Below are positions 1-64,000 of a DNA stretch of 64,000 bases, piece by piece. The DNA comes from a virus. Position numbers and translations under genes: made by a program. Each line of letters opens with the position of its first letter. Within the stretch, counting starts at the first letter, position 1. The stretch covers positions 1 to 64,000 of IMG/VR virus record IMGVR_UViG_3300042879_006196. One strand, written 5' to 3'. The notes beneath the pieces were generated by a model. The model did no database searches, had not been told where the DNA came from, and saw nothing but the letters and a program-made list of their open reading frames with translations.

Positions 1-207
1 ATGGAATACATTGTAAAAGTAACTGGCTTGGCTCAGGTCGAACAGTTTTTAAAAATGGATGCAGAATCCGAAGAAGAAGCAATAATTGAAGTGAATAAGT
101 ATGAACTCTGGAATGATGGTGTTTGGAAATTCGTTCAACTTAACGATATTGATAGTGTTGATTTATTTCAACACCTCAACACTATCAATGGTGTTGAAAT
201 AAAATGA
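1..207 (+). CDS. DpnD/PcfM-like small acidic protein
   Basis: 68-aa protein with the pattern of DpnD/PcfM-like small proteins: a short beta-strand (IVKVTG), an acidic 'ESEEEAIIEV' stretch near residue 22, then ELWNDGVW near residue 36. Paralogues in this window lie at 38130, 40059, 47825, 48013, 48429 and 54947. Function is unknown. The start is the first base of the window, so the promoter and any longer N-terminus cannot be seen. It overlaps the next gene by ATGA, suggesting translational coupling. Confidence 0.7.
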   Translation: MEYIVKVTGLAQVEQFLKMDAESEEEAIIEVNKYELWNDGVWKFVQLNDIDSVDLFQHLNTINGVEIK

Positions 208-599
208 AAACTGAAGAGTCACTGGAAAAATCCAGAATAATCGAACAAGTCAAGCAACTTACCTATGAAGAAATCAAAGAACATAGCTGCACAAGTTATG
301 AACAAAAACAGATAAAACTACTCAATCGTATTGCTGATGATGTGGCTTTGAGAATTTCAGAATACATGAATGGAGGAGAGTATGATCCTTCGTATAAAGT
401 TGGTAAATGCCTTGTAAATCCAAAGAAACTTGAAGAACATTTGAACAGTGTATTTAATGTAGAGTTTAGGGTTGAATTTTTTGATGGCAATTATTGTTAT
501 GCCGCTCCCCCTTTGCCTCCAAGATATTATATACGCTTCAAAGCCGATGTTTCGAAACCTAAGTGGTGGAAGGCTTGGTTCCAACGTAAAAATAAATAG
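204..599 (+). CDS. Hypothetical protein, 131 aa
   Basis: Not recognised. The first half is charged and probably helical; the C-terminus is basic and aromatic (KPKWWKAWFQRKNK). The start overlaps the stop of the preceding DpnD-like gene by 4 nt, so the two are probably co-translated. Confidence 0.65.
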   Translation: MKTEESLEKSRIIEQVKQLTYEEIKEHSCTSYEQKQIKLLNRIADDVALRISEYMNGGEYDPSYKVGKCLVNPKKLEEHLNSVFNVEFRVEFFDGNYCYAAPPLPPRYYIRFKADVSKPKWWKAWFQRKNK

Positions 600-600
600 A

Positions 601-822
601 CATCAAATACTAATGAGAAAATAATGAAAAGAAGTTTTACAAAAAAACTACTAGATAAAATAGGTATAGTTCTGCTTGGAGCTTTAGTTGCGCCTATTAT
701 TACAGTTTTATCATCAAATACTAATGAGAAAATAATGAAAAGAAGTTTTACAAAAAAACTACTAGATAAAATAGGTATAGTTCTGCTTGGAGCTTTAGTT
801 GCGCCTATTATTACAGTTTTAT
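601..822 (+). repeat. Perfect 111-bp tandem duplication
   Basis: Bases 601-711 and 712-822 are identical. The unit length is 37 codons, so the duplication stays in frame inside the membrane-protein gene at 624 and repeats its start codon (624 and 735). It is either very recent or an assembly artefact. Confidence 0.9.
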
Positions 823-926
823 ATTTAGCTCTACTGTTTAATGAAATCAGAACTTATTTTTATTTTAAAAAAGCATTAAAGAAAGCTAAGCAAAAACATC
901 AAAATGGAATATGTGAAAGTGATTAA
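624..926 (+). CDS. Small membrane protein with duplicated N-terminal half
   Basis: 100 aa. A basic N-terminus is followed by a hydrophobic helix (IVLLGALVAPIITVL), and this 37-residue block is present twice because of the tandem duplication. The tail is basic (KKALKKAKQKHQ). The ancestral protein was probably about 63 aa starting at the second ATG (735). Function unknown; likely inner membrane. Confidence 0.6.
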   Translation: MKRSFTKKLLDKIGIVLLGALVAPIITVLSSNTNEKIMKRSFTKKLLDKIGIVLLGALVAPIITVLYLALLFNEIRTYFYFKKALKKAKQKHQNGICESD

Positions 927-981
927 AAATATTACAATTTTAAAATAATAAGAAATGAGATTGCAATTCTTACAATTCTTA

Positions 982-994
982 CGTACATATAAAT
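982..994 (+). promoter_or_regulatory. Probable class B promoter
   Basis: CG followed by TACATATAAAT directly before the ATG at 995; resembles the CGTATAAT class. Confidence 0.45.
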
Positions 995-1180
995 ATGACA
1001 GTAAAAGAACTAATAGAAAAGCTGCAAGTGATTGAAGACAAAAGCCAAGAATGTATAGTTAATGACGGTGACAACTTCTGGGACATTTGGTCGTTGTGTG
1101 AAGGAGAAGACGATGCTGGTGTTGTGTGGGGATATGAGAAAGAAAGCTATGTTGAAATCAGAATTTTTAGTGACATTTGA
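995..1180 (+). CDS. MTVKELIEKLQ-family small protein
   Basis: 61 aa. The N-terminus MTVKELIEKLQ..EDKS is shared with short proteins at 38549, 58159, 58729 and 59712. In each an N-terminal helix is followed by a D-rich turn (NDGD) and one or two predicted strands. Similar N-termini are common in phage hypotheticals, but no function is known to me. Confidence 0.65.
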   Translation: MTVKELIEKLQVIEDKSQECIVNDGDNFWDIWSLCEGEDDAGVVWGYEKESYVEIRIFSDI

Positions 1181-1200
1181 ATATTCTTCTAGTATCCCCC

Positions 1201-1254
1201 GACATGTGGCTGTCAGATTGTGTTTTTCCAGGTTTAACATTTTTAAAGTATAAT
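1201..1254 (+). promoter_or_regulatory. Class A promoter with upstream hairpin
   Basis: GACA/TGTC hairpin at 1201-1214, CAGATTGTGT, then TTTTTCCAGGTTTAACA and TATAAT 1249-1254. The ATG at 1261 lies 6 nt later. The same hairpin precedes the promoter at 38712. Confidence 0.8.
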
Positions 1255-1260
1255 AAATGT

Positions 1261-1470
1261 ATGAAAGAAAATGATCGAAAAAATGTAAACTCGTCAATGG
1301 GCTTTTTTGGCTGGTTGACTCTCCTATTCATTGGCTTGAAGCTGACAAACTATATTACCTGGGATTGGGTATGGGTTCTTTCACCTTTGTGGGTTCCATT
1401 TACTCTTATGATTGGCATTTTGATATTGTTGAAAATTCTTGTCAAATCTGATAAAAAGACAAACAAATGA
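1261..1470 (+). CDS. Small two-helix membrane protein
   Basis: 69 aa. The start at 1261 is chosen because it directly follows the promoter; the open frame extends upstream but through the promoter. Two hydrophobic segments (GFFGWLTLLFIGL and FTLMIGILILLKIL) suggest a hairpin inner-membrane protein. It overlaps yidD by ATGA and is followed by another small membrane protein, forming a membrane-themed mini-operon. Confidence 0.65.
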   Translation: MKENDRKNVNSSMGFFGWLTLLFIGLKLTNYITWDWVWVLSPLWVPFTLMIGILILLKILVKSDKKTNK

Positions 1471-1688
1471 ACTTCAAACAAAAATCTGTTGCTTTCATAG
1501 AGAGATATCAAAGAGAAATGTCTCCAAGAAAGCCTAAATATTGCATGTGTAAGTATACCCCATCGTGTTCGGAGTATACCAAGCAAGCTATTTCAAAACA
1601 TGGTGCTTTTATTGGCTGGATCATGGGAGCTTGGAGAATACTAAGGTGCAATCCAATGTCTAAAGGAGGCTTTGACCCTGTAAAATGA
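1467..1688 (+). CDS. yidD: YidD-like membrane protein insertion efficiency factor
   Basis: 73 aa, the usual size of YidD (PF01809). Family motifs are visible: YQREMSP near the N-terminus, C.YTPSCSEY with conserved cysteines near residue 30, the AISKHGAFIG block, and the end motif RCNP..KGGFDPV. In bacteria YidD is a small membrane-associated protein that helps YidC-dependent insertion of inner-membrane proteins. It sits between two small membrane-protein genes and overlaps both by 4 nt. It may assist insertion of those or other phage membrane proteins (inference). YidD is unusual in a phage. Confidence 0.9.
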   Translation: MNFKQKSVAFIERYQREMSPRKPKYCMCKYTPSCSEYTKQAISKHGAFIGWIMGAWRILRCNPMSKGGFDPVK

Positions 1689-1864
1689 TAGATGTTTTTG
1701 TAAATATTTTGAATTTTATTTCACAAGCAATTGCTTGGTTATTTCTAATTTGTTGTGTATCTTATTTCATTTTATTATTTATCTTTGATGAAGAAACTCG
1801 ACTCTATTGCTGTCTTGGTGCATTAGTTGGTTTTCTTTTAAGTGATTTTTCTGATAAAGATTAA
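1685..1864 (+). CDS. Small hydrophobic protein, 59 aa
   Basis: Starts ATGA-overlapped with the yidD stop. Two hydrophobic stretches (IAWLFLICCVSYFILLFIF and a shorter GALVGFLL segment) indicate a membrane protein. Not recognised; the context with yidD suggests an envelope role. Confidence 0.6.
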   Translation: MIDVFVNILNFISQAIAWLFLICCVSYFILLFIFDEETRLYCCLGALVGFLLSDFSDKD

Positions 1865-1887
1865 GCAAGATTTTTTTAGATATTTTT

Positions 1888-1895
1888 CGTATAAA
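1888..1895 (+). promoter_or_regulatory. Class B promoter (CGTATAAA)
   Basis: CG plus TATAAA, 5 nt before the ATG at 1901; drives the IF-3 operon and predicts a leaderless transcript. Confidence 0.6.
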
Positions 1896-1900
1896 TAACT

Positions 1901-2050
1901 ATGAATATTAATTTGCAAAAAATAGATAGATTGCAAAAAGAATACGAAAGATTAATCTCTTTAGAGAGATATGATGAAGCACAAATGGTAAAATCACAAT
2001 TAGAAACTGAAAAAAATCATTCTTTGAATGAGGATCATGTCGGGCAATGA
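1901..2050 (+). CDS. Small coiled-coil-like protein before IF-3
   Basis: 49 aa, highly charged (LQKIDRLQKEYERLISLERYDEA pattern, split here by description), probably one helix. First gene behind the class B promoter. Its stop overlaps the infC start by ATGA, so it may couple IF-3 translation. Residues ERYDEA..VKSQLE recall UvrB/UVR-type helices, but this is weak. Confidence 0.6.
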   Translation: MNINLQKIDRLQKEYERLISLERYDEAQMVKSQLETEKNHSLNEDHVGQ

Positions 2051-2559
2051 AAAAAACTTTCATTTTACTTAATGAAAAAGTTCTCAAGTTCAGAGAAGCT
2101 TTGGTTATAGGTAGTGACGGTAAGCCTCTTGGTGTAATAAATACTAGAGAAGCCTTGAATATTGCAAAAAACGAGGGTTTGGATTTATTTGCTGTAAATA
2201 CAAACGTTTCTCCAGTGGTTTGCAAAATCGTTGACTATGGTCGCATGAAATATGAAGAAGATAAAAGAGAGCGAGCCAACCATAAAGCTAAACAAGAAAC
2301 TAAAGAAATAAAAATTTCCCCACGTATTCAGCAAAACGATCTCAATACTTTTACAAAAAGAGCAATTGAATTTTTGGAGCATAATGATAAAGTAAAAATC
2401 ACTTGTGTTTTCAAACATCGTGAATTAGAACACTCTGAGCTTGGATTGAATAAAATCGAGATTATGCTAAAGAATTTGGAAGATTATTGCTCTTATGAGG
2501 GCAAACCTATTCTCAACGGCAAATACATGTCCATAACTGTAAACCCAAAGAAAAAATGA
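2047..2559 (+). CDS. infC: Translation initiation factor IF-3
   Basis: 170 aa, full length for bacterial IF-3. The N-domain has VIGSDGKPLGVI and REALNIAKNEGLDL (about residues 20-55), followed by VCKIVDYGRMKYE at the start of the linker and a basic linker (about 75-90). The C-domain has EIKISPRI, then AIEFLEHNDKVKI and FKHRELEHSELG. IF-3 binds the 30S subunit, keeps it free of 50S and proofreads start codon and tRNA. It is rare in phages outside large genomes. Host IF-3 is known to disfavour leaderless mRNAs, which this genome appears to use widely, so a phage-specific IF-3 may retune start selection (inference). Preceded and followed by ATGA overlaps. Confidence 0.95.
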   Translation: MKKTFILLNEKVLKFREALVIGSDGKPLGVINTREALNIAKNEGLDLFAVNTNVSPVVCKIVDYGRMKYEEDKRERANHKAKQETKEIKISPRIQQNDLNTFTKRAIEFLEHNDKVKITCVFKHRELEHSELGLNKIEIMLKNLEDYCSYEGKPILNGKYMSITVNPKKK

Positions 2560-3458
2560 TCTTAGAAGAATTACATAAATTGGGATATGATAATGTATTT
2601 CAAAAATCTAAGTATACAATGCATGTGCTTGTTAATGACAAAAATCGAGTGAGTGAATTACAAAAAATTGCACACAATCTCAATGGAGTGTATGATTCTA
2701 CACCAACAAGCAGTAGTAGTGTGGGTAAAGTTAAAGTTGATAAGTATACCATTTTTGTCAAACCTATGAATAAACAAGGTGATGATTCTTATGGAAGGCA
2801 AAACGAACAGTTTTTCGTAGAAATGCTTAATAAGTATGCCGATAAAATTGATTTTATTGTATTTAATGCCTTAAACGCAACAAAAACTATTTCTTATACT
2901 AAGCATGAAGATGTCTCGAAAACTAAAACAAAAATACGAAACAAAGCTGATGTTAAAATTATTGGTAAAGTGGATGTAAATTTAATATCCATAAAACAAG
3001 AAAATGCTCAAATTTGGGAATCTGCTGACACCTATGCAAAAACTTTGGTTAAATTGTATGTTCAAAAAATGTTGATGGATAATCTTGTTACTCTTGAATT
3101 TGAAAATGGAGTGTATAAAATTTTTCCTAATATTGCCATAGAGTGTACAGACGATGAAGCAAAAGATGTGGTTTTTGGTGATGATATTTTGAACAATGGT
3201 TTTATATGTATTAAAAATTTCGAAGAGAGTGATTTTGTTTTAGAAAAAAATATATTGTTCATCAGATGTGATCAGATTGTGTTTAATATGAAAGACCTAA
3301 AAGACTATCAAAAACCTTTTTTTTTAATCAGAAATGACAGCACTAGAAACTGTGCATATAAAGGTTTGAGAATTCTTGCATGTTATGCGAGCAGAATTAA
3401 TAAAAACGTGCATACAATTTATATGAAAGACAGAATAGATTTTCCAGGTTTAACATAA
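2556..3458 (+). CDS. Hypothetical protein, possible PD-(D/E)XK nuclease fold
   Basis: 300 aa. Near residues 130-150 the order KADVKI..KVDVNLISIKQ resembles the D...xxK core of restriction-type nucleases, and the gene is downstream of IF-3 and upstream of a DNA repair gene. The assignment rests on this short motif only. The last residues FPGLT are encoded by the class A promoter of the next gene, so coding and promoter sequence are shared. Confidence 0.5.
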   Translation: MILEELHKLGYDNVFQKSKYTMHVLVNDKNRVSELQKIAHNLNGVYDSTPTSSSSVGKVKVDKYTIFVKPMNKQGDDSYGRQNEQFFVEMLNKYADKIDFIVFNALNATKTISYTKHEDVSKTKTKIRNKADVKIIGKVDVNLISIKQENAQIWESADTYAKTLVKLYVQKMLMDNLVTLEFENGVYKIFPNIAIECTDDEAKDVVFGDDILNNGFICIKNFEESDFVLEKNILFIRCDQIVFNMKDLKDYQKPFFLIRNDSTRNCAYKGLRILACYASRINKNVHTIYMKDRIDFPGLT

Positions 3459-3470
3459 TCTTGTTATAAT
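3440..3470 (+). promoter_or_regulatory. Class A promoter
   Basis: TTTTCCAGGTTTAACA and TATAAT 3465-3470, 4 nt before the ATG at 3475; lies within the end of the upstream gene. Confidence 0.8.
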
Positions 3471-3474
3471 TATC

Positions 3475-4080
3475 ATGCAAGTATTTATGCCCTATGCGGA
3501 TTTTGAAAAAAGTGTTCAAGCACTTGATGACTCGCGGCTTAGAAAACAAGCCTTAGAATCAACTCAATTATTAGACATCATGTTCAATATACCAACAAAA
3601 ACAGGAAAACCTCGCAAAGGTTGGATGACACACCCTGCTTTGATAGCTTGGCAAAGCACTCCTGGTGCCTTGATAGAACATTTAATTCACAATGTAATTG
3701 AAATTGAAAAGAGAGGATTCAAAACTGACTACGCAACAGCTAAAATCAAGCAATATGCAACATTCACGACAAGCCTGTTACGCCCAATTTGGCTAGGTGA
3801 CGAAGCAATACACTCTTCACACAGAATCAGATTATTGCAAAAAGGCTTCGAAGAGAAATTCAAAGACAGTAAGAAAGCTGACGAAACAATAAAATGGTAT
3901 TCACAGTTTAGCTGGGATGAAATGAATCATGATGATTTTTTTAATCAAGAATATTTTTGGGCTACAAACATTACTAGCAATTCTTATGATTTGTCTCAAC
4001 GTGTAGAAAAAAATACATTGAAGCTGAAAAAGGACTTAATCGAAAAATTTGGCACAAATCCTTTTGTTTCTAGCGTATAA
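3475..4080 (+). CDS. MSMEG_6728-family / pyrimidine dimer DNA glycosylase-like protein
   Basis: 201 aa. The N-terminus MQVFMPYADFEKSVQALDDSRLRKQ..E..Q (described in parts) matches the family annotated as MSMEG_6728 or pyrimidine dimer DNA glycosylase (PF03013-like). It continues with GWMTHPALIAWQ near residue 50 and a HLIHNVIEIEKRGF segment. Relatives are thought to excise UV pyrimidine dimers, which would fit a phage of a phototrophic host. The C-terminal third is less conserved to my eye. Leaderless start. Confidence 0.7.
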   Translation: MQVFMPYADFEKSVQALDDSRLRKQALESTQLLDIMFNIPTKTGKPRKGWMTHPALIAWQSTPGALIEHLIHNVIEIEKRGFKTDYATAKIKQYATFTTSLLRPIWLGDEAIHSSHRIRLLQKGFEEKFKDSKKADETIKWYSQFSWDEMNHDDFFNQEYFWATNITSNSYDLSQRVEKNTLKLKKDLIEKFGTNPFVSSV

Positions 4081-4081
4081 T
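4074..4081 (+). promoter_or_regulatory. Class B promoter (CGTATAAT)
   Basis: TATAAT 4076-4081 preceded by CG, 9 nt before the thioredoxin ATG at 4091; lies over the upstream stop codon. Confidence 0.55.
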
Positions 4082-4090
4082 TATATTGTT

Positions 4091-4384
4091 ATGAATGTAG
4101 AAAAATTTAAAAATCTTGTCTCTTCAGGCGAAAAGTGTGTGGTTAAACTCGGTGCCTCATGGTGTTCTCCATGTAAAGCTCTAGACAAAGAAATTGATCT
4201 TCTTTTATCTGAACATCCAGAAGTGGAAACCAAAATCTTTAAAGTAGATATTGATGATAGCCCTGAGCTTGCTCAAGAACTAAATATTATGTCTGTCCCA
4301 GTTTGTGTTTTTATTGGCGACAACACTTACACAATCAAAAAAGGACTTTTGGCAAGACAGGGAATTTTCGAGTGGATTAAATAA
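4091..4384 (+). CDS. Thioredoxin-like protein
   Basis: 97 aa with the active-site motif WCSPC at residues 24-28 and a cis-proline region SVPVCVF near residue 74. Thioredoxin-fold disulfide reductase; could reduce ribonucleotide reductase or act as a redox partner in the infected cell. Slightly shorter than E. coli thioredoxin (about 108 aa). The start at 4091 follows the promoter; an upstream in-frame extension would overlap the previous gene. Confidence 0.9.
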   Translation: MNVEKFKNLVSSGEKCVVKLGASWCSPCKALDKEIDLLLSEHPEVETKIFKVDIDDSPELAQELNIMSVPVCVFIGDNTYTIKKGLLARQGIFEWIK

Positions 4385-4442
4385 TTTATTTATTGCCGCT
4401 TACTGAGATTGTGTTTTTAATTTTAAAAAAAGAGAAAAAAAA

Positions 4443-4850
4443 ATGAGTATGGATTTAAATTGTGTATATAAGGAAGTTTTTACGAGTAAGTTTAACAAAG
4501 AATTAACATTTGTAGATGCTTTGCATTTACCCCAACAGCCATCAGGCACTGATGCTTATTTCATTATGTACTGGTCTGATGATTGGAAAGTACAAATACC
4601 AAATAAGACGAATCAACAAATATTTGATTCTTACTGTAAATATATTGTAGAGAAAAATCCTTCTTTATTTGAGATTAGGGCTTTTGCTACAGATTTTAGT
4701 GAATCTGTAAAATTGGCATTAGGTGCATTAGACCCTGAGGATTGCAAAACTGTTTATTATAAAAGCTCTTACGATTTCTTTTTAGAAGAAGCGAATAATT
4801 TTTTTGAGAAATATGGCGGGATAGAGAATGTGGAGTTTTATGTTAATTAA
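4443..4850 (+). CDS. Hypothetical protein, 135 aa
   Basis: Not recognised. Aromatic and acidic, with a YWSDDWKVQI segment. An A-rich leader with GAGAAAA precedes the start; ATG 4449 is an alternative. The downstream hairpin at 4897 separates it from a convergent operon. Confidence 0.6.
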   Translation: MSMDLNCVYKEVFTSKFNKELTFVDALHLPQQPSGTDAYFIMYWSDDWKVQIPNKTNQQIFDSYCKYIVEKNPSLFEIRAFATDFSESVKLALGALDPEDCKTVYYKSSYDFFLEEANNFFEKYGGIENVEFYVN

Positions 4851-4896
4851 ACTTTAACACAATCTGATACACAATCTGAAACCTGAAGACACACTA

Positions 4897-4917
4897 TCGC
4901 CTCAATTTCTGAGGCGA
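4897..4917. terminator. Bidirectional hairpin between convergent genes
   Basis: TCGCCTCA/TGAGGCGA perfect 8-bp stem with a 5-nt loop, between the + gene ending at 4850 and the - gene ending at 4969. Flanked by several ACACAATCTG copies. Confidence 0.7.
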
Positions 4918-4968
4918 ATAAATCAACTAATCGCCTCAGAACACACAGCAAACACTCAGATTGTGTGT

Positions 4969-5142
4969 TTATTTTTTAAGCACTAAAAATAATGTGAGCA
5001 GAGAAAGTAAAAGCGAAGCTAAGCCAACAAATGCACCAAAGATTGTGCCGAATGTATTCCAGAAAGCCATTTTTGTAGTCCAGCCTGTGTTTACCACCAC
5101 TTGCTTTGCATTTATCTCAACATCATGTTCTTCGCTTTCCAT
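4969..5142 (-). CDS. Small single-helix membrane protein
   Basis: 57 aa on the minus strand. Acidic N-terminus (MESEEHDVEI) followed by a C-terminal hydrophobic helix with LASLLLSLLTLFLVL. A strong AGGAGG lies 5 nt before the ATG. Last gene of the only minus-strand operon in the window. Function unknown. Confidence 0.7.
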   Translation of the reverse strand: MESEEHDVEINAKQVVVNTGWTTKMAFWNTFGTIFGAFVGLASLLLSLLTLFLVLKK

Positions 5143-5151
5143 TCCTGCCTC

Positions 5152-5397
5152 CTAATCTGTAAACTTTTGTAATTTTTTTGCTGTATTTAATGAAGTATAC
5201 ATTTCTGGGCTCACACCCTCAGGTAAATCACCCAGCAATCCTAATTTAGAAATCAATACTGGTTTATCCTCTGTTAAAACATTGGAAAATTCACTCGGAT
5301 CAAATTCAGATTGTGTTTGTTTTGAAATTAAATCTTGTGCCATTTTCGTAACAAAAGAAATTTCAAACTGTGATTTACCTAAAGGAGTGATTTTCAT
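5152..5397 (-). CDS. Hypothetical protein, 81 aa
   Basis: Not recognised. Middle gene of the minus-strand operon; a GAGGA motif in the end of the preceding small gene serves as its ribosome site. No membrane segment; proline- and leucine-rich C-terminal half. Confidence 0.65.
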   Translation of the reverse strand: MKITPLGKSQFEISFVTKMAQDLISKQTQSEFDPSEFSNVLTEDKPVLISKLGLLGDLPEGVSPEMYTSLNTAKKLQKFTD

Positions 5398-5400
5398 AAG

Positions 5401-5484
5401 TTATTCCTCAAATTTTATATGACCGAACAAAGTGTTGAACATTTCAGTGTAAAAATCTATGATCGCTTTTTCAAATTTCTTCAT
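5401..5484 (-). CDS. Leader peptide-sized ORF, 27 aa
   Basis: MKKFEKAIIDFYTEMF.. with a strong AGGAGG 11 nt upstream. First ORF of the minus operon, directly before 5397. Unlike most genes here it depends on a long leader and Shine-Dalgarno. Could be a coupling or leader peptide. Confidence 0.5.
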   Translation of the reverse strand: MKKFEKAIIDFYTEMFNTLFGHIKFEE

Positions 5485-5549
5485 GTAGTGTATTACCTCC
5501 TATTACACAATCTTTGTGTTTTTTGAAGCACTACTTTGAGCTACATTTA

Positions 5550-5557
5550 ATTATACG
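5550..5557 (-). promoter_or_regulatory. Class B promoter for minus operon
   Basis: Read on the minus strand as CGTATAAT. A leader of about 60 nt follows, with an ACACAA/TTGTGT inverted repeat and then the AGGAGG of the first ORF. Confidence 0.55.
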
Positions 5558-5612
5558 GTTTTTTAATTACAAAAACCTGTTGAAAATTATGAAACTATTG
5601 ATTAGTAACTCT

Positions 5613-5620
5613 CGTATAAA
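5613..5620 (+). promoter_or_regulatory. Class B promoter (CGTATAAA)
   Basis: TATAAA 5615-5620, 5 nt before the ATG at 5626; divergent from the minus-operon promoter. Confidence 0.6.
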
Positions 5621-5625
5621 TTATT

Positions 5626-6111
5626 ATGGCTATAATATCACTAGCGAAGGCTTTAAAAATAAAAAATCGAATCACAAGTAAAATTACATCTATCAAAAAA
5701 GAAATTTCTGCACATAATGCTTACTTGGTTGACAAAGATATTCCTGTTGATGAAATTAAACTACAAGTTGATGTAAATAATTCAATTAAAGAATTGGAAA
5801 AACTCACAGCATTTCTTGTAAAGGTCAAAGCAGAAATCAATAAAAGTAATTCGGATTCTGCTGATCTAATTTTTGAGCTTTCTGAGACTAAAGGATTGAT
5901 TGCTTTTTACGAAAACTTAGATTGTTCACAAAATTTATCGTCTTATTATAGACCACAATCTAACGATATAAAAAGGGTTCAAATTGATGTAATTCAACAA
6001 AACTTAATTGTAAAAACTTTAATCAAAAAGTCTGAAAAATTACAAGATCAGTTGGATGAATTCAATGCAGTTAAAAAAGTAGTTATTGATGATGAAATTT
6101 TAGAGCTGTAA
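5626..6111 (+). CDS. DIP1984-family-like helical protein
   Basis: 161 aa, mostly helical and charged. The layout (LAKALKIKNRITSKI, a central NKSN segment, DIKRVQIDVIQQN..IKKSEKLQDQLDEFN) resembles the DIP1984 family of small coiled-coil proteins, whose function is unknown. Leaderless start behind a class B promoter. Confidence 0.6.
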   Translation: MAIISLAKALKIKNRITSKITSIKKEISAHNAYLVDKDIPVDEIKLQVDVNNSIKELEKLTAFLVKVKAEINKSNSDSADLIFELSETKGLIAFYENLDCSQNLSSYYRPQSNDIKRVQIDVIQQNLIVKTLIKKSEKLQDQLDEFNAVKKVVIDDEILEL

Positions 6112-6374
6112 CATTTTGCTCCTTTGGGGGCAAAGAGGCAATCTGACAGAAATATTTTATTTCTGTGAGCAAAAAAAAACACTGTATGTTGAAAAACAGT
6201 TTATTGAAAAAGAAGAAGATGTGGTCAAAATTCACGAAAAATAACCATTGTCAAAATTCATTGATATAAAACTTAAAATTGACAACTCAAACCTTTTCTG
6301 CTCTTTACAGATTGTCTCATTTTTTTATAACAAAACATCAGCAGAAGCCAAATAAACTTCAGCTAACAAAATCG
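6112..6374. other. Intergenic, no gene seen
   Basis: About 260 bp. It holds a CAGAAATA/TATTTCTG-type hairpin near 6141-6166 followed by an A-run, then AT-rich sequence. The stretch from about 6350 (CTTCAGCTAAC) through the terminator is repeated near 8285. Confidence 0.5.
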
Positions 6375-6428
6375 CCCATCTTTTCGGAGGTGGGTTTTTT
6401 TCCAGATTTAACAATCTGAGAGTATAAT
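6375..6428 (+). promoter_or_regulatory. Terminator-promoter cassette (class A)
   Basis: CCCATC/GGTGGG hairpin, then TTTTTTTCCAGATTTAACA and TATAAT 6423-6428, 4 nt before ATG 6433. A near copy lies at 8303. Confidence 0.85.
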
Positions 6429-6432
6429 TGGC

Positions 6433-7545
6433 ATGACATCATTTGATACACTTTATCACAAAGGCAAAAACGGAGAACTTCGACAATGGCGCACTTGGGC
6501 AGACGGAGATTCTATTTATACTGAGTATGGCTTAGTTAATGGAGCTTTACAAACCTCCAGAAAAACATGCACTCCTAAAAACATTGGAAAGAAAAACTTC
6601 ACCACAGCATCTGAGCAAGCTATTGCTGAGTCCAAATCTCTGCATAAATTCAAAATAGAGAGGAAATACTCAGCCACAAAAGAAGAGGCACAAATGCCTC
6701 TATTGTTACCGATGCTTGCTGGCAAATATGATGCTAAAAAACATAATTCACATTATTTTTGCCAGCCTAAGCTAGATGGTGTACGATGTATTGCCAGATG
6801 GGAAGGAGATTCTGTTGTCTTGTATTCAAGGCAAGGCAAGATTTACGATGTTAAGCACATTTCCGAGCAATTAAAAGATGTACTTGGTAAAGATGATGTC
6901 TTTGATGGTGAAATCTACATTCATGGATTGTCTTTACAATCTTTAATTTCATTGGTTAAAAAACCACAATCTGATTCATTGAAGTTAGAGTATCACATCT
7001 ATGATTATCCTGTTGTTAATGGCAATGAAGACCTCACCACTCAGGAAAGACTAGAATTACTAGCTGATATTAATATTAGTAATAAGCAAAGCTTACAGAT
7101 TGTGTGTGGGTATGATATTGGTTATGACAAAAACGCTATTACAGACTATCAAAGCAAGTTTTTAGCCAATGGCTATGAAGGTCTAATGCTTAGAGAAAAA
7201 GACAGTAAGTATCTTTGGGGTTATCGCTCTAATGATTTGCTCAAAGTAAAAACTTTCCAAGATTCTGAATTTCTTGTGGTAGACATCATTGAAGGAGAAG
7301 GAAAAATGGAAGGACATGCTGTTGTTATCTGCAAGAATGATTTAACAGATGATACTTTCAAAGTAACACCTAAAACCACAATGGAATCAAGAAAAGAAAT
7401 CTATGATAATAAATCAGATTATGTGGGAAGAATGTACACAGTAAAGTATTTCGATAGAACTGATGATTTAATTCCAAGATTTCATGTTGGTATTGCTTTT
7501 CGAGAGGATTTAGATTTTCCAGAAAATTCCACATTGCATAATTAA
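6433..7545 (+). CDS. ATP-dependent DNA ligase with N-terminal WGR-like domain
   Basis: 370 aa. Residues 1-78 look like a WGR-type DNA-binding domain (EYGLVNGALQTSRKT). The adenylation domain follows, with motif I PKLDGVR (nucleophile K113), motif III DGEIYIHG, motif IV EGLMLREKD and motif V LLKVKTF. The remainder is a small OB-fold domain. It seals nicks by ATP-dependent adenylyl transfer and would serve phage replication and repair. Leaderless start after a terminator-promoter cassette; monocistronic. Confidence 0.93.
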   Translation: MTSFDTLYHKGKNGELRQWRTWADGDSIYTEYGLVNGALQTSRKTCTPKNIGKKNFTTASEQAIAESKSLHKFKIERKYSATKEEAQMPLLLPMLAGKYDAKKHNSHYFCQPKLDGVRCIARWEGDSVVLYSRQGKIYDVKHISEQLKDVLGKDDVFDGEIYIHGLSLQSLISLVKKPQSDSLKLEYHIYDYPVVNGNEDLTTQERLELLADINISNKQSLQIVCGYDIGYDKNAITDYQSKFLANGYEGLMLREKDSKYLWGYRSNDLLKVKTFQDSEFLVVDIIEGEGKMEGHAVVICKNDLTDDTFKVTPKTTMESRKEIYDNKSDYVGRMYTVKYFDRTDDLIPRFHVGIAFREDLDFPENSTLHN

Positions 7546-7603
7546 GTATATTCAGATTGTGTGGAAAAGTTTGATTCACTTTATAAAAAACTTAAATATC
7601 GAG

Positions 7604-7611
7604 CGTATATA
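7604..7611 (+). promoter_or_regulatory. Class B promoter (CGTATATA)
   Basis: TATATA 7606-7611, 6 nt before ATG 7618. This stretch through ATGAAGAAATTAA is repeated at 8133-8161. Confidence 0.55.
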
Positions 7612-7617
7612 TAATTG

Positions 7618-8145
7618 ATGAAGAAATTAACTCAAAAACAATACAACATAGATAGGCAAGTAATTGAAATTGATAATTCCTATGGCGAAGTTTTCTTTCC
7701 AGTAAAATTGAAAGAAGCATATTCTGTTTTTGACAATCATTTAAAAGTAAATTATATTGTCAAACAAATACATTTGAACCCAATTTACAAACATACAATC
7801 AAAGTGAACGATGAAGGTTTGACAGTTTTGGAAATTAAGGGTGCCAAAAGTCCTTTTTTGGTTGAATTCATTTTAGACGTAAGTCTTGAAGAATTCAAAC
7901 GAATTGCACATCTTGCTTTGACAAAATTTGAAGAAAATTTTGAATTTGACCGTAAAAAAGACTATTTTATTTGTAAATTGTATCCTTGTAAATTAAAAGA
8001 TTTTCAGCATCGAAAAGAAATAGAAAAACACTACAAAGGAACACGTTATGACGGTCGTATTTACCAAAGCTTTTGTCAAGATACAAATTCTTTACAAAAA
8101 GAAATAATGCTTTGTGAAAATAATCCTAATCAAGCGTATATATAA
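7618..8145 (+). CDS. Hypothetical protein, 175 aa
   Basis: Not recognised. Lysine- and glutamate-rich; C-terminal half has RKKDYFICKLYPCKLKDF. The last residues (QAYI) are encoded by the class B promoter of the lipoprotein gene. The start at 7618 is preferred over 7615 from promoter spacing. Confidence 0.65.
   Translation: MKKLTQKQYNIDRQVIEIDNSYGEVFFPVKLKEAYSVFDNHLKVNYIVKQIHLNPIYKHTIKVNDEGLTVLEIKGAKSPFLVEFILDVSLEEFKRIAHLALTKFEENFEFDRKKDYFICKLYPCKLKDFQHRKEIEKHYKGTRYDGRIYQSFCQDTNSLQKEIMLCENNPNQAYI
8135..8142 (+). promoter_or_regulatory. Class B promoter (CGTATATA)
   Basis: TATATA 8137-8142 before ATG 8149; overlaps the end of the upstream gene. Confidence 0.55.
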
Positions 8146-8148
8146 TTG

Positions 8149-8283
8149 ATGAAGAAATTAATCTCTCTCGCACTCGTCGTTATGGCACTTTCGATGGTAG
8201 CATGCAATTCTACCACCACTGCCACCGAAACCAATGCCCCAGCACCTGTTGCCGAAGGCAATGCACCAGCAAAAGCTAAGTAA
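8149..8283 (+). CDS. Small lipoprotein, entericidin-like in size
   Basis: 44 aa. Signal peptide MKKLISLALVVMALSM followed by the lipobox VAC at about residue 19, then a short T/A/P-rich tail (TTTATET, NAPAPVAEGNAPAKAK). After lipidation only about 26 residues remain. Codon use is visibly richer in GC (GCC, ACC, GTC) than its neighbours, which suggests separate acquisition. Phage lipoproteins of this size act in superinfection exclusion or lysis; which one is not determinable here. Followed by a hairpin terminator. Confidence 0.85.
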   Translation: MKKLISLALVVMALSMVACNSTTTATETNAPAPVAEGNAPAKAK

Positions 8284-8302
8284 GCTTCAGCTAACGAAAT
8301 CG

Positions 8303-8356
8303 CCCATCTTTTCGAAGGTGGGTTTTTTTCCAGATTTAACATTAACGAAGTATATT
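8303..8356 (+). promoter_or_regulatory. Terminator-promoter cassette (class A)
   Basis: CCCATC/GGTGGG hairpin, TTTTTTTCCAGATTTAACA, TATATT 8351-8356, 4 nt before ATG 8361. Confidence 0.85.
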
Positions 8357-8360
8357 AGAT

Positions 8361-9869
8361 ATGAATAATTTTATTAAAACACCATTCGAAATTACGGACG
8401 CATACAAGCTTTCTCACTGGAGACAATATCCAGAAGGAACCACTGGTGTGTACTCCAACTTTACACCTAGAAAATCACGAAGACCAGGAATTGACAAGTT
8501 TGTTTTCTTTGGAATGCAAGCTTTTTTACAAGAACTTAATGAGCAATTTGACAAAAATTTCTTTTCATTAACAACAGAAGAAGCTGTTCAAAGATTTGAT
8601 GCTTTTTACATTGGATTCTTCGGATTATCAAATCCACACAGCAATGAACAAGTTGGTAAACTTCACCAACTAGGCTATTTGCCGATTAGGATAAAAGCTT
8701 TACCTGAAGGCTCTGTGGTTAATCATAACATTCCTGTGGCAACTATGCAATCTACACACGAAGATTTCTTTTGGTTTACACAATGGATCGAAACTTGGAT
8801 GTCAGATTCAATTTGGAAACCATCCACTTCGGCAACCACTTCTTTTTATTATCGAAAAATATTCAATTTTTACAATAAACTTACATCCGATAATGATTGG
8901 TTTGTAGATTGGCAAGGACATGATTTTTCTATGAGAGGCATGTCAAATGTGCTTGACGCATGTGCTTCTGGAGCAGGACATTTGCTCAGCTTCAAAGGTA
9001 CAGACACTTGCCCTTCACTTTCATGGATTAATGAATATTATCCTGGTGAAAATGGTTTGCTTGGAAGTTCTGTCCCAGCTACAGAACACTCTGTACAAAC
9101 TGCATTTTTGCCTGAAGTAAGTAACGATACAGATGTTTGTGACGAACAGTACACGGCTCATACTCTTGAGCTTTATCCAGAAGGGATTGTATCTCAAGTA
9201 AGTGATGGATATGATTTTTGGCGATTCGTAACTGTCATTTTGCCTAAGTTCAAGGAACAAATCATGTCTAGAGATGGTAAATTTGTCATCAGACCTGATT
9301 CTTCTCCTAAAACTCCTGTTGAGGTTATCATCGGTGACTCAGAGGCTCCAGAAGGCACACCTGAAAACAAAGGATTAATTGAATGTCTGTATGAAATTTT
9401 TGGTGGTACTTTCAATTCAAAAGGCTATAAAGTATTGGATTCGCATATCGGTGCAATTTATGGTGATTCTATCACGCTGGAATACGCTGAAGCTATTCTT
9501 TCTGGTCTTGAAAAGAAAGGATATTCTTCTGACAATATTGTGCTCGGCATAGGGTCATTCACTTATCAATATGTTACAAGAGACACTCATGGCATAGCAA
9601 TTAAAGCCACTGCTGTTTCTTCTGGTCGCGGAGAAGATCAAAAGTGGAGAGCTACTTACAAAGACCCCAAAACAGACAACTCAGGTAAGAAATCAGCTAA
9701 AGGTTTCTTAAGAGTGGATATGTTTGATGGAGATTATGTTCTTTCACAAAATGTCACACAAGAAGAAGAAGGCGGCGCATTGGAACTTGTCTACGAAAAT
9801 AGCAAGATTCTCAGATCGGAATCCTTCGCAGAAGTTCGACAAACACTCTCTGGGTTTTTACCCAACTAA
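8361..9869 (+). CDS. Nicotinamide phosphoribosyltransferase (NAMPT)
   Basis: 502 aa, normal NAMPT length. N-terminus ITDAYKLSHWRQYPEGT is typical. SFKGTD (D215) matches the nicotinamide-binding Asp region, VPATEHS holds the phospho-accepting His (H243), and FVIRPDS matches the ribose/phosphate region. It joins nicotinamide and PRPP to give NMN. With the Prs gene immediately downstream it forms a PRPP-to-NMN branch that would replenish NAD+ during infection, a pairing known from other large phages. Confidence 0.95.
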   Translation: MNNFIKTPFEITDAYKLSHWRQYPEGTTGVYSNFTPRKSRRPGIDKFVFFGMQAFLQELNEQFDKNFFSLTTEEAVQRFDAFYIGFFGLSNPHSNEQVGKLHQLGYLPIRIKALPEGSVVNHNIPVATMQSTHEDFFWFTQWIETWMSDSIWKPSTSATTSFYYRKIFNFYNKLTSDNDWFVDWQGHDFSMRGMSNVLDACASGAGHLLSFKGTDTCPSLSWINEYYPGENGLLGSSVPATEHSVQTAFLPEVSNDTDVCDEQYTAHTLELYPEGIVSQVSDGYDFWRFVTVILPKFKEQIMSRDGKFVIRPDSSPKTPVEVIIGDSEAPEGTPENKGLIECLYEIFGGTFNSKGYKVLDSHIGAIYGDSITLEYAEAILSGLEKKGYSSDNIVLGIGSFTYQYVTRDTHGIAIKATAVSSGRGEDQKWRATYKDPKTDNSGKKSAKGFLRVDMFDGDYVLSQNVTQEEEGGALELVYENSKILRSESFAEVRQTLSGFLPN

Positions 9870-9874
9870 TTGAC

Positions 9875-9896
9875 ATCGGGCGAGAAATCGCCCGAT
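9875..9896 (+). terminator. Hairpin terminator after NAMPT
   Basis: ATCGGGCGA/TCGCCCGAT perfect stem followed by TCT; the same GGGC/GCCC hairpin type recurs at 13179 and 38095. Confidence 0.7.
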
Positions 9897-9913
9897 TCTA
9901 CCAATACTATATT

Positions 9914-10732
9914 ATGAAAGCAAACGATCCAAACATACTATCACTGATGCAAATCAAAGACCAACATGGAACTATCATCCCTTGGGAATACAATCTCTTT
10001 CCAGATGGTCAAGTGCAATTTAAAATCAAAAAGAGTTATTTAGAAAATCAAGGACTGAGTTTAGAAGTAAAAGCATCCTTGTGTAATCCAACTATTTTAG
10101 ATTTATTTAATCAACTAAAATTCACTTTACCCTTTTGCTCGTTTAATATAAATTACTACTATGGAGCCAGATGTGATAAAAGTTCAACAGACGAATATAT
10201 TGTTTGCAATGTTGCACAACAACATGCCTCCACTGAGTATAGTACATCGTTTTTAGCACCACATTGTAACAAATTGCTTGAAAGTGATATGTACAAATAT
10301 TACATTCCAGATTGCATCAATTTAAATGATTATCATTTAATTGTCTGCCCTGATGAATCAGCTTTTGAAAGATACGAAGAATTCATTGAAAATCACAATT
10401 GTATGATCTGTGAGAAAGAAAGAGATCAAGATACAGGTAGAATTATTTCACACAAAATTCCAAATTTCTCGCCAAATTTCAGAAAAGTGTTAGTAATTGA
10501 TGATCTTTGTGATGGAGGTAATACCTTTATGTCTGTTGCAGATAGTATGCCTTCAGAAACAGAAAAACATCTATTCATTTTTCATGGTGTATTTAGTAAT
10601 AATGCTTTGGAAAAATTAACAGAAAAATTTGACAAGATATTCGTTTCTAATTCTTTACCAAATTACAAAGAACAAATGGCTAGAATTCCAAATTTTGAAG
10701 ATAAAGTGGTGGTTTTCGATGTCTGGAATTGA
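9914..10732 (+). CDS. prs: Ribose-phosphate pyrophosphokinase (PRPP synthetase)
   Basis: 272 aa, shorter than cellular Prs (about 310). The PRPP-binding loop is clear: VLVIDDLCDGGNTF near residue 196. FPDGQ near residue 30 matches the family F-DGE region. It makes PRPP from ribose 5-phosphate and ATP, the substrate of the NAMPT encoded just upstream. The -10 is unclear (TACTAT or TATATT directly before ATG), so it may be weakly transcribed or read through the hairpin. Confidence 0.9.
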   Translation: MKANDPNILSLMQIKDQHGTIIPWEYNLFPDGQVQFKIKKSYLENQGLSLEVKASLCNPTILDLFNQLKFTLPFCSFNINYYYGARCDKSSTDEYIVCNVAQQHASTEYSTSFLAPHCNKLLESDMYKYYIPDCINLNDYHLIVCPDESAFERYEEFIENHNCMICEKERDQDTGRIISHKIPNFSPNFRKVLVIDDLCDGGNTFMSVADSMPSETEKHLFIFHGVFSNNALEKLTEKFDKIFVSNSLPNYKEQMARIPNFEDKVVVFDVWN

Positions 10733-11102
10733 TTTTTCTCTCTCTGCAAGACAAATTGCAGAGATGATACACTCTGTTACGTGCCAAATCCCAAGAATGG
10801 ATGGGTCTGTTGTATTAAAATGGGAAAAGTTGTCTGAGGATGAAAAAGTATTAGCAGAAAAAGCTGTGATTGATTTGTATTCCAATCCACCTAGAACTGC
10901 TGAAGAAAATCACGAACTTTGGATGGATTTTAAATTGAAAGATGGTTGGACTTTAGGTGATTTTGATTACAATAACAAAAAACATCCATGTCTTATTCAT
11001 TTCAAAGATTTGCCTCCCTCAGAAGTGTGTAAAGATATTGTTTGGGAACATTTAATCAATGCCTTTCGCTCATTTTATTCTGAGAATTCTAACTCAAATT
11101 GA
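10719..11102 (+). CDS. RyR-domain protein
   Basis: 127 aa. The start at 10719 overlaps the prs stop by 14 nt. Residues about 50-105 fit the RyR domain (PF02026): PRTAEENHELWM, DGWTLGDFDYNNKKHPCL and FKDLPPSEVCKD. RyR domains occur in ryanodine receptors and in bacterial and phage proteins, where a role in binding nucleotide-derived ligands such as ADP-ribose-type molecules has been proposed. Placement next to NAD-salvage genes makes NAD metabolism or signalling plausible (inference). Confidence 0.75.
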   Translation: MSGIDFSLSARQIAEMIHSVTCQIPRMDGSVVLKWEKLSEDEKVLAEKAVIDLYSNPPRTAEENHELWMDFKLKDGWTLGDFDYNNKKHPCLIHFKDLPPSEVCKDIVWEHLINAFRSFYSENSNSN

Positions 11103-11113
11103 ATTACCTCTAA

Positions 11114-11121
11114 CGTATATA
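11114..11121 (+). promoter_or_regulatory. Class B promoter (CGTATATA)
   Basis: TATATA 11116-11121, 5 nt before ATG 11127. Confidence 0.6.
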
Positions 11122-11126
11122 AATTA

Positions 11127-11993
11127 ATGAGAGATTATTCAGAAAAACATTGTTGGCAGTATGACATCAGATTGAAAAATTTTGATCTTGATTTGAAAGA
11201 GGCTAATTTTACTGAAAACTATACACACAATCTCACTGTAAATGATTTCGAATACAAACATGTTGTAGATACAAAAGAAAAACAAGAACTTAAAAAATTT
11301 ATCGAACGACATGAATGGCTTGGTAATTTGTCACAAATGACAACACATTGGTTTGGTGCCTATCACAATGGAAAACTAGCTGGTGGCATTTTGTTCAATA
11401 TGCCAAATGCTTTTAGTAAGATTCTTGGAGAAAACACACCTGATTTAGAAAGACTTATCAGCAGAGGGGCATGCATTTCATGGTCGCCAAAATGTTTGGC
11501 ATCGTCTTTTATGATGTGGTGTATTAATTGGATGGTAAAAAACACTCAATATAGATTGTTCACAGCTTATTCTGATCCTGAAGCAAAAGAACTAGGAACA
11601 ATTTATCAAGCGTGTAATTTTTACTATCTTGGAAAAAATTCAGGAACTTTGACCAGATACATTAACCCCTACTCTGGTAAGATTGTGTCAGATAGATATT
11701 TTAGAACTACTTCAGCATATAAAAAATATGCCAAAGAGCTAGGCATTCAATGGCAGAAGTCGTGGAATAAACCAAATGGCAGAATAAATATATCTGCCGT
11801 CCCGAAAGAAATCATGGATCAATTAAGAAAAAAATCTAAAGAAAAAATATCTGAAACTCAACCAATCATTTCAACGTATAAACATAAATACGTGTATGTT
11901 TTAGGTGAAAATAAAAAAGAAACCAAAAAACTCAGAAAAGAATTTGAACTTAGAAATAAAACTTATCCTTATCCTAAAGAGAGAGGGCAGTAA
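11127..11993 (+). CDS. Mom-like DNA adenine modification protein
   Basis: 288 aa. GNAT-like layout typical of phage Mom proteins: HEWLGNLSQMTTHWFGAYHNGKL-type start (in parts), GGILF, LERLISRGACISWSPK, SSFMMWCINWMV, then TAYSDPEAKELGTIYQ and YFRTTSAYKK. Mu Mom adds a carbamoylmethyl group to adenine N6 in DNA and blocks host restriction. The tail beyond residue 215 is basic and longer than in Mu Mom (about 240 aa). Likely protects phage DNA. Class B promoter, leaderless start. Confidence 0.82.
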   Translation: MRDYSEKHCWQYDIRLKNFDLDLKEANFTENYTHNLTVNDFEYKHVVDTKEKQELKKFIERHEWLGNLSQMTTHWFGAYHNGKLAGGILFNMPNAFSKILGENTPDLERLISRGACISWSPKCLASSFMMWCINWMVKNTQYRLFTAYSDPEAKELGTIYQACNFYYLGKNSGTLTRYINPYSGKIVSDRYFRTTSAYKKYAKELGIQWQKSWNKPNGRINISAVPKEIMDQLRKKSKEKISETQPIISTYKHKYVYVLGENKKETKKLRKEFELRNKTYPYPKERGQ

Positions 11994-12024
11994 TTTTCCA
12001 GGTTTAACAAAAACGGAATATAAT
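11994..12024 (+). promoter_or_regulatory. Class A promoter
   Basis: TTTTCCAGGTTTAACA, TATAAT 12019-12024, 4 nt before ATG 12029. Confidence 0.85.
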
Positions 12025-12028
12025 CAAT

Positions 12029-13171
12029 ATGAACAATAATTCAAACAATCAACGAAGTGCTCCATCTGCTAAAATTATTAGACTTGGTGAAGGAGCATTT
12101 ATCACTGTCGTTATGGATGGTGAATCTTTGACTTTAAGAGCATCTGACTCTCAAGAATCATTTGACAAAGCATTAGAGGCTTGCAAAGCTGAAGACTGGG
12201 ACTTGCTTTATACTTGCATGAGACCTGTGAAAAAATATGTCTCTGAAATCAAAGGTGTCGAAATTAATGAAAATGGTGTGTTTTACAATGGTGAAATTAT
12301 TAACAACACTTTGTCAAAGAGAATTTTGGACTTTGCATTGTCTGGTCTTGATTCAAAACCATTGTGTAAGTTTTTAGAAAAACTCATGAATAATCCTTCT
12401 AGAAGAGCAGTGAATGAGCTTTACACATTCTTGGAACATCAAAACCTACCAATCACTGATAATGGTAATTTTCTTGCCTATAAGGGTTTGCTTTCAAATT
12501 ATTACTCAATCACCTCTGGTAGTGCACAACTTATCCAAGGAACAGTTAAAAGTGGCAGTATTTACAATGGTATTGGTGAAGTCATTGAAATGAAGCGTAA
12601 TGATGTTGATGATGATAAAGACAGAGGTTGCTCTTATGGGCTACATGCTGGAACTATGGAATATGCAAGTGGTTTTGCACAAGGAAAATGCGTGATTGTT
12701 GAAATTAATCCTGCTGATGTTGTAAGCATTCCTGTAGATTGTAATTTCCAAAAGCTGAGAACATGTAAATATAAGGTGGTTGGAGAATACGAAGCACCTC
12801 TTGTTGAACCACTCTATGCATCAAATTGGATTGAAGATGATATTGGATGTGATTGCACAGATTGTGATTGTGTAGAAACTACTGAGACTACAGAAGCCTC
12901 TGAGATTACCTTAGACACATCTAGCAATCCAATTGAAGTTTTTGCATTCGATACACCTAATTCAAGCTGGATTGATTTTGTTGAATGGGGAGTGAATGAA
13001 GAACTAGATCGTGTATTATCGGTGGTGCTTGGAACTGGTGAATCAATGGATTTCATTCATGTCCCACTGTGGCAATTCAGTCAATTCCAGAAATCTGTTG
13101 AATCAGGACAATCTGCTGGTAAGTTTTTCCACCAATTTATCAAATCAGTGTATGAGCAAATTCAGTATTGA
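12029..13171 (+). CDS. rIIB: rIIB-like protein
   Basis: 380 aa. The central part matches phage rIIB-type proteins: FLEKLMNNPSRRAVNELYTFL (in parts), LPITDNGNFLAYKGL near residue 148, then the YGLHAGTMEYASGF block and CVIVEINPADVVSIP. T4 rIIB acts with rIIA at the membrane in lysis timing and exclusion by prophages. A Cys-rich insert (CDCTDCDCVETTE) near residue 273 contains the CAGATTGTG repeat. Unlike T4, it is about 5 kb from the rIIA-like gene (18063), with tRNAs and array 1 between them. Confidence 0.85.
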   Translation: MNNNSNNQRSAPSAKIIRLGEGAFITVVMDGESLTLRASDSQESFDKALEACKAEDWDLLYTCMRPVKKYVSEIKGVEINENGVFYNGEIINNTLSKRILDFALSGLDSKPLCKFLEKLMNNPSRRAVNELYTFLEHQNLPITDNGNFLAYKGLLSNYYSITSGSAQLIQGTVKSGSIYNGIGEVIEMKRNDVDDDKDRGCSYGLHAGTMEYASGFAQGKCVIVEINPADVVSIPVDCNFQKLRTCKYKVVGEYEAPLVEPLYASNWIEDDIGCDCTDCDCVETTETTEASEITLDTSSNPIEVFAFDTPNSSWIDFVEWGVNEELDRVLSVVLGTGESMDFIHVPLWQFSQFQKSVESGQSAGKFFHQFIKSVYEQIQY

Positions 13172-13178
13172 AAATGAA

Positions 13179-13231
13179 ATCGGGCAAAATCTGCCCGATT
13201 TTTTCCAGCTTTAACATAACCTGATTATTAT
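13179..13231 (+). promoter_or_regulatory. Terminator-promoter cassette (class A)
   Basis: ATCGGGCA/TGCCCGAT hairpin 13179-13199 with T-run into TTTTTTCCAGCTTTAACA; TATTAT 13226-13231, 4 nt before ATG 13236. Confidence 0.85.
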
Positions 13232-13235
13232 AGAT

Positions 13236-13628
13236 ATGAAAGAATTCGGAAGTTTAGTAAATTACATCAAAACTGTGGCTACCAAAGGTATGCCAGCACC
13301 CCAAGTGGGAATGGGCGCAACCCTTCTTTGCTACACAGATAGACACGCTTGCACTGTCACAAAAGTATTCGAATTGAATAAAAAACTTTATGTTGAGATA
13401 CAGCAAGATTTTGCCTTTCGTATAGATGGAAATGGCATGAGTGAATGTCAAAAATATGATTTCAAACCTAATCCAAATGGATGCACTTACACTTATAGAT
13501 GGTGTGAAAAAAAGCAAAGATGGCTTAAAGTGTTCTTCAACGAAGAAACTAACAGATACAATTTAATTCAAAATGCATTTGGTTTATCTATTGGTAAAAG
13601 AGATGAATATTATGATTTTTGTTTTTAA
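13236..13628 (+). CDS. Hypothetical protein, 130 aa
   Basis: Not recognised. Contains VGMGATLLCYTDRHACTV near residue 24 and Cys/aromatic-rich central strands; probably a small beta-rich fold. Leaderless start, monocistronic. Confidence 0.65.
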   Translation: MKEFGSLVNYIKTVATKGMPAPQVGMGATLLCYTDRHACTVTKVFELNKKLYVEIQQDFAFRIDGNGMSECQKYDFKPNPNGCTYTYRWCEKKQRWLKVFFNEETNRYNLIQNAFGLSIGKRDEYYDFCF

Positions 13629-13633
13629 TTTAG

Positions 13634-13641
13634 CGTATAAT
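13634..13641 (+). promoter_or_regulatory. Class B promoter for tRNA-Leu
   Basis: CGTATAAT with TATAAT 13636-13641, about 24 nt before the mature tRNA 5' end. Confidence 0.65.
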
Positions 13642-13664
13642 AGATTGTAATTGAAAATTAAATA

Positions 13665-13963
13665 TCGGGGTGTGGTGAAATCGGTAGACACAACAGACTT
13701 GAAGTAAATTTGAGTGCTTGCATGACCCTTTTAGTGCGAGTAGAACCAGTCAAACTCGGTGAAGGCTTTGAAATGCTAATACCGAGCCAAGCCTAGAAAT
13801 AGGAAGGTGTAGAGACTAGACGGCTGGGCGATAAAGGAAATAAAAAAATCGCAAGGTATAGTCCAGAGTACAAACAAGAAAAATCTTGGTGGTGAAAACC
13901 ATAGTGCTACGAAAATCTGTCGGTAGCAATACTGTGAGGGTTCAAGTCCCTCTGCCCCGACCA
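13665..13963 (+). tRNA. trnL(UAA): tRNA-Leu(UAA) interrupted by a group I intron
   Basis: Exons 13665-13700 and 13912-13963 join to an 88-nt class II tRNA with encoded CCA. Acceptor TCGGGGT pairs with GCCCCGA. The anticodon stem ACAGA/TCTGT closes the loop CTTAAAA, which gives UAA. The T arm is GAGGG-TTCAAGT-CCCTC. The intron splits U34 from A35, exactly as in cyanobacterial and plastid tRNA-Leu(UAA). Confidence 0.93.
13701..13911 (+). ncRNA. Group I intron in tRNA-Leu(UAA)
   Basis: 211 nt. P1 forms between exon ACTT and intron GAGT with the splice-site U.G pair. Core motifs include TGTAGAGACTAGACGG and AAGGTATAGTCC, and the intron ends in G. No homing endonuclease ORF. Best fit is the IC3 type of cyanobacteria. 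Confidence 0.92.
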
Positions 13964-13967
13964 ATCA

Positions 13968-14042
13968 GGGCTTATAGCTTAATGGTAAAGCGCTCGGCTC
14001 ATAACCGAAGGAGTGTAGGTTCAATCCCTACTGAGCCCACCA
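13968..14042 (+). tRNA. tRNA with CAU anticodon (Met or Ile2)
   Basis: 75 nt with CCA. Acceptor GGGCTTA/TGAGCCC, anticodon stem CTCGG/CCGAA with loop CTCATAA, T arm GTAGG-TTCAATC-CCTAC. CAU could be elongator Met or lysidine-modified Ile. The GGCTTA acceptor does not decide it. Confidence 0.93.
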
Positions 14043-14074
14043 ATCACACAATCTTAATTCAATAATTTGCCCGA

Positions 14075-14107
14075 TTTTTTCCAGATTTAACACAATCTGA
14101 TTATAAT
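14075..14107 (+). promoter_or_regulatory. Class A promoter
   Basis: TTTTTTCCAGATTTAACACA, TATAAT 14102-14107, 4 nt before ATG 14112. Also the only promoter visible upstream of array 1. Confidence 0.85.
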
Positions 14108-14111
14108 AAAA

Positions 14112-14477
14112 ATGACATTTTTTGAAAACTTAATGATAGCACATTTTATTGGAGATTGGATTCTCCAACCTTCATCAATGGGAATACAAAAATCTTCCAA
14201 TTGGAAAATTAGATTTTTGCATTGCTTAATTTACACCGCTTGTTTTTTCTGGCTTAACTGGATTGCCTGTTTGTGGATTTTTATAACCCATTTTATCATT
14301 GACTCGTATATGCCTCTATTTTGGTTTAGAAAATTAAGAGGTGATTTTAAAACCATTGAAGAATTTAAAACTTCTTTTAACACACCTGCTGGCTTTTTTA
14401 TAAATGTTGTACTTGATCAAATTTTTCACATTATCACATTTTTGCCTGTAATTTTGTCCGTAAATTACAATAAATAA
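14112..14477 (+). CDS. DUF3307-like membrane protein
   Basis: 121 aa. The N-terminus MIAHFIGDWILQPSSMGIQK fits DUF3307 (AHxIGDFxLQ...). It is followed by hydrophobic helices around HCLIYTACFFWLNWIACLW (two segments) and a C-terminal helix. Integral membrane protein of unknown function. Array 1 starts 2 nt after its stop, so it probably leads the array-1 transcript. Confidence 0.75.
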   Translation: MTFFENLMIAHFIGDWILQPSSMGIQKSSNWKIRFLHCLIYTACFFWLNWIACLWIFITHFIIDSYMPLFWFRKLRGDFKTIEEFKTSFNTPAGFFINVVLDQIFHIITFLPVILSVNYNK

Positions 14478-14478
14478 A

Positions 14479-14649
14479 ATGATTAATACAGATTGTGTGA
14501 AAATATATGAGGAAGAATATCAGGTGAGCAAGCAGGTGAGCCATCAGCAGGTGATGGATCGGGTGATGACTCTAGTGTGGTATCAGATTCGCCACGAGGT
14601 AGAGGATCAGGTATTAAGTGAGGTGTGGCTTAAGGTGTGGTATGATTAA
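14479..14649 (+). CDS. Array 1 unit 1
   Basis: 56 aa, MINTDCVKIYEEEYQV start, ends VWYD; 8-nt overlap with the next unit. Confidence 0.75.
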   Translation: MINTDCVKIYEEEYQVSKQVSHQQVMDRVMTLVWYQIRHEVEDQVLSEVWLKVWYD

Positions 14650-14809
14650 TACAGATTGTGTGGAAGTAAAAAAACAGGCACATAATCAGCTAAGGAATCA
14701 GGTGTTGAATCACGTGCGGTATCAGGTGTTGAATCACGTGCGGTATCAGGTGCTGAATCAGGTGTGGTATCTGGGGAGGGATCAGGTGTGGGTTAAGGTG
14801 TTTAGATGA
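14642..14809 (+). CDS. Array 1 unit 2
   Basis: 55 aa, ends KVFR; contains LNHVRYQV repeated twice. Confidence 0.75.
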   Translation: MINTDCVEVKKQAHNQLRNQVLNHVRYQVLNHVRYQVLNQVWYLGRDQVWVKVFR

Positions 14810-14994
14810 TTAATACAGATTGTGTGGAGATAAAAGATTGGGGTCATATAGAGGATCACGTGGAATATCAAACTTCGATTCAGGTATCAAATGAGGTGTG
14901 GAAGCAGGTGTATCTTCATCTGAGGAATCGAATGAAGAAAGAGATGTATTTCTACTTAAGGTGGGAGGTGTGGTTTAAGGTGTGGTTTGATTAA
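14806..14994 (+). CDS. Array 1 unit 3
   Basis: 62 aa, MINTDCVEIKDWGH start, ends VWFD; close paralogue of unit 4. Confidence 0.75.
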   Translation: MINTDCVEIKDWGHIEDHVEYQTSIQVSNEVWKQVYLHLRNRMKKEMYFYLRWEVWFKVWFD

Positions 14995-15175
14995 TACAGA
15001 TTGTGTGGAGATAAAAGATTGGGGTCATATATTGGATCATGTGGAATATCAAATTTCGACTCAGGTGTCAAGTGAGGTGTGGAAGCAGGTGTATTCGCAG
15101 GTGAGAAATCAAACGATGGATGAAATGTATTTCTACGAGAGAAAACAGGTGTGGCTTAAGGTGTGGTTTGATTAA
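14987..15175 (+). CDS. Array 1 unit 4 (TTG start)
   Basis: 62 aa; TTGATTAA overlap gives a TTG start; ends VWFD. Confidence 0.72.
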   Translation: MINTDCVEIKDWGHILDHVEYQISTQVSSEVWKQVYSQVRNQTMDEMYFYERKQVWLKVWFD

Positions 15176-15323
15176 TACAGATTGTGTGGAGATGTATGAG
15201 ATTAAAGATCAGGTGTGGGATAAGGTGGAGTATGAGGTTTCGATTCAAGTGAGGGATCAGGTGTGGGGTTATTTGTATTCCCTCATAAGGTACGAGGTGA
15301 GGCTTAAGGTGTGGTTTGATTAA
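15168..15323 (+). CDS. Array 1 unit 5 (TTG start)
   Basis: 51 aa, ends VWFD; TTG start in an 8-nt overlap. Confidence 0.72.
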   Translation: MINTDCVEMYEIKDQVWDKVEYEVSIQVRDQVWGYLYSLIRYEVRLKVWFD

Positions 15324-15507
15324 TACAGATTGTGTGGAGATAAAAGCGATTAGATATCAGGAGAGAAAACAGGTATGTGATCAGGTGAGAAATCAGGTGG
15401 GGAATGAGGTGAGGAATGAGGTGTGGCATCAGGTAGAGTATCAGGTGTGGGCAAAGGTGTGGTGGTCAGGTGAGGGGAATCACTTGAGTGATCGGATTTT
15501 CAAATGA
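15316..15507 (+). CDS. Array 1 unit 6 (TTG start)
   Basis: 63 aa; regular QVRNQVGNEVRNEV tract; ends in a divergent SDRIFK. Confidence 0.72.
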   Translation: MINTDCVEIKAIRYQERKQVCDQVRNQVGNEVRNEVWHQVEYQVWAKVWWSGEGNHLSDRIFK

Positions 15508-15653
15508 TTAATACAGATTGTTTAAAGGTGAAGGTTGAAGATCAGGTGCAGAATCAGGTGTATAATCTCCTAAGGATTCATGTGAAGCTCCAGTTGGACT
15601 ATCAGGTGTGGGATCGTTTGTTTTGGGAAATGCGGTGGAAGGTGTTCAAATGA
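15504..15653 (+). CDS. Array 1 unit 7
   Basis: 49 aa, MINTDCLKVKVEDQV start, ends WKVFK. Confidence 0.72.
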   Translation: MINTDCLKVKVEDQVQNQVYNLLRIHVKLQLDYQVWDRLFWEMRWKVFK

Positions 15654-15790
15654 TTAATACAGATTGTGTGGAGATATTTGAGATTGAAAGTAAGGCGTAT
15701 GATCAGGTTATGGAACTGGTCTATTATCAGGTTTGGGAACAGGGGTGGTCGAGGGTAAGAGTGTATATGTGTCGTGAGGTGTTCAGATGA
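15650..15790 (+). CDS. Array 1 unit 8
   Basis: 46 aa, ends CREVFR; few regular repeats. Confidence 0.72.
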   Translation: MINTDCVEIFEIESKAYDQVMELVYYQVWEQGWSRVRVYMCREVFR

Positions 15791-15951
15791 TTAATACAGA
15801 TTGTGTGGAGATATTTAACATTAAAGATCGAGTGGGGGAGCAGGTGATATTTGAGGTGAGGATTAAGGTGGTGGATAAGGTGTTGTGGAAGGTGTATGAT
15901 TGGGCGAGGGATCAGGTAAAGGGTAAGGTAAGAGTGAAGGTGTTCAGATGA
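15787..15951 (+). CDS. Array 1 unit 9
   Basis: 54 aa, MINTDCVEIFNIKDRV start, ends VKVFR. Confidence 0.72.
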   Translation: MINTDCVEIFNIKDRVGEQVIFEVRIKVVDKVLWKVYDWARDQVKGKVRVKVFR

Positions 15952-16106
15952 TTAATACAGATTGTGTGGAAGTGAAGAATCAGGTGAAGAATCAAATGAG
16001 GAATCATGTACAGTATCATGTGCAGACTCAGGTGTATGAAAAGGTAGATTATCAGGTGTGGGATAAGGTGTGGTATCTAATGAGGAATAAGGTGATAAAT
16101 GATTGA
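15948..16106 (+). CDS. Array 1 unit 10
   Basis: 52 aa, ends NKVIND with a TGA stop; near copy of the unit at 25724. Confidence 0.72.
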   Translation: MINTDCVEVKNQVKNQMRNHVQYHVQTQVYEKVDYQVWDKVWYLMRNKVIND

Positions 16107-16287
16107 TATAGATTGTGTGGAGATATTTGAGATTAGAGATCGGGTGAAAAATCAGGTGGTGGATAAGGTGTTGTGGAAGGTGTGGTATCTGGCGAGGAAT
16201 CAGGTGAGGGGTCAGGTGTATCTAAAGGTGTGGGATAAGGTGTGTGATCAAGTTGTGTGTCAGGTGTGGCTTAAGGTGCTCAAATGA
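16099..16287 (+). CDS. Array 1 unit 11
   Basis: 62 aa, variant start MIDIDCVEIF; ends VLK. Confidence 0.72.
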   Translation: MIDIDCVEIFEIRDRVKNQVVDKVLWKVWYLARNQVRGQVYLKVWDKVCDQVVCQVWLKVLK

Positions 16288-16502
16288 TTAATACAGATTG
16301 TATGGTAGTGAAGAATCAGGTGAAGAATCAGGTGTTGGATCAGGTGAGTTATCAGGTGTGGGATCAGGTGCTGTATCAGATGTGGCATCAGGTGTATCAT
16401 CACGTGAGGGATCAGGTGTGGTATCAAGTGGAGGATCAGGTGTATGATAAGGTGTGGCATCCTGTGAAATATCGGGTAAAGGGTCAGGTGTTCGATGATT
16501 AA
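16284..16502 (+). CDS. Array 1 unit 12
   Basis: 72 aa, one of the most regular tetrad tracts (DQVSYQVWDQVLYQ); ends VFDD. Confidence 0.78.
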   Translation: MINTDCMVVKNQVKNQVLDQVSYQVWDQVLYQMWHQVYHHVRDQVWYQVEDQVYDKVWHPVKYRVKGQVFDD

Positions 16503-16578
16503 TACAGATTGTTTGAAGGTGAAACATCAATTTAAGAAAGTGGAATCTCAGGTGTGGGATCAGGTGATAGATGATTAA
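16495..16578 (+). CDS. Array 1 unit 13 (short)
   Basis: 27 aa, MINTDCLKVKHQ to QVIDD; a contracted unit. Confidence 0.6.
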   Translation: MINTDCLKVKHQFKKVESQVWDQVIDD

Positions 16579-16729
16579 TACAGATTGTGTTGGAGTAAAT
16601 CATAAAGTATTTTTTGAGAATGTGTCCTTTGAATTGTGGCATCAGACGAGGAATAATCTAAGGTGGCAGGTGAGGAACCAGGTGTGGTTTAAGGTGTATC
16701 TTCAGGTATGGCATAAGGTGTTCAGATGA
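16571..16729 (+). CDS. Array 1 unit 14
   Basis: 52 aa, MINTDCVGVNHKVFF start, ends HKVFR. Confidence 0.72.
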   Translation: MINTDCVGVNHKVFFENVSFELWHQTRNNLRWQVRNQVWFKVYLQVWHKVFR

Positions 16730-16845
16730 TTAATACAGATTGTGTGGAGATATTTGAGAATCGAAATCAGGTGATAACTCAGTTGAGTGATCAGGTGAGT
16801 TCGAATCTGGTGCATAGTCAGGTGTGGTTTAAGGTGTTCAGATGA
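16726..16845 (+). CDS. Array 1 unit 15 (short)
   Basis: 39 aa, ends FKVFR. Confidence 0.68.
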   Translation: MINTDCVEIFENRNQVITQLSDQVSSNLVHSQVWFKVFR

Positions 16846-17018
16846 TTAATACAGATTGTGTGGAGATATTTGAGAATCTAAATCGGGTAGAGGGTAAGGT
16901 GAGGCATCAGGCAAGAGATCAGGTGAGTAATCATGTGTGGTATAAGTTGCGGGATAAGGTGTGGTGGGAGATGTGGTGCTACGTAAGAGTGAAGGCGTGG
17001 AGGAAAATGTTCGAATGA
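16842..17018 (+). CDS. Array 1 unit 16
   Basis: 58 aa, ends RKMFE. Confidence 0.72.
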   Translation: MINTDCVEIFENLNRVEGKVRHQARDQVSNHVWYKLRDKVWWEMWCYVRVKAWRKMFE

Positions 17019-17194
17019 TTAATACAGATTGTGTGGAGATGTATGATAATATTGAGTTATGGTGGAAGGTGACAGATAAAGTGTATGCTGTGGCGAGGAG
17101 TCAGGTGCAGAATCAGGTATTGTTTCATACAAAGACTCATCCTAAGGTGAAACTGAAGGTGAAAGATCAGGTATATTATGAGGTGCTCAGATGA
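17015..17194 (+). CDS. Array 1 unit 17
   Basis: 59 aa, MINTDCVEMYDNIELW start, ends YEVLR. Confidence 0.72.
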   Translation: MINTDCVEMYDNIELWWKVTDKVYAVARSQVQNQVLFHTKTHPKVKLKVKDQVYYEVLR

Positions 17195-17394
17195 TTAATA
17201 CAGATTGTGTGGAGATATTTGAGATTGAAGATCAGGGTTGGGATCAGGTGAGTGATCAGGTGAGTGATCAGGTGGAGTATCAGGTGTGGGAGCAGGTGTG
17301 GTGGAAGGTGTGGGATCAGGTGTGGTATCAGGTGTGGTATCAGGTGTGGTATCTGGCGTGGGATAAGGCGTGGGATGAGGTGATAAATGATTAA
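17191..17394 (+). CDS. Array 1 unit 18
   Basis: 67 aa, very regular (DQVSDQVSDQVEYQVW); ends VIND. Confidence 0.78.
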   Translation: MINTDCVEIFEIEDQGWDQVSDQVSDQVEYQVWEQVWWKVWDQVWYQVWYQVWYLAWDKAWDEVIND

Positions 17395-17551
17395 TACAGA
17401 TTGTGTGGAGATGTATGAGATTGAAAATCAGGTGTGGGATCAGGTGAGTGATCAGGTGGAGCATCAAGTGTGGTATCAAGTGGAGCATCCTTTGTATGCT
17501 CAGGCGAGGGATCAAGTGATGAACCAGGTGTGGCTCAAGGTGTTCAGATGA
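17387..17551 (+). CDS. Array 1 unit 19
   Basis: 54 aa, shares its first 25 residues closely with unit 18; ends LKVFR. Confidence 0.75.
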   Translation: MINTDCVEMYEIENQVWDQVSDQVEHQVWYQVEHPLYAQARDQVMNQVWLKVFR

Positions 17552-17712
17552 TTAATACAGATTGTGTTGAGATATTTGAGATTGAAGATCAGGCGTTGGA
17601 TCAGGTGAGTGATCAGGTGGAGTGGGAGGTGTGGCATCATGTGGAATATAAGGTGTGGTATAATGTGAGTAATCAGGTGAAAAACCCAGTGTGGTTTAAG
17701 GTGTTCGTATGA
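17548..17712 (+). CDS. Array 1 unit 20
   Basis: 54 aa, ends KNPVWFKVFV; its end is duplicated in unit 21. Confidence 0.75.
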   Translation: MINTDCVEIFEIEDQALDQVSDQVEWEVWHHVEYKVWYNVSNQVKNPVWFKVFV

Positions 17713-17864
17713 TTAATACAGATTGTGTGGATGTGAAGGTTGAGGATCAGATTTGGCGTCAGGTGAGTTATCAGGTGGAGTGGGATACGCGGCATCATGT
17801 GGAGGTGTGGTATAATGTGAGTAAGCAGGTGAAAAACCCAGTGTGGTTTAAGGTGTTCGTATGA
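17709..17864 (+). CDS. Array 1 unit 21
   Basis: 51 aa, ends KNPVWFKVFV as unit 20. Confidence 0.75.
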   Translation: MINTDCVDVKVEDQIWRQVSYQVEWDTRHHVEVWYNVSKQVKNPVWFKVFV

Positions 17865-18082
17865 TTAATACAGATTGTGTGGGTGTGAAGGTTGAGGATC
17901 AGATTTGGTGTCAAGTGGAAAATCAGGTGGAGTGTCAGTTGTCGTACTGGGTATGTGATGAGGTGAGATTTGATGCGGTTGATACAGTTTGGCATGAAGT
18001 GGGGTATAAGTTGTATGATCACATGGTTTTTCCAGGTTTAACATTACCCGATTATACTGGATATGATTCAAAAAAAAGATGA
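17861..18082 (+). CDS. Array 1 unit 22 (last)
   Basis: 73 aa. Repeats degenerate in the second half. The C-terminus (VFPGLTLPDYTGYDSKKR) is encoded by the rIIA promoter and the first codons of rIIA, a 20-nt overlap. Confidence 0.7.
   Translation: MINTDCVGVKVEDQIWCQVENQVECQLSYWVCDEVRFDAVDTVWHEVGYKLYDHMVFPGLTLPDYTGYDSKKR
18027..18058 (+). promoter_or_regulatory. Class A promoter for rIIA-like gene
   Basis: TTTTTCCAGGTTTAACA, TATACT 18053-18058, 4 nt before ATG 18063. Confidence 0.85.
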
Positions 18083-20204
18083 CTTTGTAATCGACATGAA
18101 TTCCTCATTTGCACAACGAAAGTTCTCAGTTAAAACTGAGAATCTTGCTCATTTGTTCGACATAATGAGAAATTACATTTACTCAAACAAAATTCTTGCA
18201 GTTATTAGAGAGTACTCTACAAATGCAATTGATGCAAACATAAAAAATAACTTTGCATCTAGACCAATTTCAATCACATTGCCTACGTACTTCGAACCTA
18301 CATTTTCTGTAAGAGACTATGGCGCAGGTTTGAGCGAAGAAGAAATTTTTGAAATTTATTCTAGTTATGGAGAATCCACTAAAAGAGAAAGCAATGAATA
18401 CATTGGTAATCTTGGTATTGGAAGCAAATCTGGCTTCGCTTATTCTGATTCATTTACCATTACTTCATTCCATAATGGAACAAAAAAAATCTATGAAGCT
18501 TTCATTGATGAATCACAAATTGGTACAATTGCAAAAATTCATGAAGAAAAAAATGACAGTGAAAGCGGATTGTTAATATCTATTTCTGTTAATAAAAATG
18601 ACATCAATTATTTCAAAATTGAAGCAGAAAAGTTTTTCATGTGGTGGGATGTTACACCTGAATTTATTGGTGTCCAACCTGATTTTATGTCTCAATTTTC
18701 AACATACAAAAATGAATATTCTTCTAGTATTTGTCAAATCTTTTCAAAAAGATATTCTGAAACTTCAATTTCAGTTAAAATGGGTAATATTCTTTATCCA
18801 GTTACAAATTTTGATAAAATTGATTGTGATTGGTTGAAAGGTTTGTCTGTTGTCATTAAAGTAGGGCTTGGAGAAGTAAGTCACTCCGCTTCAAGAGAAT
18901 CTCTTGAAATGAATAGTTTAACTGTAGATACAATTAATACATATCTTCAAAAAATAAGAGAGACACTTACAGCACATTTCCTGAAGCAAATTGATGATTG
19001 CAAAACACCTTGGGGCGCAATCATAGAATATCATAATATGTCTTTTTTCGCTCAACAAACGATTGGTAAAAAAATATCTTGGAAAGGTAAAACTCTATCA
19101 ACGCAGTTACCGTCTAGTTTTCAATATTGTTTCTTTGATACATACTACAAAAAATGGAAGAAAAATGTAACTGTTCGATACTCCGCTGGAGACAGTGTGG
19201 CTTTTATTTTGAATGATGGAGGTTTTCCAGCGTCACAAACTAGAGCAAGGCTTCTAGCCGCACGTGATAAACTCAACAAGACAAACCTTTACACAAGTAT
19301 CATTTACATAAAAGGTTCAATCTCAGACACAAATGATTTACTAAAAAGTGACGAATTGATTGGATCAAATTATGTCAAGCTTTCAACGGTATTAGCAATT
19401 CCTACTAAAAATAAAAGTAAAAAAGCTGTTGCTGGAAAGATTCTTGAATGGAATTCCACAACAACATTTCCATACTCTACTTGCTGGGACTCTGTAGATA
19501 TACCAGACAGTGATGAAGAAATGATTTATGTTGAGATTGAAAAATTTGTGCCTGTCATGAGCAATTTTAATAACAGTAGCCGAGCGAGGTTTTATGATCT
19601 TAAAAATTGTTTGAATTTGATTCGTGATGTGGATAATAAAGTTTTCAAAATTTACGGAGTAAAAGCTGGTCAAAAATTACCTAAAAATTTTATTAGTCTG
19701 CATGATTACATGGAAAGGATGATTGTAAAATTCATTAAAACAGACGATTTTGTTGATAGTTATGTTCAACATGCAATTAGTCAAGTTAATTTAAGAACAT
19801 CATTCTTGAGTAGTGCAAGAACTCTAATGCAAACATTTGATACTGATATAATGAACAAATTCAATGATGTAAAATGCGAAAAGCTCAAGGCAATGTTTTA
19901 CTTTACTAAGCCTATGATGAATAAATTTTATCATCTTTTGACGAACATAAAAAACATTTCATTTCATTTTCCTAAAATAACCACTGCCTTGTCAGAGTTG
20001 GATGATTTGAAAGACAAAAGATTACAAGTTTGGAATCAAAACAAAAATTATTGTTTGGAAAATTATCCAATGATTGAATTTCATTATTCTCCAAACACTA
20101 TGGCTTTGACAAAAATGTTTGAATATGTAAATTCAATTCACGCAACACAAAACACTGAGAGGCACAAAAAGCCAATCAAAATTTCATCAAAAATTAATGT
20201 TTGA
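18063..20204 (+). CDS. rIIA: rIIA-like protein with GHKL ATPase domain
   Basis: 713 aa, about the size of T4 rIIA (725). N-terminal GHKL ATP-binding elements: REYSTNAIDA (E/N box, about residue 54), VRDYGAGLS (G1, about 86) and YIGNLGIGSKSGF (G2, about 119). The rest matches phage rIIA-type layout without recognised catalytic motifs. In T4, rIIA/rIIB are membrane-associated and affect lysis inhibition and Rex exclusion. The gene sits between arrays 1 and 2. Confidence 0.9.
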   Translation: MIQKKDDFVIDMNSSFAQRKFSVKTENLAHLFDIMRNYIYSNKILAVIREYSTNAIDANIKNNFASRPISITLPTYFEPTFSVRDYGAGLSEEEIFEIYSSYGESTKRESNEYIGNLGIGSKSGFAYSDSFTITSFHNGTKKIYEAFIDESQIGTIAKIHEEKNDSESGLLISISVNKNDINYFKIEAEKFFMWWDVTPEFIGVQPDFMSQFSTYKNEYSSSICQIFSKRYSETSISVKMGNILYPVTNFDKIDCDWLKGLSVVIKVGLGEVSHSASRESLEMNSLTVDTINTYLQKIRETLTAHFLKQIDDCKTPWGAIIEYHNMSFFAQQTIGKKISWKGKTLSTQLPSSFQYCFFDTYYKKWKKNVTVRYSAGDSVAFILNDGGFPASQTRARLLAARDKLNKTNLYTSIIYIKGSISDTNDLLKSDELIGSNYVKLSTVLAIPTKNKSKKAVAGKILEWNSTTTFPYSTCWDSVDIPDSDEEMIYVEIEKFVPVMSNFNNSSRARFYDLKNCLNLIRDVDNKVFKIYGVKAGQKLPKNFISLHDYMERMIVKFIKTDDFVDSYVQHAISQVNLRTSFLSSARTLMQTFDTDIMNKFNDVKCEKLKAMFYFTKPMMNKFYHLLTNIKNISFHFPKITTALSELDDLKDKRLQVWNQNKNYCLENYPMIEFHYSPNTMALTKMFEYVNSIHATQNTERHKKPIKISSKINV

Positions 20205-20238
20205 ATGACTTAGTTACCAACATGCAGAAAATTTAATC

Positions 20239-20364
20239 ATGAAGTTTTTCAATAAATTCTTCTCACTGATTCAGATTGTGTGCATGTTGGTAATTTTGCC
20301 TTTTGCATTCTTTTACTTAACTATTTTAGATTTTTTGGATTACCAAAAATCAAAAAAAATGTAA
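20239..20364 (+). CDS. Tiny membrane protein, 41 aa
   Basis: MKFFNKFFSLIQIVCMLV followed by ILPFAFFYLTIL, one or two membrane passes, basic end. Contains the CAGATTGTGT 10-mer inside the helix-coding part. Follows rIIA by 34 nt. Confidence 0.55.
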   Translation: MKFFNKFFSLIQIVCMLVILPFAFFYLTILDFLDYQKSKKM

Positions 20365-20437
20365 CTATTCTTGAATAGTTATCGTAAATAAAATTGTATT
20401 ATAGATTGAATCTTTTATAGAATTAGTGTGTAATACA

Positions 20438-20470
20438 TTTTTTCCAGGTTTAACAAAACAGGATTATAAT
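20438..20470 (+). promoter_or_regulatory. Class A promoter
   Basis: TTTTTTCCAGGTTTAACA, TATAAT 20465-20470, 4 nt before ATG 20475. Confidence 0.85.
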
Positions 20471-20474
20471 TAAC

Positions 20475-21569
20475 ATGGTTGAACAATTAACACAAGAACA
20501 AATAGACAGTTTTCCACGATTCAGAGATAAGTGGACAAACATCGGACGATCCACTGGCAGAGCTGACCTTTCAGTTGTAAAGCCAATTATCAACAAAATT
20601 TATGAGCAGAAAGATCTTGAAGCTCCAAAGTACTTCTTCCATTTTGGCAATCCGATGGATATGCTCAATGGACGAGTGATTTGCAGAATGCTCAACAGTT
20701 TTGATCCAAAAAATTATCAGAAAGATACAATCAATCTTGATAATGACTTCATGCGTATCTTTGATATGACCTATCAAATGTATTCTGAACAATTCGATTT
20801 GAAATCTGCACATGGTGTGGATTGGAGCGAAGACATCAAGCTTGGAATGCTTTCACATTGCCAAAATCTTTTGAAGTCTAAAAACATGCTTGCATACAGA
20901 AAAGAACTGGAAACTGATGTTCTTTATGGCAACCATGAAGCACACAATCTGGCTTACTACGAATTCTGGGACGAATGGTTCAAATTTGACTTCTTAAAGC
21001 CAATGCATGCATTTTTTGAACTCGCTAACCATCTTGGATGGTGGTGTGCTGAAAAAGAAGTGGCATATTTGTCAGACAAACCTGATGAAGTGCACGTGGA
21101 TGAACTAGGTAGACTTCACAACACCGCAGGACCAGCTGTCAAATACAGAGATGAATTCTCAATCTACTGCATCGAAAGCCATAGCGTTCCTGCCCACGTG
21201 GTAGAGGCACCAGACACAATTACAGTTGAAGAAATTGATTCTCAAACAAACGCTGAAGTTAGAAGAATTTTTATGACACAATTTGGATTCGAAAGATATT
21301 TCCAAGAAGCAAATTGTCAAATTATTGACCAGGATTTTACTGTTGTTGATTATAACAAACAAGAATCTATGCCAAGAATGCTCGTAAAAACTAAATTTGA
21401 TGATGTGTATTTGATCGGAACTGATGGCTCCACAAATCGTGTTTACTACATGCCAATTGGTAATGTAACCACAATCAAAGAAAGATTGGGTGTGAACATC
21501 AAAACCTGTAAGCAAGCACATGAAATCATTTCAGGTGTGAAAGAATCAAATATCATTTCGCAAAGCTAA
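20475..21569 (+). CDS. DUF6745-like protein
   Basis: 364 aa. The core around residues 180-270 fits DUF6745: GWWCAEKEVAYLSDKP, HVDELGRLHNTAGPAV, YCIESHSVPAHVVEAPD and ITVEEIDSQTNAEVRRIF. Function unknown. Its 31-bp downstream spacing to the next gene and a separate TATAAT there suggest a two-gene unit. Confidence 0.75.
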   Translation: MVEQLTQEQIDSFPRFRDKWTNIGRSTGRADLSVVKPIINKIYEQKDLEAPKYFFHFGNPMDMLNGRVICRMLNSFDPKNYQKDTINLDNDFMRIFDMTYQMYSEQFDLKSAHGVDWSEDIKLGMLSHCQNLLKSKNMLAYRKELETDVLYGNHEAHNLAYYEFWDEWFKFDFLKPMHAFFELANHLGWWCAEKEVAYLSDKPDEVHVDELGRLHNTAGPAVKYRDEFSIYCIESHSVPAHVVEAPDTITVEEIDSQTNAEVRRIFMTQFGFERYFQEANCQIIDQDFTVVDYNKQESMPRMLVKTKFDDVYLIGTDGSTNRVYYMPIGNVTTIKERLGVNIKTCKQAHEIISGVKESNIISQS

Positions 21570-21573
21570 TATG

Positions 21574-21579
21574 TATAAT
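21574..21579 (+). promoter_or_regulatory. TATAAT with leader and Shine-Dalgarno
   Basis: TATAAT 21574-21579, then AACAAGGATAAA before ATG 21600: a leadered start using AAGGA, unlike class A starts. Confidence 0.5.
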
Positions 21580-21599
21580 AAATAACAAGGATAAAAAAA

Positions 21600-22037
21600 A
21601 TGACAAAAACCATTAAAAAAACCAAAGCTCAGAATAACCTTTCTGAAATTCAACAATTCGCCACTAAATCTAGCAACGATTGTCGCATCATTGACAAAAT
21701 TGAAGTGGGGCAGTGCGTGAGACAAGGGGATGTTTACATCACCCGAATCGAAAACTTCTCGAAAGTGGGATGCACTAAAGCAGGGCAAAAACTTGCTCCT
21801 GGTGACACCCCTGGCTCAAGACATTTTGTAGATGCACACGTTACTACTTGGCAAAATGAAAACACTGGAAAAGTTGTGCGAAATGAAGTGGGATTCACAT
21901 GTAAAGGATTGCTCCTTGAATGCGATAGAAGCTTCAAGGTCACACACCCTGAACATGCCCATTTCTATCTCCCTGCTGGCTCTTATGAAGTGAGCTATCA
22001 AGTTAACACCAAAGAAATGGCTAGAGTACTTGATTAA
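21600..22037 (+). CDS. Hypothetical protein, 145 aa
   Basis: Not recognised by family name. Lysine-rich N-terminus, then VRQGDVYITRIENF near residue 40, PGSRHFVDAH near 78 and HPEHAHFYLPAGSYEVSYQ near 120; probably a compact beta fold. Higher GC than neighbours. Has its own Shine-Dalgarno and a strong terminator. Confidence 0.7.
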   Translation: MTKTIKKTKAQNNLSEIQQFATKSSNDCRIIDKIEVGQCVRQGDVYITRIENFSKVGCTKAGQKLAPGDTPGSRHFVDAHVTTWQNENTGKVVRNEVGFTCKGLLLECDRSFKVTHPEHAHFYLPAGSYEVSYQVNTKEMARVLD

Positions 22038-22080
22038 AATCTAAAAACAACACACTCACATCTTTTCCAAAAACACCGAA

Positions 22081-22104
22081 GAGGACAATTCAAATATTGT
22101 CCTC
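22081..22104 (+). terminator. Intrinsic terminator
   Basis: GAGGACAAT/ATTGTCCTC perfect 9-bp stem, 6-nt loop, followed by TTTATTTTT. Confidence 0.9.
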
Positions 22105-22127
22105 TTTATTTTTCAATTTTTGCCCGA

Positions 22128-22160
22128 TTTTTTCCAGATTTAACAATTATTATTTATATT
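22128..22160 (+). promoter_or_regulatory. Class A promoter of array 2
   Basis: TTTTTTCCAGATTTAACA, TATATT 22155-22160, 4 nt before the ATG of the first array-2 unit. Confidence 0.85.
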
Positions 22161-22164
22161 AAAA

Positions 22165-22317
22165 ATGATCAACACAGATTGTGCGGAAGTAAATGAAAAA
22201 GTGAATCCTATACAGCATCATGCAATTAATCAAGTACAGTATGAATTGGAGATTGAAGTTTGGGATATGGTAAAATGTAAGGTATCAGGTGAGGTAAGTT
22301 GTCAGGTGTTCGATTGA
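22165..22317 (+). CDS. Array 2 unit 1
   Basis: 50 aa, MINTDCAEVNEKV start, degenerate repeats, leaderless; ends QVFD. Confidence 0.75.
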   Translation: MINTDCAEVNEKVNPIQHHAINQVQYELEIEVWDMVKCKVSGEVSCQVFD

Positions 22318-22469
22318 TTAATACAGATTGTGTGAAAGTGGAACATCCAGTGTGGACTCAAGTGCGAGATCAGCTGTTCTCTCAGGTGCAGTGGAAGGTG
22401 TGCCATAACGTGCTGACTCAGGTGGAGTGGAAGATGCATGATCAGGTGTGGTGGAAGGTGTTCGATTGA
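22314..22469 (+). CDS. Array 2 unit 2 (TTG start)
   Basis: 51 aa, ends KVFD; TTGA overlap. Confidence 0.72.
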   Translation: MINTDCVKVEHPVWTQVRDQLFSQVQWKVCHNVLTQVEWKMHDQVWWKVFD

Positions 22470-22618
22470 TTAATACAGATTGTGTTAAGGTGTGGGAGAA
22501 AAAGGATAAGGTGAGGGGTCAGGTGTGTTATCAAGTGATGGGTCAGGTAGAAGATCAGGTGCATGGTCCTTTGTTTCGGGAAATGTGGTGGCAGGTGTGG
22601 TTTGAGGTTTTCAAATGA
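22466..22618 (+). CDS. Array 2 unit 3 (TTG start)
   Basis: 50 aa, ends EVFK. Confidence 0.72.
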   Translation: MINTDCVKVWEKKDKVRGQVCYQVMGQVEDQVHGPLFREMWWQVWFEVFK

Positions 22619-22794
22619 TAAATACAGATTGTGTGAAGGTGAGGGAGAAAAAGATTCAGGAGTGCGATCAGGTGTATGAGCAGGTGTATGAGCAGGTGTA
22701 TTGTCAGGTGAGTAATCATGTGGAGTATCAGGTGTGGGAGCAGGTGTGGTGCAAGGTATGTAAAAAAGTGTGGTTTAAGGTCTATAATGATTAA
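22615..22794 (+). CDS. Array 2 unit 4
   Basis: 59 aa; regular DQVYEQVYEQVYCQV tract; ends VYND. Confidence 0.75.
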   Translation: MINTDCVKVREKKIQECDQVYEQVYEQVYCQVSNHVEYQVWEQVWCKVCKKVWFKVYND

Positions 22795-22963
22795 TACAGA
22801 TTGTGTGGAGGTGAGGGAGAAAAAGAATCAGGCGACTGAGCAGGTGTATGAGCAGGTGTGTGAGCAGGTGGGGTGGAATGTGGAGTATCAGGTGTGGGAG
22901 CAGGTAGAAGATCAGGTGTGGGATCGTTTGTTTTGGTACTCGCGCTTTGAGGTGTTCAAATGA
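22787..22963 (+). CDS. Array 2 unit 5
   Basis: 58 aa, EQVYEQVCEQV tract, ends FEVFK. Confidence 0.75.
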   Translation: MINTDCVEVREKKNQATEQVYEQVCEQVGWNVEYQVWEQVEDQVWDRLFWYSRFEVFK

Positions 22964-23148
22964 TTAATACAGATTGTGTGGTGAAGAAGCAGGTGTGGGA
23001 GTATGTAGAAAGTCAGGTGTTGTGGAAGGTGTATGATTGGGTGAGTGAGCAGGTGAATTGGCAAGTGGAGATTCAGTTGTGGGATAAGCTGTTTGCTCAG
23101 GAAAGACATCAGGTACGGCATCAGGTAAAAGTGAAGGTGTTCAAATGA
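22960..23148 (+). CDS. Array 2 unit 6
   Basis: 62 aa, MINTDCVVKKQVWEYV start, ends VKVFK. Confidence 0.75.
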   Translation: MINTDCVVKKQVWEYVESQVLWKVYDWVSEQVNWQVEIQLWDKLFAQERHQVRHQVKVKVFK

Positions 23149-23288
23149 TTAATACAGATTGTGTGGAAGTTGAAAGCCATGTGAAGAATCAGGGGTTTGA
23201 TCAGGTGTGGAATCAGGTGGAACTTCAGGTGTGGGGTCAGGTGTGGGATTATTTGTGGTGGAAGGTGTGGCTTGAGGTGTTCGAATGA
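23145..23288 (+). CDS. Array 2 unit 7
   Basis: 47 aa, ends LEVFE. Confidence 0.72.
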   Translation: MINTDCVEVESHVKNQGFDQVWNQVELQVWGQVWDYLWWKVWLEVFE

Positions 23289-23461
23289 TTAATACAGATT
23301 GTGTGTATGATTGGGTGAGTGGTGATTGGGTGAGTGATCAGGTGGAGCTTCATGTGAGGAATCAAGTGCGGGGTCAGGTGTGGGGTCAGGTGTGGGATAA
23401 GGTGCGGGATCAGGTGGAGTATCAGGTGTGGGAGCAGGTGTGGTTTGAGGTGCTCAGATGA
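23285..23461 (+). CDS. Array 2 unit 8
   Basis: 58 aa, GQVWGQVWDKVRDQV tract, ends FEVLR. Confidence 0.75.
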   Translation: MINTDCVYDWVSGDWVSDQVELHVRNQVRGQVWGQVWDKVRDQVEYQVWEQVWFEVLR

Positions 23462-23634
23462 TTAATACAGATTGTGTGGAAGATCAGGTGGAGTATCAGG
23501 TGGAGTATCAGGTGGAGCTTCAGAAGTGGGGTCAGGTGTGGGATGAGGTGTGGTGGAAGGTGTGGCTTGAGGTAAGTGATCAAGTAAGGGATCAGGTGTT
23601 TTATAAGGTGTGGTTTGAGGTGTTCTATGATTAA
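23458..23634 (+). CDS. Array 2 unit 9
   Basis: 58 aa, DQVEYQVEYQVELQ tract, ends EVFYD. Confidence 0.75.
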   Translation: MINTDCVEDQVEYQVEYQVELQKWGQVWDEVWWKVWLEVSDQVRDQVFYKVWFEVFYD

Positions 23635-23818
23635 TACAGATTATGTGGTAAATAAGCAGGTGTGGTGGCATGCAGAAGATCAGGTGTTTTCGAATATGCG
23701 TGATTGGGTGTGGTGGCATGTAGAAGATCAGGTGTATGATCAGGTAAGGATATTGGTGCAGATTCATGTGTGGGATCAGGTGGGGGGTCAGGTGTATGAC
23801 CAGGTGTTCTATGATTAA
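23627..23818 (+). CDS. Array 2 unit 10
   Basis: 63 aa, Cys of the motif replaced (MINTDYVV), ends QVFYD. Confidence 0.75.
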   Translation: MINTDYVVNKQVWWHAEDQVFSNMRDWVWWHVEDQVYDQVRILVQIHVWDQVGGQVYDQVFYD

Positions 23819-23981
23819 TACAGATTGTGTGAAGGTAAAGAAGCAGGTGTGGGAGCATGTAGAAAATCAGGTGTGGTTTGAGGTGTATGATTGGGTGAGT
23901 GAGCAGGTGAATTGGCAAGTGGAGATTCAGTTGTGGGATGAGGTGTTGTATCAGGTGTTGTGGATTAAGGTGTTTAGATGA
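23811..23981 (+). CDS. Array 2 unit 11
   Basis: 56 aa, shares VSEQVNWQVEIQLWD with unit 6; ends IKVFR. Confidence 0.75.
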   Translation: MINTDCVKVKKQVWEHVENQVWFEVYDWVSEQVNWQVEIQLWDEVLYQVLWIKVFR

Positions 23982-24157
23982 TTAATACAGATTGTGTGAA
24001 GATAAAAAATCAAATGTATGATCAGGTGGAGTGGAAGGTGTATGATCAGGAGTGGTGGTATCGGGTGAGCATTCTAGTGTTGGATCAGTTGGAGTATAAG
24101 GTGTGTAATCAGGTGTGGTGGGAGGTGTATAAGGGTGTGTGGCAGGTGTTAAAATGA
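23978..24157 (+). CDS. Array 2 unit 12
   Basis: 59 aa, ends WQVLK. Confidence 0.72.
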   Translation: MINTDCVKIKNQMYDQVEWKVYDQEWWYRVSILVLDQLEYKVCNQVWWEVYKGVWQVLK

Positions 24158-24342
24158 TTAATACAGATTGTGTGGAAGATCAGGTGTGGGATCAGGTGGA
24201 GCTTCAGGTGTGTAATCATGTGTGGTATCATGTGAGGTATCAGGCGTCTCAGCAGTTGGGGGTTAAGGTGAGAGGTCAGGTGAAATACAAGGTGAGGTAT
24301 CATGTGAGAGATCAAGTGGTGTGTGAGGTGTGGTATGATTAA
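24154..24342 (+). CDS. Array 2 unit 13
   Basis: 62 aa, MINTDCVEDQVWDQVELQV start, ends CEVWYD. Confidence 0.75.
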   Translation: MINTDCVEDQVWDQVELQVCNHVWYHVRYQASQQLGVKVRGQVKYKVRYHVRDQVVCEVWYD

Positions 24343-24412
24343 TACAGATTGTGTCAAGGTGAGGGAGCAAGATAAGGTGTGGGATCAGGTGTGGTGGAAG
24401 GTGCTCAAATGA
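24335..24412 (+). CDS. Array 2 unit 14 (short)
   Basis: 25 aa, ends WKVLK; contracted unit. Confidence 0.6.
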   Translation: MINTDCVKVREQDKVWDQVWWKVLK

Positions 24413-24603
24413 TTAAAACAGATATTGTGAAAGTGAAACGTGAAAATCAAATGTGTTTTAAGATTTATCACAATTTGGAACAACAAGTGCACTGGAATAT
24501 ACTTTATCTGGTGAAAGCTCAAACGAAAAATAGACTTTTTGCACAGAAGAATCTGCTGGGTAGGATTGTAGATCGCGAGATCAAAAGGCGCTCAAATGAT
24601 TAA
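24409..24603 (+). CDS. Array 2 unit 15 (divergent)
   Basis: 64 aa, MIKTDIVKVKRENQ start with little tetrad repeat; related to the last unit at 27233 (CFKIY block). Confidence 0.72.
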   Translation: MIKTDIVKVKRENQMCFKIYHNLEQQVHWNILYLVKAQTKNRLFAQKNLLGRIVDREIKRRSND

Positions 24604-24679
24604 TACAGATTGTGTGGTTGTGTGGAATCAGGTGAGACATCAGGTACGGCATCAGGTAAAAGTGAAGGTGTTCAAATGA
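24596..24679 (+). CDS. Array 2 unit 16 (short)
   Basis: 27 aa, ends VKVFK. Confidence 0.6.
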   Translation: MINTDCVVVWNQVRHQVRHQVKVKVFK

Positions 24680-24909
24680 TTAATACAGATTGTGTGGAGG
24701 TATGTGAGATTAATCATGTATGGACTCAGGTGAATTATAAGGTGACACATCAGGTGAAGAGAGTGGCATCTCAGGTTCACTCTGAGGTGAGACATCAGGT
24801 ACGGCATCAGGTGTGGTGTGAGGTAGAGGATCAGGTGGAGTGGAATGTGTGGAATAAGGTGCTGGGTCAGGTGTGGAATCAGGTGAGGATTCAGGTGTGG
24901 TATGATTAA
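24676..24909 (+). CDS. Array 2 unit 17
   Basis: 77 aa, MINTDCVEVCEINHVW start, shared with 29654; ends IQVWYD. Confidence 0.75.
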   Translation: MINTDCVEVCEINHVWTQVNYKVTHQVKRVASQVHSEVRHQVRHQVWCEVEDQVEWNVWNKVLGQVWNQVRIQVWYD

Positions 24910-25072
24910 TACAGATTGTGTGGAAGATCAGGTGTGGGATCAGGTGGAGCTTCAGGTGTGTAATCAGGTGAGGTATCAGGTGAGGTATCAGGTGAGGGTT
25001 CAGGTGTGTGATAAGGTGAGGGGGAGGTGGTGCTACGTAAGAGTGAAGGTGTTGTTTAAGGTGTTCAGATGA
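24902..25072 (+). CDS. Array 2 unit 18
   Basis: 56 aa; DQVWDQVELQVCNQV start shared with units 13 and 19; then a GRWCYVRVKV segment where the tetrad phase breaks; ends KVFR. Confidence 0.72.
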   Translation: MINTDCVEDQVWDQVELQVCNQVRYQVRYQVRVQVCDKVRGRWCYVRVKVLFKVFR

Positions 25073-25257
25073 TTAATACAGATTGTGTGGAAGATCAGGT
25101 GTGGGATCAGGTGGAGCTTCAGGTGTGTAATCAGGCGAGGTATCAGGTGAGGTATCAGGTGAGGGAGGAGGTGTCTGATAAGGTGAGGGGTCAGGTGAGA
25201 TATAAGGTGAGGCATCATGTGAGAGATCAGGTGGTGTGTGAGGTGTTCTATGATTAA
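25069..25257 (+). CDS. Array 2 unit 19
   Basis: 62 aa, near duplicate of unit 13; ends CEVFYD. Confidence 0.75.
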   Translation: MINTDCVEDQVWDQVELQVCNQARYQVRYQVREEVSDKVRGQVRYKVRHHVRDQVVCEVFYD

Positions 25258-25399
25258 TACAGATTGTGTAAAGGTGAGGGAGCAAGATAAGGTGTGGAAT
25301 CAGGTGCAGGATCATGTGTGGTTTGAGTTGTGGTATAAGGTGCGGGATCAGGTGAAGATTGAGGTGAGGTTTCAGGTGTGGGTTCAGGTGTTCAAATGA
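25250..25399 (+). CDS. Array 2 unit 20
   Basis: 49 aa; its DHVWFELWYKVRDQVK block recurs in unit 24. Confidence 0.72.
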   Translation: MINTDCVKVREQDKVWNQVQDHVWFELWYKVRDQVKIEVRFQVWVQVFK

Positions 25400-25560
25400 T
25401 AAATACAGATTGTGTGGAAGTGGAAGATGATTCAAATTTGACTAAAATGAAACATGTGTTGACTCATGTGCGCGATAGGGTGGAGGTTAGGGTGTGGTTT
25501 GCGGTGTCGGCTCTTGTGGAATGTCGGTATTGGTATGAAGTAAGAGATAATGTGTTCTAA
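25396..25560 (+). CDS. Array 2 unit 21
   Basis: 54 aa, starts ATGATAAATACAG; ends RDNVF with TAATG overlap. Confidence 0.72.
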   Translation: MINTDCVEVEDDSNLTKMKHVLTHVRDRVEVRVWFAVSALVECRYWYEVRDNVF

Positions 25561-25724
25561 TGATTAATACAGATTGTGTGGAAGTGAAACATCCAGTGTG
25601 GGGTGAGGTGAGGGAACAGGCAAGGGTTACAATAGTTTATCATTTGTGGCATCAGGTGTGGTACCAGGTTGCGTGGGATGTAGAGGATCAGGTGTTGGAT
25701 CAGGTGTGGAATCAGGTGTTCTAA
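25560..25724 (+). CDS. Array 2 unit 22
   Basis: 54 aa, ends NQVF; TAATG 1-nt overlap on both sides. Confidence 0.72.
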   Translation: MINTDCVEVKHPVWGEVREQARVTIVYHLWHQVWYQVAWDVEDQVLDQVWNQVF

Positions 25725-25891
25725 TGATTAATACAGATTGTGTGGTAGCGAAGAATCTGGTGCGGAATCAAATGAGGAATCATGTACAGTATCAGGTGCA
25801 GACTCAGGTGTATGAAAAGGTAGATTATCAGGTGTGGGATAAGGTGCGATGGAAGGTGTATGCTCAGGTGCGGGATAAGGTGTTTAGATGA
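25724..25891 (+). CDS. Array 2 unit 23
   Basis: 55 aa, near copy of array 1 unit 10 (NQMRNHVQYQVQTQVYEK). Confidence 0.75.
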   Translation: MINTDCVVAKNLVRNQMRNHVQYQVQTQVYEKVDYQVWDKVRWKVYAQVRDKVFR

Positions 25892-26061
25892 TTAATACAG
25901 ATTGTGTGGAAGTGAGGGAGCGGGATCAGGCGTGGAAAAAAGTGCAGAATCATGTGTGGAATCAGGTGCAGGATCATGTGTGGTTTGAGTTGTGGTATAA
26001 GGTGCGGGATCAGGTGAAGATTGAGGTGTGGAATAGGGTGTGGTGGAAGGTGTTCAAATGA
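25888..26061 (+). CDS. Array 2 unit 24
   Basis: 57 aa, ends WKVFK. Confidence 0.72.
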   Translation: MINTDCVEVRERDQAWKKVQNHVWNQVQDHVWFELWYKVRDQVKIEVWNRVWWKVFK

Positions 26062-26231
26062 TAAATACAGATTGTGTGAAAGATCAGGTGTGGAATCAGG
26101 TGTGGAATAAGGTGTTGAATCAGGCGTGGGGTCAGGTGGAGTATCAGGTGGAGATTCAGGTGTGGGATCAGGTATGGATTCAGGTATGGAAGGTGTGTTG
26201 TAAAATACAGAATCAGGTGTGGCATGATTAA
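26058..26231 (+). CDS. Array 2 unit 25
   Basis: 57 aa, MINTDCVKDQVWNQVWNKV start, ends VWHD. Confidence 0.75.
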   Translation: MINTDCVKDQVWNQVWNKVLNQAWGQVEYQVEIQVWDQVWIQVWKVCCKIQNQVWHD

Positions 26232-26409
26232 TACAGATTGTGTGGATGTATGTGATAATAATTATCAGTTTTGGTATGTAGTGTCTCAGGTTCAGGTTGA
26301 GGCAAATCAGGTGGAGATTCAGGTGTTTAGACAAGTGAGGAAACTAACGTGGGCTCAGGTAAGATATCAGGTGACACACAAGGTAATTGATCAGGTGTGG
26401 TATGATTAA
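26224..26409 (+). CDS. Array 2 unit 26
   Basis: 61 aa, MINTDCVDVCDNNYQFW start, ends QVWYD. Confidence 0.75.
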   Translation: MINTDCVDVCDNNYQFWYVVSQVQVEANQVEIQVFRQVRKLTWAQVRYQVTHKVIDQVWYD

Positions 26410-26575
26410 TACAGATTGTGTGAAAGATCAGGTGTGGAATAAGGCGCTGGATCAGAAGTGGGGTCAGGTGAGGAAACAGGTGTGTGAGCATGTATGGGAT
26501 CAGGTGTGGAATAAGGTGTGGGATCGTTTGTTTTGGGTAAGATTCAAGGTGAAGTATCAGGTGTGGCATGATTAA
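26402..26575 (+). CDS. Array 2 unit 27
   Basis: 57 aa, ends YQVWHD. Confidence 0.75.
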   Translation: MINTDCVKDQVWNKALDQKWGQVRKQVCEHVWDQVWNKVWDRLFWVRFKVKYQVWHD

Positions 26576-26765
26576 TACAGATTGTGTGAAAGTGAGTGAG
26601 TGTGATAAGGTGCAGGATCAGGTGAGACAGCAGATGCGGGATCAGGTGAAAGATCAGGCGTTGAAGGGGTTTATTCAGGTATATTGGCAGGTGAGTAATC
26701 AGGTGGAGTATAAGGTGTGGGAGAAGGTGATCAAACAGGTACGACTTCAGGTGTGGTATGATTAA
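26568..26765 (+). CDS. Array 2 unit 28
   Basis: 65 aa, MINTDCVKVSECDKV start, ends LQVWYD. Confidence 0.75.
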   Translation: MINTDCVKVSECDKVQDQVRQQMRDQVKDQALKGFIQVYWQVSNQVEYKVWEKVIKQVRLQVWYD

Positions 26766-26928
26766 TACAGATTGTGTGAAAGAGCAGGTGTGGAATAAGG
26801 TGCTGGGTCAGGTGAGATACAAGGTGAGGTATCAGGTAGAGGATAAGGTGGAGTGGAAGGTGTTAAATCAGGTATATGATAAGGTGTTTAAATTGAATTA
26901 TAAGGTGTTGAAAAAGGTGTTCAGATGA
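26758..26928 (+). CDS. Array 2 unit 29
   Basis: 56 aa, ends KKVFR. Confidence 0.72.
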   Translation: MINTDCVKEQVWNKVLGQVRYKVRYQVEDKVEWKVLNQVYDKVFKLNYKVLKKVFR

Positions 26929-27080
26929 TTAATACAGATTGTATAGAGATATTTGAGATTGAAGATCAGGCGTTGGATCAGGTGAGTGATCAGGTGGAGA
27001 TGGAGGTGAGGTATCAGGTGAGATATAAGGTGAGGCATCATGTGAGAGATCAGGTGTGGTGTGAGGTGTTCTATGATTAA
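26925..27080 (+). CDS. Array 2 unit 30
   Basis: 51 aa, MINTDCIEIFEIEDQAL start identical to unit 31; ends EVFYD. Confidence 0.75.
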   Translation: MINTDCIEIFEIEDQALDQVSDQVEMEVRYQVRYKVRHHVRDQVWCEVFYD

Positions 27081-27240
27081 TACAGATTGTATAGAGATAT
27101 TTGAGATTGAAGATCAGGCGTTGGATCAGGTGAGTGATCAGGTGGAGATGGAGGTGTGGCATCATGTGTTGGATCAAGTTGTGGGTGAGGTGTGGTATCA
27201 GGTGTGGTATCAGGTGAATTATCAGGTGTGGTATGATTAA
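27073..27240 (+). CDS. Array 2 unit 31
   Basis: 55 aa, first 28 residues as unit 30, then different repeats; a clear junction of duplication. Confidence 0.75.
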   Translation: MINTDCIEIFEIEDQALDQVSDQVEMEVWHHVLDQVVGEVWYQVWYQVNYQVWYD

Positions 27241-27430
27241 TACAGATTGTGTGAAAGTGAAACGTGAAGATCAATTGTGTTTTAAGATTTATTATAATTT
27301 CGATCATAAAATGCACTGGGAGATGATGTATCAAGCGCATTACAAACCCCAATATCAAGCAGAATATTATTTATGCTGTAATATTTACAATAAAGGATGG
27401 AAGCAGATAACAGAGCAGATATTCAAATGA
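27233..27430 (+). CDS. Array 2 unit 32 (last, divergent)
   Basis: 65 aa, MINTDCVKVKRED start; tetrad repeats lost, aromatic and Cys-rich instead; ends EQIFK. Confidence 0.72.
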   Translation: MINTDCVKVKREDQLCFKIYYNFDHKMHWEMMYQAHYKPQYQAEYYLCCNIYNKGWKQITEQIFK

Positions 27431-27900
27431 TGAATCACTTCAAAGATTCCTTTTTTATGAAACATCCCACTGGACTCCGCGACAAAAAATGATCCCTCTT
27501 TAATGCAGAATAAAACACCTTTTCATCACCCTTTTTGTACCCCACACCTGACCAAAAACAAGGCTTCACACACACTAATTTATATGCCTTTCTGTTCATT
27601 TTTTACTCTATGAATTCCTATATGAACACACAATCTGAAACACGATCTCTATATCCCTAATACAATTAAGATACAATTAAAAAATCACATATTCATTATG
27701 CATTTTTTTCACCTTCCACCACCTCAAATGATAAAAAAAAAATTACACAAGATATATATGATTTTTTTCAATTTTTTCTACTCTATGAAAAATTAATGAG
27801 ATTTTTTGTCAAATCATTTTTCATCTCTGAAAAAATCATATCATTTTCTCTTTCTATTTTTTTCTGATTTTCGCCCGATTTTTCCTCATCAATTTTGCCC
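27431..27900. other. Intergenic, AT-rich and pyrimidine-skewed
   Basis: About 470 bp with no gene on either strand. The + strand is rich in T and C, opposite to the G/T-rich arrays on both sides. Contains one ACACAATCTG (near 27629), long A and T runs, and two GCCCGATTTTT stretches before the next promoter. Confidence 0.6.
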
Positions 27901-27902
27901 GA

Positions 27903-27935
27903 TTTTTTCCAGTTTTAACATTTTCTTTTTATAAT
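27903..27935 (+). promoter_or_regulatory. Class A promoter of array 3
   Basis: TTTTTTCCAGTTTTAACA, TATAAT 27930-27935; the first ATG is 33 nt on, so this transcript has a short leader. Confidence 0.8.
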
Positions 27936-27968
27936 GTTTCCAAGACAAATTTCGTAGAATGTAGTGGT

Positions 27969-28136
27969 ATGATTAATATACATAATGTAGAATTGAATGA
28001 CAAGGATTACATAAAAATAAAAGATTTCATTTCTTCCCATGTAAATGAAAATGTCTGGTTTCGTGTGAATGATCAAGTGAGGAAATATTTCTGCCATAAA
28101 CACAGAGGTAAAATTTATAAGAGGATGTTCAAATGA
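27969..28136 (+). CDS. Array 3 unit 1 (divergent)
   Basis: 55 aa, MINIHNVELNDKDY start, almost no tetrad repeats; ends RMFK. Confidence 0.7.
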   Translation: MINIHNVELNDKDYIKIKDFISSHVNENVWFRVNDQVRKYFCHKHRGKIYKRMFK

Positions 28137-28324
28137 TTAATATAGATTGTGTGAAGGTATTTGATATGAAACAGGTGTGGGATGAGCTGACTTTTCAAGT
28201 GAGTGATCCAGTGGATAAGCATGTGCTGTCTGACGTGTGGTATCAAGTGAGGGATAAGGTGTGGATTCAGGTACGATTTAAGGTGTGGATTAGGGTGTTG
28301 TTATGGTTAATACAGATTGTGTGA
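28133..28324 (+). CDS. Array 3 unit 2 (read-through end)
   Basis: 63 aa, MINIDCVKVFDM start. The frame runs through the next start and ends WLIQIV, giving a 22-nt overlap. Confidence 0.7.
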   Translation: MINIDCVKVFDMKQVWDELTFQVSDPVDKHVLSDVWYQVRDKVWIQVRFKVWIRVLLWLIQIV

Positions 28325-28491
28325 AGGTGAGGGTGCTGAATCAGGTGAGTGATCAGGTGCGGGATCAAGTGAACTATCCAGAGGCAAATCATGTGCTGTC
28401 TGACGTGTGGCATCAAGTGAGGGATCAGGTGTGGATTCAGGTACGATTTAAGGTGTGGATTAGGGTGTTATGGTTAATACAGATTGTGTGA
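28303..28491 (+). CDS. Array 3 unit 3 (read-through end)
   Basis: 62 aa, MVNTDCVKV start, close copy of unit 2, also ends WLIQIV through the next start. Confidence 0.7.
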   Translation: MVNTDCVKVRVLNQVSDQVRDQVNYPEANHVLSDVWHQVRDQVWIQVRFKVWIRVLWLIQIV

Positions 28492-28637
28492 AGGTATTTA
28501 ACCTAATACAAGCGTGGGATGAACTAACAACTTATCAGGTAAGGTATTCAGTGAAATATCATGTGCTGCATAATCTCTGGTATGAAGTGGGGGCTGGGGT
28601 GAAGATTGAGGTGAGGCATAAGGTGTGGTTTGATTAA
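28470..28637 (+). CDS. Array 3 unit 4
   Basis: 55 aa, MVNTDCVKVFNLIQ start, ends KVWFD. Confidence 0.72.
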   Translation: MVNTDCVKVFNLIQAWDELTTYQVRYSVKYHVLHNLWYEVGAGVKIEVRHKVWFD

Positions 28638-28784
28638 TACAGATTGTTTGAAGTAAAAGTGATTAGATATCAGGTAAGTGATAAGTTGTGGGAGTTGGTG
28701 ATCAGACAGGTATGGAATCAGGTGAGGTATAATGGTCGGTGGCATCAGGTAGAGGGGAGGGTGCGGGATCGGTTGTTCAAATGA
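28630..28784 (+). pseudogene. Array 3 unit 5, frameshifted
   Basis: TTG start then MINTDCLK and stop. Relative to intact units one base is missing in GTGTGGAA (here GTTTGAA). Beyond it the other frame continues V-K-V-I-R-Y-Q-V and ends DRLFK. Confidence 0.75.
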
Positions 28785-28957
28785 TTAATACAGATTGTGT
28801 GGAAGTGAATTATAGGGGGTGGATTCAGGTACGATTTAAGGTGTGGTTTGAGGTGAGAGATCGGGTGTGGCTTGAGGTAAGTGAACATCCAGTGTGGAGT
28901 CAAATTTTTTTCCATCAGGTGTTTGAAAAGGTGGAGTGCGAAGTGTGGTATGATTAA
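28781..28957 (+). CDS. Array 3 unit 6
   Basis: 58 aa, MINTDCVEVNYRGW start, ends CEVWYD. Confidence 0.73.
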   Translation: MINTDCVEVNYRGWIQVRFKVWFEVRDRVWLEVSEHPVWSQIFFHQVFEKVECEVWYD

Positions 28958-29153
28958 TATAGATTATGTGAGGGTGAGGAATCAGGTGGGTGAGCAGGTG
29001 AGCTGTCAGGTGTGGAATCAGGTGTTTGAGCATTTAGAAGATCAGGTAGAGTATCAAGTGTATAATCAGATTTTGTCTGAGTTGCATGATCAGTTGTATT
29101 ATAAGGACTGGGAGGTGTGTTATAAAATACGGCAAAAGGTGTGGTATGATTAA
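28950..29153 (+). CDS. Array 3 unit 7
   Basis: 67 aa, MINIDYVRVRNQV start, ends QKVWYD. Confidence 0.73.
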   Translation: MINIDYVRVRNQVGEQVSCQVWNQVFEHLEDQVEYQVYNQILSELHDQLYYKDWEVCYKIRQKVWYD

Positions 29154-29289
29154 TACAGATTGTGTGAAAGTGGAGAATCATGGTTGTTGGCAGTTTAGGG
29201 ATCAGGTGTGGTATCAAGTGGAGCAACAGGTGTGGCACAAGGTGTCTAATGGGGTTCGGGATAGGGTGTGGATTAAGGTGTTCAGATGA
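29146..29289 (+). CDS. Array 3 unit 8
   Basis: 47 aa, ends IKVFR. Confidence 0.73.
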   Translation: MINTDCVKVENHGCWQFRDQVWYQVEQQVWHKVSNGVRDRVWIKVFR

Positions 29290-29474
29290 TTAATACAGAT
29301 TGTGTGAAGGTATTTGAACTAAATCAATTGTGGAATCAAGTGAGTGATCAGGTGGAGTGGAAGGTGCGTGATGAGGTAGAGTATAAGGTGTGGCTTCAGG
29401 TAAGATACAAGGTGTGGGATCAGGTGCAGTTTTGGGTAAGATTCAAGGTGAAGTATCAGGTGTGGCATGATTAA
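29286..29474 (+). CDS. Array 3 unit 9
   Basis: 62 aa, MINTDCVKVFELNQLW start; ends RFKVKYQVWHD as array 2 unit 27. Confidence 0.75.
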   Translation: MINTDCVKVFELNQLWNQVSDQVEWKVRDEVEYKVWLQVRYKVWDQVQFWVRFKVKYQVWHD

Positions 29475-29661
29475 TACAGATTGTGTGGAAGTGAAACATC
29501 CAGTGTGGACTCAGGTGCAGAATCAGGTATATTGGCAGGTGAGTAAACAGGCATGTCATAAGGTGGAGTGGAAGGTGTGGCATAAGGTGTGTAGTGGGGT
29601 GCGGGAATGGGTTGTGTATCAGGTGTGGGATCGGGTTGTGTATCTAACGTTAAATGATTAA
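29467..29661 (+). CDS. Array 3 unit 10
   Basis: 64 aa, MINTDCVEVKHPVWTQV start, ends YLTLND. Confidence 0.75.
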   Translation: MINTDCVEVKHPVWTQVQNQVYWQVSKQACHKVEWKVWHKVCSGVREWVVYQVWDRVVYLTLND

Positions 29662-29830
29662 TACAGATTGCGTGAAGGTATGTGAGATTAATCATGTATG
29701 GACTCAGGTGAATTATAAGGTGACACATCAGGTGAAAAGAGTGGCATCTCAGGTTCGCTTTGAGGTGATGAGTCAGGTGTGGGATCAGGTGTATTGGATG
29801 ATGTGGCAAAAGGTGGTGTGGTATGATTAA
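29654..29830 (+). CDS. Array 3 unit 11
   Basis: 58 aa, first half nearly identical to array 2 unit 17; ends VVWYD. Confidence 0.75.
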   Translation: MINTDCVKVCEINHVWTQVNYKVTHQVKRVASQVRFEVMSQVWDQVYWMMWQKVVWYD

Positions 29831-29966
29831 TACAGATTGTGTGGAAGTGGAACATAAAGTGTTGGAGACGATGTGGTATCATATGTGGGAAAAGGTGTGC
29901 TATGGGCTGATATTTCAGGTATGTAGTGAAGTGAGGCTTAAAGTGAGGCTTAAGGTTTTTGTTTGA
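29823..29966 (+). CDS. Array 3 unit 12 (early stop)
   Basis: 47 aa, ends KVFV 8 nt before the next start rather than overlapping it. Confidence 0.68.
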   Translation: MINTDCVEVEHKVLETMWYHMWEKVCYGLIFQVCSEVRLKVRLKVFV

Positions 29967-29974
29967 GGTGTGGT

Positions 29975-30157
29975 ATGATTAATACAGATTGTGTGGAGAT
30001 GGTGCGTCCAGTGTGGACTCAGGTTCGAAATCAACTGTTTACTCAGGTGCAGAATCAGGTAGATCATAAGGTGAGGGCTCAGGTGTTCTTGAACGTGTGG
30101 TCTAAGGTGTGGGATCAGGGGTGGTATCAGGCGTGGGATAAGGTGATAAATGATTAA
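29975..30157 (+). CDS. Array 3 unit 13
   Basis: 60 aa, MINTDCVEMVRPVW start, ends VIND. Confidence 0.74.
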   Translation: MINTDCVEMVRPVWTQVRNQLFTQVQNQVDHKVRAQVFLNVWSKVWDQGWYQAWDKVIND

Positions 30158-30368
30158 TACAGATTTTGTGGAAGTGAAAAATCAAATGTGGGGTGAGGTG
30201 AGGGATCATGCGTGGTTGAAGGTGTGGTATCTGGCGAGGAATCAGGTGAGGAACCAGGTAAATGATCAGGTAAGTGGTGAGGTGATTAGTCTGCTTGTGT
30301 ATCAGGTGTGGCATCAGGTGTTGTATCAGTTGACTGATATGGTTTGGAATAAGGTGATAAATGATTAA
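30150..30368 (+). CDS. Array 3 unit 14
   Basis: 72 aa, MINTDFVEVKNQMW start, ends VIND. Confidence 0.74.
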   Translation: MINTDFVEVKNQMWGEVRDHAWLKVWYLARNQVRNQVNDQVSGEVISLLVYQVWHQVLYQLTDMVWNKVIND

Positions 30369-30576
30369 TACAGATTGTGTGGAAGTGAAAAATCATCCAC
30401 ATATGCAGGTAAGACAGCAGATGAGACACAGGGCGTGGTTTCAGGTGTGGAATCAGTTGGTTCCTATGGTTTGTGATCATGTGTGGAAGCACATGTATAT
30501 TCAGGTGCAAATTCAAGTGTTGGATAAAGTGATGTATGGATTGTATGAAGAAGGTGAACAATCAGGTGTGGCATGA
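30361..30576 (+). CDS. Array 3 unit 15
   Basis: 71 aa, MINTDCVEVKNHPHMQ start; ends EQSGVA, a tail out of the usual phase. Confidence 0.72.
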   Translation: MINTDCVEVKNHPHMQVRQQMRHRAWFQVWNQLVPMVCDHVWKHMYIQVQIQVLDKVMYGLYEEGEQSGVA

Positions 30577-30719
30577 TTAATACAGATTATGTGGGCTTAC
30601 TCGGAGCGGCAAAAACTCAGGCTCAAAATGAAATTAACAGTATTGTGCAACTTGAAGTGTGGGAGAAGGTGATCAGTCAGGCATGGCTTAACACGTGGCA
30701 AAAGGTGTGGTATGATTAA
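30573..30719 (+). CDS. Array 3 unit 16
   Basis: 48 aa, MINTDYVGLLGAAKTQ start, ends KVWYD. Confidence 0.72.
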   Translation: MINTDYVGLLGAAKTQAQNEINSIVQLEVWEKVISQAWLNTWQKVWYD

Positions 30720-30888
30720 TACAGATTGTGTGAAAGTGGGGAATCCAGTGGGGAATCAGTTGGGGTTTGAGGTGAATTTTCAGGCGAGGTGGCAAGTGAT
30801 GTCTCATGTGGAATATGTGGTGCGGCATGATGTGAGGGATCAGCTGGAGTGCAAAGTTTGGTATATGTGGTGGAAGGTGTGCAAATGA
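30712..30888 (+). CDS. Array 3 unit 17
   Basis: 58 aa, MINTDCVKVGNPVGNQ start, ends KVCK. Confidence 0.73.
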   Translation: MINTDCVKVGNPVGNQLGFEVNFQARWQVMSHVEYVVRHDVRDQLECKVWYMWWKVCK

Positions 30889-31088
30889 TTAATACAGATT
30901 GTGTGAAAGTGGAAAATCAAGTGTTTAATGAGGTGCAGAATCAGGTGTGGTGGAAGGTACATGCTCAGGTGTTCCGTAAGCTGAGAGGTAAGGAATGGTT
31001 GGCTGAGTTGTGGCAACAGAAAACATATGTTGTCACGTATCAGAATCAGGTTCTACTTAAAGTAAAACTTCAGGTGTGGTATGATTAA
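30885..31088 (+). CDS. Array 3 unit 18
   Basis: 67 aa, ends LQVWYD. Confidence 0.74.
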   Translation: MINTDCVKVENQVFNEVQNQVWWKVHAQVFRKLRGKEWLAELWQQKTYVVTYQNQVLLKVKLQVWYD

Positions 31089-31260
31089 TACAGATTGTGT
31101 GGAATTGTATAATGAGGTTTCGAATCAAGTGAGGGATCAGGCGTGGGCTCATGGACTTCAGGCGTGGTGGCAAGTGAGGAATAAGATAAGGTATCAGCCT
31201 TGGCATCAAATTAGTAGGAAGGTGAGAAAACAGGTATGGTATGAGGTGTGGTATGATTAA
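31081..31260 (+). CDS. Array 3 unit 19
   Basis: 59 aa, MINTDCVELYNEVSNQV start; its ISRKVRKQVW end is shared with unit 20. Confidence 0.74.
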   Translation: MINTDCVELYNEVSNQVRDQAWAHGLQAWWQVRNKIRYQPWHQISRKVRKQVWYEVWYD

Positions 31261-31504
31261 TACAGATTGTGTGAAAGTGTATAATGAGGTGCAGAATCAA
31301 GTGAGGGATCATGTGTGGATTAATACAGATTGTGTTAATACAGATTATGTTGAATTGTATTATGAGGTTTCGATTCAAGTGAGGGATCAGGTGTGGTATC
31401 AGGCGTGGGATAAGGTTTGGGATCAAGTGAGGAATAAGATGAAGTATCAGGCTTGGCATCAAATTAGTAGGAAGGTTAGAAAACAGGTATGGTTTGAGGT
31501 GTAG
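31253..31504 (+). CDS. Array 3 unit 20 (fused units)
   Basis: 83 aa, longest unit. Contains internal WINTDCVNTDYVELYY, the remains of two further starts, so it is an in-frame fusion of two or three units. Confidence 0.74.
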   Translation: MINTDCVKVYNEVQNQVRDHVWINTDCVNTDYVELYYEVSIQVRDQVWYQAWDKVWDQVRNKMKYQAWHQISRKVRKQVWFEV

Positions 31505-31505
31505 T

Positions 31506-31676
31506 ATGATTAATACAGATTTTGTGAAAGTGGAAATTTGGGTGTGGGATCAGCTAAAGAATCATGTGAAAAATGAATTTAGTAGTGAAGTGTGGCAACA
31601 GGTAAATGTTAGGATGTGCGATCAGGTGTGGGAGAAGGTGATCAGACAGGTACGATATAAGGTGTGGTATGATTAA
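31506..31676 (+). CDS. Array 3 unit 21
   Basis: 56 aa, MINTDFVKVEIWVW start, ends YKVWYD. Confidence 0.73.
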   Translation: MINTDFVKVEIWVWDQLKNHVKNEFSSEVWQQVNVRMCDQVWEKVIRQVRYKVWYD

Positions 31677-31833
31677 TACAGATTGTGTGAAGATATATAA
31701 TAGTAAAAATCCAATGATTGATCATATGTGGGATCTAGTGACAACCCAATCGTTTTATGAGTTTTTGAATTATGTGCTTTTCAAGGTAAAGAGACAGATA
31801 TGGAATAAGGTGTGGCTTGAGGTGTTCAAATGA
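31669..31833 (+). CDS. Array 3 unit 22
   Basis: 54 aa, degenerate repeats, ends LEVFK. Confidence 0.72.
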   Translation: MINTDCVKIYNSKNPMIDHMWDLVTTQSFYEFLNYVLFKVKRQIWNKVWLEVFK

Positions 31834-32003
31834 TTAATACAGATTGTGTGGAATTGAGCCATCACGCGCTGGATCAAGTGAGCAACAATACGCGGTATCA
31901 GCTGGAGTGGAAGGTATGGGCTCATGTGGATCATGCGGTAAAACAGATTGGTTTGCCGTTTAAGGTAAAGTTGCAGGTATGGAATAAGGTGATAAATGAT
32001 TAA
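31830..32003 (+). CDS. Array 3 unit 23
   Basis: 57 aa, MINTDCVELSHHAL start, ends VIND. Confidence 0.72.
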   Translation: MINTDCVELSHHALDQVSNNTRYQLEWKVWAHVDHAVKQIGLPFKVKLQVWNKVIND

Positions 32004-32193
32004 TACAGATTGTGTAAGGAATAAGATGAAGCAGAAGCACTTGGATTTTAGACATCAAACGCAAAAGTATGTATGGGCTAACTTTATATTAGGGCTTGAG
32101 TATCGTGTGAGACTTAATGTCTGTAGTAAGCTTACGAGTCAGATATATTATCAGGTGAGTGTATATATTTATAATAAGGTGTATGATGATTAA
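31996..32193 (+). CDS. Array 3 unit 24
   Basis: 65 aa, MINTDCVRNKMKQ start, tetrads lost; ends VYDD. Confidence 0.72.
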   Translation: MINTDCVRNKMKQKHLDFRHQTQKYVWANFILGLEYRVRLNVCSKLTSQIYYQVSVYIYNKVYDD

Positions 32194-32350
32194 TACAGAT
32201 TGTGTGCAGATAAATGATGATGAATATCAGGTAAAAAGTCAGAAGTATAAACATATATCTAATGAGATGTATCTTGAGGTGTGGTATGAGATGTCTCAAA
32301 AAGTATTATATTTTTCTGTGCGTGAGTTGTGCATTAAGGTGTTTAGATGA
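32186..32350 (+). CDS. Array 3 unit 25
   Basis: 54 aa, MINTDCVQINDDEYQV start, ends IKVFR. Confidence 0.72.
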   Translation: MINTDCVQINDDEYQVKSQKYKHISNEMYLEVWYEMSQKVLYFSVRELCIKVFR

Positions 32351-32499
32351 TTAAAATAGATTGTGTGGAGATTAAGGTTCAACATCACATTTGTCTTGTG
32401 CACATTCATGTTTCTAATCAGGCTTATCAGGTGTGGGACAAGAATTGTAAAGGAGTGTGTTTTCCAAGGCGTCAGTTGTGGTTTGAGGTGTTTAGATGA
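32347..32499 (+). CDS. Array 3 unit 26
   Basis: 50 aa, MIKIDCVEIKVQHH start, ends FEVFR. Confidence 0.7.
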   Translation: MIKIDCVEIKVQHHICLVHIHVSNQAYQVWDKNCKGVCFPRRQLWFEVFR

Positions 32500-32669
32500 T
32501 TAAAACAAATTGTGTGGAGATTAAGGTTCAAGATCAGATTTGGTTTGTGGATCATTATTTGTCCAATGAAATGTGGTGTCAGGCTTTGAACAATACAGTG
32601 CTTTGGGCAATTCCTAATGTGGTAATTTATAATGTGCGCGATAAAGCTTGGATCAAGGTGTTTAGATGA
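32496..32669 (+). CDS. Array 3 unit 27
   Basis: 57 aa, MIKTNCVEIKVQDQIW start, ends IKVFR. Confidence 0.7.
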   Translation: MIKTNCVEIKVQDQIWFVDHYLSNEMWCQALNNTVLWAIPNVVIYNVRDKAWIKVFR

Positions 32670-32824
32670 TTAACACAGATTGTGTGAGAGTGGACAGTCT
32701 TGAAATAAAGCATGAAGTTGTTTTTGAGATGAGGAATAAAGTGTGGAATCAAATATATTATCATGTGTCTTGTAAGGTTTGGAGGCTGGTAAAGCTTCAG
32801 GTGTTTGGGTGTTCAGATGATTAA
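32666..32824 (+). CDS. Array 3 unit 28
   Basis: 52 aa, MINTDCVRVDSLEIKH start; ends GCSDD. Confidence 0.7.
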   Translation: MINTDCVRVDSLEIKHEVVFEMRNKVWNQIYYHVSCKVWRLVKLQVFGCSDD

Positions 32825-32975
32825 TACAGATCGTGTGGATTTGAAAAATCATGATAATCTACATTATCATCTTACTAATTCACCAAGATGGTATGTGTGG
32901 GATCAAATTAATCTTCAAGTGAGGAATCATGTTTCTAAGGTAAGGTTTAAGTTGTGGGATGAGATGTTAAAATGA
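32817..32975 (+). CDS. Array 3 unit 29
   Basis: 52 aa, MINTDRVDLKNHDN start (Cys changed to Arg), ends DEMLK. Confidence 0.7.
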   Translation: MINTDRVDLKNHDNLHYHLTNSPRWYVWDQINLQVRNHVSKVRFKLWDEMLK

Positions 32976-33178
32976 TTAATACAGACTGTGTGAATATAAG
33001 GAATGGTGAAAAAATCCAAATGGATTTGCAGAACCATGTGGATATAGTTGATATCCATTCTGTTCGAAATTCTATTTATTATCAAGTAAGAAGATTAAGT
33101 AATGTAACTTTGATAAGATATAAATTACAAAAGATTTTTTTTGATTATTTGTCTTATGATTTATGTGGGATATTGTGA
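32972..33178 (+). CDS. Array 3 unit 30 (last)
   Basis: 68 aa, MINTDCVNIRNGEK start, no tetrad repeats; ends LCGIL just before the iterons. Confidence 0.7.
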   Translation: MINTDCVNIRNGEKIQMDLQNHVDIVDIHSVRNSIYYQVRRLSNVTLIRYKLQKIFFDYLSYDLCGIL

Positions 33179-33184
33179 AAAAAA

Positions 33185-33350
33185 GTGGGAATCAGATTGT
33201 GTTAGATTGTGGTAAATTTATGGATAAAAAGTGGGAATTAGATTGTGTTAGATTGTGGTAAATTTATGGATAAAAAGTGGGAATTAGATTGTGTTAGATT
33301 GTGGTAAATTTATGGATAAAAAGTGGGAATTAGATTGTGTTAGATTGTGT
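33185..33350 (+). repeat. 46-bp iterons, about 3.6 copies
   Basis: Repeat starts at 33185, 33231, 33277 and 33323. Each contains AGATTGTGTTAGATTGTGGT and TTTATGGATAA, one base from a DnaA-box core (TGTGGATAA). Placed at the end of array 3, next to AT-rich and GC hairpin DNA; candidate replication origin or partition site. Confidence 0.9.
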
Positions 33351-33638
33351 TTTTATCGTTGCTCCTGCACACTCACCCCTCACACAATCTGAATTACTAT
33401 ATGAAGCCGATACACAATCTGAGTAATACTGGGGGTCATGGCTCCACAGACGTGCGGTTAAAAACTAAAATCAGATTGTGTATTTACGATCTGAATCAGA
33501 TTGTGTGTTTAGTTTTCGAGCAAATTTTTTTTCGAGCAAATGCCCGCATTAACGGGCGGGCAAATTTTTCGAGGAAATGCCCGCATTCGCGGGCGGGCAA
33601 AAATAAAAAAAAATCTGAAACTTTTCGAGATTGTGTAT
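33351..33638. other. Non-coding segment with 10-mers and GC hairpins
   Basis: Four CAGATTGTGT/ACACAATCTG copies between 33383 and 33500, then two similar hairpins at 33541-33562 and 33578-33599. The second is GCCCGC/GCGGGC with loop ATTC, followed by A-runs. Open frames here are not convincing genes. Confidence 0.65.
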
Positions 33639-33646
33639 CGTATAAT
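33639..33646 (+). promoter_or_regulatory. Class B promoter (CGTATAAT)
   Basis: TATAAT 33641-33646; predicted start near 33653, at the head of a noncoding structured segment. Confidence 0.6.
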
Positions 33647-33649
33647 AAT

Positions 33650-33943
33650 ATGGAGGTTAAGCTTTTTCACTCTTCTGAACTTTGCTACGAGTAAATGTGC
33701 ACTGCAAGAAAGAAGTGTAGGAAGAATAAGTTTACCTTCTCCGCATCATCTACCAAGTTGTAGAAGGAGCTAGTAACTGCCTTAGGTTTAGGTCGTTGCT
33801 TTTAAGACACAGGTCTAATAGAACAGACACCATCTGCGGGTGGGGAAGTGAGGGGCAGAACCTTGCGTGTCATATACAATAAAATCAATGTGAGTTAATC
33901 GCCACGTTGAAAGTTGGAAGGGGGGTTGATTACCCCCTTTTTT
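33650..33943 (+). ncRNA. Probable structured RNA, about 290 nt
   Basis: Promoter at the 5' end, intrinsic terminator at the 3' end (GGGGGT/ACCCCC with T6, 33921-33943). Hairpins between include CACT/AGTG near 33698 and a nested CTAC/GTAG helix near 33750. Only a 13-codon ORF opens it. I do not recognise a family. Confidence 0.5.
33921..33943 (+). terminator. Intrinsic terminator
   Basis: GGGGGT-TGATT-ACCCCC stem then six T. Confidence 0.9.
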
Positions 33944-33946
33944 ATT

Positions 33947-34225
33947 ATGAACGATTTCGAGGCTATTGACAGTATAGATTTTAATCACTCTTTTGAGATT
34001 TGGGAAGAGGGTGTGACTTTTTTGTTACCTGGTGATCACATGTTATTTGTAAAGCATGAGGAGCTAGATTATCTCAATGGAAATTCAGATTGTGTTTCAA
34101 AGATTGTTGATTCAGAAAATTTAAATTTCTTTATGGAATTGTTTGCGAAGGCATTTGAGGTTCGTGAGCAGAAGAGGAAAATTTTTCGAGCGAATTTGAG
34201 GCTAATCACACAATCTGGAAAGTAG
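33947..34225 (+). CDS. Hypothetical acidic protein, 92 aa
   Basis: Start at 33947, only 3 nt past the terminator T-run. Not recognised; acidic first half, basic tail (EQKRKIFRANLR). Two CAGATTGTGT-type 10-mers fall inside the coding part (NSDCVSK and LITQSGK). Confidence 0.55.
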   Translation: MNDFEAIDSIDFNHSFEIWEEGVTFLLPGDHMLFVKHEELDYLNGNSDCVSKIVDSENLNFFMELFAKAFEVREQKRKIFRANLRLITQSGK

Positions 34226-34226
34226 G

Positions 34227-34259
34227 TTTTTTCCAGGTTTAACACAATCTGATTATAAT
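34227..34259 (+). promoter_or_regulatory. Class A promoter
   Basis: TTTTTTCCAGGTTTAACACA, TATAAT 34254-34259, 4 nt before ATG 34264. Confidence 0.88.
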
Positions 34260-34263
34260 AGTC

Positions 34264-34542
34264 ATGGCTGATGTTGAATCATACAAAGTTGTGAAGGATT
34301 TCGAGGGCAATGGTTTTCGAGTATCTAAGGGTGTGATCATGCGCAACACTTTTATTGATTCTGGATCAGATTGTGTATCAGTGGTTGGTTCTTCAGTATT
34401 TGTAAACATTCCAAAAGATTGTTTAGAGAAAATCGAAGAGAAGAAATTCGAGAAAAAAATTCGAAAAAAGAAAAAAGAATCAGTGGTGCAATCAAGTTCT
34501 GCAAGAATTTCGAGCAGACCAGACTTATTGAAGAAAGAATGA
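34264..34542 (+). CDS. Hypothetical protein with Lys/Glu-rich tail
   Basis: 92 aa. Beta-like N-terminal half with VVGSSVFVNIPKDCLEKI, then a highly charged KKFEKKIRKKKKESV segment. Could bind nucleic acid through the tail; no family seen. Confidence 0.65.
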   Translation: MADVESYKVVKDFEGNGFRVSKGVIMRNTFIDSGSDCVSVVGSSVFVNIPKDCLEKIEEKKFEKKIRKKKKESVVQSSSARISSRPDLLKKE

Positions 34543-34564
34543 AACAATTTGCTTTCAAATTTCG

Positions 34565-34570
34565 TATATT
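34565..34570 (+). promoter_or_regulatory. Class B-like promoter (CGTATATT)
   Basis: TATATT preceded by CG, 3 nt before an in-frame GTG at 34574 that would extend the KTSC-like protein by 23 residues. Confidence 0.4.
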
Positions 34571-34591
34571 AAAGTGAAGAACAAAATCTGG

Positions 34592-34624
34592 TTTTTTCCA
34601 GGTTTAACAAAAACCAAATATAAT
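34592..34624 (+). promoter_or_regulatory. Class A promoter, leadered
   Basis: TTTTTTCCAGGTTTAACA, TATAAT 34619-34624; ATG 34643 is 18 nt on, after AGTAAAGAAAAC. Confidence 0.8.
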
Positions 34625-34642
34625 CAAAGTAAAGAAAACACT

Positions 34643-35104
34643 ATGAGTAGTAAAACAAAACAAACTAACAGTGGCGCAACTGCCACCAATCGTCAAACTA
34701 TGGTCTACGCTCGCGATTCTCGCGGTAGATTCGCAAGTCCAAGTGCAGTGGTAAAGAGCAGCAATAAGAAGAAGGCAACTTCCTCTACTACATCTACTAC
34801 TAGCATTGTGCGAGACAGCAAGGGTCGGTTTTCGAGCAATCGAAATCAATCTGTACCTTCGAAGGCATCTAATGCTAAGAATGGTGGTCTTCCTACATCA
34901 AGTTTCATTAAGACAATCAATATTAATGAAGACAACACTGTTGAAGTGGTCATGACAAAAAATCCTAAGACTGTGTATAAGTATAAGCCCACTTTGAAGG
35001 GATTGTCAAGTCTTCGTTCGACATTGAAGCGTGGCGAAAGCCTTGGCGGTGCTTACAACAAGCACTTGCGTGGTCGAGAGATTTCTCGCACCATCTTCCG
35101 ATAA
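34643..35104 (+). CDS. KTSC-domain-like basic protein
   Basis: 153 aa from ATG 34643. Two RDSRGRF/RDSKGRF motifs (about residues 25 and 60) in a Ser/Thr/Lys-rich, probably disordered N-terminal half. The C-terminus (TVYKYKPTLKGL, RGESLGGAYNKHLRGRE) fits the KTSC fold. Likely nucleic-acid binding (inference). An alternative GTG start at 34574 would read through the class A promoter. Confidence 0.7.
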   Translation: MSSKTKQTNSGATATNRQTMVYARDSRGRFASPSAVVKSSNKKKATSSTTSTTSIVRDSKGRFSSNRNQSVPSKASNAKNGGLPTSSFIKTININEDNTVEVVMTKNPKTVYKYKPTLKGLSSLRSTLKRGESLGGAYNKHLRGREISRTIFR

Positions 35105-35212
35105 GATTTTCGAGCTCAGCTCGAAATAAGTTGAGAATAGAGTAAGAGGAGAACTCTTAACAAGGATCATCGGTTGTAATATTTGTTCCTCCTTGAACAC
35201 TCAACAAAACGT
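35105..35212 (+). ncRNA. Structured repeat RNA, copy 1
   Basis: 108 nt, repeated at 35361 with two differences. Hairpin TTCGAGC/GCTCGAA, closing stem TTGAG/CTCAA, hairpin AGAG/CTCT and helix CAAGGA/TCCTTG. The unit contains CCTCCTT, the anti-Shine-Dalgarno core, after TTGTT. Confidence 0.55.
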
Positions 35213-35360
35213 TCTATCTCGAATCGTTCAGCAATGAGCTTCGGAAACATCTCTTCCCAGTAATGGTTAGGAAGTAATAAGAGTAAAGAAACAGTGCAGA
35301 CCCCGTTTGAAATAACAACGTAATTGCACCCTGGTACAAGTCCTACCACCGAAGATAGAA
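35213..35360. other. Spacer between structured repeats
   Basis: 148 bp, no gene; moderately GC, may belong to the same RNA as the two flanking repeats. Confidence 0.5.
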
Positions 35361-35468
35361 GATTTTCGAGCTCAGCTCGAAATAAGTTGAGAATAGAGTA
35401 AGAGGAGAGCTCTTAACAAGGATCATCGGTTGTAATATTTGTTCCTCCTTGAAGACTCAACAAAACGT
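35361..35468 (+). ncRNA. Structured repeat RNA, copy 2
   Basis: 108 nt, 106 identical to copy 1. Both substitutions fall at helix edges and leave the stems intact. Followed by further structured sequence and a terminator at 35559. Confidence 0.55.
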
Positions 35469-35558
35469 CATACACTCTGTGTCAGTGCCAGGTGTTAAGC
35501 TTTAGCCTGGTTTAAACCAAATAAAGTGGTGCTGTGTGTTTATTGATTAGTATATAAA

Positions 35559-35583
35559 AGCCTCGGATTTCGAGGCTTTTTCT
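35559..35583 (+). terminator. Intrinsic terminator
   Basis: AGCCTCG/CGAGGCT stem followed by a T-run; ends the repeat-RNA region just before the gene at 35588. Confidence 0.85.
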
Positions 35584-35587
35584 ATTT

Positions 35588-35926
35588 ATGAGAATGAAAA
35601 ATTTATCGAATAAAGAATTGAATAGATTGTTAATGAACAAAAAAGATGAAAATTTATTTCTAAAAAGAAATATTGATCACAGCATTAATCAAATTAGAGA
35701 ATTGAGTGAAGCATCCTCAAATCATTTGAGAGAAATTACTAGTTTGCAAAAAAACATACACAATCTCACCACAGACAAAGAAACTATTGAGGAGAAAAAT
35801 GAAAGCATTGAAAATGAGATTGAGGAAATCGAGGCTGAAATTGATATGAGAGATAGGGAAGGCATTGTGATCAATAGTTATGCAGAGCTAGAGGAAGCTG
35901 GTCAGATGGTGTTTGAAGTTTATTGA
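35588..35926 (+). CDS. Coiled-coil protein, 112 aa
   Basis: Residues about 5-95 form a continuous charged coiled coil (KELNRLLMNKKDEN, EEKNESIENEIEEIEAEID). No catalytic motif. Unknown role. No class A promoter; transcription may come through the TATATAAAAG upstream of the terminator. Confidence 0.65.
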   Translation: MRMKNLSNKELNRLLMNKKDENLFLKRNIDHSINQIRELSEASSNHLREITSLQKNIHNLTTDKETIEEKNESIENEIEEIEAEIDMRDREGIVINSYAELEEAGQMVFEVY

Positions 35927-35981
35927 TCAGATTGTGTTTTGGATGAAATTTCGAGTAAATTAGATACGTAGAAGATTGTGT

Positions 35982-36389
35982 ATGAAAATTATTTTCAAAG
36001 AAAATGATAATGGATTGATGTGTTTATTTGACACACGATCTGAAAAGTTTTTTCCCCAAACTGTAGTGGGATGTTGTGTTAGAGACATTGATTCCCCTAA
36101 TGCAAAAGACCTTTTAGATTTAGCAAATCAGATTGCTAGAAAGCCTTTCAAAAATATTTTAGAGTTAGCGCAAAGTATGGTATATCAAGACAATGGATAT
36201 CTTGAGTGTTTATTTGCCAAAGCTTATGTTCAGATTAATCCAGATTTGAAAGAAAAGGTATTAGAGAAATTAAACAAGCCGAAGGTCAATAAGAAGATGG
36301 AGATCAAAGGGAAGAAGGTTAGGAAGCCAAAAGCTGCAATTGAATTTTCGGGTACCAGGAAAAGGGGCAGACCAAAGAAGATTGTGTAA
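35982..36389 (+). CDS. Protein with AT-hook-like C-terminus
   Basis: 135 aa from ATG 35982 (an upstream TTG at 35976 is less likely). Globular first 90 residues, then a very basic tail ending KRGRPKKIV, a classic AT-hook (RGRP). Probable minor-groove DNA binding. The final codons overlap AGATTGTGT. Confidence 0.7.
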   Translation: MKIIFKENDNGLMCLFDTRSEKFFPQTVVGCCVRDIDSPNAKDLLDLANQIARKPFKNILELAQSMVYQDNGYLECLFAKAYVQINPDLKEKVLEKLNKPKVNKKMEIKGKKVRKPKAAIEFSGTRKRGRPKKIV

Positions 36390-36398
36390 AAAGCGCGG

Positions 36399-36430
36399 TT
36401 TTTCCAGCTTTAACAAATTTCGAATATATT
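36399..36430 (+). promoter_or_regulatory. Class A promoter before a GTG start
   Basis: TTTTTCCAGCTTTAACA, TATATT 36425-36430, 4 nt before GTG 36435. Confidence 0.8.
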
Positions 36431-36434
36431 GATT

Positions 36435-36644
36435 GTGAAAATATTAAAATTAGCAACAGGCATAATTATATTATCAACAATCATTATGATGATAATGAAA
36501 TTATGCGGGGTAAATATTAGTTGGGATGTAGTCTTTTCTCCAATTGCTTTTACCTTATTCACCCTCACAGGTTTTGCATGGTTAGTGGTGATATCACTCT
36601 TCCTTCTTGTTGTGAGTGATTCTGGTTCAAGGAGCAAGAAATAA
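36435..36644 (+). CDS. Two-helix membrane protein (GTG start)
   Basis: 69 aa. GTG at the canonical distance from the promoter is taken as start. Helices TGIIILSTIIMMIMKL and FTLFTLTGFAWLVVISLFLL (described separately); ends in a basic GSRSKK. Overlaps the next gene by TAATG. Confidence 0.65.
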   Translation: MKILKLATGIIILSTIIMMIMKLCGVNISWDVVFSPIAFTLFTLTGFAWLVVISLFLLVVSDSGSRSKK

Positions 36645-37213
36645 TGACAGAAATAATCTTTAATAGAAGTTACATTGAAACACTTTATAGTGCTAACTAT
36701 TTCGGTAGTACTACAGACTATAGCGAAGAGGAAATCGAGCGAAATAAAGAGCGATGGATTGAAGAAATGAAATTGCTTGGCTGGAACCTTGGAGACACAA
36801 TCTTTCTTGAGTATGACTATGTATCCAAAGATATATTAAATGATGAATCTGATGAAGATGAAATTGACAAAGAAGATGAATTTGAAAAGGCTTGTGAGAA
36901 GGCATTAGAAAAAATATCTAGACCTGATGAATCTGAAGAATTTCAATATGAAGAGGGGGTGCCTTACACAGGCGACGAAATCCATTTCACAAATGGAACT
37001 ATCTGGTCATTGCTATTATTTTCTGATTTGTATCCATTATTAACAATGGAAGGCGGCGAAAAAGAGGTGATTCTTATACCTATGTCTTTTGAGCAAATGA
37101 GAGAACAAGGTTTTGTTAAAGATTATTATTTTTTGAATGATGTAGAAGGAGTGCTTAAAGATGCTTTGAAGGGTGGGGCTAAGATTGTGAGAGGAGTGGG
37201 AGTAGCAAAATGA
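36644..37213 (+). CDS. Hypothetical acidic protein, 189 aa
   Basis: Not recognised. A strongly acidic middle (DESDEDEIDKEDEFEKA near residue 70) divides an N-terminal helical part (YSEEEIERNKERWIEEM) from a C-terminal domain. Part of a three-gene overlapping unit 36435-37422. Confidence 0.65.
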   Translation: MTEIIFNRSYIETLYSANYFGSTTDYSEEEIERNKERWIEEMKLLGWNLGDTIFLEYDYVSKDILNDESDEDEIDKEDEFEKACEKALEKISRPDESEEFQYEEGVPYTGDEIHFTNGTIWSLLLFSDLYPLLTMEGGEKEVILIPMSFEQMREQGFVKDYYFLNDVEGVLKDALKGGAKIVRGVGVAK

Positions 37214-37422
37214 CCACTGAGAAAATGCTTGAGAAAATCGAGGCTAAAAATGACTTCTCAGATTGTGTGTTATTGGTGGGTTCTTTTGCTTCTTTGAAAT
37301 TTAATTTGGCATGTGTTGGAGATCAAGTGTGGGGTACTGGTCCTCGCGGCGATGAAATTGATACCACACGATCTGAGATGATGTCTGATTATGAGGGGTG
37401 CGCTTGGATTTTCCAGGTTTAA
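37210..37422 (+). CDS. Small protein, paralogue of 38771
   Basis: 70 aa. Shares TTEKMLEKIE..(D/N)..DCV, LACVGDQVWGTGPRGDEI and the DYEGCAW end with the gene at 38771. The last residues (IFQV) come from the next promoter. Function unknown. Confidence 0.65.
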   Translation: MTTEKMLEKIEAKNDFSDCVLLVGSFASLKFNLACVGDQVWGTGPRGDEIDTTRSEMMSDYEGCAWIFQV

Positions 37423-37439
37423 CAGATTGTGTGTATATT
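37409..37439 (+). promoter_or_regulatory. Class A promoter
   Basis: TTTTCCAGGTTTAACAGATTG, with the -10 TATATT 37434-37439; overlaps the upstream stop codon. Confidence 0.75.
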
Positions 37440-37444
37440 AAATG

Positions 37445-38089
37445 ATGAAATATCTTGTTACTTTGAGCAAATACGACCCCAAAACTGAATCATGTCCCAG
37501 TTTAACAGAAATTCGTAATCATTTGGAGAAGATTTCTTGTCTTCCATATCTGATTGAAAACCAAACACACAATCTGGAAGGATACAAATACAGAATTAGT
37601 GTTCATGATGATTACACATTCGAGTGTGAAATCATGGATGGTGATTCTAAGATTCTTGGATATGTGAATGCAAATTTCGAGGTAGATGATGTTGAAAAAT
37701 ATTACATGGAGAAAATTATCAATGACAGTGATTATGTAGTCAAGACTATTCAAGATTTTGTTCATTATGTTCTTACGGATGACAACAGAGGTGAACGCTT
37801 GAAAATCGAGGTTCATACAATGGGATGGCTTGACCTCAGTTATTATGACACACTTCATAAGCACAGATTTGTTTTTGTAACACAAAATGCATCTAAAGAA
37901 GATTGTGTGGAAAAGCTTTATTCAAAAGCTTTTGATAAAGCTTGGGAACTTGAGATGAATCATAATTGTAATCGCACATGGGATTGTCATGGTTCTCTCA
38001 AGCATCAATTAGAAAATTGTTCTTTCATGATGGATGATAGCCAGATTGATTATTTCAAGAATAGATTGCAGATTTTAATGAATGCTTAA
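37445..38089 (+). CDS. Hypothetical protein, 214 aa
   Basis: ATG 37445 fits promoter spacing better than ATG 37442. Not recognised. Contains THNLEGYKYRISVHDDY near residue 40 and a C-terminal HNCNRTWDCHGSLKHQLENC stretch (Cys/His-rich, possible metal site). A GGGCGAA hairpin terminator follows at 38095. Confidence 0.68.
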   Translation: MKYLVTLSKYDPKTESCPSLTEIRNHLEKISCLPYLIENQTHNLEGYKYRISVHDDYTFECEIMDGDSKILGYVNANFEVDDVEKYYMEKIINDSDYVVKTIQDFVHYVLTDDNRGERLKIEVHTMGWLDLSYYDTLHKHRFVFVTQNASKEDCVEKLYSKAFDKAWELEMNHNCNRTWDCHGSLKHQLENCSFMMDDSQIDYFKNRLQILMNA

Positions 38090-38094
38090 TCATA

Positions 38095-38127
38095 TCGGGC
38101 GAAAATTCGCCCGATTTTTCGTATATT
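38095..38127 (+). promoter_or_regulatory. Terminator plus class B promoter
   Basis: ATCGGGCGAA/TTCGCCCGAT hairpin, T-run, then CGTATATT (TATATT 38122-38127) before ATG 38130/38133. Confidence 0.7.
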
Positions 38128-38129
38128 AA

Positions 38130-38507
38130 ATGATGAGATACAGAATAACAGTGACAGGAAATGCATACGTGGCAAATACTATAGAAGTGGATGCTGAATC
38201 AGAAGATGAAGCGGTGGAAAAATGGTATAATTCCAAAAGTGACTGGGAAGTTATTCAAGTTGATGACATGGACTTTGAAGTAGAAGTGCTCAACGATATA
38301 AAAAAATACCAAGTAAAAATAAATGGTTGGACTCCCATAACACATTTAGTAGAGGTGGATGCCAAATCAGAAGAAGAAGCAATCCAAGAAGTGAAAAATC
38401 GAGAGATTAAAAATCGAAATGGTAATAGATATATAGAATCTATCAATGAGGTGGGTGGCGTGGATTTTATTTTAATTGCTAATGAGCAGATTGAAGTAGT
38501 TTCTTAG
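38130..38507 (+). CDS. Tandem DpnD/PcfM-like protein
   Basis: 125 aa made of two copies of the DpnD-like motif: ITVTGNAYVANTIEVDAESEDEA (in parts, residues 5-28) and VKINGWTPITHLVEVDAKSEEEA (residues about 67-90). An internal duplication of the single-motif proteins at 1 and 48429. Confidence 0.72.
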   Translation: MMRYRITVTGNAYVANTIEVDAESEDEAVEKWYNSKSDWEVIQVDDMDFEVEVLNDIKKYQVKINGWTPITHLVEVDAKSEEEAIQEVKNREIKNRNGNRYIESINEVGGVDFILIANEQIEVVS

Positions 38508-38511
38508 ATTG

Positions 38512-38544
38512 TGTTTTCCAGGTTTAACACAATCTGATTATAAT
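38512..38544 (+). promoter_or_regulatory. Class A promoter within an inverted repeat
   Basis: AGATTGTGTT and AACACAATCT flank TTCCAGGTTT; TATAAT 38539-38544, 4 nt before ATG 38549. Confidence 0.88.
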
Positions 38545-38548
38545 AGAT

Positions 38549-38704
38549 ATGACAGTACAAGAATTAATTGAAAAGTTACAAGAAGTTGAAGATAAAAGCA
38601 GAATTTGCTTAGTTGAAGACTCTGATGAGAATTTATGGGAAATTAAACCTGGTGGTATTTACCATTGGTTTTACGAAGGATCGAATGCAATCGTGTTCAG
38701 CTAA
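38549..38704 (+). CDS. MTVQELIEKLQ-family small protein
   Basis: 51 aa, MTVQELIEKLQEVEDKS then CLVEDSDENLWEI. Family member of 995, 58159, 58729 and 59712. Leaderless. Confidence 0.7.
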   Translation: MTVQELIEKLQEVEDKSRICLVEDSDENLWEIKPGGIYHWFYEGSNAIVFS

Positions 38705-38711
38705 TATTCCC

Positions 38712-38766
38712 CGACATGTGGCTGTCAGATTGTGTTTTTCCAGATTTAACACAATCTGATTATAAT
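38712..38766 (+). promoter_or_regulatory. Hairpin plus class A promoter
   Basis: GACATGTGGCTGTC hairpin at 38713-38726, CAGATTGTGT, TATAAT 38761-38766, 4 nt before ATG 38771; upstream copy at 1201. Confidence 0.88.
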
Positions 38767-38770
38767 AGAT

Positions 38771-38995
38771 ATGCTAACAACAATTGAAATGTTAAAGAAA
38801 ATCGAGGGTCACCCAGACTGCCGAGATTGTGTCACAGGTGGGCAGTATTTTACCAGAAGCTACTGGTTAGCCTGTGATGATGAAATGGTTTGGGGTGCAG
38901 ACCCTGATGGGCATGAGATAGAGATGACAAGGGTAGATTTTGAACGGCAATATCAAGGCTATCATTGGGTAACAGAAACAATAGAGGACAAATGA
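38771..38995 (+). CDS. Small protein, paralogue of 37210
   Basis: 74 aa; LACDDEMVWGADPDGHEIEMTR matches LACVGDQVWGTGPRGDEIDTTR in 37210 (compare in parts). ATGA overlap with the next gene. Unknown function. Confidence 0.68.
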   Translation: MLTTIEMLKKIEGHPDCRDCVTGGQYFTRSYWLACDDEMVWGADPDGHEIEMTRVDFERQYQGYHWVTETIEDK

Positions 38996-39207
38996 CAAGA
39001 ACAAGAGATGAAATTATGCGTGACATTTGTGATATTTACGACAGAATGAGTGGTGAAAGAATCTCACATGATGGTGAGCTGTCACTATCAGTTATTAACA
39101 AAAAACGAAAATCATTGGAAAATAAATTGAACAAATTAAAAATCGAACTAAATGAAGATGTAAGCGAATATTCCGCATGGACTTGGTGGTTGGAGAATCA
39201 GCTATGA
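38992..39207 (+). CDS. Small helical protein, 71 aa
   Basis: Charged helical protein (RDEIMRDICDIYDRM, KRKSLENKLNKLKIEL), ending WTWWLENQL. Linked by ATGA overlaps to both neighbours; co-translated with the HNH-like gene. Confidence 0.65.
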   Translation: MTRTRDEIMRDICDIYDRMSGERISHDGELSLSVINKKRKSLENKLNKLKIELNEDVSEYSAWTWWLENQL

Positions 39208-39518
39208 CACTTGACGAAGTAATTTTTGTAGAAGGCAGATGGAGAAAAGTTTGTATTCACGCTAAAGGATTCAAGGTGTTTACAATGAGAGGTGAACTAA
39301 TCTATCTTCATCGTTACATTTTCGAGCAACATCATAAAATTAAAGTAGAACCGCCACATCGCATTATTCACATTGATGGCAATAAAATGAATAATTCAAT
39401 TACAAATTTGAGGTTGAGACGCAGAGTTGAAGGCGGCAAAAGCAAAAAACTTGCTAAGTCTGCCTTAAATCAACACAATGATGATCGTAATTTTTCGCCC
39501 GATTTTTTCCAGGTTTAA
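39204..39518 (+). CDS. HNH endonuclease-like protein
   Basis: 104 aa from ATG 39204 (ATGA overlap). HNH_3-type pattern: YLHRYIFEQHHK near residue 35, then HIDGNKMNNSITNLRL near 60-78, the H...N...N/H core. A small phage HNH nuclease, maybe a homing or nicking enzyme. The end (SPDFFQV) is encoded by the following T-run and promoter. Confidence 0.82.
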   Translation: MTLDEVIFVEGRWRKVCIHAKGFKVFTMRGELIYLHRYIFEQHHKIKVEPPHRIIHIDGNKMNNSITNLRLRRRVEGGKSKKLAKSALNQHNDDRNFSPDFFQV

Positions 39519-39535
39519 CACAATCTGATTATGAT
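39498..39535 (+). promoter_or_regulatory. Class A promoter (TATGAT variant)
   Basis: TTTTTTCCAGGTTTAACACA, TATGAT 39530-39535, 4 nt before ATG 39540. Confidence 0.82.
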
Positions 39536-39539
39536 AGAT

Positions 39540-40025
39540 ATGGGAAAAAGAAAAACTTACAGTTTGACACTTATTCAAGATTTCGAGTGCTTGCAATACG
39601 ACGTAGAAATTCAAGCCACAAGCTTAGATGAGGCAATGGAATTGGCAACAAAACCAGAGAACCGACCAGATTGGGTTAAAGAGGTGATTTCCAAAGCTGA
39701 AGACCTTGGTATTATCGAAGATCGGTGTGAGGTTTGGCAGTTTTGTACTTTAGTAGATGGAGAGGAAGTGGATGAAGATGAATCTGAAGAAGATGAAGAG
39801 GAAACTGTAAGTGTTATTGCCATCAAAAATGGTGTAGTAGAGGAATGTTATAATTTTTCTGGCAAGAACGATGAAATTGCAAAATTAGCTGAGAAGAAAT
39901 TTCTTGAACTATGTAGTGATAAAATTAGCAATTTTGATGAGTACACTCCTGATGACATTACAGCAATCTTGGATGATGGGCTGGCAGAATATGGCGGAGG
40001 ATCAATCAACATCCATTGGTTCTGA
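39540..40025 (+). CDS. DpnD-like N-terminus plus acidic domain
   Basis: 161 aa; start at 39540 fits the promoter. LTLIQDFECLQYDVEIQATSLDEA (in parts) resembles the DpnD motif; a DEDESEEDEEET linker follows near residue 85, then a second small domain ending GGGSINIHWF. Unknown function. Confidence 0.65.
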   Translation: MGKRKTYSLTLIQDFECLQYDVEIQATSLDEAMELATKPENRPDWVKEVISKAEDLGIIEDRCEVWQFCTLVDGEEVDEDESEEDEEETVSVIAIKNGVVEECYNFSGKNDEIAKLAEKKFLELCSDKISNFDEYTPDDITAILDDGLAEYGGGSINIHWF

Positions 40026-40058
40026 AGTTTATTAACAATGAAAAGGAAATAAAAAAAC

Positions 40059-40475
40059 ATGAAAACATATAAAGTATGCGTTATGAAGACAACTAGATAT
40101 CAACAAACGGTATTAGTTCAGGCACATAAAGAAATAGAAGCCGAAGAAAAAGTACAATATGATGAGCTGTGGAACGATGATTCTTGGGAATTCAGAGATA
40201 TGCACTGTGATGTTCTAGATGCAGAGGAAACAGAAGAAGATGAAATTGTAGAATGTATTTTGTCAGAAGCTACGCACTTCTGGAGTAATGGGGTTCTTCA
40301 CGAGATAGATGGGACAGTGGTTAAAATATGGATTGAAAATGAGAAAGATTTTATTGAAAATGGCAAAGCTTTTGGCATTAAAATCTATAATTCGGATAAA
40401 GGTCATCATACCTACATAGATGAACAAAACTTTACATTTTTGGGCATTAAACCAGTTAAAATTTCAATCCGCTAA
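40059..40475 (+). CDS. DpnD-like protein, paralogue of 54947
   Basis: 138 aa. KTYKVCVMKTTRYQQTVLVQA, the ELWNDDSWEF motif and the C-terminal GIKPVKI are shared with 54947. AAAGGAAAT 15 nt upstream may be its ribosome site. Followed by a perfect GCTAACCCT/AGGGTTAGC hairpin. Confidence 0.7.
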   Translation: MKTYKVCVMKTTRYQQTVLVQAHKEIEAEEKVQYDELWNDDSWEFRDMHCDVLDAEETEEDEIVECILSEATHFWSNGVLHEIDGTVVKIWIENEKDFIENGKAFGIKIYNSDKGHHTYIDEQNFTFLGIKPVKISIR

Positions 40476-40531
40476 CCCTAGCAAGGGTTAGCCACCCATT
40501 TTTTCCAGGTTTAACAAAATCTGATTATAAT
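40471..40531 (+). promoter_or_regulatory. Terminator-promoter cassette (class A)
   Basis: GCTAACCCT/AGGGTTAGC hairpin, TTTTTTCCAGGTTTAACA, TATAAT 40526-40531, 5 nt before ATG 40537. Confidence 0.88.
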
Positions 40532-40536
40532 AGACG

Positions 40537-40767
40537 ATGACAATTAAAACTTTCCGTGACCTCCAAGAGGCACTCTCTAAACTAAACGACGACCAACTTA
40601 GCTGTGACCTCATTTTGTACGGAACTCTTGAGGATGATTGGTTCCCTTTCAAGGCAAAACTCAAAATTGCTAATGAAAAAGATATTGACGTGGTTGATGA
40701 CCAACACCCATATTTTGTGTTAGACTTTGAAGGAGACAATGAAGCGAACAATCAAGATATACTTTGA
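40537..40767 (+). CDS. Hypothetical protein, 76 aa
   Basis: MTIKTFRDLQEALSKLNDDQL start, a helix then CDLILYGTLEDDW strands; fold may resemble the MTVQELIE family. Overlaps the next gene by 29 nt. Confidence 0.65.
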   Translation: MTIKTFRDLQEALSKLNDDQLSCDLILYGTLEDDWFPFKAKLKIANEKDIDVVDDQHPYFVLDFEGDNEANNQDIL

Positions 40768-41071
40768 ATTGGTGGTGGAAGCATCAGATGAAACACTAAT
40801 TGCAAGTTCACATACAATAAAAAAAAACCCTCTGGGTTGGGGTGAGCAACTTCATTCTGTATTTTATTTCTATGCAGATAAAAAATTATTGGGAGGAACA
40901 TTAAATAATGCAAAAGATTATACAAACAAAATCATTTCACATAGAATACCAAAATGCGAAGAGATTAGTTATGATGAAACCACAAACTCTACAATAATTA
41001 GAATTTTTGAAGAACATAGACCCAAGGTAAAAGATGAGGACAAAGACAATGAAGAAAATGAAGAAAATTAA
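40739..41071 (+). CDS. Hypothetical protein, 110 aa
   Basis: ATG 40739 follows AAGGAG by 6 nt. Beta-rich N-terminus (TIKIYFELVVEAS), acidic C-terminal tail (DEDKDNEENEEN). Unknown. Confidence 0.65.
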   Translation: MKRTIKIYFELVVEASDETLIASSHTIKKNPLGWGEQLHSVFYFYADKKLLGGTLNNAKDYTNKIISHRIPKCEEISYDETTNSTIIRIFEEHRPKVKDEDKDNEENEEN

Positions 41072-41297
41072 AGTGATTTTAGAAGTGATTTTGGATATCC
41101 CTGAGAAAATGGAGTTGGGAGTGGATGTAAATGACATTCCCTACTACTTTATTGCAACGGATGGTATGGCTAGACCATTGGAACTTCATCCCAATCTAGG
41201 CTTTGATGTTTCCTACGAAAAAGAAATGGCTAGACCATCTGATGAGGGATGCGAAGTGCTTGAAGTGAATACAAAAATCGAGGAATTAAATGGCTAA
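41049..41297 (+). CDS. Hypothetical protein, 82 aa
   Basis: Start chosen at 41049 within the tail of the previous gene (41034 also possible). KKIKVILEVILDIPEKM then YYFIATDGMARPLELHP. MARP occurs twice. Unknown. Confidence 0.6.
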   Translation: MKKMKKIKVILEVILDIPEKMELGVDVNDIPYYFIATDGMARPLELHPNLGFDVSYEKEMARPSDEGCEVLEVNTKIEELNG

Positions 41298-41652
41298 TTG
41301 GATAACAAATACAGTAGAAATTAGAGGTGACAATCAGGAAATCGGTGTCATTCTTGCAATTCTCAATTCTGAAGATTGTGTAATTGATTTTACACAAGTT
41401 GGCGAGAACTTTGAAAATGTAAGGGTAGACCCAGACCCTGCCAATACATTTATTGTTCAAAGAACTGATAATCTTGTGGAATTCGAGGTTGAAACTGCTT
41501 GGCAATCACCTGATGAACCTATCCTTCAACTTTCGAGAGAGTTTCCAAATTGTACGTTTGAGATGTGGAGCCATGATGGTAATCAAGGTTGGCATTCAAT
41601 CTTCAAGGATGGGTTGACCACAGAAATCGAGGGTGAAAATGAACAGTCTTGA
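41290..41652 (+). CDS. Api92-like protein
   Basis: 120 aa. MANWITNTVEIRGDNQEI, ILNSEDCVIDFTQV and the FEVETAWQSPDEPIL / LSREFPNCTFE block match Api92-like (DUF1281, ferredoxin-like) phage and plasmid proteins, which usually start MPNWCxNxxxIxG. Function unknown. ATGG overlap region with the previous gene; a second relative lies at 42816. Confidence 0.75.
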   Translation: MANWITNTVEIRGDNQEIGVILAILNSEDCVIDFTQVGENFENVRVDPDPANTFIVQRTDNLVEFEVETAWQSPDEPILQLSREFPNCTFEMWSHDGNQGWHSIFKDGLTTEIEGENEQS

Positions 41653-41851
41653 ACTTAACACAGATGGTGGCTTAATCAAAGCCACCATGAACGATGACCC
41701 TGATTATCCATGTATTCAAATGGAAATGGATGGTTTGCTCATTGGGGTTTTCGAGTATGATTCATTGAACAAAATGTTAAGATATAGGATTTACAGCGAA
41801 GACCCAGATGTTGAAGAACCTATTATAAACACAAAACTGATAAGCCAATAA
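41639..41851 (+). CDS. Hypothetical protein, 70 aa
   Basis: ATG 41639 overlaps the Api92-like gene by 14 nt. Compact beta-rich sequence (IQMEMDGLLIGVFEYDSLNK). Unknown. Confidence 0.62.
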   Translation: MNSLELNTDGGLIKATMNDDPDYPCIQMEMDGLLIGVFEYDSLNKMLRYRIYSEDPDVEEPIINTKLISQ

Positions 41852-41901
41852 TATTGGCTTATCACAACTAGATCAGATTGTGTTTTTAGGATTTCGAATT
41901 T

Positions 41902-41941
41902 CGCCCGATTTTTTCCAGATTTAACAATTCCCAATTATAAT
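41902..41941 (+). promoter_or_regulatory. Class A promoter
   Basis: GCCCGATTTTTTCCAGATTTAAC, with TATAAT 41936-41941, 4 nt before ATG 41946. Confidence 0.87.
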
Positions 41942-41945
41942 AACC

Positions 41946-42230
41946 ATGAAAGAATTCAAAGTCTTTGACATTAGTGAAATTCCAAAAGAATTTCACTCTG
42001 GAATATCTGAGAAATCAGGATACGGCAACTTCGCTGTTCTTTGGTATAACCATGTTAACTCTAAACCATTAGAACAACATAATGGAGGAGAGATACTTTG
42101 GGATTCTAGGAATGATTCAGGATGTAGTCCCGATTTTCTTCACATTATCGAGCGAGGCGACCATCCTTTGTCAGATTTTTTCATGGACAACGGTGCTAAC
42201 TTCGGTGAAGATGTTTATATTCAGTGGTAA
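41946..42230 (+). CDS. Hypothetical protein, 94 aa
   Basis: Not recognised. Aromatic-rich (GNFAVLWYNHV, ILWDSRNDSG), acidic end. Single-gene transcript. Confidence 0.65.
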   Translation: MKEFKVFDISEIPKEFHSGISEKSGYGNFAVLWYNHVNSKPLEQHNGGEILWDSRNDSGCSPDFLHIIERGDHPLSDFFMDNGANFGEDVYIQW

Positions 42231-42232
42231 TT

Positions 42233-42272
42233 CGCCCGATTTTTTCCAGATTTAACAATTTCCAATTATAAT
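42233..42272 (+). promoter_or_regulatory. Class A promoter
   Basis: GCCCGATTTTTTCCAGATTT region, TATAAT 42267-42272, 4 nt before ATG 42277. Confidence 0.87.
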
Positions 42273-42276
42273 AGAC

Positions 42277-42465
42277 ATGAAACAACACAATCTGCTTGAA
42301 GAAGCATATCAACATTATCAAGACGGTGGAACACCTGCCGTCTGTGATTTCGCTAATAAAGAAAACATCAATGAATGGAGTTTTTGCGAACCATGTGATT
42401 GCGAAACTCCAGTCTTAGAAAACACTTGTTTGGCTTGCGGTCAGACACTAAAAATCGAGCTATAA
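42277..42465 (+). CDS. Small zinc-ribbon-like protein
   Basis: 62 aa. FCEPCDCETP and CLACGQTL give a CxxC...CxxC arrangement near residues 36-58, a probable zinc ribbon. The HNLLEEA start contains ACACAATCTG. Confidence 0.65.
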   Translation: MKQHNLLEEAYQHYQDGGTPAVCDFANKENINEWSFCEPCDCETPVLENTCLACGQTLKIEL

Positions 42466-42467
42466 CC

Positions 42468-42683
42468 ATGAAAATCAAAACAAAAAAACTTTCAGCAATT
42501 GTACCACATAATTCAGATTTTGAGCCAAATGTCCTTCAGATTGGGTATTTGTTAAACAACAGTTGGATTGGAGTACACAACATTTATCGTACAAAAGGTG
42601 GATGGAAGAGTGACAACTACTCTGGTTGGTACAAAACAATCACCGAGTGGAAAGCAAAAACAAAGTGGTGGCTGGAAGATTGA
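42468..42683 (+). CDS. Hypothetical basic protein, 71 aa
   Basis: ATG 42468, 2 nt after the previous stop. Trp/Lys-rich end (WYKTITEWKAKTKWWLED). Unknown. Confidence 0.6.
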   Translation: MKIKTKKLSAIVPHNSDFEPNVLQIGYLLNNSWIGVHNIYRTKGGWKSDNYSGWYKTITEWKAKTKWWLED

Positions 42684-42774
42684 AATAATATTTCCAAAAT
42701 ACCCACTATTTCCAATGTTGGAAAACCCACAAATATTGGAAATACCAATGACAGAGCACTAACAATTAATTCGC

Positions 42775-42811
42775 CCGATTTTTTCCAGATTTAACAATCC
42801 CCAATTATAAT
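42775..42811 (+). promoter_or_regulatory. Class A promoter
   Basis: CCCGATTTTTTCCAGATTTA, TATAAT 42806-42811, 4 nt before ATG 42816. Confidence 0.87.
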
Positions 42812-42815
42812 AACC

Positions 42816-43247
42816 ATGACAACAGTAAACGACATCAAAATTTCAGCAGACAAATCAAAACTCCTAGAAATTGAAGCCTTCCTCAAAAATGAGGATTATA
42901 ATGGCAACACACTAGTACTTGACTTTTCAAAAGTGAGACAATTCCACAATCGGTTTCATGAATTACCCATTTCAGAGTGGACTGTGGATGAAAACGGTTC
43001 CAGCATTTTGTGGTACGCCGCAGATACAGATTCTGAACCTCTTTATTTTGAACTCACCGCATTGGCAGAAGAGTTCCCCGATGCGAAAATCGAATTGATT
43101 TGTGAGGGTTCAGATGTTGAATATTATATGTGGCACAATGGTTCACTCAATGCAAATTTCATGCTTGATTTGGAAGACATGGAAGAATATGACATGGATG
43201 ACCTCTGGGCTGAAGTAAAAAGACTCAAACTGGATGTGGTAAACTGA
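42816..43247 (+). CDS. Api92-like protein, second copy
   Basis: 143 aa. LVLDFSKVRQFHNR, WTVDENGSSILWYAADTD and FELTALAEEFPDAKIEL follow the same plan as 41290 (strand, Trp motif, LSxEFP). Acidic C-terminus. Overlaps the next start by TGATG. Confidence 0.6.
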   Translation: MTTVNDIKISADKSKLLEIEAFLKNEDYNGNTLVLDFSKVRQFHNRFHELPISEWTVDENGSSILWYAADTDSEPLYFELTALAEEFPDAKIELICEGSDVEYYMWHNGSLNANFMLDLEDMEEYDMDDLWAEVKRLKLDVVN

Positions 43248-43675
43248 TGATTGATTTTATTTCTAAAGATGTAGATGAAGCATTTGAGGAGTGGACGAAA
43301 CAACCTTTTTGGAAAGCTTTTGTTGAACACGGATTATCTCTTGAAGATAAAAAAAAGGATTTTTACTGCCAGCATAATTATTATTGGAATAAATTGAGCA
43401 AACTTGGATGTAAACCTGGAGATGAAATCCCTATTGATGAATTTCATAGAATTGCTGGGAAATTATTCGATGACTATAGCAAAGCATTCGAAAATATTCC
43501 TCTCAATACGTGTCTGGAATATCTTGCAGAGGAGGAAAACAAGCCCTTGGATGAATTAAGAGTAAAAGATTTAGATAGGGCTACTTTTGCAGGAGTAGGT
43601 TTGATGTTTGCACTAAGAGATTCAATTCCTTTTCATCTGGTAATGTCATATCTACCAGAGGAGGACACAATCTGA
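43247..43675 (+). CDS. Tandem paralogue pair, first copy
   Basis: 142 aa. SKDVDEAFEEW, KKDFYCQHNYYWN, GDEIPIDE, NIPLNTCLEYL and the end SYLPEEDTI are all shared with 43675. Mostly helical; unknown function. TGATG coupling with both neighbours; GAGGAGG before the next start lies in the shared end. Confidence 0.68.
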   Translation: MIDFISKDVDEAFEEWTKQPFWKAFVEHGLSLEDKKKDFYCQHNYYWNKLSKLGCKPGDEIPIDEFHRIAGKLFDDYSKAFENIPLNTCLEYLAEEENKPLDELRVKDLDRATFAGVGLMFALRDSIPFHLVMSYLPEEDTI

Positions 43676-44121
43676 TGACAGAACTGATAGGACTCAATTT
43701 GGTTTCTAAAGATGTAGATGAAGCATTTGAGGAGTTTTCGAAAATAATTCCTGAAAATAATGTTTTCGAAGGAGTCTCTTTTGAAGATATAAAAAAGGAT
43801 TTTTATTTGTCCCACAATTATGCTCGCAATGAATTAAGAAAACTCGGTTGGAAGCATGGAGATGAAATTCCTATTGATGAAATACCCTGGAATCTTTTCT
43901 GGTATGATTATCACAAAGCTTTCAAAAATATTCCTCTCAATACGTGTTTCGAATATATTACAAAATATACTGCAAAGAAGAAAAACATACCAGCAGATGA
44001 ATTGACAGTAAAAGATTTAGGATGGGGTACTCGTGTAGAAATAGGTTTGATGTTGGCACTAAGATATTCAATTCCTCTTCATGTGGTAATGTCATATCTA
44101 CCAGAGGAGGACACAATCTGA
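43675..44121 (+). CDS. Tandem paralogue pair, second copy
   Basis: 148 aa, paralogue of 43247 with the same motifs. Even the DNA of the ends (AGAGGAGGACACAATCTGATG) is duplicated, including the Shine-Dalgarno of the following gene. Confidence 0.68.
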   Translation: MTELIGLNLVSKDVDEAFEEFSKIIPENNVFEGVSFEDIKKDFYLSHNYARNELRKLGWKHGDEIPIDEIPWNLFWYDYHKAFKNIPLNTCFEYITKYTAKKKNIPADELTVKDLGWGTRVEIGLMLALRYSIPLHVVMSYLPEEDTI

Positions 44122-44354
44122 TGGAGGCAATGACACTTACTAAAAGAGCCATTAAAGATTTGATGGCTCAAGGATATTTTAGTCCCACGCCTCATCATCA
44201 AAAGGGCATCAAAGATCTATGGCTTATTGAAATGCAAAAACGAGGCTGGGATATCGGAACTACTGGAGATGGGAATGATTATGATCTAGCCTGTAAAGAA
44301 TCATTAAGGGTTGCACGAACCAAATATAAGATATCAGTAATTTTCCAGATTTAA
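44121..44354 (+). CDS. Hypothetical protein, 77 aa
   Basis: Start at ATG 44121 after AGGAGG, TGATG overlap. LTKRAIKDLMAQGYFSP and EMQKRGWDIGTTGD; the GW-x(1,2)-G element is also seen in 36644 (LGWNLGD). End encoded by the next promoter (VIFQI). Confidence 0.62.
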   Translation: MEAMTLTKRAIKDLMAQGYFSPTPHHQKGIKDLWLIEMQKRGWDIGTTGDGNDYDLACKESLRVARTKYKISVIFQI

Positions 44355-44371
44355 CAGATTGTGTTTATAAT
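44340..44371 (+). promoter_or_regulatory. Class A promoter
   Basis: TTTTCCAGATTTAACAGATT, TATAAT 44366-44371, 5 nt before ATG 44377. Confidence 0.8.
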
Positions 44372-44376
44372 GTAAG

Positions 44377-44673
44377 ATGATAACAACACCAAAACAAATC
44401 AACACGTTTTTCGACATTCGTGAGTGCGTGAAATTCTACGACATCAAACCCATTAACCCCGATAGATGGAATGAAATTGATGGTTATGATACTCTTCAGG
44501 AATACTATGATGACTACCACCCCAATGTTCTTTTCTTGGATTTTGAAACTGATATCTACGAACTTGAATTAGGAAAACTTGAGAACAGAAACTTTTTAGT
44601 TTTCGAAGGAGAACAAGTATACGACGCACAAACCACGATTCATGTAGTTGAACTTGAAATGCCAAATAAATAA
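44377..44673 (+). CDS. Hypothetical protein, 98 aa
   Basis: Not recognised; DYHPNVLFLDFETDIYELELG centre, acidic. Followed by a strong GAGGGGGAA/TTCCCCCTC terminator. Confidence 0.65.
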   Translation: MITTPKQINTFFDIRECVKFYDIKPINPDRWNEIDGYDTLQEYYDDYHPNVLFLDFETDIYELELGKLENRNFLVFEGEQVYDAQTTIHVVELEMPNK

Positions 44674-44693
44674 ATTTCCAGATTGTGTGTGAG

Positions 44694-44770
44694 GAGGGGG
44701 AATACCTTGTTTCCCCCTCCAAGGGCGGCGCCGAACTAATTTTCCAGGTTTAACATTTTCGAGTTATAAT
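44694..44770 (+). promoter_or_regulatory. Terminator-promoter cassette
   Basis: Perfect 9-bp hairpin 44694-44719, then TTTTCCAGGTTTAACA and TATAAT 44765-44770, 4 nt before ATG 44775. First of the CCCCCTCCAAGG-type cassettes. Confidence 0.88.
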
Positions 44771-44774
44771 AGGT

Positions 44775-45071
44775 ATGATAGAACTAAACCCTAAACAACA
44801 AGAAGATTTTGATGCCATGCTCATCAAATTTGCATCATCGGATGTGCTTTACGATGAGAAGGAGTTTCTCAAATCGTGGAACGATCAAAACGTGGATGAA
44901 GAACAAATTGCTGAAATTGCAAAAGAGTACGTTTGGGAAGCCTATGAGCATTTAGATGGCTATGATATTGTATCAAAAATAGTTGATATAAAAGACGTGA
45001 TGGAACATCGCTTGAAAGACTACCTTGAGTGGCTTGTCAAAGAAAATAAGATTACAATCAACACTGCTTAA
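44775..45071 (+). CDS. Hypothetical protein, 98 aa
   Basis: Not recognised; all-helical and acidic (NPKQQEDFDAMLIKFA, EEQIAEIAKEYVWEAYEHL). Single-gene cassette. Confidence 0.68.
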   Translation: MIELNPKQQEDFDAMLIKFASSDVLYDEKEFLKSWNDQNVDEEQIAEIAKEYVWEAYEHLDGYDIVSKIVDIKDVMEHRLKDYLEWLVKENKITINTA

Positions 45072-45072
45072 T

Positions 45073-45130
45073 CCCCCTCCAAAGGGGAGACAGCCCGTTT
45101 TTTCCAGGTTTAACATTTCCTGATTATAAT
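45073..45130 (+). promoter_or_regulatory. Terminator-promoter cassette
   Basis: CCTCC/GGAG-type hairpin, T-run into class A; TATAAT 45125-45130, ATG 45135. Confidence 0.88.
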
Positions 45131-45134
45131 AGAT

Positions 45135-46010
45135 ATGAAATCAAAAGCACACGAAGCAGTTTTTAATCAAATGATGTCCCTAATGGAGCAAGGTCATATC
45201 CCTTGGAGAAAGCCTTGGAAGAACTCCGCACCTCGCAATGGTTCTACCAACCGCAGATATTCAGGTATCAACTTTTTCATTCTCTCAGCTAGTGGGTATG
45301 CTGATGAACGTTGGCTAACTTACAATCAAGTGAAAGAACTTGGCGGTGATGTCAAGAAAGGCGAAAAGTCTCGTCAGATTGTGTTCTGGAATATCCTTTC
45401 TAAAGAACAAGACGGCAAGAAAAAAAATATTCCAATCCTTAAATACTTCAATGTTTTTAATATTGAGCAAACTGAAGGAATCAAGTTTTCAAAGGAAGAA
45501 CTAGCCAAACTTGAAGAGTTGCGAAAATCTGAAGTTATTGAAGCTGAGGAGATTATCACTAAATACTCTGACAAACCCAAGACATTGTTTAACTATTCTT
45601 TGGCTTGTTATTCTCCAACTCAAGATACTGTGATGATGCCAGACAAAGCAAAGTTTAACACTACTGAGCATTTTTATGCAACATTATTTCATGAATACGC
45701 ACACAGCACAGGACACGCTAACCGCTTAAATCGTAAAGGTATTGCAAACTTTGACGCCTTTGCTTCAGAGCAATATTCTGAGGAAGAGCTTATTGCTGAG
45801 TTCACATCTGCATTTCTGTGCAATTACGCAGGTATTGACAACACCCTTGAGAACTCTACTGCATACATTCAAGGTTGGATGAAAGCCTTCAAAAATAACC
45901 CTGAAATGATTATAAGCTGTGCAAACAAGGCACAAAAGGCTGTAGATTACATTCTAGGAACAAATTCCGCAACTGAATCGCCAATTGTCAAAACAGAGAA
46001 CACTGCATAA
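45135..46010 (+). CDS. ardC: ArdC-like antirestriction protein
   Basis: 291 aa. N-terminal ssDNA-binding ArdC domain: MEQGHIPWRKPW (about residues 17-28), YSGINFFIL, YNQVKELGGDVKKGEKS. The C-terminal zinc metallopeptidase-like domain has HEYAHSTGH (H186, H190, H194) and EELIAEFTSAFL supplying the acidic ligand. ArdC proteins protect incoming DNA from restriction and are common on plasmids and in phages. Shows CGTCAGATTGTGT within the coding part. Its own terminator-promoter cassette allows expression right after entry (inference). Confidence 0.92.
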   Translation: MKSKAHEAVFNQMMSLMEQGHIPWRKPWKNSAPRNGSTNRRYSGINFFILSASGYADERWLTYNQVKELGGDVKKGEKSRQIVFWNILSKEQDGKKKNIPILKYFNVFNIEQTEGIKFSKEELAKLEELRKSEVIEAEEIITKYSDKPKTLFNYSLACYSPTQDTVMMPDKAKFNTTEHFYATLFHEYAHSTGHANRLNRKGIANFDAFASEQYSEEELIAEFTSAFLCNYAGIDNTLENSTAYIQGWMKAFKNNPEMIISCANKAQKAVDYILGTNSATESPIVKTENTA

Positions 46011-46011
46011 T

Positions 46012-46069
46012 CCCCCTCCAAAGGGGAGGCAGACCATATTTTCCAGGTTTAACATAATCTGATTATAAT
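46012..46069 (+). promoter_or_regulatory. Terminator-promoter cassette
   Basis: Hairpin plus class A; TATAAT 46064-46069, ATG 46074. Confidence 0.88.
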
Positions 46070-46073
46070 AGAT

Positions 46074-46724
46074 ATGGCACTTGACACAGTTTTCAACAAT
46101 ATCAGCTCACAAGAAATTAAGCACTACACTAAGTATTGGAAATCTATTCAACCCAAAACAGATGAGGAGATTTTCAAGCGTTGGCTTTTCGCCTACACCT
46201 CTATCCATACAACTTGGCAAGGAAACTTGAGAGGATACAATGCAATCAAAAACTTTGATGAGTGGATTGGTAGCAAGCAGATTCTGTCTGAGAAGTTGTT
46301 TGAATCTAAATGCGGTATGCACAACAAACGCACTGAATTCATTTGGAATTTTGCCCAAGATTTTTTCGCTAATACCAAAGATTTTCACAAGCAAAAAAAC
46401 GAGAGTTGGATTGATTTTCGTAATCGCTTAGTTAAAAAGTGTAATGGGATTGGTATTGCAAAAGTAAGTTTCACTTTAGAAATGTGCTTCCCAACACAAG
46501 CTGAAGTGGTATGTCTTGATGTTCATATGTTAAGACTATATGAAATTCCAATATTAAAGTTTGGTAGTAAAAAAGATATTGAAATTTATCAAAGCCATGA
46601 GCAGGATTGGATTCATCGTAGCAAGGCACTCAGAACGTCACCATACATCTCCAGATGTATTTTTTGGGACAAAAAGCAAAAACAATCTGATTCACGCTAT
46701 TGGAGTTGGGTTCTGGAGGGCTAA
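46074..46724 (+). CDS. HhH-GPD-like DNA glycosylase relative
   Basis: 216 aa, all helical. CNGIGIAKVSFTLEM near residue 124 fits the helix-hairpin-helix, and VVCLDVHMLRLY near 145 resembles the catalytic VDTHV/VDxHV segment of HhH-GPD glycosylases, with D in the right place. Suggests a base-excision or modified-base enzyme, possibly linked to the Mom-like modification; no iron-sulfur cluster motif is visible. Confidence 0.6.
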   Translation: MALDTVFNNISSQEIKHYTKYWKSIQPKTDEEIFKRWLFAYTSIHTTWQGNLRGYNAIKNFDEWIGSKQILSEKLFESKCGMHNKRTEFIWNFAQDFFANTKDFHKQKNESWIDFRNRLVKKCNGIGIAKVSFTLEMCFPTQAEVVCLDVHMLRLYEIPILKFGSKKDIEIYQSHEQDWIHRSKALRTSPYISRCIFWDKKQKQSDSRYWSWVLEG

Positions 46725-46725
46725 T

Positions 46726-46783
46726 CCCCCTCCAAAGGGGTGGCAGAGCATTTTTTCCAGGTTTAACATTTCCCGATTATAAT
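46726..46783 (+). promoter_or_regulatory. Terminator-promoter cassette, leadered
   Basis: TATAAT 46778-46783, then AAATGTAAGATTAAAGGAG: a 23-nt gap with Shine-Dalgarno before ATG 46807. Confidence 0.85.
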
Positions 46784-46806
46784 AAATGTAAGATTAAAGG
46801 AGAAAA

Positions 46807-47115
46807 ATGTTTAACCACACACTTAACAAAATCGCAGTAGACTTCACTTCCCGAACTGGCTCACGAAAGCGAGTCAGAGTCCCTGTCGCTGGTACTCGCC
46901 ACATCGGTTATCAGCCTGGTCAAAAGGTTGCCGTCGTCGCCTCTGACAAGGGTGGAGTAGAAATCTTCCCCGTCAGTGACCCTAAACGCTATGTCAACAC
47001 CTACACTGTTGAGAAGGATGGTGCAATTCGCATCTCAGCAGAAAAGTTCGGGTTGAAGACAGAAGACCTGTCTGTGACCTGTGACAAGCTCACAAACCAC
47101 GTGTTTGTGGCATAA
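46807..47115 (+). CDS. AbrB-like two-lobed protein
   Basis: 102 aa, visibly GC-richer. Two similar halves: KRVRVPVAGTRHIGYQPGQKVAV and YTVEKDGAIRISAEKFGLKTED, each like a swapped-hairpin AbrB/SpoVT half. Likely DNA-binding (inference). One of few genes with a clear Shine-Dalgarno leader, so it may be made by a different initiation route. Confidence 0.6.
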   Translation: MFNHTLNKIAVDFTSRTGSRKRVRVPVAGTRHIGYQPGQKVAVVASDKGGVEIFPVSDPKRYVNTYTVEKDGAIRISAEKFGLKTEDLSVTCDKLTNHVFVA

Positions 47116-47256
47116 GACTCGAAGGGGCAGGTATGGGTTGAACCTGCCCCAGACCTATAACGAGCTATGGTATGTAAGGAGAGCTTACATCGCCTCAAAG
47201 ATAACGGAGGTCATGAAACACTCGTTCCCTCACGGGGGGGGGGGGGGGAACCTTAT
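47116..47256. other. Hairpins and a 15-G tract
   Basis: GGGGCAGGT/ACCTGCCCC hairpin 47124-47150, ATGTAAG/CTTACAT hairpin 47172-47190, an AACGGAGGTCATG sequence, and 15 consecutive G at 47234-47248. No convincing gene. Confidence 0.7.
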
Positions 47257-47314
47257 CCCCCTCCAAGGGCTCCGCCGACCAAATTTTCCAGATTTAACAT
47301 ATTTCGATTATAAT
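47257..47314 (+). promoter_or_regulatory. Terminator-promoter cassette
   Basis: Degenerate hairpin; TATAAT 47309-47314, ATG 47319. Confidence 0.85.
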
Positions 47315-47318
47315 AGAT

Positions 47319-47603
47319 ATGTTAGATTACAAAACTAGAGAAGAAATTGAAAAAATTAATGCCGACACTTCCTTGGATACTCCAAAATCATTTGCTCCAT
47401 TTTTGAAAGCTGATTTGAATGGTTATAGTACCAACAGCTTAAGGTTTGCTACAGTTAAAGAATGTGACGAATTTTTGAGTGATTGTGCTTCTCGGTGGAC
47501 ATTAGTTCTGGATACAATTTCTTGTGTATCCTCAGATGAACCTAATTATATGTTCACTGAAGGTGAATTGAAAGAGTTAAATGAGGTTGGTGAAGATGCC
47601 TAA
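47319..47603 (+). CDS. Hypothetical protein, 94 aa
   Basis: Not recognised; YSTNSLRFATVKECDEFLSDCASRW core (in parts) recalls small phage proteins that read a per-residue pattern, no function. Overlaps the next gene by 8 nt. Confidence 0.65.
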   Translation: MLDYKTREEIEKINADTSLDTPKSFAPFLKADLNGYSTNSLRFATVKECDEFLSDCASRWTLVLDTISCVSSDEPNYMFTEGELKELNEVGEDA

Positions 47604-47754
47604 TCCAAATTCCAGACCATGTGTGTTAAGATTTACTCATAATGGGCATAGCTATCAAATTGAATACCCAAGCATCCAGCAAGGGCAAAAAGCTATGCAG
47701 AGTTGGTTAAAGAAAAGCAAAATTGAAAACGTAAAGATTGTGGTGACCAGATAA
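47596..47754 (+). CDS. Hypothetical basic protein, 52 aa
   Basis: ATGCCTAA overlap with the previous stop. LRFTHNGHSYQIEYPSIQQGQKA; ends in VKIVVTR. Unknown. Confidence 0.6.
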   Translation: MPNPNSRPCVLRFTHNGHSYQIEYPSIQQGQKAMQSWLKKSKIENVKIVVTR

Positions 47755-47762
47755 AGCCAAAT

Positions 47763-47820
47763 CCCCCTCCAAAGGGGAGGCAGACTGTTTTTTCCAGGTT
47801 TAACATTTCGAGATTATAAT
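47763..47820 (+). promoter_or_regulatory. Terminator-promoter cassette
   Basis: Hairpin plus class A; TATAAT 47815-47820, ATG 47825. Confidence 0.88.
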
Positions 47821-47824
47821 AGGT

Positions 47825-48016
47825 ATGAAACAAAAATATAGAGTGGTTCTTAGTACAATGGCTTATATGTCGCAAACTTTGGTAGTAGAAGCTGATTCAG
47901 AGAGTGATGCTGAAGATATTGTTTACGATAACGAGCTTTGGAATGACGGTGTATGGGAATACAATGGTATTACTTCTCAAACACCTGAATTAAATTATGT
48001 TGAGGAGGATAATTGA
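47825..48016 (+). CDS. DpnD/PcfM-like protein
   Basis: 63 aa: KYRVVLSTMAYMSQTLVVEADSESDAEDIV (in parts) then NELWNDGVWEYNG. Its GAGGAGG near the end serves the next gene, which overlaps by TTGA. Confidence 0.7.
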   Translation: MKQKYRVVLSTMAYMSQTLVVEADSESDAEDIVYDNELWNDGVWEYNGITSQTPELNYVEEDN

Positions 48017-48186
48017 AACACAAAGTAAGAGTTACTGGTTGGGCTTATGTTGAGCAATACATAGAAGTGAATGCGGAAACCGAGGATGAAGCAGTGGATA
48101 AAGTAGAAAAAGCAGAGCTTTGGAATGATGGTGTTTGGAACTACATTCAGCTTGACGATATTGATTGTGTGGAGGTGGAGAAATGA
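48013..48186 (+). CDS. DpnD/PcfM-like protein, TTG start
   Basis: 57 aa, TTG start overlapping the previous TGA, 5 nt after GAGGAGG. VRVTGWAYVEQYIEVNAETEDEA (in parts), AELWNDGVWNYIQL, IDCVEVEK. Clearly homologous to 1 and 48429, supporting the TTG start. Confidence 0.72.
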   Translation: MKHKVRVTGWAYVEQYIEVNAETEDEAVDKVEKAELWNDGVWNYIQLDDIDCVEVEK

Positions 48187-48359
48187 AATTCATTGTTGAG
48201 ATAGGTGACGAGGTTGTTGCTGATTTACTTGGAATTGATCATCTAACACCTGAAGAGATAGAAAAATGTTTAAGTGATAGATATGATGAAATTGATGAGG
48301 TTATTCAAACAGGTTGCGACCAAGCATTAGAGATGTACTTTGATGAAGTGAAAGGATAG
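48183..48359 (+). CDS. Hypothetical acidic protein, 58 aa
   Basis: MKFIVEIGDEVVADLLGID then LTPEEIEKCLSDRYDEI. ATGA overlap with the DpnD-like gene. Unknown. Confidence 0.65.
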   Translation: MKFIVEIGDEVVADLLGIDHLTPEEIEKCLSDRYDEIDEVIQTGCDQALEMYFDEVKG

Positions 48360-48366
48360 TTTCAAT

Positions 48367-48424
48367 CCCCCTCCAAAGGGGAGGCAGACTGTTTTTTCCA
48401 GGTTTAACATTTCGAGATTATAAT
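48367..48424 (+). promoter_or_regulatory. Terminator-promoter cassette
   Basis: Hairpin plus class A; TATAAT 48419-48424, ATG 48429. Confidence 0.88.
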
Positions 48425-48428
48425 AGAT

Positions 48429-48632
48429 ATGAAACACAAAGTAAGAGTTACAGGGTGGGGTTATATAGAAAAATACATCGAAGTGGAATCAGAATCCGAA
48501 GAGGAGGCAGTGGAGAAAGTAGAAAGTGGCAAGTTCGATGGAGTGTTCCAACTTTGGAATGGTGGAACTTGGAAATGTATTATACTTGAAAAAATTGATG
48601 TCGTTGAGGTGGAAGATGCTGTTAAAGATTAA
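48429..48632 (+). CDS. DpnD/PcfM-like protein
   Basis: 67 aa: VRVTGWGYIEKYIEVESESEEEA (in parts), then LWNGGTWKCIILEKIDVVEVE. Starts with the same codons as 48013. Confidence 0.7.
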   Translation: MKHKVRVTGWGYIEKYIEVESESEEEAVEKVESGKFDGVFQLWNGGTWKCIILEKIDVVEVEDAVKD

Positions 48633-48846
48633 AACCGCCACCACCTACGACGATGCTCATGAGTTTTTGCAGTGCTGGGGTATTGAGAATCCAGAATCTT
48701 ATGGCATAAATAAAATCTTTTCTTTTGATGATTACGAGTTTGAACTATCTGATTTGGAAATAATTGAAAAGATTCTTGATTTGTGGATTGGGAAGTTTTC
48801 AGTACTTCATAGTGAGATTGGGTATGTGGTTACGGAATTTGAATAA
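48616..48846 (+). CDS. Hypothetical protein, 76 aa
   Basis: ATG 48616 inside the end of the previous gene, after GAGGTGGAAG. TTYDDAHEFLQCWGIENP; acidic helical rest. Unknown. Confidence 0.6.
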   Translation: MLLKIKTATTYDDAHEFLQCWGIENPESYGINKIFSFDDYEFELSDLEIIEKILDLWIGKFSVLHSEIGYVVTEFE

Positions 48847-48847
48847 T

Positions 48848-48905
48848 CCCCCTCCAAAGGGGAGGCAGACTGTTTTTTCCAGGTTTAACATATTATTTTT
48901 ATAAT
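48848..48905 (+). promoter_or_regulatory. Terminator-promoter cassette before tRNAs
   Basis: Hairpin plus class A; TATAAT 48900-48905, no ATG; reads into the tRNA cluster. Confidence 0.85.
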
Positions 48906-48931
48906 ACAAGGAAGATTCAATTTAGATTGTG

Positions 48932-48937
48932 TATAAT
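48932..48937 (+). promoter_or_regulatory. Second TATAAT directly at tRNA-Asp
   Basis: TATAAT in AGATTGTGTATAATTAAAG; the predicted start falls at or next to the mature tRNA 5' end (48946). Confidence 0.5.
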
Positions 48938-48945
48938 TAAAGAGT

Positions 48946-49021
48946 GGCTCATAGGACAACTGGTGGAGTCGCCGCCCTGTCACGGCGGAGATGGAGGGTT
49001 CAATGCCCTCATGGGTCGCCA
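48946..49021 (+). tRNA. trnD(GUC): tRNA-Asp(GUC)
   Basis: 76 nt with CCA. Acceptor GGCTCAT/ATGGGTC with two G.U pairs, G73 discriminator, anticodon loop CTGTCAC, T arm GAGGG-TTCAATG-CCCTC. Confidence 0.94.
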
Positions 49022-49027
49022 ACATAC

Positions 49028-49102
49028 TGACACCTAGCTCAACGGTAGAGCTTTTCGCTGTTAACGAAGGGGTTATAGGTTCGAATCCTATGGTGTCAGC
49101 CA
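49028..49102 (+). tRNA. trnN(GUU): tRNA-Asn(GUU)
   Basis: 75 nt with CCA. Acceptor TGACACC/GGTGTCA, anticodon loop CTGTTAA, T arm ATAGG-TTCGAAT-CCTAT. Confidence 0.94.
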
Positions 49103-49105
49103 TAA

Positions 49106-49180
49106 GCTGGATTAGCTCAGCGATAGAGCAACCGCCTTGTAAGCGGTAGGTCAAGAGTTTGAATCTCTTATCCAGCTCCA
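49106..49180 (+). tRNA. trnT(UGU): tRNA-Thr(UGU)
   Basis: 75 nt with CCA. Acceptor GCTGGAT/ATCCAGC, anticodon loop CTTGTAA, T arm AAGAG-TTTGAAT-CTCTT. Confidence 0.94.
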
Positions 49181-49199
49181 CATCCACACAATCTCACCA

Positions 49200-49231
49200 A
49201 TTTTCCAGGTTTAACACAATCTGATTATAAT
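49200..49231 (+). promoter_or_regulatory. Class A promoter
   Basis: TTTTCCAGGTTTAACACA, TATAAT 49226-49231, ATG 49236. Confidence 0.88.
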
Positions 49232-49235
49232 AGAT

Positions 49236-49940
49236 ATGGAAATCATTTACACAGCTACTGTTGGTTCTAAAATGCATGGTTTGTCAACACCACAATCTGA
49301 CGAAGACACCAGATACATTTACAAACTCTCTCTCAGAGAAGTGATTTCACCATTTGCCACCGATAGAACTAAAACCACTTCTTCCAATGGCGAAGATACC
49401 GAATCTTGGGAGCTAAGAAACTTTGTTAAGCATCTTACCTCAGGCAATCCTACAATGTATGAAGTAATTAAATCACCATTGTATAAAAAAGATGGTGATT
49501 CTGAATTGCTCAGAATAATTCCTAACTATGCTTTTGATGGAAGAAAGATTTTATTGGCTCACATTGGTTATGCTGAGGCACAACTAAAAAGATACTTGAG
49601 AAACTTTAAGCAACCAGCTGAGGCTAACACATTGAAAAGAATACCTAAATCAATTGTTGCCGCTTATAGAGTATTAGCACAGGCTGACCAGCTTCTTAAT
49701 ACAGGAACATTTGAGCCTGTAATAAAAGACTACTCACAATCTTTACATGATAAGCTGATGACAATCAAGTTGATGTCCACTGACGACATCACTTTAGATT
49801 TTGTCAAAGAACATGAGTTAGGTATTGAAAAAGGTATTCAAGATTTGAAGACTATGTTTGAGGATTTGCCAAGTTCAATAAAAGATAAAAAGCCAGATAT
49901 TGATGCCTTAGAGTTACTGCTCATGCAGTTTTACAAGTGA
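49236..49940 (+). CDS. RlaP-like nucleotidyltransferase
   Basis: 234 aa. TVGSKMHGLSTPQSDEDTRYI near the N-terminus is the GSxxHG...SDxDxR core of DNA-polymerase-beta-superfamily RlaP proteins. EVIKSPLY and the C-terminal helical part also fit. These are predicted nucleotidyltransferases; in T4-related phages they are linked to RNA repair by context. Located beside a tRNA cluster, which supports RNA end processing or repair (inference). Confidence 0.85.
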   Translation: MEIIYTATVGSKMHGLSTPQSDEDTRYIYKLSLREVISPFATDRTKTTSSNGEDTESWELRNFVKHLTSGNPTMYEVIKSPLYKKDGDSELLRIIPNYAFDGRKILLAHIGYAEAQLKRYLRNFKQPAEANTLKRIPKSIVAAYRVLAQADQLLNTGTFEPVIKDYSQSLHDKLMTIKLMSTDDITLDFVKEHELGIEKGIQDLKTMFEDLPSSIKDKKPDIDALELLLMQFYK

Positions 49941-49998
49941 CCCCCTCCAAAGGGGAGGCAGATCGTTTTTTCCAGGTTTAACATAATCTGATTATAAT
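49941..49998 (+). promoter_or_regulatory. Terminator-promoter cassette
   Basis: Hairpin plus class A; TATAAT 49993-49998, ATG 50003. Confidence 0.88.
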
Positions 49999-50002
49999 AG
50001 AT

Positions 50003-50245
50003 ATGGATATCAACAACAAGGAGTATATCGAAGATTTAACCTCAATCCGCACAGCTTTTTCTAGTATTTTGTCTGAACTCAAGACTTCGGAAGTCAGAAA
50101 AAAAATCGAATTAAACATTGCTGAACTTACTTTTGCAATTAAAATCTCAGAAATTGAATCTGAAGTTGATGATGAAGAACTGTCAAATGAAGGAGTTCAA
50201 GATTCATTGATAAATGATATTTCTAGTTGTAGTGGTGAAATTTGA
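50003..50245 (+). CDS. Hypothetical helical protein, 80 aa
   Basis: Not recognised; two long helices (LTSIRTAFSSILSELKTSE, IAELTFAIKISEIESEV), acidic end. Confidence 0.65.
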   Translation: MDINNKEYIEDLTSIRTAFSSILSELKTSEVRKKIELNIAELTFAIKISEIESEVDDEELSNEGVQDSLINDISSCSGEI

Positions 50246-50442
50246 GGCAACATTTAGAAAATCACATGATTCATGGAATCAATATTGAAGTAGATTGTGT
50301 AGATGATGGAGATGATACTTATTATGAGCTGTACGATGGCGACGATTGTATCAATCTTGGTGTTCCTTTCTATGAAAAGCCCACAGAGACACAAATCAAA
50401 GAATTTTTGATTAAAGAAAAAATTTTGCAAGACCATGTTTAA
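50242..50442 (+). CDS. Hypothetical acidic protein (TTG start)
   Basis: 66 aa if TTG 50242 (TTGA overlap) is used; ATG 50266 is the alternative. INIEVDCVDDGDDTYYELYDG holds AGATTGTGT. Unknown. Confidence 0.6.
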   Translation: MRQHLENHMIHGINIEVDCVDDGDDTYYELYDGDDCINLGVPFYEKPTETQIKEFLIKEKILQDHV

Positions 50443-50446
50443 TTCT

Positions 50447-50504
50447 CCCCCTCCAAAGGGGAGTCAGATTGTGTTTTCCAGGTTTAACACAATCTGATTA
50501 TAAT
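50447..50504 (+). promoter_or_regulatory. Terminator-promoter cassette with inverted repeat
   Basis: CAGATTGTGTT/AACACAATCTG (50465-50496) flank TTCCAGGTTT; TATAAT 50499-50504, ATG 50509. Confidence 0.9.
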
Positions 50505-50508
50505 AGAT

Positions 50509-50784
50509 ATGAGTCACGATTTAACATCATTACTTATGTGTTGGTTTGACACAGGTACTTTGGATTTTTTGATTATTGATAAAAAAGAAATTTTTGATAC
50601 AACTTTTATTGATATTATCTTTGAAAAAAGAAATTATTTTGAAGATTTTCTAAAATGTGTAAATGGACAGATACCTTCGTGGCTTGAAGACGACCACAAT
50701 ATCTTTGACATTAAACCTTTTGTTGAAGACATATCTTATTCTGATATGATTGTTAGGCTCAAGGCTGGAGGATTGCATCTTTAA
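50509..50784 (+). CDS. Hypothetical protein, 91 aa
   Basis: Not recognised; MCWFDTGTLDFLIIDKKEIFD, acidic and aromatic. Confidence 0.65.
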   Translation: MSHDLTSLLMCWFDTGTLDFLIIDKKEIFDTTFIDIIFEKRNYFEDFLKCVNGQIPSWLEDDHNIFDIKPFVEDISYSDMIVRLKAGGLHL

Positions 50785-50786
50785 TT

Positions 50787-50843
50787 CCCCTCCAAAGGGG
50801 AGTCAGATTGTGTTTTCCAGGTTTAACACAATCTGATTATAAT
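50787..50843 (+). promoter_or_regulatory. Terminator-promoter cassette with inverted repeat
   Basis: As 50447; TATAAT 50838-50843, ATG 50848. Confidence 0.9.
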
Positions 50844-50847
50844 AGAT

Positions 50848-51129
50848 ATGATTCAGGAAGAAAAGAATAACAGCGAAAAATTTCCAATCCACATATCAGA
50901 CATGCCTTACTGGTCAGGCATGCCTTACTGGATAACAGTTTTTGGGAAAGTTATAGGAGAAGCTGTTTACATTGAAGTTCACAGCAGTGTACACAAAACC
51001 AAGGTCTGGACAATGCCAACTGGATTCCAAATTGAATACTGGAATGATTACAACAAAACAGCTATGCAAGATATTTTAACTAAAATTGTTGAAAGATATG
51101 GCTTGGTACAAGTGACCCGCTGGGAATAA
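50848..51129 (+). CDS. Hypothetical protein, 93 aa
   Basis: Contains a small internal duplication DMPYWSG-MPYW near residue 18. EVHSSVHKTKVWTMPTGF follows. Unknown. Confidence 0.65.
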   Translation: MIQEEKNNSEKFPIHISDMPYWSGMPYWITVFGKVIGEAVYIEVHSSVHKTKVWTMPTGFQIEYWNDYNKTAMQDILTKIVERYGLVQVTRWE

Positions 51130-51152
51130 ATTTCAAACTCAATGAAACGAAG

Positions 51153-51209
51153 TGTTCACTAAAATAGCTATATTCACCACGGTGGTAAATATAGCACAAA
51201 CTGTGAACA
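51153..51209. other. Large nested hairpin
   Basis: Outer stem TGTTCAC/GTGAACA, inner stem GCTATATT/AATATAGC with an ACC/GGT top. No T-run, so probably a structured RNA element or protein site rather than a terminator. Confidence 0.7.
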
Positions 51210-51239
51210 GAGAGCAATCCCCTCATAACAATCTCAGCC

Positions 51240-51275
51240 CGTTTTTTTCCAGGTTTAACATAATCTGATTATAAT
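51240..51275 (+). promoter_or_regulatory. Class A promoter
   Basis: TTTTTTTCCAGGTTTAACA, TATAAT 51270-51275, ATG 51280; lacks the usual CCTCC hairpin. Confidence 0.85.
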
Positions 51276-51279
51276 AGAT

Positions 51280-51519
51280 ATGGAAAAGATTACCCTTAAC
51301 CTTCAAAACATTGAAGTAGTACTTACACCTGAAGAATTACAATCTTTCTTTTCTGGCGTTCTCAAGTCAGATTTGCATATGAACAATGATTCAGTTTATA
51401 AGCTATTAAAAGTGCTTGAGTATGCAAAGTACCCTGACCAAGAGTATGTACTTCTTAACCCAGAAGGTTGCTTTACAGGTAAGCAACTAGCCGAAAAGAA
51501 TGGTGTCAAGTTTGGATAA
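51280..51519 (+). CDS. Hypothetical protein, 79 aa
   Basis: ITLNLQNIEVVLTPEELQSFFS start; probably a small alpha/beta fold. Unknown. Confidence 0.65.
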   Translation: MEKITLNLQNIEVVLTPEELQSFFSGVLKSDLHMNNDSVYKLLKVLEYAKYPDQEYVLLNPEGCFTGKQLAEKNGVKFG

Positions 51520-51628
51520 TCACGAAGATATTGATTACGAAGAATTATTTAATCTTAGCGAAGAAGAATTATTCTCTTTGATTCAAATTTGCGAAATTGG
51601 TTTATTAAGTATTTTTGCATGGGAATAA
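51503..51628 (+). CDS. Small acidic protein, 41 aa (GTG start)
   Basis: GTG 51503 inside the previous gene; SSLDNHEDIDYEELFNLSEEELFSL (in parts), ends FAWE. Supported by the clean frame up to the next terminator; no clear ribosome site. Confidence 0.5.
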   Translation: MSSLDNHEDIDYEELFNLSEEELFSLIQICEIGLLSIFAWE

Positions 51629-51686
51629 CCCCCTCCAAAGGGGAGCCAGCCCGTTTTTTCCAGATTTAACAGATTGTGTTTATATT
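51629..51686 (+). promoter_or_regulatory. Terminator-promoter cassette
   Basis: Hairpin, TTTTTTCCAGATTTAACA, TATATT 51681-51686, 7 nt before ATG 51694. Confidence 0.82.
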
Positions 51687-51693
51687 AGATTGT

Positions 51694-51975
51694 ATGATAG
51701 TTAAAACAAAAAACGTTTGGTTTTACAAAAGTTTGGAAGAGTTCCTAGAAGGTTGGTTAGAAGGTTGGTCATTTGACATTGCAATCGAAGACGAAAATGG
51801 CGTAATGCCTATGAGTAACATGAGCAGGAAAGAAATTTTTCAACACTTTGGTACTAACGATGAATTGGAAACTTTTGAAAATGTTCTTGAAAAAACTCCT
51901 GGTAAATATGCTGTGTCTGTACTTTTACCAGTTTCAAAAATGGAATTCATCATATTTCAACTAGATGAAGATTAA
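51694..51975 (+). CDS. Hypothetical protein, 93 aa
   Basis: Start at 51694 is the first ATG after the promoter. NVWFYKSLEEFLEGWLEGW and a PGKYAVSVLLPVSKMEF strand. Unknown. Confidence 0.62.
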   Translation: MIVKTKNVWFYKSLEEFLEGWLEGWSFDIAIEDENGVMPMSNMSRKEIFQHFGTNDELETFENVLEKTPGKYAVSVLLPVSKMEFIIFQLDED

Positions 51976-51981
51976 GTATAA

Positions 51982-52039
51982 CCCCCTCCAAAGGGGAGGC
52001 AGACTGTGTTTTCCAGGTTTAACATTTCCTGATTATAAT
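51982..52039 (+). promoter_or_regulatory. Terminator-promoter cassette
   Basis: Hairpin plus class A; TATAAT 52034-52039, ATG 52044. Confidence 0.88.
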
Positions 52040-52043
52040 AGAT

Positions 52044-52226
52044 ATGGACAGAAATGTATATGTAAACGTAACAACTCGTCTCGTCATTCGTTGTTCAGAA
52101 GGTGAGGACATCGCTCAAGTGTTAGCAAACATGGATTACAACTTCATTGCTAGTGGTTTTGATAATGCTGACATTTTTGAAACTGAAATCCTTGACTGGG
52201 AGATAGTTGACAGCAGATACGACTAA
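52044..52226 (+). CDS. Small protein, 60 aa
   Basis: VYVNVTTRLVIRCSEGEDIAQVLANM then DYNFIAS.. ending EILDWEIVDSRYD. Layout (strand, helix, strand) resembles DpnD-like and other small phage proteins. Unknown. Confidence 0.65.
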   Translation: MDRNVYVNVTTRLVIRCSEGEDIAQVLANMDYNFIASGFDNADIFETEILDWEIVDSRYD

Positions 52227-52243
52227 TAACAAGGAACACAACC

Positions 52244-52480
52244 ATGAAAGAGCCTTTAATAAAAAGAACATTGACCAATAAAAATGAACGCACTGTTGCT
52301 GAAAAAATTCACAAGGATGGCAGACTTGCATATGAACAAGGGTACTGTGAAAACGATAATCCTTATGAAAAATGCTCAGACATTTATTCATTGAAATGGG
52401 TAGCATGGAAAAACTGGGGAAATGGCTGGAGATTTGCTTTGGGGGCTAAGATGCGTTCTGAAAGGGTAGATAGCAAATGA
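52244..52480 (+). CDS. Rmf/CrpP-like small protein
   Basis: 78 aa. KDGRLAYEQGYCENDNPYEKC, then WVAWKNWGNGWRFAL follows the Rmf/CrpP-type order (G..A...G...cPy......W..GW..A). Rmf is a ribosome hibernation factor; here only the pattern supports it. AAGGA Shine-Dalgarno 10 nt upstream. Confidence 0.55.
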   Translation: MKEPLIKRTLTNKNERTVAEKIHKDGRLAYEQGYCENDNPYEKCSDIYSLKWVAWKNWGNGWRFALGAKMRSERVDSK

Positions 52481-52695
52481 AACTCATAACAAGGGATCAC
52501 CCAGATTTCTACAAGTCACTGCCAAACTATGTTTTTATCAGCATAAATGCTGAGATTAACCAAGAAACCAATTTGCCTTTTGATGAAAATCAATACATGA
52601 TAGTTGATATGGATTGGGCATCAGATAATGGTGTTCCGCCTATTGATGATGATGGTTGTGACATGATACTTCATGCAATAGTGGTTAAAGAATAA
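52477..52695 (+). CDS. Hypothetical acidic protein, 72 aa
   Basis: ATGA overlap with 52244. Central DENQYMIVDMDWASDNG. Unknown. Confidence 0.63.
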   Translation: MKLITRDHPDFYKSLPNYVFISINAEINQETNLPFDENQYMIVDMDWASDNGVPPIDDDGCDMILHAIVVKE

Positions 52696-52700
52696 TCTTT

Positions 52701-52758
52701 CCCCCTCCAAAGGGGAGCCAGCCCGTTTTTTCCAGGTTTAACATAATCTGATTATAAT
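52701..52758 (+). promoter_or_regulatory. Terminator-promoter cassette
   Basis: Hairpin plus class A; TATAAT 52753-52758, ATG 52763. Confidence 0.88.
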
Positions 52759-52762
52759 AGAT

Positions 52763-53449
52763 ATGAAACTATTAGGAGTTAATTCTGACGCAAAAACAAC
52801 AAAAGGCACGAAATATGGTTACCTTACTGGGATTCTCTATCTCGCACCTGCGAAGCAATCAGGGTTTGAAGTCTGTCCTTCACGCTCAGTGGGTTGCACT
52901 GAGGCTTGTTTGTACACTAGCGGTCATGGTAGCTTTCAAAATGTTAAAGACGCACGAATAAGAAAAACACAATGGTTATTCAATGACCGACCAGGTTTTT
53001 TACAAGCTCTGCGGGCTGACGTGAAGGCACTTGTAAAGAAAGCTGAAAAACAAGGTTTAGTCCCATGCGTTAGGCTTAATGGGACATCTGACATAGGGTG
53101 GGAAGGTGTAGCGAATGACCTTATGGCTGAATTTAGTAACGTTCAATGGTATGATTATACTAAAATACAAGCCAGAATGATGCGATATCTTGAAGGTAAA
53201 ATGCCTAGCAATTATCATCTCACTTTTAGTAAGAGTGAAAACAATTGGGATAAATGTCTAGAGGTATTGAAACATGGCGGTAACGTAGCCGCAGTATTCA
53301 ATAAACTACCAGAAACATTCATGGGTTATGCCGTCATTGACGGCGATAAATCAGATCTACGCTTCCTAGACCCTTTTAACGTTATTGTGGGCTTAAAAGC
53401 CAAAGGAATGGCAAGAAAAGATAAATCTGGATTCGTAATAACAATTTAG
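52763..53449 (+). CDS. GP88-like phage protein
   Basis: 228 aa. SVGCTEACLYTSGHG near residue 42 with its cysteines, RIRKTQWLFNDRPGFL, VPCVRLNGTSDIGWEG and VQWYDYTKI, then a SDLRFLDP end, fit the GP88-type family (annotated gene product 88 in mycobacteriophages). Unknown biochemical role; conserved Cys suggest metal binding. A relative lies at 56969. Confidence 0.8.
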   Translation: MKLLGVNSDAKTTKGTKYGYLTGILYLAPAKQSGFEVCPSRSVGCTEACLYTSGHGSFQNVKDARIRKTQWLFNDRPGFLQALRADVKALVKKAEKQGLVPCVRLNGTSDIGWEGVANDLMAEFSNVQWYDYTKIQARMMRYLEGKMPSNYHLTFSKSENNWDKCLEVLKHGGNVAAVFNKLPETFMGYAVIDGDKSDLRFLDPFNVIVGLKAKGMARKDKSGFVITI

Positions 53450-53473
53450 TTCTGAATATGAAATTTATTCATT

Positions 53474-53531
53474 CCCCCTCCAAAGGGGCGGCAGCCCGTT
53501 TTTTCCAGGTTTAACATAATCTGATTATAAT
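53474..53531 (+). promoter_or_regulatory. Terminator-promoter cassette
   Basis: Hairpin plus class A; TATAAT 53526-53531, ATG 53536. Confidence 0.88.
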
Positions 53532-53535
53532 AGAT

Positions 53536-54111
53536 ATGACATTATTAGGAATTGACACAGAATCAGGGGGAATTTCATTAGATTATGACTTACTCACGCT
53601 TACTATGTGTATTATAAAGGATTATGAAATTGTAAGAACAATTGATATGAAATTAAAACCAGACCCTATTGATGGTCGTTCCTCATACTATGTTCAAGCT
53701 GAGGCTTTGGGAGTGAATGGCATTAACATTCCAGAACACGATTTGAAAGCTATGCCTTACAAAGAATCAAAACAATTTATTTATGATTGGCTCAAAGATG
53801 CTAAAAATGATTTTGGTAAACTTTTACCTTTTGGCAATGGTGTAAGCAGAGACATTCAACTCATCACTAAATTTACAATCTCACCAAAAACATGGGAGAC
53901 GGTTGTTATGAAAAATCCAATTGAGCTTACTTCTATTGGCAATAACCTTAAAATGCTAGGTCTGATACCTATGGAGCAATCCTTAGCACTTAGCAAAATT
54001 GCCTCATACTTTGGCGTAGAAATTGACGAAGAAAAAGTACACACTGCTGAATACGATGTTTGGCTAGGTACTCAAGTGTTGAAGCACTATAACCAATTGA
54101 TAACAAAATGA
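53536..54111 (+). CDS. DnaQ-like 3'-5' exonuclease (DEDDh)
   Basis: 191 aa. Exo I motif GIDTESGGI (D6, E8), Exo II LPFGNGVSRDIQL near residue 98, Exo III HTAEYDVWLG near 173, i.e. D-E-D-H-D order. Relatives trim 3' ends of RNA or DNA and include oligoribonucleases and proofreading subunits. Leaderless start; overlaps the next ORF by ATGA. Confidence 0.82.
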   Translation: MTLLGIDTESGGISLDYDLLTLTMCIIKDYEIVRTIDMKLKPDPIDGRSSYYVQAEALGVNGINIPEHDLKAMPYKESKQFIYDWLKDAKNDFGKLLPFGNGVSRDIQLITKFTISPKTWETVVMKNPIELTSIGNNLKMLGLIPMEQSLALSKIASYFGVEIDEEKVHTAEYDVWLGTQVLKHYNQLITK

Positions 54112-54281
54112 AAAAATTCAAACTAGGCGACAAATGCCGAATGAAAAATGATAGAATTAAACAACTAACTGATAAAGATTTAGTGGTTGTTAGTGTATGG
54201 GCTGGTAAGTATGAAATCTATACTGTAAGGTTAGATAAACATTACTACAATGTAATGGGTGATTGGCTGGCAACCATGTAA
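54108..54281 (+). CDS. Hypothetical basic protein, 57 aa
   Basis: MKKFKLGDKCRMKND then VVSVWAGKYEIYTVRLDKHYY, a small beta-barrel-like (SH3/KOW-like) pattern. Translationally coupled to the exonuclease. Confidence 0.62.
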   Translation: MKKFKLGDKCRMKNDRIKQLTDKDLVVVSVWAGKYEIYTVRLDKHYYNVMGDWLATM

Positions 54282-54282
54282 T

Positions 54283-54339
54283 CCCCTCCAAAGGGGAGGC
54301 AGCCCGTTTTTTCCAGCTTTAACACAATCTGATTATAAT
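54283..54339 (+). promoter_or_regulatory. Terminator-promoter cassette (GTG start)
   Basis: TATAAT 54334-54339, AGAT, then GTG 54344. Confidence 0.85.
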
Positions 54340-54343
54340 AGAT

Positions 54344-54859
54344 GTGAAGGAAACATTTACAATCAAACTAGGAAACACCGCTCACCTTGCAGACCCTTGC
54401 TACACAACCGAAGACGATTACAACAATGGAGCAGGTACACACTTGTACACGCCTTGCGTGAGTGGAGATTGGGAAATCACTGTGCAAAAAAACGAGCGTG
54501 GCGAACTTGTTGTTTTACGAGGTCAATCGCCTGACGCATCACGCTCTAGCAATGTATGGTATTTTGCTTGGGTATTTTCTGGTCAGTTTGGCATCTTTGA
54601 TAGTACAATCTGGGATGATGTAAAAGAAGTGGATAATCCTGATAACTTCTTTGGCAAAGCTACTAACCTCACTCTCAGTGAACAAGGTTGCGGAGTAATT
54701 GATAACGCTGGTTTTGTAACTGGCACTCCTCATGATATCAGCACTTATAATTTAGTAAAATACTTTAACGCTGAAGGTGAGCTTACAGAATTTGAGCTTA
54801 CAGAATTTGAGCTTGTTTCTGCTGAAGAAGATGAAGAAGATGAAGATTTTTCTGATTGA
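54344..54859 (+). CDS. Phage protein, paralogue of 55406 (GTG start)
   Basis: 171 aa; GTG exactly at the canonical start distance. LGNTAHLADPCYTTED near residue 8 and SGQFGIFDSTIWDD near 80 are shared with 55406. The DPCY motif is seen in phage hypotheticals of unknown function. Acidic C-terminus with a short ELTEFELTEFEL repeat. Confidence 0.7.
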   Translation: MKETFTIKLGNTAHLADPCYTTEDDYNNGAGTHLYTPCVSGDWEITVQKNERGELVVLRGQSPDASRSSNVWYFAWVFSGQFGIFDSTIWDDVKEVDNPDNFFGKATNLTLSEQGCGVIDNAGFVTGTPHDISTYNLVKYFNAEGELTEFELTEFELVSAEEDEEDEDFSD

Positions 54860-54884
54860 AAATTTAACCAAAGTCATTCAGTTT

Positions 54885-54942
54885 CCCCCTCCAAAGGGGA
54901 GGCAGATTGTGTTTTCCAGGTTTAACAATCTGAGAGTATAAT
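54885..54942 (+). promoter_or_regulatory. Terminator-promoter cassette
   Basis: Hairpin, CAGATTGTGTTTTCCAGG, TATAAT 54937-54942, ATG 54947. Confidence 0.87.
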
Positions 54943-54946
54943 AGAT

Positions 54947-55336
54947 ATGAAAACATATAAAGTATTAGTTTATAACACAAGTAGATATTTCCAATGGGTA
55001 TCAGTTCAAGCAAATTCAGAAGAAGAAGCCGAAGAAAAAGTAGAACTTCATGAGCTATGGGACAAAGATTCTTGGTTATTAGATAATGAACACTGTGAAG
55101 TAGATTATGTAGAGACAGAAGAAGAAGAAGTGGCAGTAGACTTGTCAGAAGCTACGCACGTTTGGATTAACGAGACTCTTCACAAGATAGATGATGGGAA
55201 AGGTGTTTTCAAATGGATTGTTGATGGGCAAACACTTGGTATTATAATCACAAATGGGTTTTTTGATTCAAGAATGCATACCAAAATTGATAAAACACTA
55301 TTTGCACTTTTGAGTATTCGACCAGTAAAACTTTAA
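54947..55336 (+). CDS. DpnD-like protein, paralogue of 40059
   Basis: 129 aa: KTYKVLVYNTSRYFQWVSVQANSEEEAEEKV (in parts), ELWDKDSW, SEATHVWINETLHKI, end IRPVKL; colinear with 40059 throughout. Confidence 0.7.
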   Translation: MKTYKVLVYNTSRYFQWVSVQANSEEEAEEKVELHELWDKDSWLLDNEHCEVDYVETEEEEVAVDLSEATHVWINETLHKIDDGKGVFKWIVDGQTLGIIITNGFFDSRMHTKIDKTLFALLSIRPVKL

Positions 55337-55344
55337 TCCGCTAA

Positions 55345-55401
55345 CCCCTCCAAAGGGGAGGCAGCCCGTTTTTTCCAGGTTTAACACAATCTGATTATAA
55401 T
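55345..55401 (+). promoter_or_regulatory. Terminator-promoter cassette
   Basis: Hairpin plus class A; TATAAT 55396-55401, ATG 55406. Confidence 0.88.
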
Positions 55402-55405
55402 AGAT

Positions 55406-55975
55406 ATGGAACATTATTACACTTTCCAACTTGGCGAACTCGCTCATCTTTCAGACCCTTGCTACAGCACACAGGAAGATGGCAATTACTCAAAGTTCAA
55501 CCAACCTTGCCACCCTGGTCTTTGGGATGCAAAGGTTGCCCTAGATGACGGATGCGTGGTTTCGGTAGAATACTGCCATACTAACACCCTCTTGCTTCAC
55601 AAAGCTGAAATGCAAAACTTCCAAGTTGCGGTAGACAGTGGTCAATTTGGCATCTTTGATGCGAGCATTTGGGAAGATGAAAGCGATTTCGAAGCAAGTG
55701 GAAGTTTCTACAGAGAGTGTTGCGATGCCACTTTGAGTGGTTTCATGGTAAGTCCAATTTACAAACAGGAATATGGCAAATTAAGTGAATTTGGTTTCGG
55801 CTTTGTATCTCGCACAGGGTATGGCGATGGCTCATACAATGTAGAAGCCTACTATAATAATGGAAAACTTGTGAAAGCAAAAATTACTTTCATTGAGCAA
55901 GATGAAAATGATGATGATGACTACGATGAATCAGATTATGATTGGGAAGGAGACCCACTTCACTCTGGTTATTGA
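55406..55975 (+). CDS. Phage protein, paralogue of 54344
   Basis: 189 aa; LGELAHLSDPCYSTQED and DSGQFGIFDASIWED; long acidic C-terminus (DENDDDDYDESDYDWEGD). Contains GFVSRTGYGDGSYNVEAYY. Unknown function. Confidence 0.7.
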   Translation: MEHYYTFQLGELAHLSDPCYSTQEDGNYSKFNQPCHPGLWDAKVALDDGCVVSVEYCHTNTLLLHKAEMQNFQVAVDSGQFGIFDASIWEDESDFEASGSFYRECCDATLSGFMVSPIYKQEYGKLSEFGFGFVSRTGYGDGSYNVEAYYNNGKLVKAKITFIEQDENDDDDYDESDYDWEGDPLHSGY

Positions 55976-55979
55976 GTTT

Positions 55980-56037
55980 CCCCCTCCAAGGGGGAGCCAG
56001 ATCGTTTTTTCCAGCTTTAACACAATCTGATTATAAT
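55980..56037 (+). promoter_or_regulatory. Terminator-promoter cassette
   Basis: CCCCCTCCAAGGGGG hairpin plus class A; TATAAT 56032-56037, ATG 56042. Confidence 0.88.
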
Positions 56038-56041
56038 AGAT

Positions 56042-56365
56042 ATGGAATTGTTAAAAATTTACAATGATGACCCAGGATTTTTGGGCTCACCAAAACTCTG
56101 TGCTATATTTGAGTGCCTTGCAAGAATTCCTCAAGATAGTCGAGCGGTCAAGCCAACCATTGGTGGAATAAGTATCACTTCTGATGGGTTCATCATTGCT
56201 GACCAGAACTTTCTTGGCTCAGTAGAAGAACTTGAAACAAACTTGTATGGACTATGCGAACATTTTGGTATAGACACTTCAGAAGCTGACTTGTTGCTTT
56301 CTAACGCCTTAGACTGGAGGCAGGGTGGTAACGCTTACAGTGATGCAAGAATACTTTCTTTCTAA
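56042..56365 (+). CDS. Hypothetical protein, 107 aa
   Basis: Not recognised; PTIGGISITSDGFIIADQ centre, helical C-terminus ending NAYSDARILSF. Confidence 0.65.
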   Translation: MELLKIYNDDPGFLGSPKLCAIFECLARIPQDSRAVKPTIGGISITSDGFIIADQNFLGSVEELETNLYGLCEHFGIDTSEADLLLSNALDWRQGGNAYSDARILSF

Positions 56366-56376
56366 CAATTGCTCAT

Positions 56377-56435
56377 CCCCCCTCCAAAGGGGAATCAGCC
56401 CGTTTTTTCCAGGTTTAACACAATCTGATTATAAT
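56377..56435 (+). promoter_or_regulatory. Terminator-promoter cassette
   Basis: Hairpin plus class A; TATAAT 56430-56435, ATG 56440. Confidence 0.88.
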
Positions 56436-56439
56436 AGAT

Positions 56440-56805
56440 ATGGAAAGTCTGTCTATCATTCAAATCAATCAAATCAAAGATTCACTTAACAGAATAGAAT
56501 CTAAGTTAGATGCTTTGTTGCAAAATACCACAATACCCTTGTCTACTTGCACATACAAAGATATTACAATTGAATGTCGTTATGTGACTGTGCCTTTTGA
56601 ATATGAGGATGGTGAAATCGAGGAAAACGAGTATACCGTGGTTTCAAATCCTATTGCAAAATTAATTTACTGGGGCATTGATAATGAAGAGCCTGAGGCT
56701 TTGGCATGGGATGAAGGTTGCTGGTTTTCTGTTAGCACTCATGAGCTAAAAACATTCACTGATGAAGACTTAATACAAATGATAAGAAAAATAAATTCAT
56801 ATTAA
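56440..56805 (+). CDS. Hypothetical protein, 121 aa
   Basis: N-terminal coiled segment (QIKDSLNRIESKLDALLQN) then a beta-rich domain with YWGIDNEEPEALAWDEG. Unknown. Confidence 0.65.
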   Translation: MESLSIIQINQIKDSLNRIESKLDALLQNTTIPLSTCTYKDITIECRYVTVPFEYEDGEIEENEYTVVSNPIAKLIYWGIDNEEPEALAWDEGCWFSVSTHELKTFTDEDLIQMIRKINSY

Positions 56806-56814
56806 CATTTTTAT

Positions 56815-56822
56815 CGTATAAT
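56815..56822 (+). promoter_or_regulatory. Class B promoter for tRNA-Lys
   Basis: CGTATAAT with TATAAT 56817-56822; the +7 position is the first base of the tRNA (56829). Confidence 0.7.
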
Positions 56823-56828
56823 AGGTTG

Positions 56829-56904
56829 GGGTGCATAACTCAATGGCTAGAGTAACTCGCTTTTAACGAGTAAGTTCTGGGTTCGAGTCCCAGTGCACCC
56901 ACCA
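56829..56904 (+). tRNA. trnK(UUU): tRNA-Lys(UUU)
   Basis: 76 nt with CCA. Acceptor GGGTGCA/TGCACCC, anticodon loop CTTTTAA, T arm CTGGG-TTCGAGT-CCCAG. Confidence 0.95.
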
Positions 56905-56906
56905 AT

Positions 56907-56964
56907 CCCCCTCCAAGAGGGCGGCAGATCGTTTTTTCCAGGTTTAACACAATCTGATTATAAT
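56907..56964 (+). promoter_or_regulatory. Terminator-promoter cassette
   Basis: Hairpin (variant CCTCCAAGAGGGCGG) plus class A; TATAAT 56959-56964, ATG 56969. Confidence 0.87.
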
Positions 56965-56968
56965 AGAT

Positions 56969-57673
56969 ATGATTCTTTATCAAGGACCAAGCGAAATAGA
57001 CGGCAAGCCAATCATTGCAATTATGACTGGTTTCAACTCCAAGTCTCAAAATTCAAAAACTGGCGAAATGCCACAAGTTTGGATTATCAGAGATGGAATT
57101 CATCCCGTAGACGCTTTGAGAACTGGTCAAGATGACAGTATCTGCGGTGATTGTATTCATAGACCAAAATATCTTGGCGATGATGCACTCAGAAAGTGGT
57201 CGAGAACGTGCTATGTCAATACAATGGCATTAAGCCAAGTTTATAAGTCATATTTAGCCAATACTTATGAATTGGTTGACCTTGATGAACTGGCAGTAAA
57301 ATTATCAGGGTTGAATATTCGTTTGGGTGCTTATGGCGACCCGGCCGCGGTTCCGATTCACATTTGGGATAAACTTTGTGCACATTGCAAATCTACTGGC
57401 TATACGCACCAATGGAAACGCTGTGATTCACGTTACGCAGAATATTGCATGGCAAGTTGTGATTCAATTCTTGACGTTGTGCAGTCAACCGCGAAAGGCT
57501 ATCGTGTCTATTTTGTGCAAACTGATAACCAAGTAAAGCAAGTAAGCGATATAAAACTTGCTTGGTGTCCAGCAAGCAAAGAAATGGGCAGAGTTACCAC
57601 GTGTTCAAAGTGTATGGCTTGCTCAGGCACTCGCTCAAACCTTCATTCAAATATCAGCATTATGCTCCACTAG
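56969..57673 (+). CDS. GP88-like protein with extra cysteines
   Basis: 234 aa. SICGDCIHRPKYL near residue 54 and VRLGAYGDPAAVPI-type segment (LNIRLGAYGDPAAVP, near 115), CAHCKSTGYTHQW near 137 and a C-terminal CSKCMACSGT cluster. Shares its plan with 52763. Likely zinc-binding. Unknown activity. Confidence 0.72.
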   Translation: MILYQGPSEIDGKPIIAIMTGFNSKSQNSKTGEMPQVWIIRDGIHPVDALRTGQDDSICGDCIHRPKYLGDDALRKWSRTCYVNTMALSQVYKSYLANTYELVDLDELAVKLSGLNIRLGAYGDPAAVPIHIWDKLCAHCKSTGYTHQWKRCDSRYAEYCMASCDSILDVVQSTAKGYRVYFVQTDNQVKQVSDIKLAWCPASKEMGRVTTCSKCMACSGTRSNLHSNISIMLH

Positions 57674-57699
57674 GGCTTCAAAACGCCCCACAGAGCATT

Positions 57700-57757
57700 C
57701 CCCCTCCAAAGGGGCGGCAGACCATTTTTTCCAGGTTTAACACAATCTGATTATAAT
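57700..57757 (+). promoter_or_regulatory. Terminator-promoter cassette
   Basis: Hairpin plus class A; TATAAT 57752-57757, ATG 57762. Confidence 0.88.
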
Positions 57758-57761
57758 AGAT

Positions 57762-58079
57762 ATGGGAAATATTCTTGACGTAACAGTAAGAGATTATACA
57801 ATCCGCTATCATAAGCTCTACGAAGAAGTAGGCACTTTAACAGATGTAGTCATATCAGATGACTATGATAGGATTGATTTGTCATTGGAAGACGATAGCT
57901 TCAACTGTGAAGACCCGTTCGCCCTGATAGAATGGATTTTTAAGAGAACTAAATACAATTCCGAACTAACTGAACTACTTTTTTTTCATTACAACGTGGC
58001 ACAAGGTGTGAGAATTCACGGTAAGTACTATGTTTTCGAGGATTGGAAAGAACTCTACGAAAAACATATTAGTGATTAA
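57762..58079 (+). CDS. Hypothetical acidic protein, 105 aa
   Basis: Not recognised; DVVISDDYDRIDLSLEDDSF then a basic-aromatic end with RIHGKYYVFEDWKELYEKH. Confidence 0.65.
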   Translation: MGNILDVTVRDYTIRYHKLYEEVGTLTDVVISDDYDRIDLSLEDDSFNCEDPFALIEWIFKRTKYNSELTELLFFHYNVAQGVRIHGKYYVFEDWKELYEKHISD

Positions 58080-58096
58080 ATGATTCACTAATAAAT

Positions 58097-58154
58097 CCCC
58101 CTCCAAAGGGGAGGCAGATTGTGTTTTCCAGGTTTAACACAATCTGATTATAAT
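58097..58154 (+). promoter_or_regulatory. Terminator-promoter cassette with inverted repeat
   Basis: CAGATTGTGTT/AACACAATCTG; TATAAT 58149-58154, ATG 58159. Confidence 0.9.
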
Positions 58155-58158
58155 AGAT

Positions 58159-58299
58159 ATGACAGTACAAGAACTGATAGAAAAGTTGCAAGAGATTGAA
58201 GACAAAAGCAAAATTTGCATGCTTAATGACCCAGAGGGTACATTAGTGAATGAAATTACATGGATTGGTGAGTGGGAGTGTGTTGTAGAAATCAGATAA
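58159..58299 (+). CDS. MTVQELIEKLQ-family small protein
   Basis: 46 aa: MTVQELIEKLQEIEDKSK, CMLNDPEG, ends CVVEIR. The 3' flank (TTCAGACAAGTATTGCTGAG) matches what is coding in 58729 and 59712. Confidence 0.7.
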   Translation: MTVQELIEKLQEIEDKSKICMLNDPEGTLVNEITWIGEWECVVEIR

Positions 58300-58338
58300 A
58301 ATATTCAGACAAGTATTGCTGAGTGTTCTTTTAGCTTT

Positions 58339-58395
58339 CCCCTCCAAAGGGGAGGCAGATTGTGTTTTCCAGGTTTAACACAATCTGATTATAAT
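58339..58395 (+). promoter_or_regulatory. Terminator-promoter cassette with inverted repeat
   Basis: TATAAT 58390-58395, AGATAT, ATG 58402. Confidence 0.88.
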
Positions 58396-58401
58396 AGATA
58401 T

Positions 58402-58668
58402 ATGAGCGAACTTCATGAAATTAAAAACAAATTTGACGTGGGTGATATTTATCTCTACTATACGCCAGTAGATAACCCATATAAGTTCCGCAAAAGTGAA
58501 ATTACCTATGACGAGCGCAAGGAAACTTTTGACTTTCTTAAGGCAAATGACAAACTCCCAGATTATGTCCAAGATGTTTGGTATGCCCCATCAAGTGGAG
58601 GAGCTAAAAAGCTTTCATTATCCACTGTTAAATACACTGGTGCTTTCATCACTGGAATGCCAGTGTAA
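58402..58668 (+). CDS. Hypothetical protein, 88 aa
   Basis: Start after the promoter; FDVGDIYLYYTPVDNPYKFRKS then a helical stretch and SGGAKKLSLSTVKYTGAF. Unknown. Confidence 0.65.
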   Translation: MSELHEIKNKFDVGDIYLYYTPVDNPYKFRKSEITYDERKETFDFLKANDKLPDYVQDVWYAPSSGGAKKLSLSTVKYTGAFITGMPV

Positions 58669-58669
58669 T

Positions 58670-58724
58670 CCCCCAAAGGGGAGGCAGATTGTGTTTTCCA
58701 GGTTTAACACAATCTGATTATAAT
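58670..58724 (+). promoter_or_regulatory. Terminator-promoter cassette (shortened hairpin)
   Basis: CCCCC-AAA-GGGG only; inverted repeat present; TATAAT 58719-58724, ATG 58729. Confidence 0.87.
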
Positions 58725-58728
58725 AGAT

Positions 58729-58896
58729 ATGACTATGACAGTACAAGAACTAATTGAACAACTACAAAAGATTGGTGATAAAAGCAAAATTTGCTTAGTT
58801 GATGACGGAGACGGCGGGGCATTAGGTGAAATTAAATCTGTTTATGATGCACAATATGTAGAAATCAACATAAGATATTCATACAAGTATTGCTGA
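58729..58896 (+). CDS. MTVQELIEQLQ-family small protein
   Basis: 55 aa, MTMTVQELIEQLQKIGDKSK (ATG 58735 also possible); VDDGDGG turn; ends RYSYKYC, colinear with 59712. Confidence 0.7.
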   Translation: MTMTVQELIEQLQKIGDKSKICLVDDGDGGALGEIKSVYDAQYVEINIRYSYKYC

Positions 58897-58911
58897 GTGT
58901 TCTTTTAGCTT

Positions 58912-58969
58912 CCCCCTCCAAAGGGGAGGCAGATTGTGTTTTCCAGGTTTAACATAATCTGATTATAAT
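58912..58969 (+). promoter_or_regulatory. Terminator-promoter cassette
   Basis: TATAAT 58964-58969, AGATAT, ATG 58976. Confidence 0.88.
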
Positions 58970-58975
58970 AGATAT

Positions 58976-59149
58976 ATGGAAGATGAAGCATATTTCTTTT
59001 GGAAAAATTTGGCAGATCTATTGGAGCTTGAATTGATCGGGTGGAGTAATTTTGCAACTGGAACTTTCAGGGACGCCTCACTTAATACAAGCGTTCAAAT
59101 TCAATATTGGTTTGCTAAGAGAATACAGGATAAAATCATAGAATTATGA
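58976..59149 (+). CDS. Hypothetical protein, 57 aa
   Basis: MEDEAYFFWKNLADLLELEL then GWSNFATGTF; ends RIQDKIIEL. Unknown, leaderless. Confidence 0.62.
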   Translation: MEDEAYFFWKNLADLLELELIGWSNFATGTFRDASLNTSVQIQYWFAKRIQDKIIEL

Positions 59150-59159
59150 ATTCTGAAGG

Positions 59160-59165
59160 TATAAT
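59160..59165 (+). promoter_or_regulatory. Isolated TATAAT
   Basis: GGTATAATAGATAT before ATG 59172, without the TTCCAG box; 3' end of the previous gene lies 11 nt upstream. Confidence 0.5.
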
Positions 59166-59171
59166 AGATAT

Positions 59172-59648
59172 ATGAGCCATCTTTACGAGGATTTAGATTC
59201 AGCTTTCTCCGCACTCTATGATTATAGTTGTGAGGGCGGTTCTTACGGGGTTGATGAAGATGATAATTCCAAAAGCCACCATTATAAAAGTGTCGATGGC
59301 ATGATTCTTATGGAATTGAGCAGGGATTGCTTGGTTTCAACAATTACCGTAGGTGATGAATTCCGTGTAGTGCGTAACCTTGACTGGGAAGACTGGTATC
59401 ACTTTGTAACTGGTGACGAAGAAAGTTTCATTGCATTTGTTTCTGAGTTGATTCCACCGCCTAAAAATACATGGCATCATACTTGCGAAAAATGCTACAA
59501 GCAAAACTCTAGTGTTTCAATGATTTATGACCCATTTGAGTATGATATAAATAACCGCGAGGTGGTACTGGCAACATTGTGTTCAGATTGTTTTAGTGAG
59601 GACTATGGTCTTCAACAAGAATTACACAATCTTGCAATGGAAGTGTAA
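59172..59648 (+). CDS. Hypothetical protein with C-terminal zinc ribbon-like motif
   Basis: 158 aa. HTCEKCYKQNSSV near residue 100 and LATLCSDCFSEDYG near 135 form CxxC...CxxC. The N-terminal half is acidic. Unknown function. Confidence 0.65.
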   Translation: MSHLYEDLDSAFSALYDYSCEGGSYGVDEDDNSKSHHYKSVDGMILMELSRDCLVSTITVGDEFRVVRNLDWEDWYHFVTGDEESFIAFVSELIPPPKNTWHHTCEKCYKQNSSVSMIYDPFEYDINNREVVLATLCSDCFSEDYGLQQELHNLAMEV

Positions 59649-59650
59649 TT

Positions 59651-59707
59651 CCCCTCCAAAGGGGAGGCAGATTGTGTTTTCCAGGTTTAACACAATCTGA
59701 TTATAAT
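59651..59707 (+). promoter_or_regulatory. Terminator-promoter cassette with inverted repeat
   Basis: TATAAT 59702-59707, ATG 59712. Confidence 0.9.
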
Positions 59708-59711
59708 AGAT

Positions 59712-59945
59712 ATGACAGTACAAGAACTAATTGAACAACTACAAAAGATTGAAGACAAAAGCAGAGAGTGCATAATAGATGATGGTGGCGGCGGTGCATT
59801 TTATGATGTTGAATCTGTTTTTACTGAGAGAGAGTATGTACTAATCTCAAGATATTCAAGCGAGTATAATAATTCAATATATTCAAACGAGTATAATAAT
59901 TCAACAGTAGTAATGTGTGAAGAATATTCAGACAAGTATTGCTGA
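59712..59945 (+). CDS. MTVQELIEQLQ-family protein with repeat insert
   Basis: 77 aa: MTVQELIEQLQKIEDKSR, DDGGGG; an extra YSSEYNNSIYSNEYNNS repeat absent from relatives, encoded by a duplicated CGAGTATAATAATTCAA; ends EYSDKYC. Confidence 0.7.
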   Translation: MTVQELIEQLQKIEDKSRECIIDDGGGGAFYDVESVFTEREYVLISRYSSEYNNSIYSNEYNNSTVVMCEEYSDKYC

Positions 59946-59961
59946 ATGTTCTTTTAGCTTT

Positions 59962-60018
59962 CCCCTCCAAAAGGGAGGCAGATTGTTTTTTCCAGGTTTA
60001 ACATTTCCTGATTATAAT
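59962..60018 (+). promoter_or_regulatory. Terminator-promoter cassette for an RNA
   Basis: TATAAT 60013-60018 followed by AGATGTAAGAAC with no usable start codon. Confidence 0.85.
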
Positions 60019-60023
60019 AGATG

Positions 60024-60400
60024 TAAGAACATTGAAAAGAGAATAAGAATCGCCCGAATTAAGTATCGGAAAGAGGAGCTGACCCAACAGTGAACTCTAA
60101 AAAACGCTGGGTAATTGGGTAAGACGAGCCACACGTCATAAAGAAAGTGGTGAAGCGGGAAACAAATGAAAGTGAAAGGCTTTCTGGGTTTTTAACTTGG
60201 CATCCGTGTATAAGGGGTATGCTCCCACCGAGGCGATTTTTAATCTTATATCTCTTACAGAATAATGTAAAAAGTTTAGGGGACGCCCTATAGGGACTCA
60301 CGTAACCCGAAATACGTGGTTGAACAATCATGTTCCGATGAGGCAAGTACATCGTTAAATCAATCTGCTAGGGAGGTGGGCTAATTACCCACCCCCGCAT
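60024..60400 (+). ncRNA. Promoter-driven noncoding RNA, about 380 nt
   Basis: No + strand ORF. Inverted repeats include CACGTA/TACGTG near 60300, CGATG/CATCG near 60337, CCCTATAGGG near 60287 and a final GGTGGG/CCCACC hairpin with G/C flanks near 60375-60398, then GTTTTT. GC content is above its neighbours. Family not recognised. Confidence 0.6.
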
Positions 60401-60412
60401 GTTTTTAAGATT

Positions 60413-60470
60413 CCCCCTCCAAAGGGCAGGCAGATCGTGTTTTCCAGGTTTAACATTTTCGAGTTATAAT
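60413..60470 (+). promoter_or_regulatory. Terminator-promoter cassette
   Basis: Hairpin variant plus class A; TATAAT 60465-60470, ATG 60475. Confidence 0.87.
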
Positions 60471-60474
60471 AGGT

Positions 60475-60741
60475 ATGAGCAGACACTCAGCACAAACAAA
60501 AGATGGAAGAAGCATGGTTATCGGTTTTGATGCCCCCTTAAGCGAATACTTTATTCAGGTATATGGGGACAATGATGAGTTGGTGGCTGACTTTTCTTCA
60601 TCAGGAATGTCAATGGTAAAAATGCACCCACCAATGTCAAATTCAAAAATTCTGGAAACTATTCAGTCAATCATGAGCGATGATGACCAGAAGCGACTGG
60701 CTCCTCAGATTGAACTACTATGCTTGGATTTACCTTTCTGA
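60475..60741 (+). CDS. Hypothetical protein, 88 aa
   Basis: Not recognised; DAPLSEYFIQVYGDNDELVADF (in parts) is a compact beta segment, with a helical end. Unknown. Confidence 0.65.
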   Translation: MSRHSAQTKDGRSMVIGFDAPLSEYFIQVYGDNDELVADFSSSGMSMVKMHPPMSNSKILETIQSIMSDDDQKRLAPQIELLCLDLPF

Positions 60742-60748
60742 GCAGATT

Positions 60749-60806
60749 CCCCCTCCAAAGGGGCGGCAGCCCGTTTTTTCCAGGTTTAACACAATCTGAT
60801 TATAAT
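60749..60806 (+). promoter_or_regulatory. Terminator-promoter cassette
   Basis: Hairpin plus class A; TATAAT 60801-60806, ATG 60811. Confidence 0.88.
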
Positions 60807-60810
60807 AGAT

Positions 60811-61209
60811 ATGAGCGAAAAAAACCTAGTTTTTCATGTTTTCGGATTTAACATCATTCAGCGACCAGTTCACAGTTACCTTGATGGCAGAGCGGGAAAG
60901 CTAAGAAGACTTCCACAAATACAAGTAGGTGAAACTGTTAGTTATTATGGGCATTCTCACACAGAGTACGGAAGATGTATAGAAGATGATATTTTTGACA
61001 CAGTAGACGAGGCTTTGGAAGTAGCTAAAACCCGTTTAGAGCATGAAAAATTGTCTTTGGCAGAAAAAATCCAATACCTACAAGAAAAATTAGCAGAGTG
61101 TGAAAATCAAGAAATAAAAATAAAACTTTATGAAGACATTCTGAAGGAAACAGCAATTAAAGAAATGAAAAGACTTGCCAAGGAGAATAACCTTGAAGTT
61201 TCATTTTAA
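60811..61209 (+). CDS. Hypothetical protein with C-terminal coiled coil
   Basis: 132 aa; N-terminal 65 residues globular with a GETVSYYGHSHTEYG loop, then a charged coiled coil (LEHEKLSLAEKIQYLQEKL). Unknown. Confidence 0.67.
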   Translation: MSEKNLVFHVFGFNIIQRPVHSYLDGRAGKLRRLPQIQVGETVSYYGHSHTEYGRCIEDDIFDTVDEALEVAKTRLEHEKLSLAEKIQYLQEKLAECENQEIKIKLYEDILKETAIKEMKRLAKENNLEVSF

Positions 61210-61223
61210 TTAAAAATAAAAAT

Positions 61224-61303
61224 TGGGCATGTTGCATTGTTAAGAATATTTGGAAAATCACCTTTTAGGTTTAAGTGCGGGTTCAAATCCCACTGCTCCA
61301 CCA
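61224..61303 (+). tRNA. Degenerate tRNA-like sequence
   Basis: The 3' half looks like a tRNA (GCGGG-TTCAAAT-CCCAC, TGCTCCA-CCA) but the T stem has a C-A mismatch. The acceptor (TGGG-CA / TG-TCCA) pairs only with a bulge, and the D and anticodon arms are irregular. Probably a decayed tRNA; identity unclear. Confidence 0.4.
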
Positions 61304-61306
61304 ATT

Positions 61307-61364
61307 CCCCCTCCAAGAGGGAGTCAGCCCGTTTTTTCCAGGTTTAACATAATCTGATTATAAT
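61307..61364 (+). promoter_or_regulatory. Terminator-promoter cassette, leadered variant
   Basis: TATAAT 61359-61364 then AGATGTACC; ATG 61367 is only 2 nt away, ATG 61400 follows AAGGAAAAAAAG. Confidence 0.85.
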
Positions 61365-61399
61365 AGATGTACCTACAAGGTAACATCAAGGAAAAAAAG

Positions 61400-61750
61400 A
61401 TGCCAAAATCAGCCCTATATCAATCAGCAATCACAAATCGAAAACTCCTCACTGACCACCTCACGTTAATCGAGGAATATCTTGAAGCAGGAGAAGCGAC
61501 CACAGAAATTTACTTCTATGGTGCGAACAACTCCATCATCAGAAAATACACAAAAACCTCTAAGTGGTCAACATCAATTGGCAAGCAGAGAGTCAGAACA
61601 AGCCATGAGATTTTTGTCTCCATTAATACAGGCTTTCTTCCTCGTGGCACAAAGCGAATGAAGGTGAAAAGCCCATTTGTTGAAAATGAAACCAAGACTG
61701 TTTTGAGTAGTATGCCAGTTACAGTTCAATGCCAATCAATTGCCATCTAG
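61400..61750 (+). CDS. Hypothetical protein, 116 aa
   Basis: Start set at 61400 (Shine-Dalgarno AAGGA); 61367 would add MYLQGNIKEKK. ALYQSAITNRKLLTDHLTLIEEYLE helix, then a Thr/Lys-rich beta part. A perfect ATTGCCATCT/AGATGGCAAT hairpin ends it (61738-61763). Unknown. Confidence 0.62.
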   Translation: MPKSALYQSAITNRKLLTDHLTLIEEYLEAGEATTEIYFYGANNSIIRKYTKTSKWSTSIGKQRVRTSHEIFVSINTGFLPRGTKRMKVKSPFVENETKTVLSSMPVTVQCQSIAI

Positions 61751-61767
61751 TAAGATGGCAATTGATT

Positions 61768-61825
61768 CCCCCTCCAAAGGGGAGGCAGAAAATTTTTTCC
61801 AGGTTTAACATTTCCTGATTATAAT
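61768..61825 (+). promoter_or_regulatory. Terminator-promoter cassette
   Basis: Hairpin plus class A; TATAAT 61820-61825, ATG 61830. Confidence 0.88.
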
Positions 61826-61829
61826 AGAT

Positions 61830-62099
61830 ATGGGTAAGAACCATAAAATCAAAGAAACCTTCGAAGTAGGTAGAAACTTCATCTCAATCTTCCCTGAAGA
61901 ATCCTTCCTTGAGCAACTTGTTCTTGAGGGTGATGTTCTCAAGTTCAAGATGAAATCTGGTGCAAGTGTTTACAGCACTACCATCACTGATACCATGAAG
62001 CGAGAATTGCTCGCTGTTGCCAGAGAAGGTGGCTCAATCGGCACCTTTTACAATACAAGGCTTCGACCCTTGCCTATAACAAAGTCAGATTCTTTCTGA
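61830..62099 (+). CDS. KTSC-like small protein
   Basis: 89 aa. LKFKMKSGASVYSTTIT and EGGSIGTFYNTRLRPL follow the KTSC pattern (strand pair, then S-x-G-x-F/Y-N-x-x-L/I-R). Second KTSC-like gene besides 34643. Confidence 0.6.
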   Translation: MGKNHKIKETFEVGRNFISIFPEESFLEQLVLEGDVLKFKMKSGASVYSTTITDTMKRELLAVAREGGSIGTFYNTRLRPLPITKSDSF

Positions 62100-62101
62100 A
62101 T

Positions 62102-62161
62102 GATAGGGGAATAAAATCCCCTATCTAAAATTTTCCAGGTTTAACAAAACCTGATTATAAT
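62102..62161 (+). promoter_or_regulatory. Terminator-promoter cassette for an RNA
   Basis: GATAGGGG/CCCCTATC hairpin, TTTTCCAGGTTTAACA, TATAAT 62156-62161, then GAATGTAAGAACG with no start codon. Confidence 0.87.
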
Positions 62162-62166
62162 GAATG

Positions 62167-62310
62167 TAAGAACGAAAGTTCTACAAGGTGACGACTCTGC
62201 ACCTTGAGGGGAACGGAATTGCCCCTTGAAACCAGTAGCTCCTGTCAAATGGAGTGACGACATCTATTAAGTGCTTTGGGAATAGTTTCTAGAAAGAGGC
62301 TATTCCCCCT
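62167..62310 (+). ncRNA. Structured small RNA, about 145 nt
   Basis: Consecutive perfect hairpins: AGAAC-GAAA-GTTCT, CAAGGTG/CACCTTG, AGGGG/CCCCT, GCTCC/GGAGT-type, then GGGAATAG/CTATTCCC (62278-62307) as terminator stem. Directly behind a class A promoter; no ORF. Starts with GTAAGAAC like the RNA at 60024. Confidence 0.75.
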
Positions 62311-62362
62311 CCAAGAGCCCCGCCGCCCGCTTTTTCCAGGTTTAACACAATCTGATTATAAT
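62305..62362 (+). promoter_or_regulatory. Class A promoter with decayed hairpin
   Basis: TATAAT 62357-62362, ATG 62367. Confidence 0.86.
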
Positions 62363-62366
62363 AGAT

Positions 62367-62765
62367 ATGACATTAGAACAACTGCAACAAATCTTTCCAG
62401 GTGCTACGGCTGATACTTGGCATCAGCACCCAAACGGTGGTGGATGGGTGCAAAATACTGCAAAGGTATATGAAACTGCTTGGGTTGGCAAAGATGCCGT
62501 AGTGTATGGGGATGCTGTGGTGCTTTGGAATTCTTCTATATCGGGGAATGCTAGGGTGTTGGCTGACGGGTATGGGTCTGGAGGAGAAGAAATGACCTTA
62601 GAAAAAGCGTTGGAGCGGATTGAGTTCCTTGAGAACGCTCTGAACGGAGCGATTGGTTCCTGCATTAAGGATGAGGAATGTGATTTCACGAAAAAGCCAG
62701 AACTGGTGGAATACATTAAGCAAAACTGGTTGAATGCATTAATCAAAGAAATAGATAATGAATAA
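62367..62765 (+). CDS. Hexapeptide-repeat N-terminus fused to MTLEKALERIE domain
   Basis: 132 aa. Residues 15-65 (GGGWVQNTAKVYETAWVG, DAVVYGDAVV, NARV) have left-handed beta-helix spacing. From residue 76 the sequence MTLEKALERIEFLENAL repeats the start of the next gene. ATG 62592 has its own GGAGGAG, so a second, internal product of 57 aa is likely. Confidence 0.68.
   Translation: MTLEQLQQIFPGATADTWHQHPNGGGWVQNTAKVYETAWVGKDAVVYGDAVVLWNSSISGNARVLADGYGSGGEEMTLEKALERIEFLENALNGAIGSCIKDEECDFTKKPELVEYIKQNWLNALIKEIDNE
62592..62765 (+). CDS. Possible internal gene within 62367
   Basis: In-frame ATG after GGAGGAGAAGAA; 57-aa product MTLEKALERIEFLENAL.., paralogue of 62758. Confidence 0.45.
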   Translation: MTLEKALERIEFLENALNGAIGSCIKDEECDFTKKPELVEYIKQNWLNALIKEIDNE

Positions 62766-62964
62766 CATGACATTAGAAGAGGCATTGAAACGGATTGAGT
62801 TCCTTGAGAACGCTTTAGACCAAGCCATTGACTTGGCAGTAATCCGAACTTGGGATTTAGGATATATTGTAGCAGGTTATGGTGGTGATAATGCAACTTA
62901 TGACGTTAGAGAGCCACAAAGAGCTTTTCCTGCTCTAGTGGAATACTTGGAGGGGAAGGAGTGA
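62758..62964 (+). CDS. MTLEEALKRIE-family protein, 68 aa
   Basis: MTLEEALKRIEFLENALDQAI (in parts) is nearly the same as residues 76-96 of 62367, DNA included. Helical N-terminus, then GYIVAGYGGDNATYDV. Overlaps the previous gene by 8 nt. Confidence 0.65.
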   Translation: MNNMTLEEALKRIEFLENALDQAIDLAVIRTWDLGYIVAGYGGDNATYDVREPQRAFPALVEYLEGKE

Positions 62965-62967
62965 AAA

Positions 62968-63025
62968 CCCCCTCCAAGAGTTTCGCTGCCCGCTTTTTCC
63001 AGGTTTAACACAATCTGATTATAAT
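62968..63025 (+). promoter_or_regulatory. Class A promoter (GTG start)
   Basis: Decayed hairpin; TATAAT 63020-63025, AGAT, GTG 63030. Confidence 0.85.
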
Positions 63026-63029
63026 AGAT

Positions 63030-63248
63030 GTGATGTTACCTTACGAATATCTCAACGAAGTGCTTCAAAAGGGCGTTTGCCCAAATTGCAACAAGCCCAG
63101 CAAGTCTATTGACTTCCAATTCTCATATGGCGTGTACGCTGGTGTGATGTGCACTAAATGTGCCATCAATGGCTACAGAGACTCCTGCGGTCACAAGCGA
63201 CCAATGGGCACTAGAGCCGAGTACGAGTCCTTTGGAGAGGATTATTAA
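63030..63248 (+). CDS. Zinc-ribbon-like protein (GTG start)
   Basis: 72 aa from GTG 63030 (ATG 63033 next). VCPNCNKPSKS and VMCTKCAINGYRDSCGHK give two CxxC knuckles. Small nucleic-acid or protein-binding ribbon. Confidence 0.68.
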   Translation: MMLPYEYLNEVLQKGVCPNCNKPSKSIDFQFSYGVYAGVMCTKCAINGYRDSCGHKRPMGTRAEYESFGEDY

Positions 63249-63249
63249 T

Positions 63250-63307
63250 CCCCCTCCAAAGGGGCGGCAGATCGTTTTTTCCAGGTTTAACACAATCTGA
63301 TTATAAT
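63250..63307 (+). promoter_or_regulatory. Terminator-promoter cassette
   Basis: Hairpin plus class A; TATAAT 63302-63307, ATG 63312. Confidence 0.88.
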
Positions 63308-63311
63308 AGAT

Positions 63312-63515
63312 ATGAGCAGTGATACAAAAGAATCGTTGGTTGTACTATCTCTCCTCGGAGGATTTGTTCCGTTGGTCTTTGCAATAGTGTGTCTCCCCAA
63401 GTATACGGAAGCCTCACTTTATTGGCTGAAGTTCGCCATGACCGCTTCAATTGTGTGTCCCGCAGTTGGATTTACAATTGACAGAGTGTGGAGAAAAGTC
63501 ACAAAAAATGACTAG
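63312..63515 (+). CDS. Two-helix membrane protein, 67 aa
   Basis: LVVLSLLGGFVPLVFAIVCL and FAMTASIVCPAVGFTI are two membrane passes; basic ends. Overlaps the next gene by 8 nt. Confidence 0.68.
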   Translation: MSSDTKESLVVLSLLGGFVPLVFAIVCLPKYTEASLYWLKFAMTASIVCPAVGFTIDRVWRKVTKND

Positions 63516-63723
63516 CATCTATGAAGAACTCAAAAACGCTGGTGTGGAAATCTCCAACTGGCAAAGTGACCTTTATTGTCCAAAAAATGCCCAGACTATC
63601 CCAATAGTCAAAAAGTATGAAAAAGAACACTATATTTCTACTTTCAAAAACTTAAACGACGGTCTCACTTGGTATGATGTTGCTTTTGCTTACGACCCTT
63701 ACTGGTCAAAATTAGGAAAGTAA
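63508..63723 (+). CDS. Hypothetical protein, 71 aa
   Basis: ATG 63508 in the overlap. MTSIYEELKNAGVEISNWQSD.. (in parts); conserved-looking SDLYCPKN and GLTWYDVAF. Unknown. Confidence 0.63.
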   Translation: MTSIYEELKNAGVEISNWQSDLYCPKNAQTIPIVKKYEKEHYISTFKNLNDGLTWYDVAFAYDPYWSKLGK

Positions 63724-63725
63724 TT

Positions 63726-63782
63726 CCCCTCCAAGGGGGCGGCAGACCATTTTTTCCAGGTTTAACACAATCTGATTATAAT
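63726..63782 (+). promoter_or_regulatory. Terminator-promoter cassette
   Basis: Hairpin plus class A; TATAAT 63777-63782, ATG 63787. Confidence 0.88.
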
Positions 63783-63786
63783 AAAT

Positions 63787-63981
63787 ATGAGCAATAAAAA
63801 GGCTTCAATCAAAAAACGAATAACAATGAATGGCAAAACATCAATTGTTGAAATAGATGTCTTCCAGCCCACTGGACATATGTCTTACTCAGGATTCGGT
63901 GCTCATGGAAGACAAAATCGAAAATCCGAGCGTCGCCAAAATCGAGCTGAAGCTCGCAACGTAATGAGAGGTGCATTTTAA
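63787..63981 (+). CDS. Basic protein, 64 aa
   Basis: Lys/Arg-rich (KKASIKKRITMNGKTS, RQNRKSERRQNRAEARN); probably RNA- or DNA-binding. Overlaps the next start by TAATG. Confidence 0.65.
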   Translation: MSNKKASIKKRITMNGKTSIVEIDVFQPTGHMSYSGFGAHGRQNRKSERRQNRAEARNVMRGAF

Positions 63982-64000
63982 TGATTGACCCAAATGAATA
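63981..64000 (+). CDS. Start of next gene (partial)
   Basis: ATGATTGACCCAAATGAA opens a frame (MIDPNE) cut by the window end. Confidence 0.45.

Follow-up and report, generated by a model that had tools for sequence, protein, structure and literature searches.

What is the intron that interrupts a phage tRNA-Leu(UAA) gene between U34 and A35, the position known in cyanobacteria, and to which lineage does it belong? A 2014 review placed all phage introns then known in protein-coding genes and noted that phage introns avoid tRNA genes despite the many tRNA genes of phages (PMC3984707). We analysed a window of 64,000 nt, corresponding to bases 1-64000 of a 347,392-nt IMG/VR virus record that was covered as seven stretches. 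ARAGORN with introns allowed (-i) called a tRNA-Leu(taa) at 13666-13963 with a 211-nt intron at gactt/aaaat, whereas default ARAGORN missed the gene. The gene, its intron and the U34/A35 split, all claimed by the sequence-only reading, were confirmed, while the gene was found to start one base after the 13665 given there. The following features were identified:

13666-13700, plus strand: 5′ exon of tRNA-Leu(UAA), ending C32-U33-U34 (ARAGORN -i).
13701-13911, plus strand: group I intron, 211 nt, without a long ORF, ending in omega-G (ARAGORN -i; Rfam RF00028, E 2.4e-8; covariation, 33 homologues).
13912-13963, plus strand: 3′ exon of tRNA-Leu(UAA), A35 first, long variable arm, encoded CCA (ARAGORN -i).
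13968-14042, plus strand: neighbouring uninterrupted tRNA with a CAU anticodon, 4 bases downstream of the tRNA-Leu.

The intron starts with GAAG and ends with CTACG. With the cut site at U34/A35, joining of the exons gives the loop CUUAAAA and a normal class-II tRNA with a long variable arm and an encoded CCA, and the spliced junction (anticodon-arm) sequence was found intact in 26 viral contigs. TTA was the commonest leucine codon in the 22 phage ORFs counted (37.5% of leucine codons), and a UUA-reading tRNA would thus be useful to the phage. An Rfam match to Plastid-ycf2 was rejected, as it corresponded to the complementary strand of the CAU tRNA.

We then examined the group I identity of the intron. 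The Rfam Intron_gpI model (RF00028) matched it at 38.3 bits, which is under the gathering score of 50, a score threshold of the curators and not a structural feature; the relatives L006 and L014 passed this threshold with 63.1 and 56.9 bits. It was the sole group I intron detected in the 347,392-nt record. Every group I helix from P1 to P9b was paired in the window intron, including the P3/P7 pseudoknot, and the terminal G at the 3′ splice site was present. The helices are located as follows:

13698-13714, plus strand: P1, CUU^GAA / UUUGAG, with U34.G at the splice site, 6/6 pairs.
13717-13740, plus strand: P2 (13717-13722 / 13735-13740), 6/6 pairs, loop without a GAAA tetraloop.
13746-13827, plus strand: P3 (13746-13751 / 13822-13827, 6/6), P4 (13755-13760 / 13781-13786, 6/6), P5 (3/3), P6 (3/3) and P6a (4/4), all standard pairs.
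13814-13863, plus strand: guanosine-binding helix P7 (13814-13818 / 13859-13863) and P8 (13828-13832 / 13848-13852), 5/5 pairs each.
13867-13908, plus strand: P9 (13867-13871 / 13904-13908, 5/5 standard pairs), P9a (13875-13888, 5/5 standard pairs) and P9b with a GAAA loop (13890-13901).

The U.G pair of P1 was unchanged in 33/33 rows of the family alignment, and the UUU of the P1 strand could alternatively pair with A35-A37 as P10. A covariation test was conducted on 33 phage pre-tRNAs, using a structure drawn from L102 with the pseudoknot included and 500 shuffles. Paired cells made up 97.0% compared with 79.6% in the shuffles, two-sided changes were seen in 386 cells compared with 113.1 (none of the 500 shuffles was as high), and 47 pairs showed such changes compared with 32.3. 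Sliding the partners by one column lowered pairing to 36-40%, and P3 and P7 were each paired in 100% of cells across the 33 rows. This covariation rules out chance for the group I fold, and the phage tRNA introns are, judging from their sequences, a maintained ribozyme family. The group I assignment, the P1 helix with its U.G pair and both conserved core segments quoted in the sequence-only reading were thus borne out.

Scanning IMG/VR with the P7 motif yielded at least 119 stretches, and once their splice sites had been re-solved, this one conserved motif had led to at least about 80 phage contigs with tRNA-Leu(UAA) introns at U34/A35; these counts are approximate, as L068, L078 and L117 are still counted as Leu though they look like CAU tRNAs. 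CAU, Thr, and Asn or Lys tRNAs also carried introns among the IMG/VR matches listed. ARAGORN calls of tRNA-Tyr(ata) and tRNA-Ser were rejected as artefacts of intron placement and re-solved. Named carriers are the isolate Agrobacterium phage Atu_ph07, which has no tRNA annotated at the intron-bearing locus, and the 735-kb uncultured huge phage LR756501. A pattern specific to the window core matched no further viral contig. As a side observation, Acetobacter lovaniensis and a viral contig share near-identical introns in their tRNA-Thr(UGU) (L087 and L211). It appears that the phage tRNA-intron family is widespread and undescribed, with the window as one divergent member; our searches of the open-access literature yielded no description of a phage tRNA with a group I intron, which leaves priority unproven. 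Default tRNA searches miss such interrupted genes in phages, and the isolate Atu_ph07 makes splicing testable. Known group I introns of phage protein genes (Pelagibacter phage HTVC120P, KT997847 between split capsid genes, T4 td and SPO1) are phage-borne like the window intron, and the KT997847 capsid-gene intron matched it with 91% identity over 76 nt of the core, but all of these lie in protein-coding genes and not in a tRNA.

Part of this family belongs to cyanophages. Photo_RC genes were present in five of the eight family records tested, indicating a large cyanophage subgroup with psbA-bearing members. The 3′ exon of L097 shared 91-96% identity with the tRNA-Leu found in phages of Synechococcus and Prochlorococcus, and the L006 contig carried a Photo_RC gene and matched cyanophages only. 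When the tRNA-Ile/tRNA-Met/tRNA-Leu cluster of L006 was aligned with that of S-PM2, one large gap appeared that corresponded exactly to the intron, which gives intron-plus and intron-minus alleles at one locus, at the family level and in phages other than that of the window. By sequence, these cyanophages carry an intron of the phage lineage at the cyanobacterial site.

Taken together, we propose that the window intron is a small IC3-type group I ribozyme and a member of a family, carried by phages, that parasitises the anticodon loops of tRNAs; from the sequences we give this reading a probability of about 85%. Its basis lies in the observed anatomy, covariation, kinship, and presence or absence in related phages. 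The trnL intron is a textbook example of ancient vertical inheritance, and the sequence-only reading had identified the window intron with this ancient cyanobacterial and plastid intron. Such an intron, captured from a cyanobacterial host, would account for the shared gene and insertion site, for the likeness of part of the 3′ exon to tRNA-Leu of cyanobacteria (best exon identity 78%, with the non-cyanobacterial L145 at 77.5%), and for the best match of the NAMPT gene, which came from a Microcystis phage (55%). However, identity over aligned columns did not exceed 54.8% for 14 cyanobacterial trnL introns drawn from a sample of 146 genomes, against up to 76.5% for phage tRNA-Leu introns among the matches listed. 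By BLAST, the best match among those listed was the phage intron L014 (81% over 180 nt, 160 bits), followed by further phage tRNA introns, while the best cyanobacterial trnL intron reached 59 bits. As for the letters of P7, which are partly set by the search patterns, phages and most bacteria had AGACTAGACGG/ATAGTCC, and cyanobacterial trnL mostly had AGACTCGACGG/AGAGTCC. In the trees, which rest on about 200 columns, cyanobacterial trnL formed a single clade with a support of 100, far from the window; forcing the two together gave a p-AU of 0.034 in the smaller, cleaner tree, though the same one-clade constraint gave 0.62 in the larger tree, where the free search had missed a better tree. The long branch of the window makes its position among the phage introns approximate. 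In addition, no Photo_RC gene was found in the phage of the window. We consider capture of the cyanobacterial intron highly improbable: the insertion site is the same, but a place within the cyanobacterial/plastid trnL lineage is not supported for the window intron, which by sequence would lie outside it. The two share the tRNA, the U34/A35 site and the overall fold, and the cyanobacterial/plastid introns are likewise small and usually ORF-free, whereas their lineage and P7 letters differ and the window copy is phage-borne.

The tRNA and its intron could also have been captured jointly from a non-cyanobacterial host such as an alphaproteobacterium, with the kinship among phages reflecting repeated host capture. 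Introns in tRNA-Leu(UAA) and tRNA-Arg are known outside cyanobacteria, for instance in Beggiatoa and Thiomargarita (PMC4853749), and our GTDB scan with the P7 motif identified at least 43 tRNA-Leu(UAA) introns at U34/A35, at least 41 in CAU tRNAs and at least 12 in Arg(CCU), so that tRNA-Leu(UAA) introns of the same subtype exist in many bacteria; carriers at U34/A35 include Rhizobiales, Acidobacteria, Planctomycetes and Bacteroidota. The tRNA-Leu intron of the marine alphaproteobacterium L209 followed the phage rows in identity to the window (73.8% over aligned columns; 92% over 86 nt) and was placed inside the phage cluster of the cleaner tree. However, L209 might represent a remnant of a phage, most bacterial tRNA-Leu introns grouped in clades separate from those of the phage introns, and the phage introns cross tRNA bodies, as described below; joint capture from such a host is therefore judged unlikely. 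Proteobacterial and acidobacterial tRNA-Leu(UAA) introns (Rhizobium, Bradyrhizobium, Terracidiphilus) share the site and the P7 letters with the window intron and are similar in size, but they reside in bacterial genomes, mostly in their own clades, with a median identity to the window of 62%. Introns of the Azoarcus type (group IC3; L179, in a CAU tRNA after position 36) share the core layout and the conserved core segments, but differ in tRNA and position, at 59% identity; the window intron presumably resembles the Azoarcus ribozyme itself as well. Because both the site and the P7 type occur outside cyanobacteria, the core segment TGTAGAGACTAGACGG is, as far as sequence can tell, no cyanobacterial mark.

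These comparisons bear on the host. Since the site is common to many non-cyanobacteria, an intron at U34/A35 does not point to a host among the cyanobacteria and must not serve for assigning one. The host link drawn in the sequence-only reading did not hold: the site is widely shared, Photo_RC is missing and the nearest kin are phage introns. Host assignment from RIIA, NAMPT, DNA polymerase III, GroEL and the phrog_22485 protein gave distant, mixed matches below 60% identity, the upstream RIIB had a single distant relative, and a PF03237 terminase was not found in the phage.

We further studied what sets the window copy apart. At 96 intron columns, at least 31 of the 32 relatives agreed; the window differed at 10 of these columns, seven of which lie in L2 and P8: four constitute the GAAA loop of P2, three are in P8 and one is beside P4, and one P9 pair is flipped from C-G to G-C. 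The L2 tetraloop, absent from the window, was present in 32/32 aligned relatives; of the IC3-type GNRA features, GAAA in L2 and P9b family-wide, the window retains only that of P9b. Docking of L2 into P8 is established for the Azoarcus ribozyme. For this reason the L2 and P8 changes look like a coordinated loss of the L2-P8 contact with the catalytic core kept, and by this analogy one tertiary contact of the window intron has probably been lost. The missing tetraloop, the shifted P8 and the low Rfam score might instead indicate a decayed intron that no longer splices and leaves a dead tRNA gene. This is very unlikely in our judgement, given that all helices are intact, the altered P8 and P9 positions still pair, so that the changes are compensated, the departures are few and concentrated in L2 and P8, and the exons form a normal tRNA.

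The phage-borne ribozyme reading also raises the question of mobility. An intron of the L099 type was 91-93% identical to the class-II tRNA-Leu introns, although the tRNA bodies were only 46-58% identical (anticodon arm left out); the tRNA that it interrupts is 73 nt long, with the anticodon UAA and a short variable arm. Such 73-nt UAA tRNAs without a long variable arm, with the same kind of intron, were seen in L099, L025, L050, L056, L061, L062, L075 and L088. Four contigs (L007, L018, L044 and L095) carried a 688-nt intron with a 161-aa HNH ORF. Near-identical introns in unrelated tRNA bodies, together with HNH ORFs in some members, indicate at the sequence level that the family is mobile between tRNA bodies. 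Just downstream of the tRNA-Leu of cyanophage L022 lie an HNH-like gene, matched weakly at E 0.0034, and a NUMOD3 gene. They are comparable to the free-standing homing endonuclease that, as cited in PMC3037559, targets an intron site in cyanophage psbA (Zeng et al. 2009), a model for mobility in trans of an ORF-less intron; that enzyme acts on psbA, however, and no such gene was found in the phage of the window. As had been claimed, the window intron encodes no endonuclease, its 211 nt containing no long ORF, and neither HNH nor GIY-YIG genes were found in the 347,392-nt record, so that present mobility of the window copy is unsupported. The horizontal movement proposed in the sequence-only reading thus stands for the intron lineage but not for this copy at present. 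The contig of L014, the closest intron among the matches listed, encodes relatives of RIIA and RIIB (36% and 44% identity), and the window tRNA-Leu likewise lies near RIIB and RIIA genes; on this ground the two introns may possibly descend from a distant common phage ancestor. In two Bacteroidota contigs (L162 and L190), a 724-725-nt tRNA-Leu intron with an HNH-like ORF was observed (Pfam match in L162), which may correspond in bacteria to the HNH introns of phages.

From sequence we infer that the tRNA is spliced, charged and used in translation, and also by what route the intron moved. The phage would transcribe the tRNA with its intron, which would fold around the split anticodon arm and bind guanosine at P7. 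The first cut would fall after U34, at the U.G pair of P1, and the second after the terminal G, and joining of the exons would give a tRNA-Leu(UAA) reading UUA. Recombination at the shared anticodon arm would have carried the intron from phage to phage, aided in some members by the intron HNH endonuclease and in others probably by nearby nucleases, and the window copy, now endonuclease-free, would be passively inherited. More tentatively, phages may keep an actively moving family of anticodon-loop introns that transfers from one tRNA body or isotype to another (Leu, CAU, Thr, Lys/Asn) and among phages with widely differing hosts, and that serves as the reservoir seeding bacterial tRNA introns. 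A phage lineage at the trnL site makes the horizontal spread of tRNA introns directly testable.

Other features of the record were observed. About 85 tandem small ORFs, mostly of 46-77 aa, occupy one strand at 14479-33200 of the window; each starts with MINTDCV, followed by a loose 4-residue period (xQVW/xQVR), and an RIIA-like and a DUF6745 gene break up the array, which has a GC skew of 0.4-0.6. The exact 23-base start of these ORFs was found in no other IMG/VR contig, and two members searched against Pfam gave no match. Directly after the array, at 33180-33349, lie 3.7 near-perfect copies of a 46-base repeat, and a perfect 111-base tandem duplication at 601-822 overlaps an ORF. Adjoining NAMPT-like and ribose-phosphate pyrophosphokinase-like genes (8361-10732 and 11127-11993), possibly a pair for NAD salvage, are followed by a Mom-like DNA modification gene. 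Finally, ARAGORN identified a tmRNA in the phage (L260:17534-17917, record 321534-321917) with the tag AKKNRRNGFGSAQAGFAMVA, and the L014 contig likewise carries a tmRNA.
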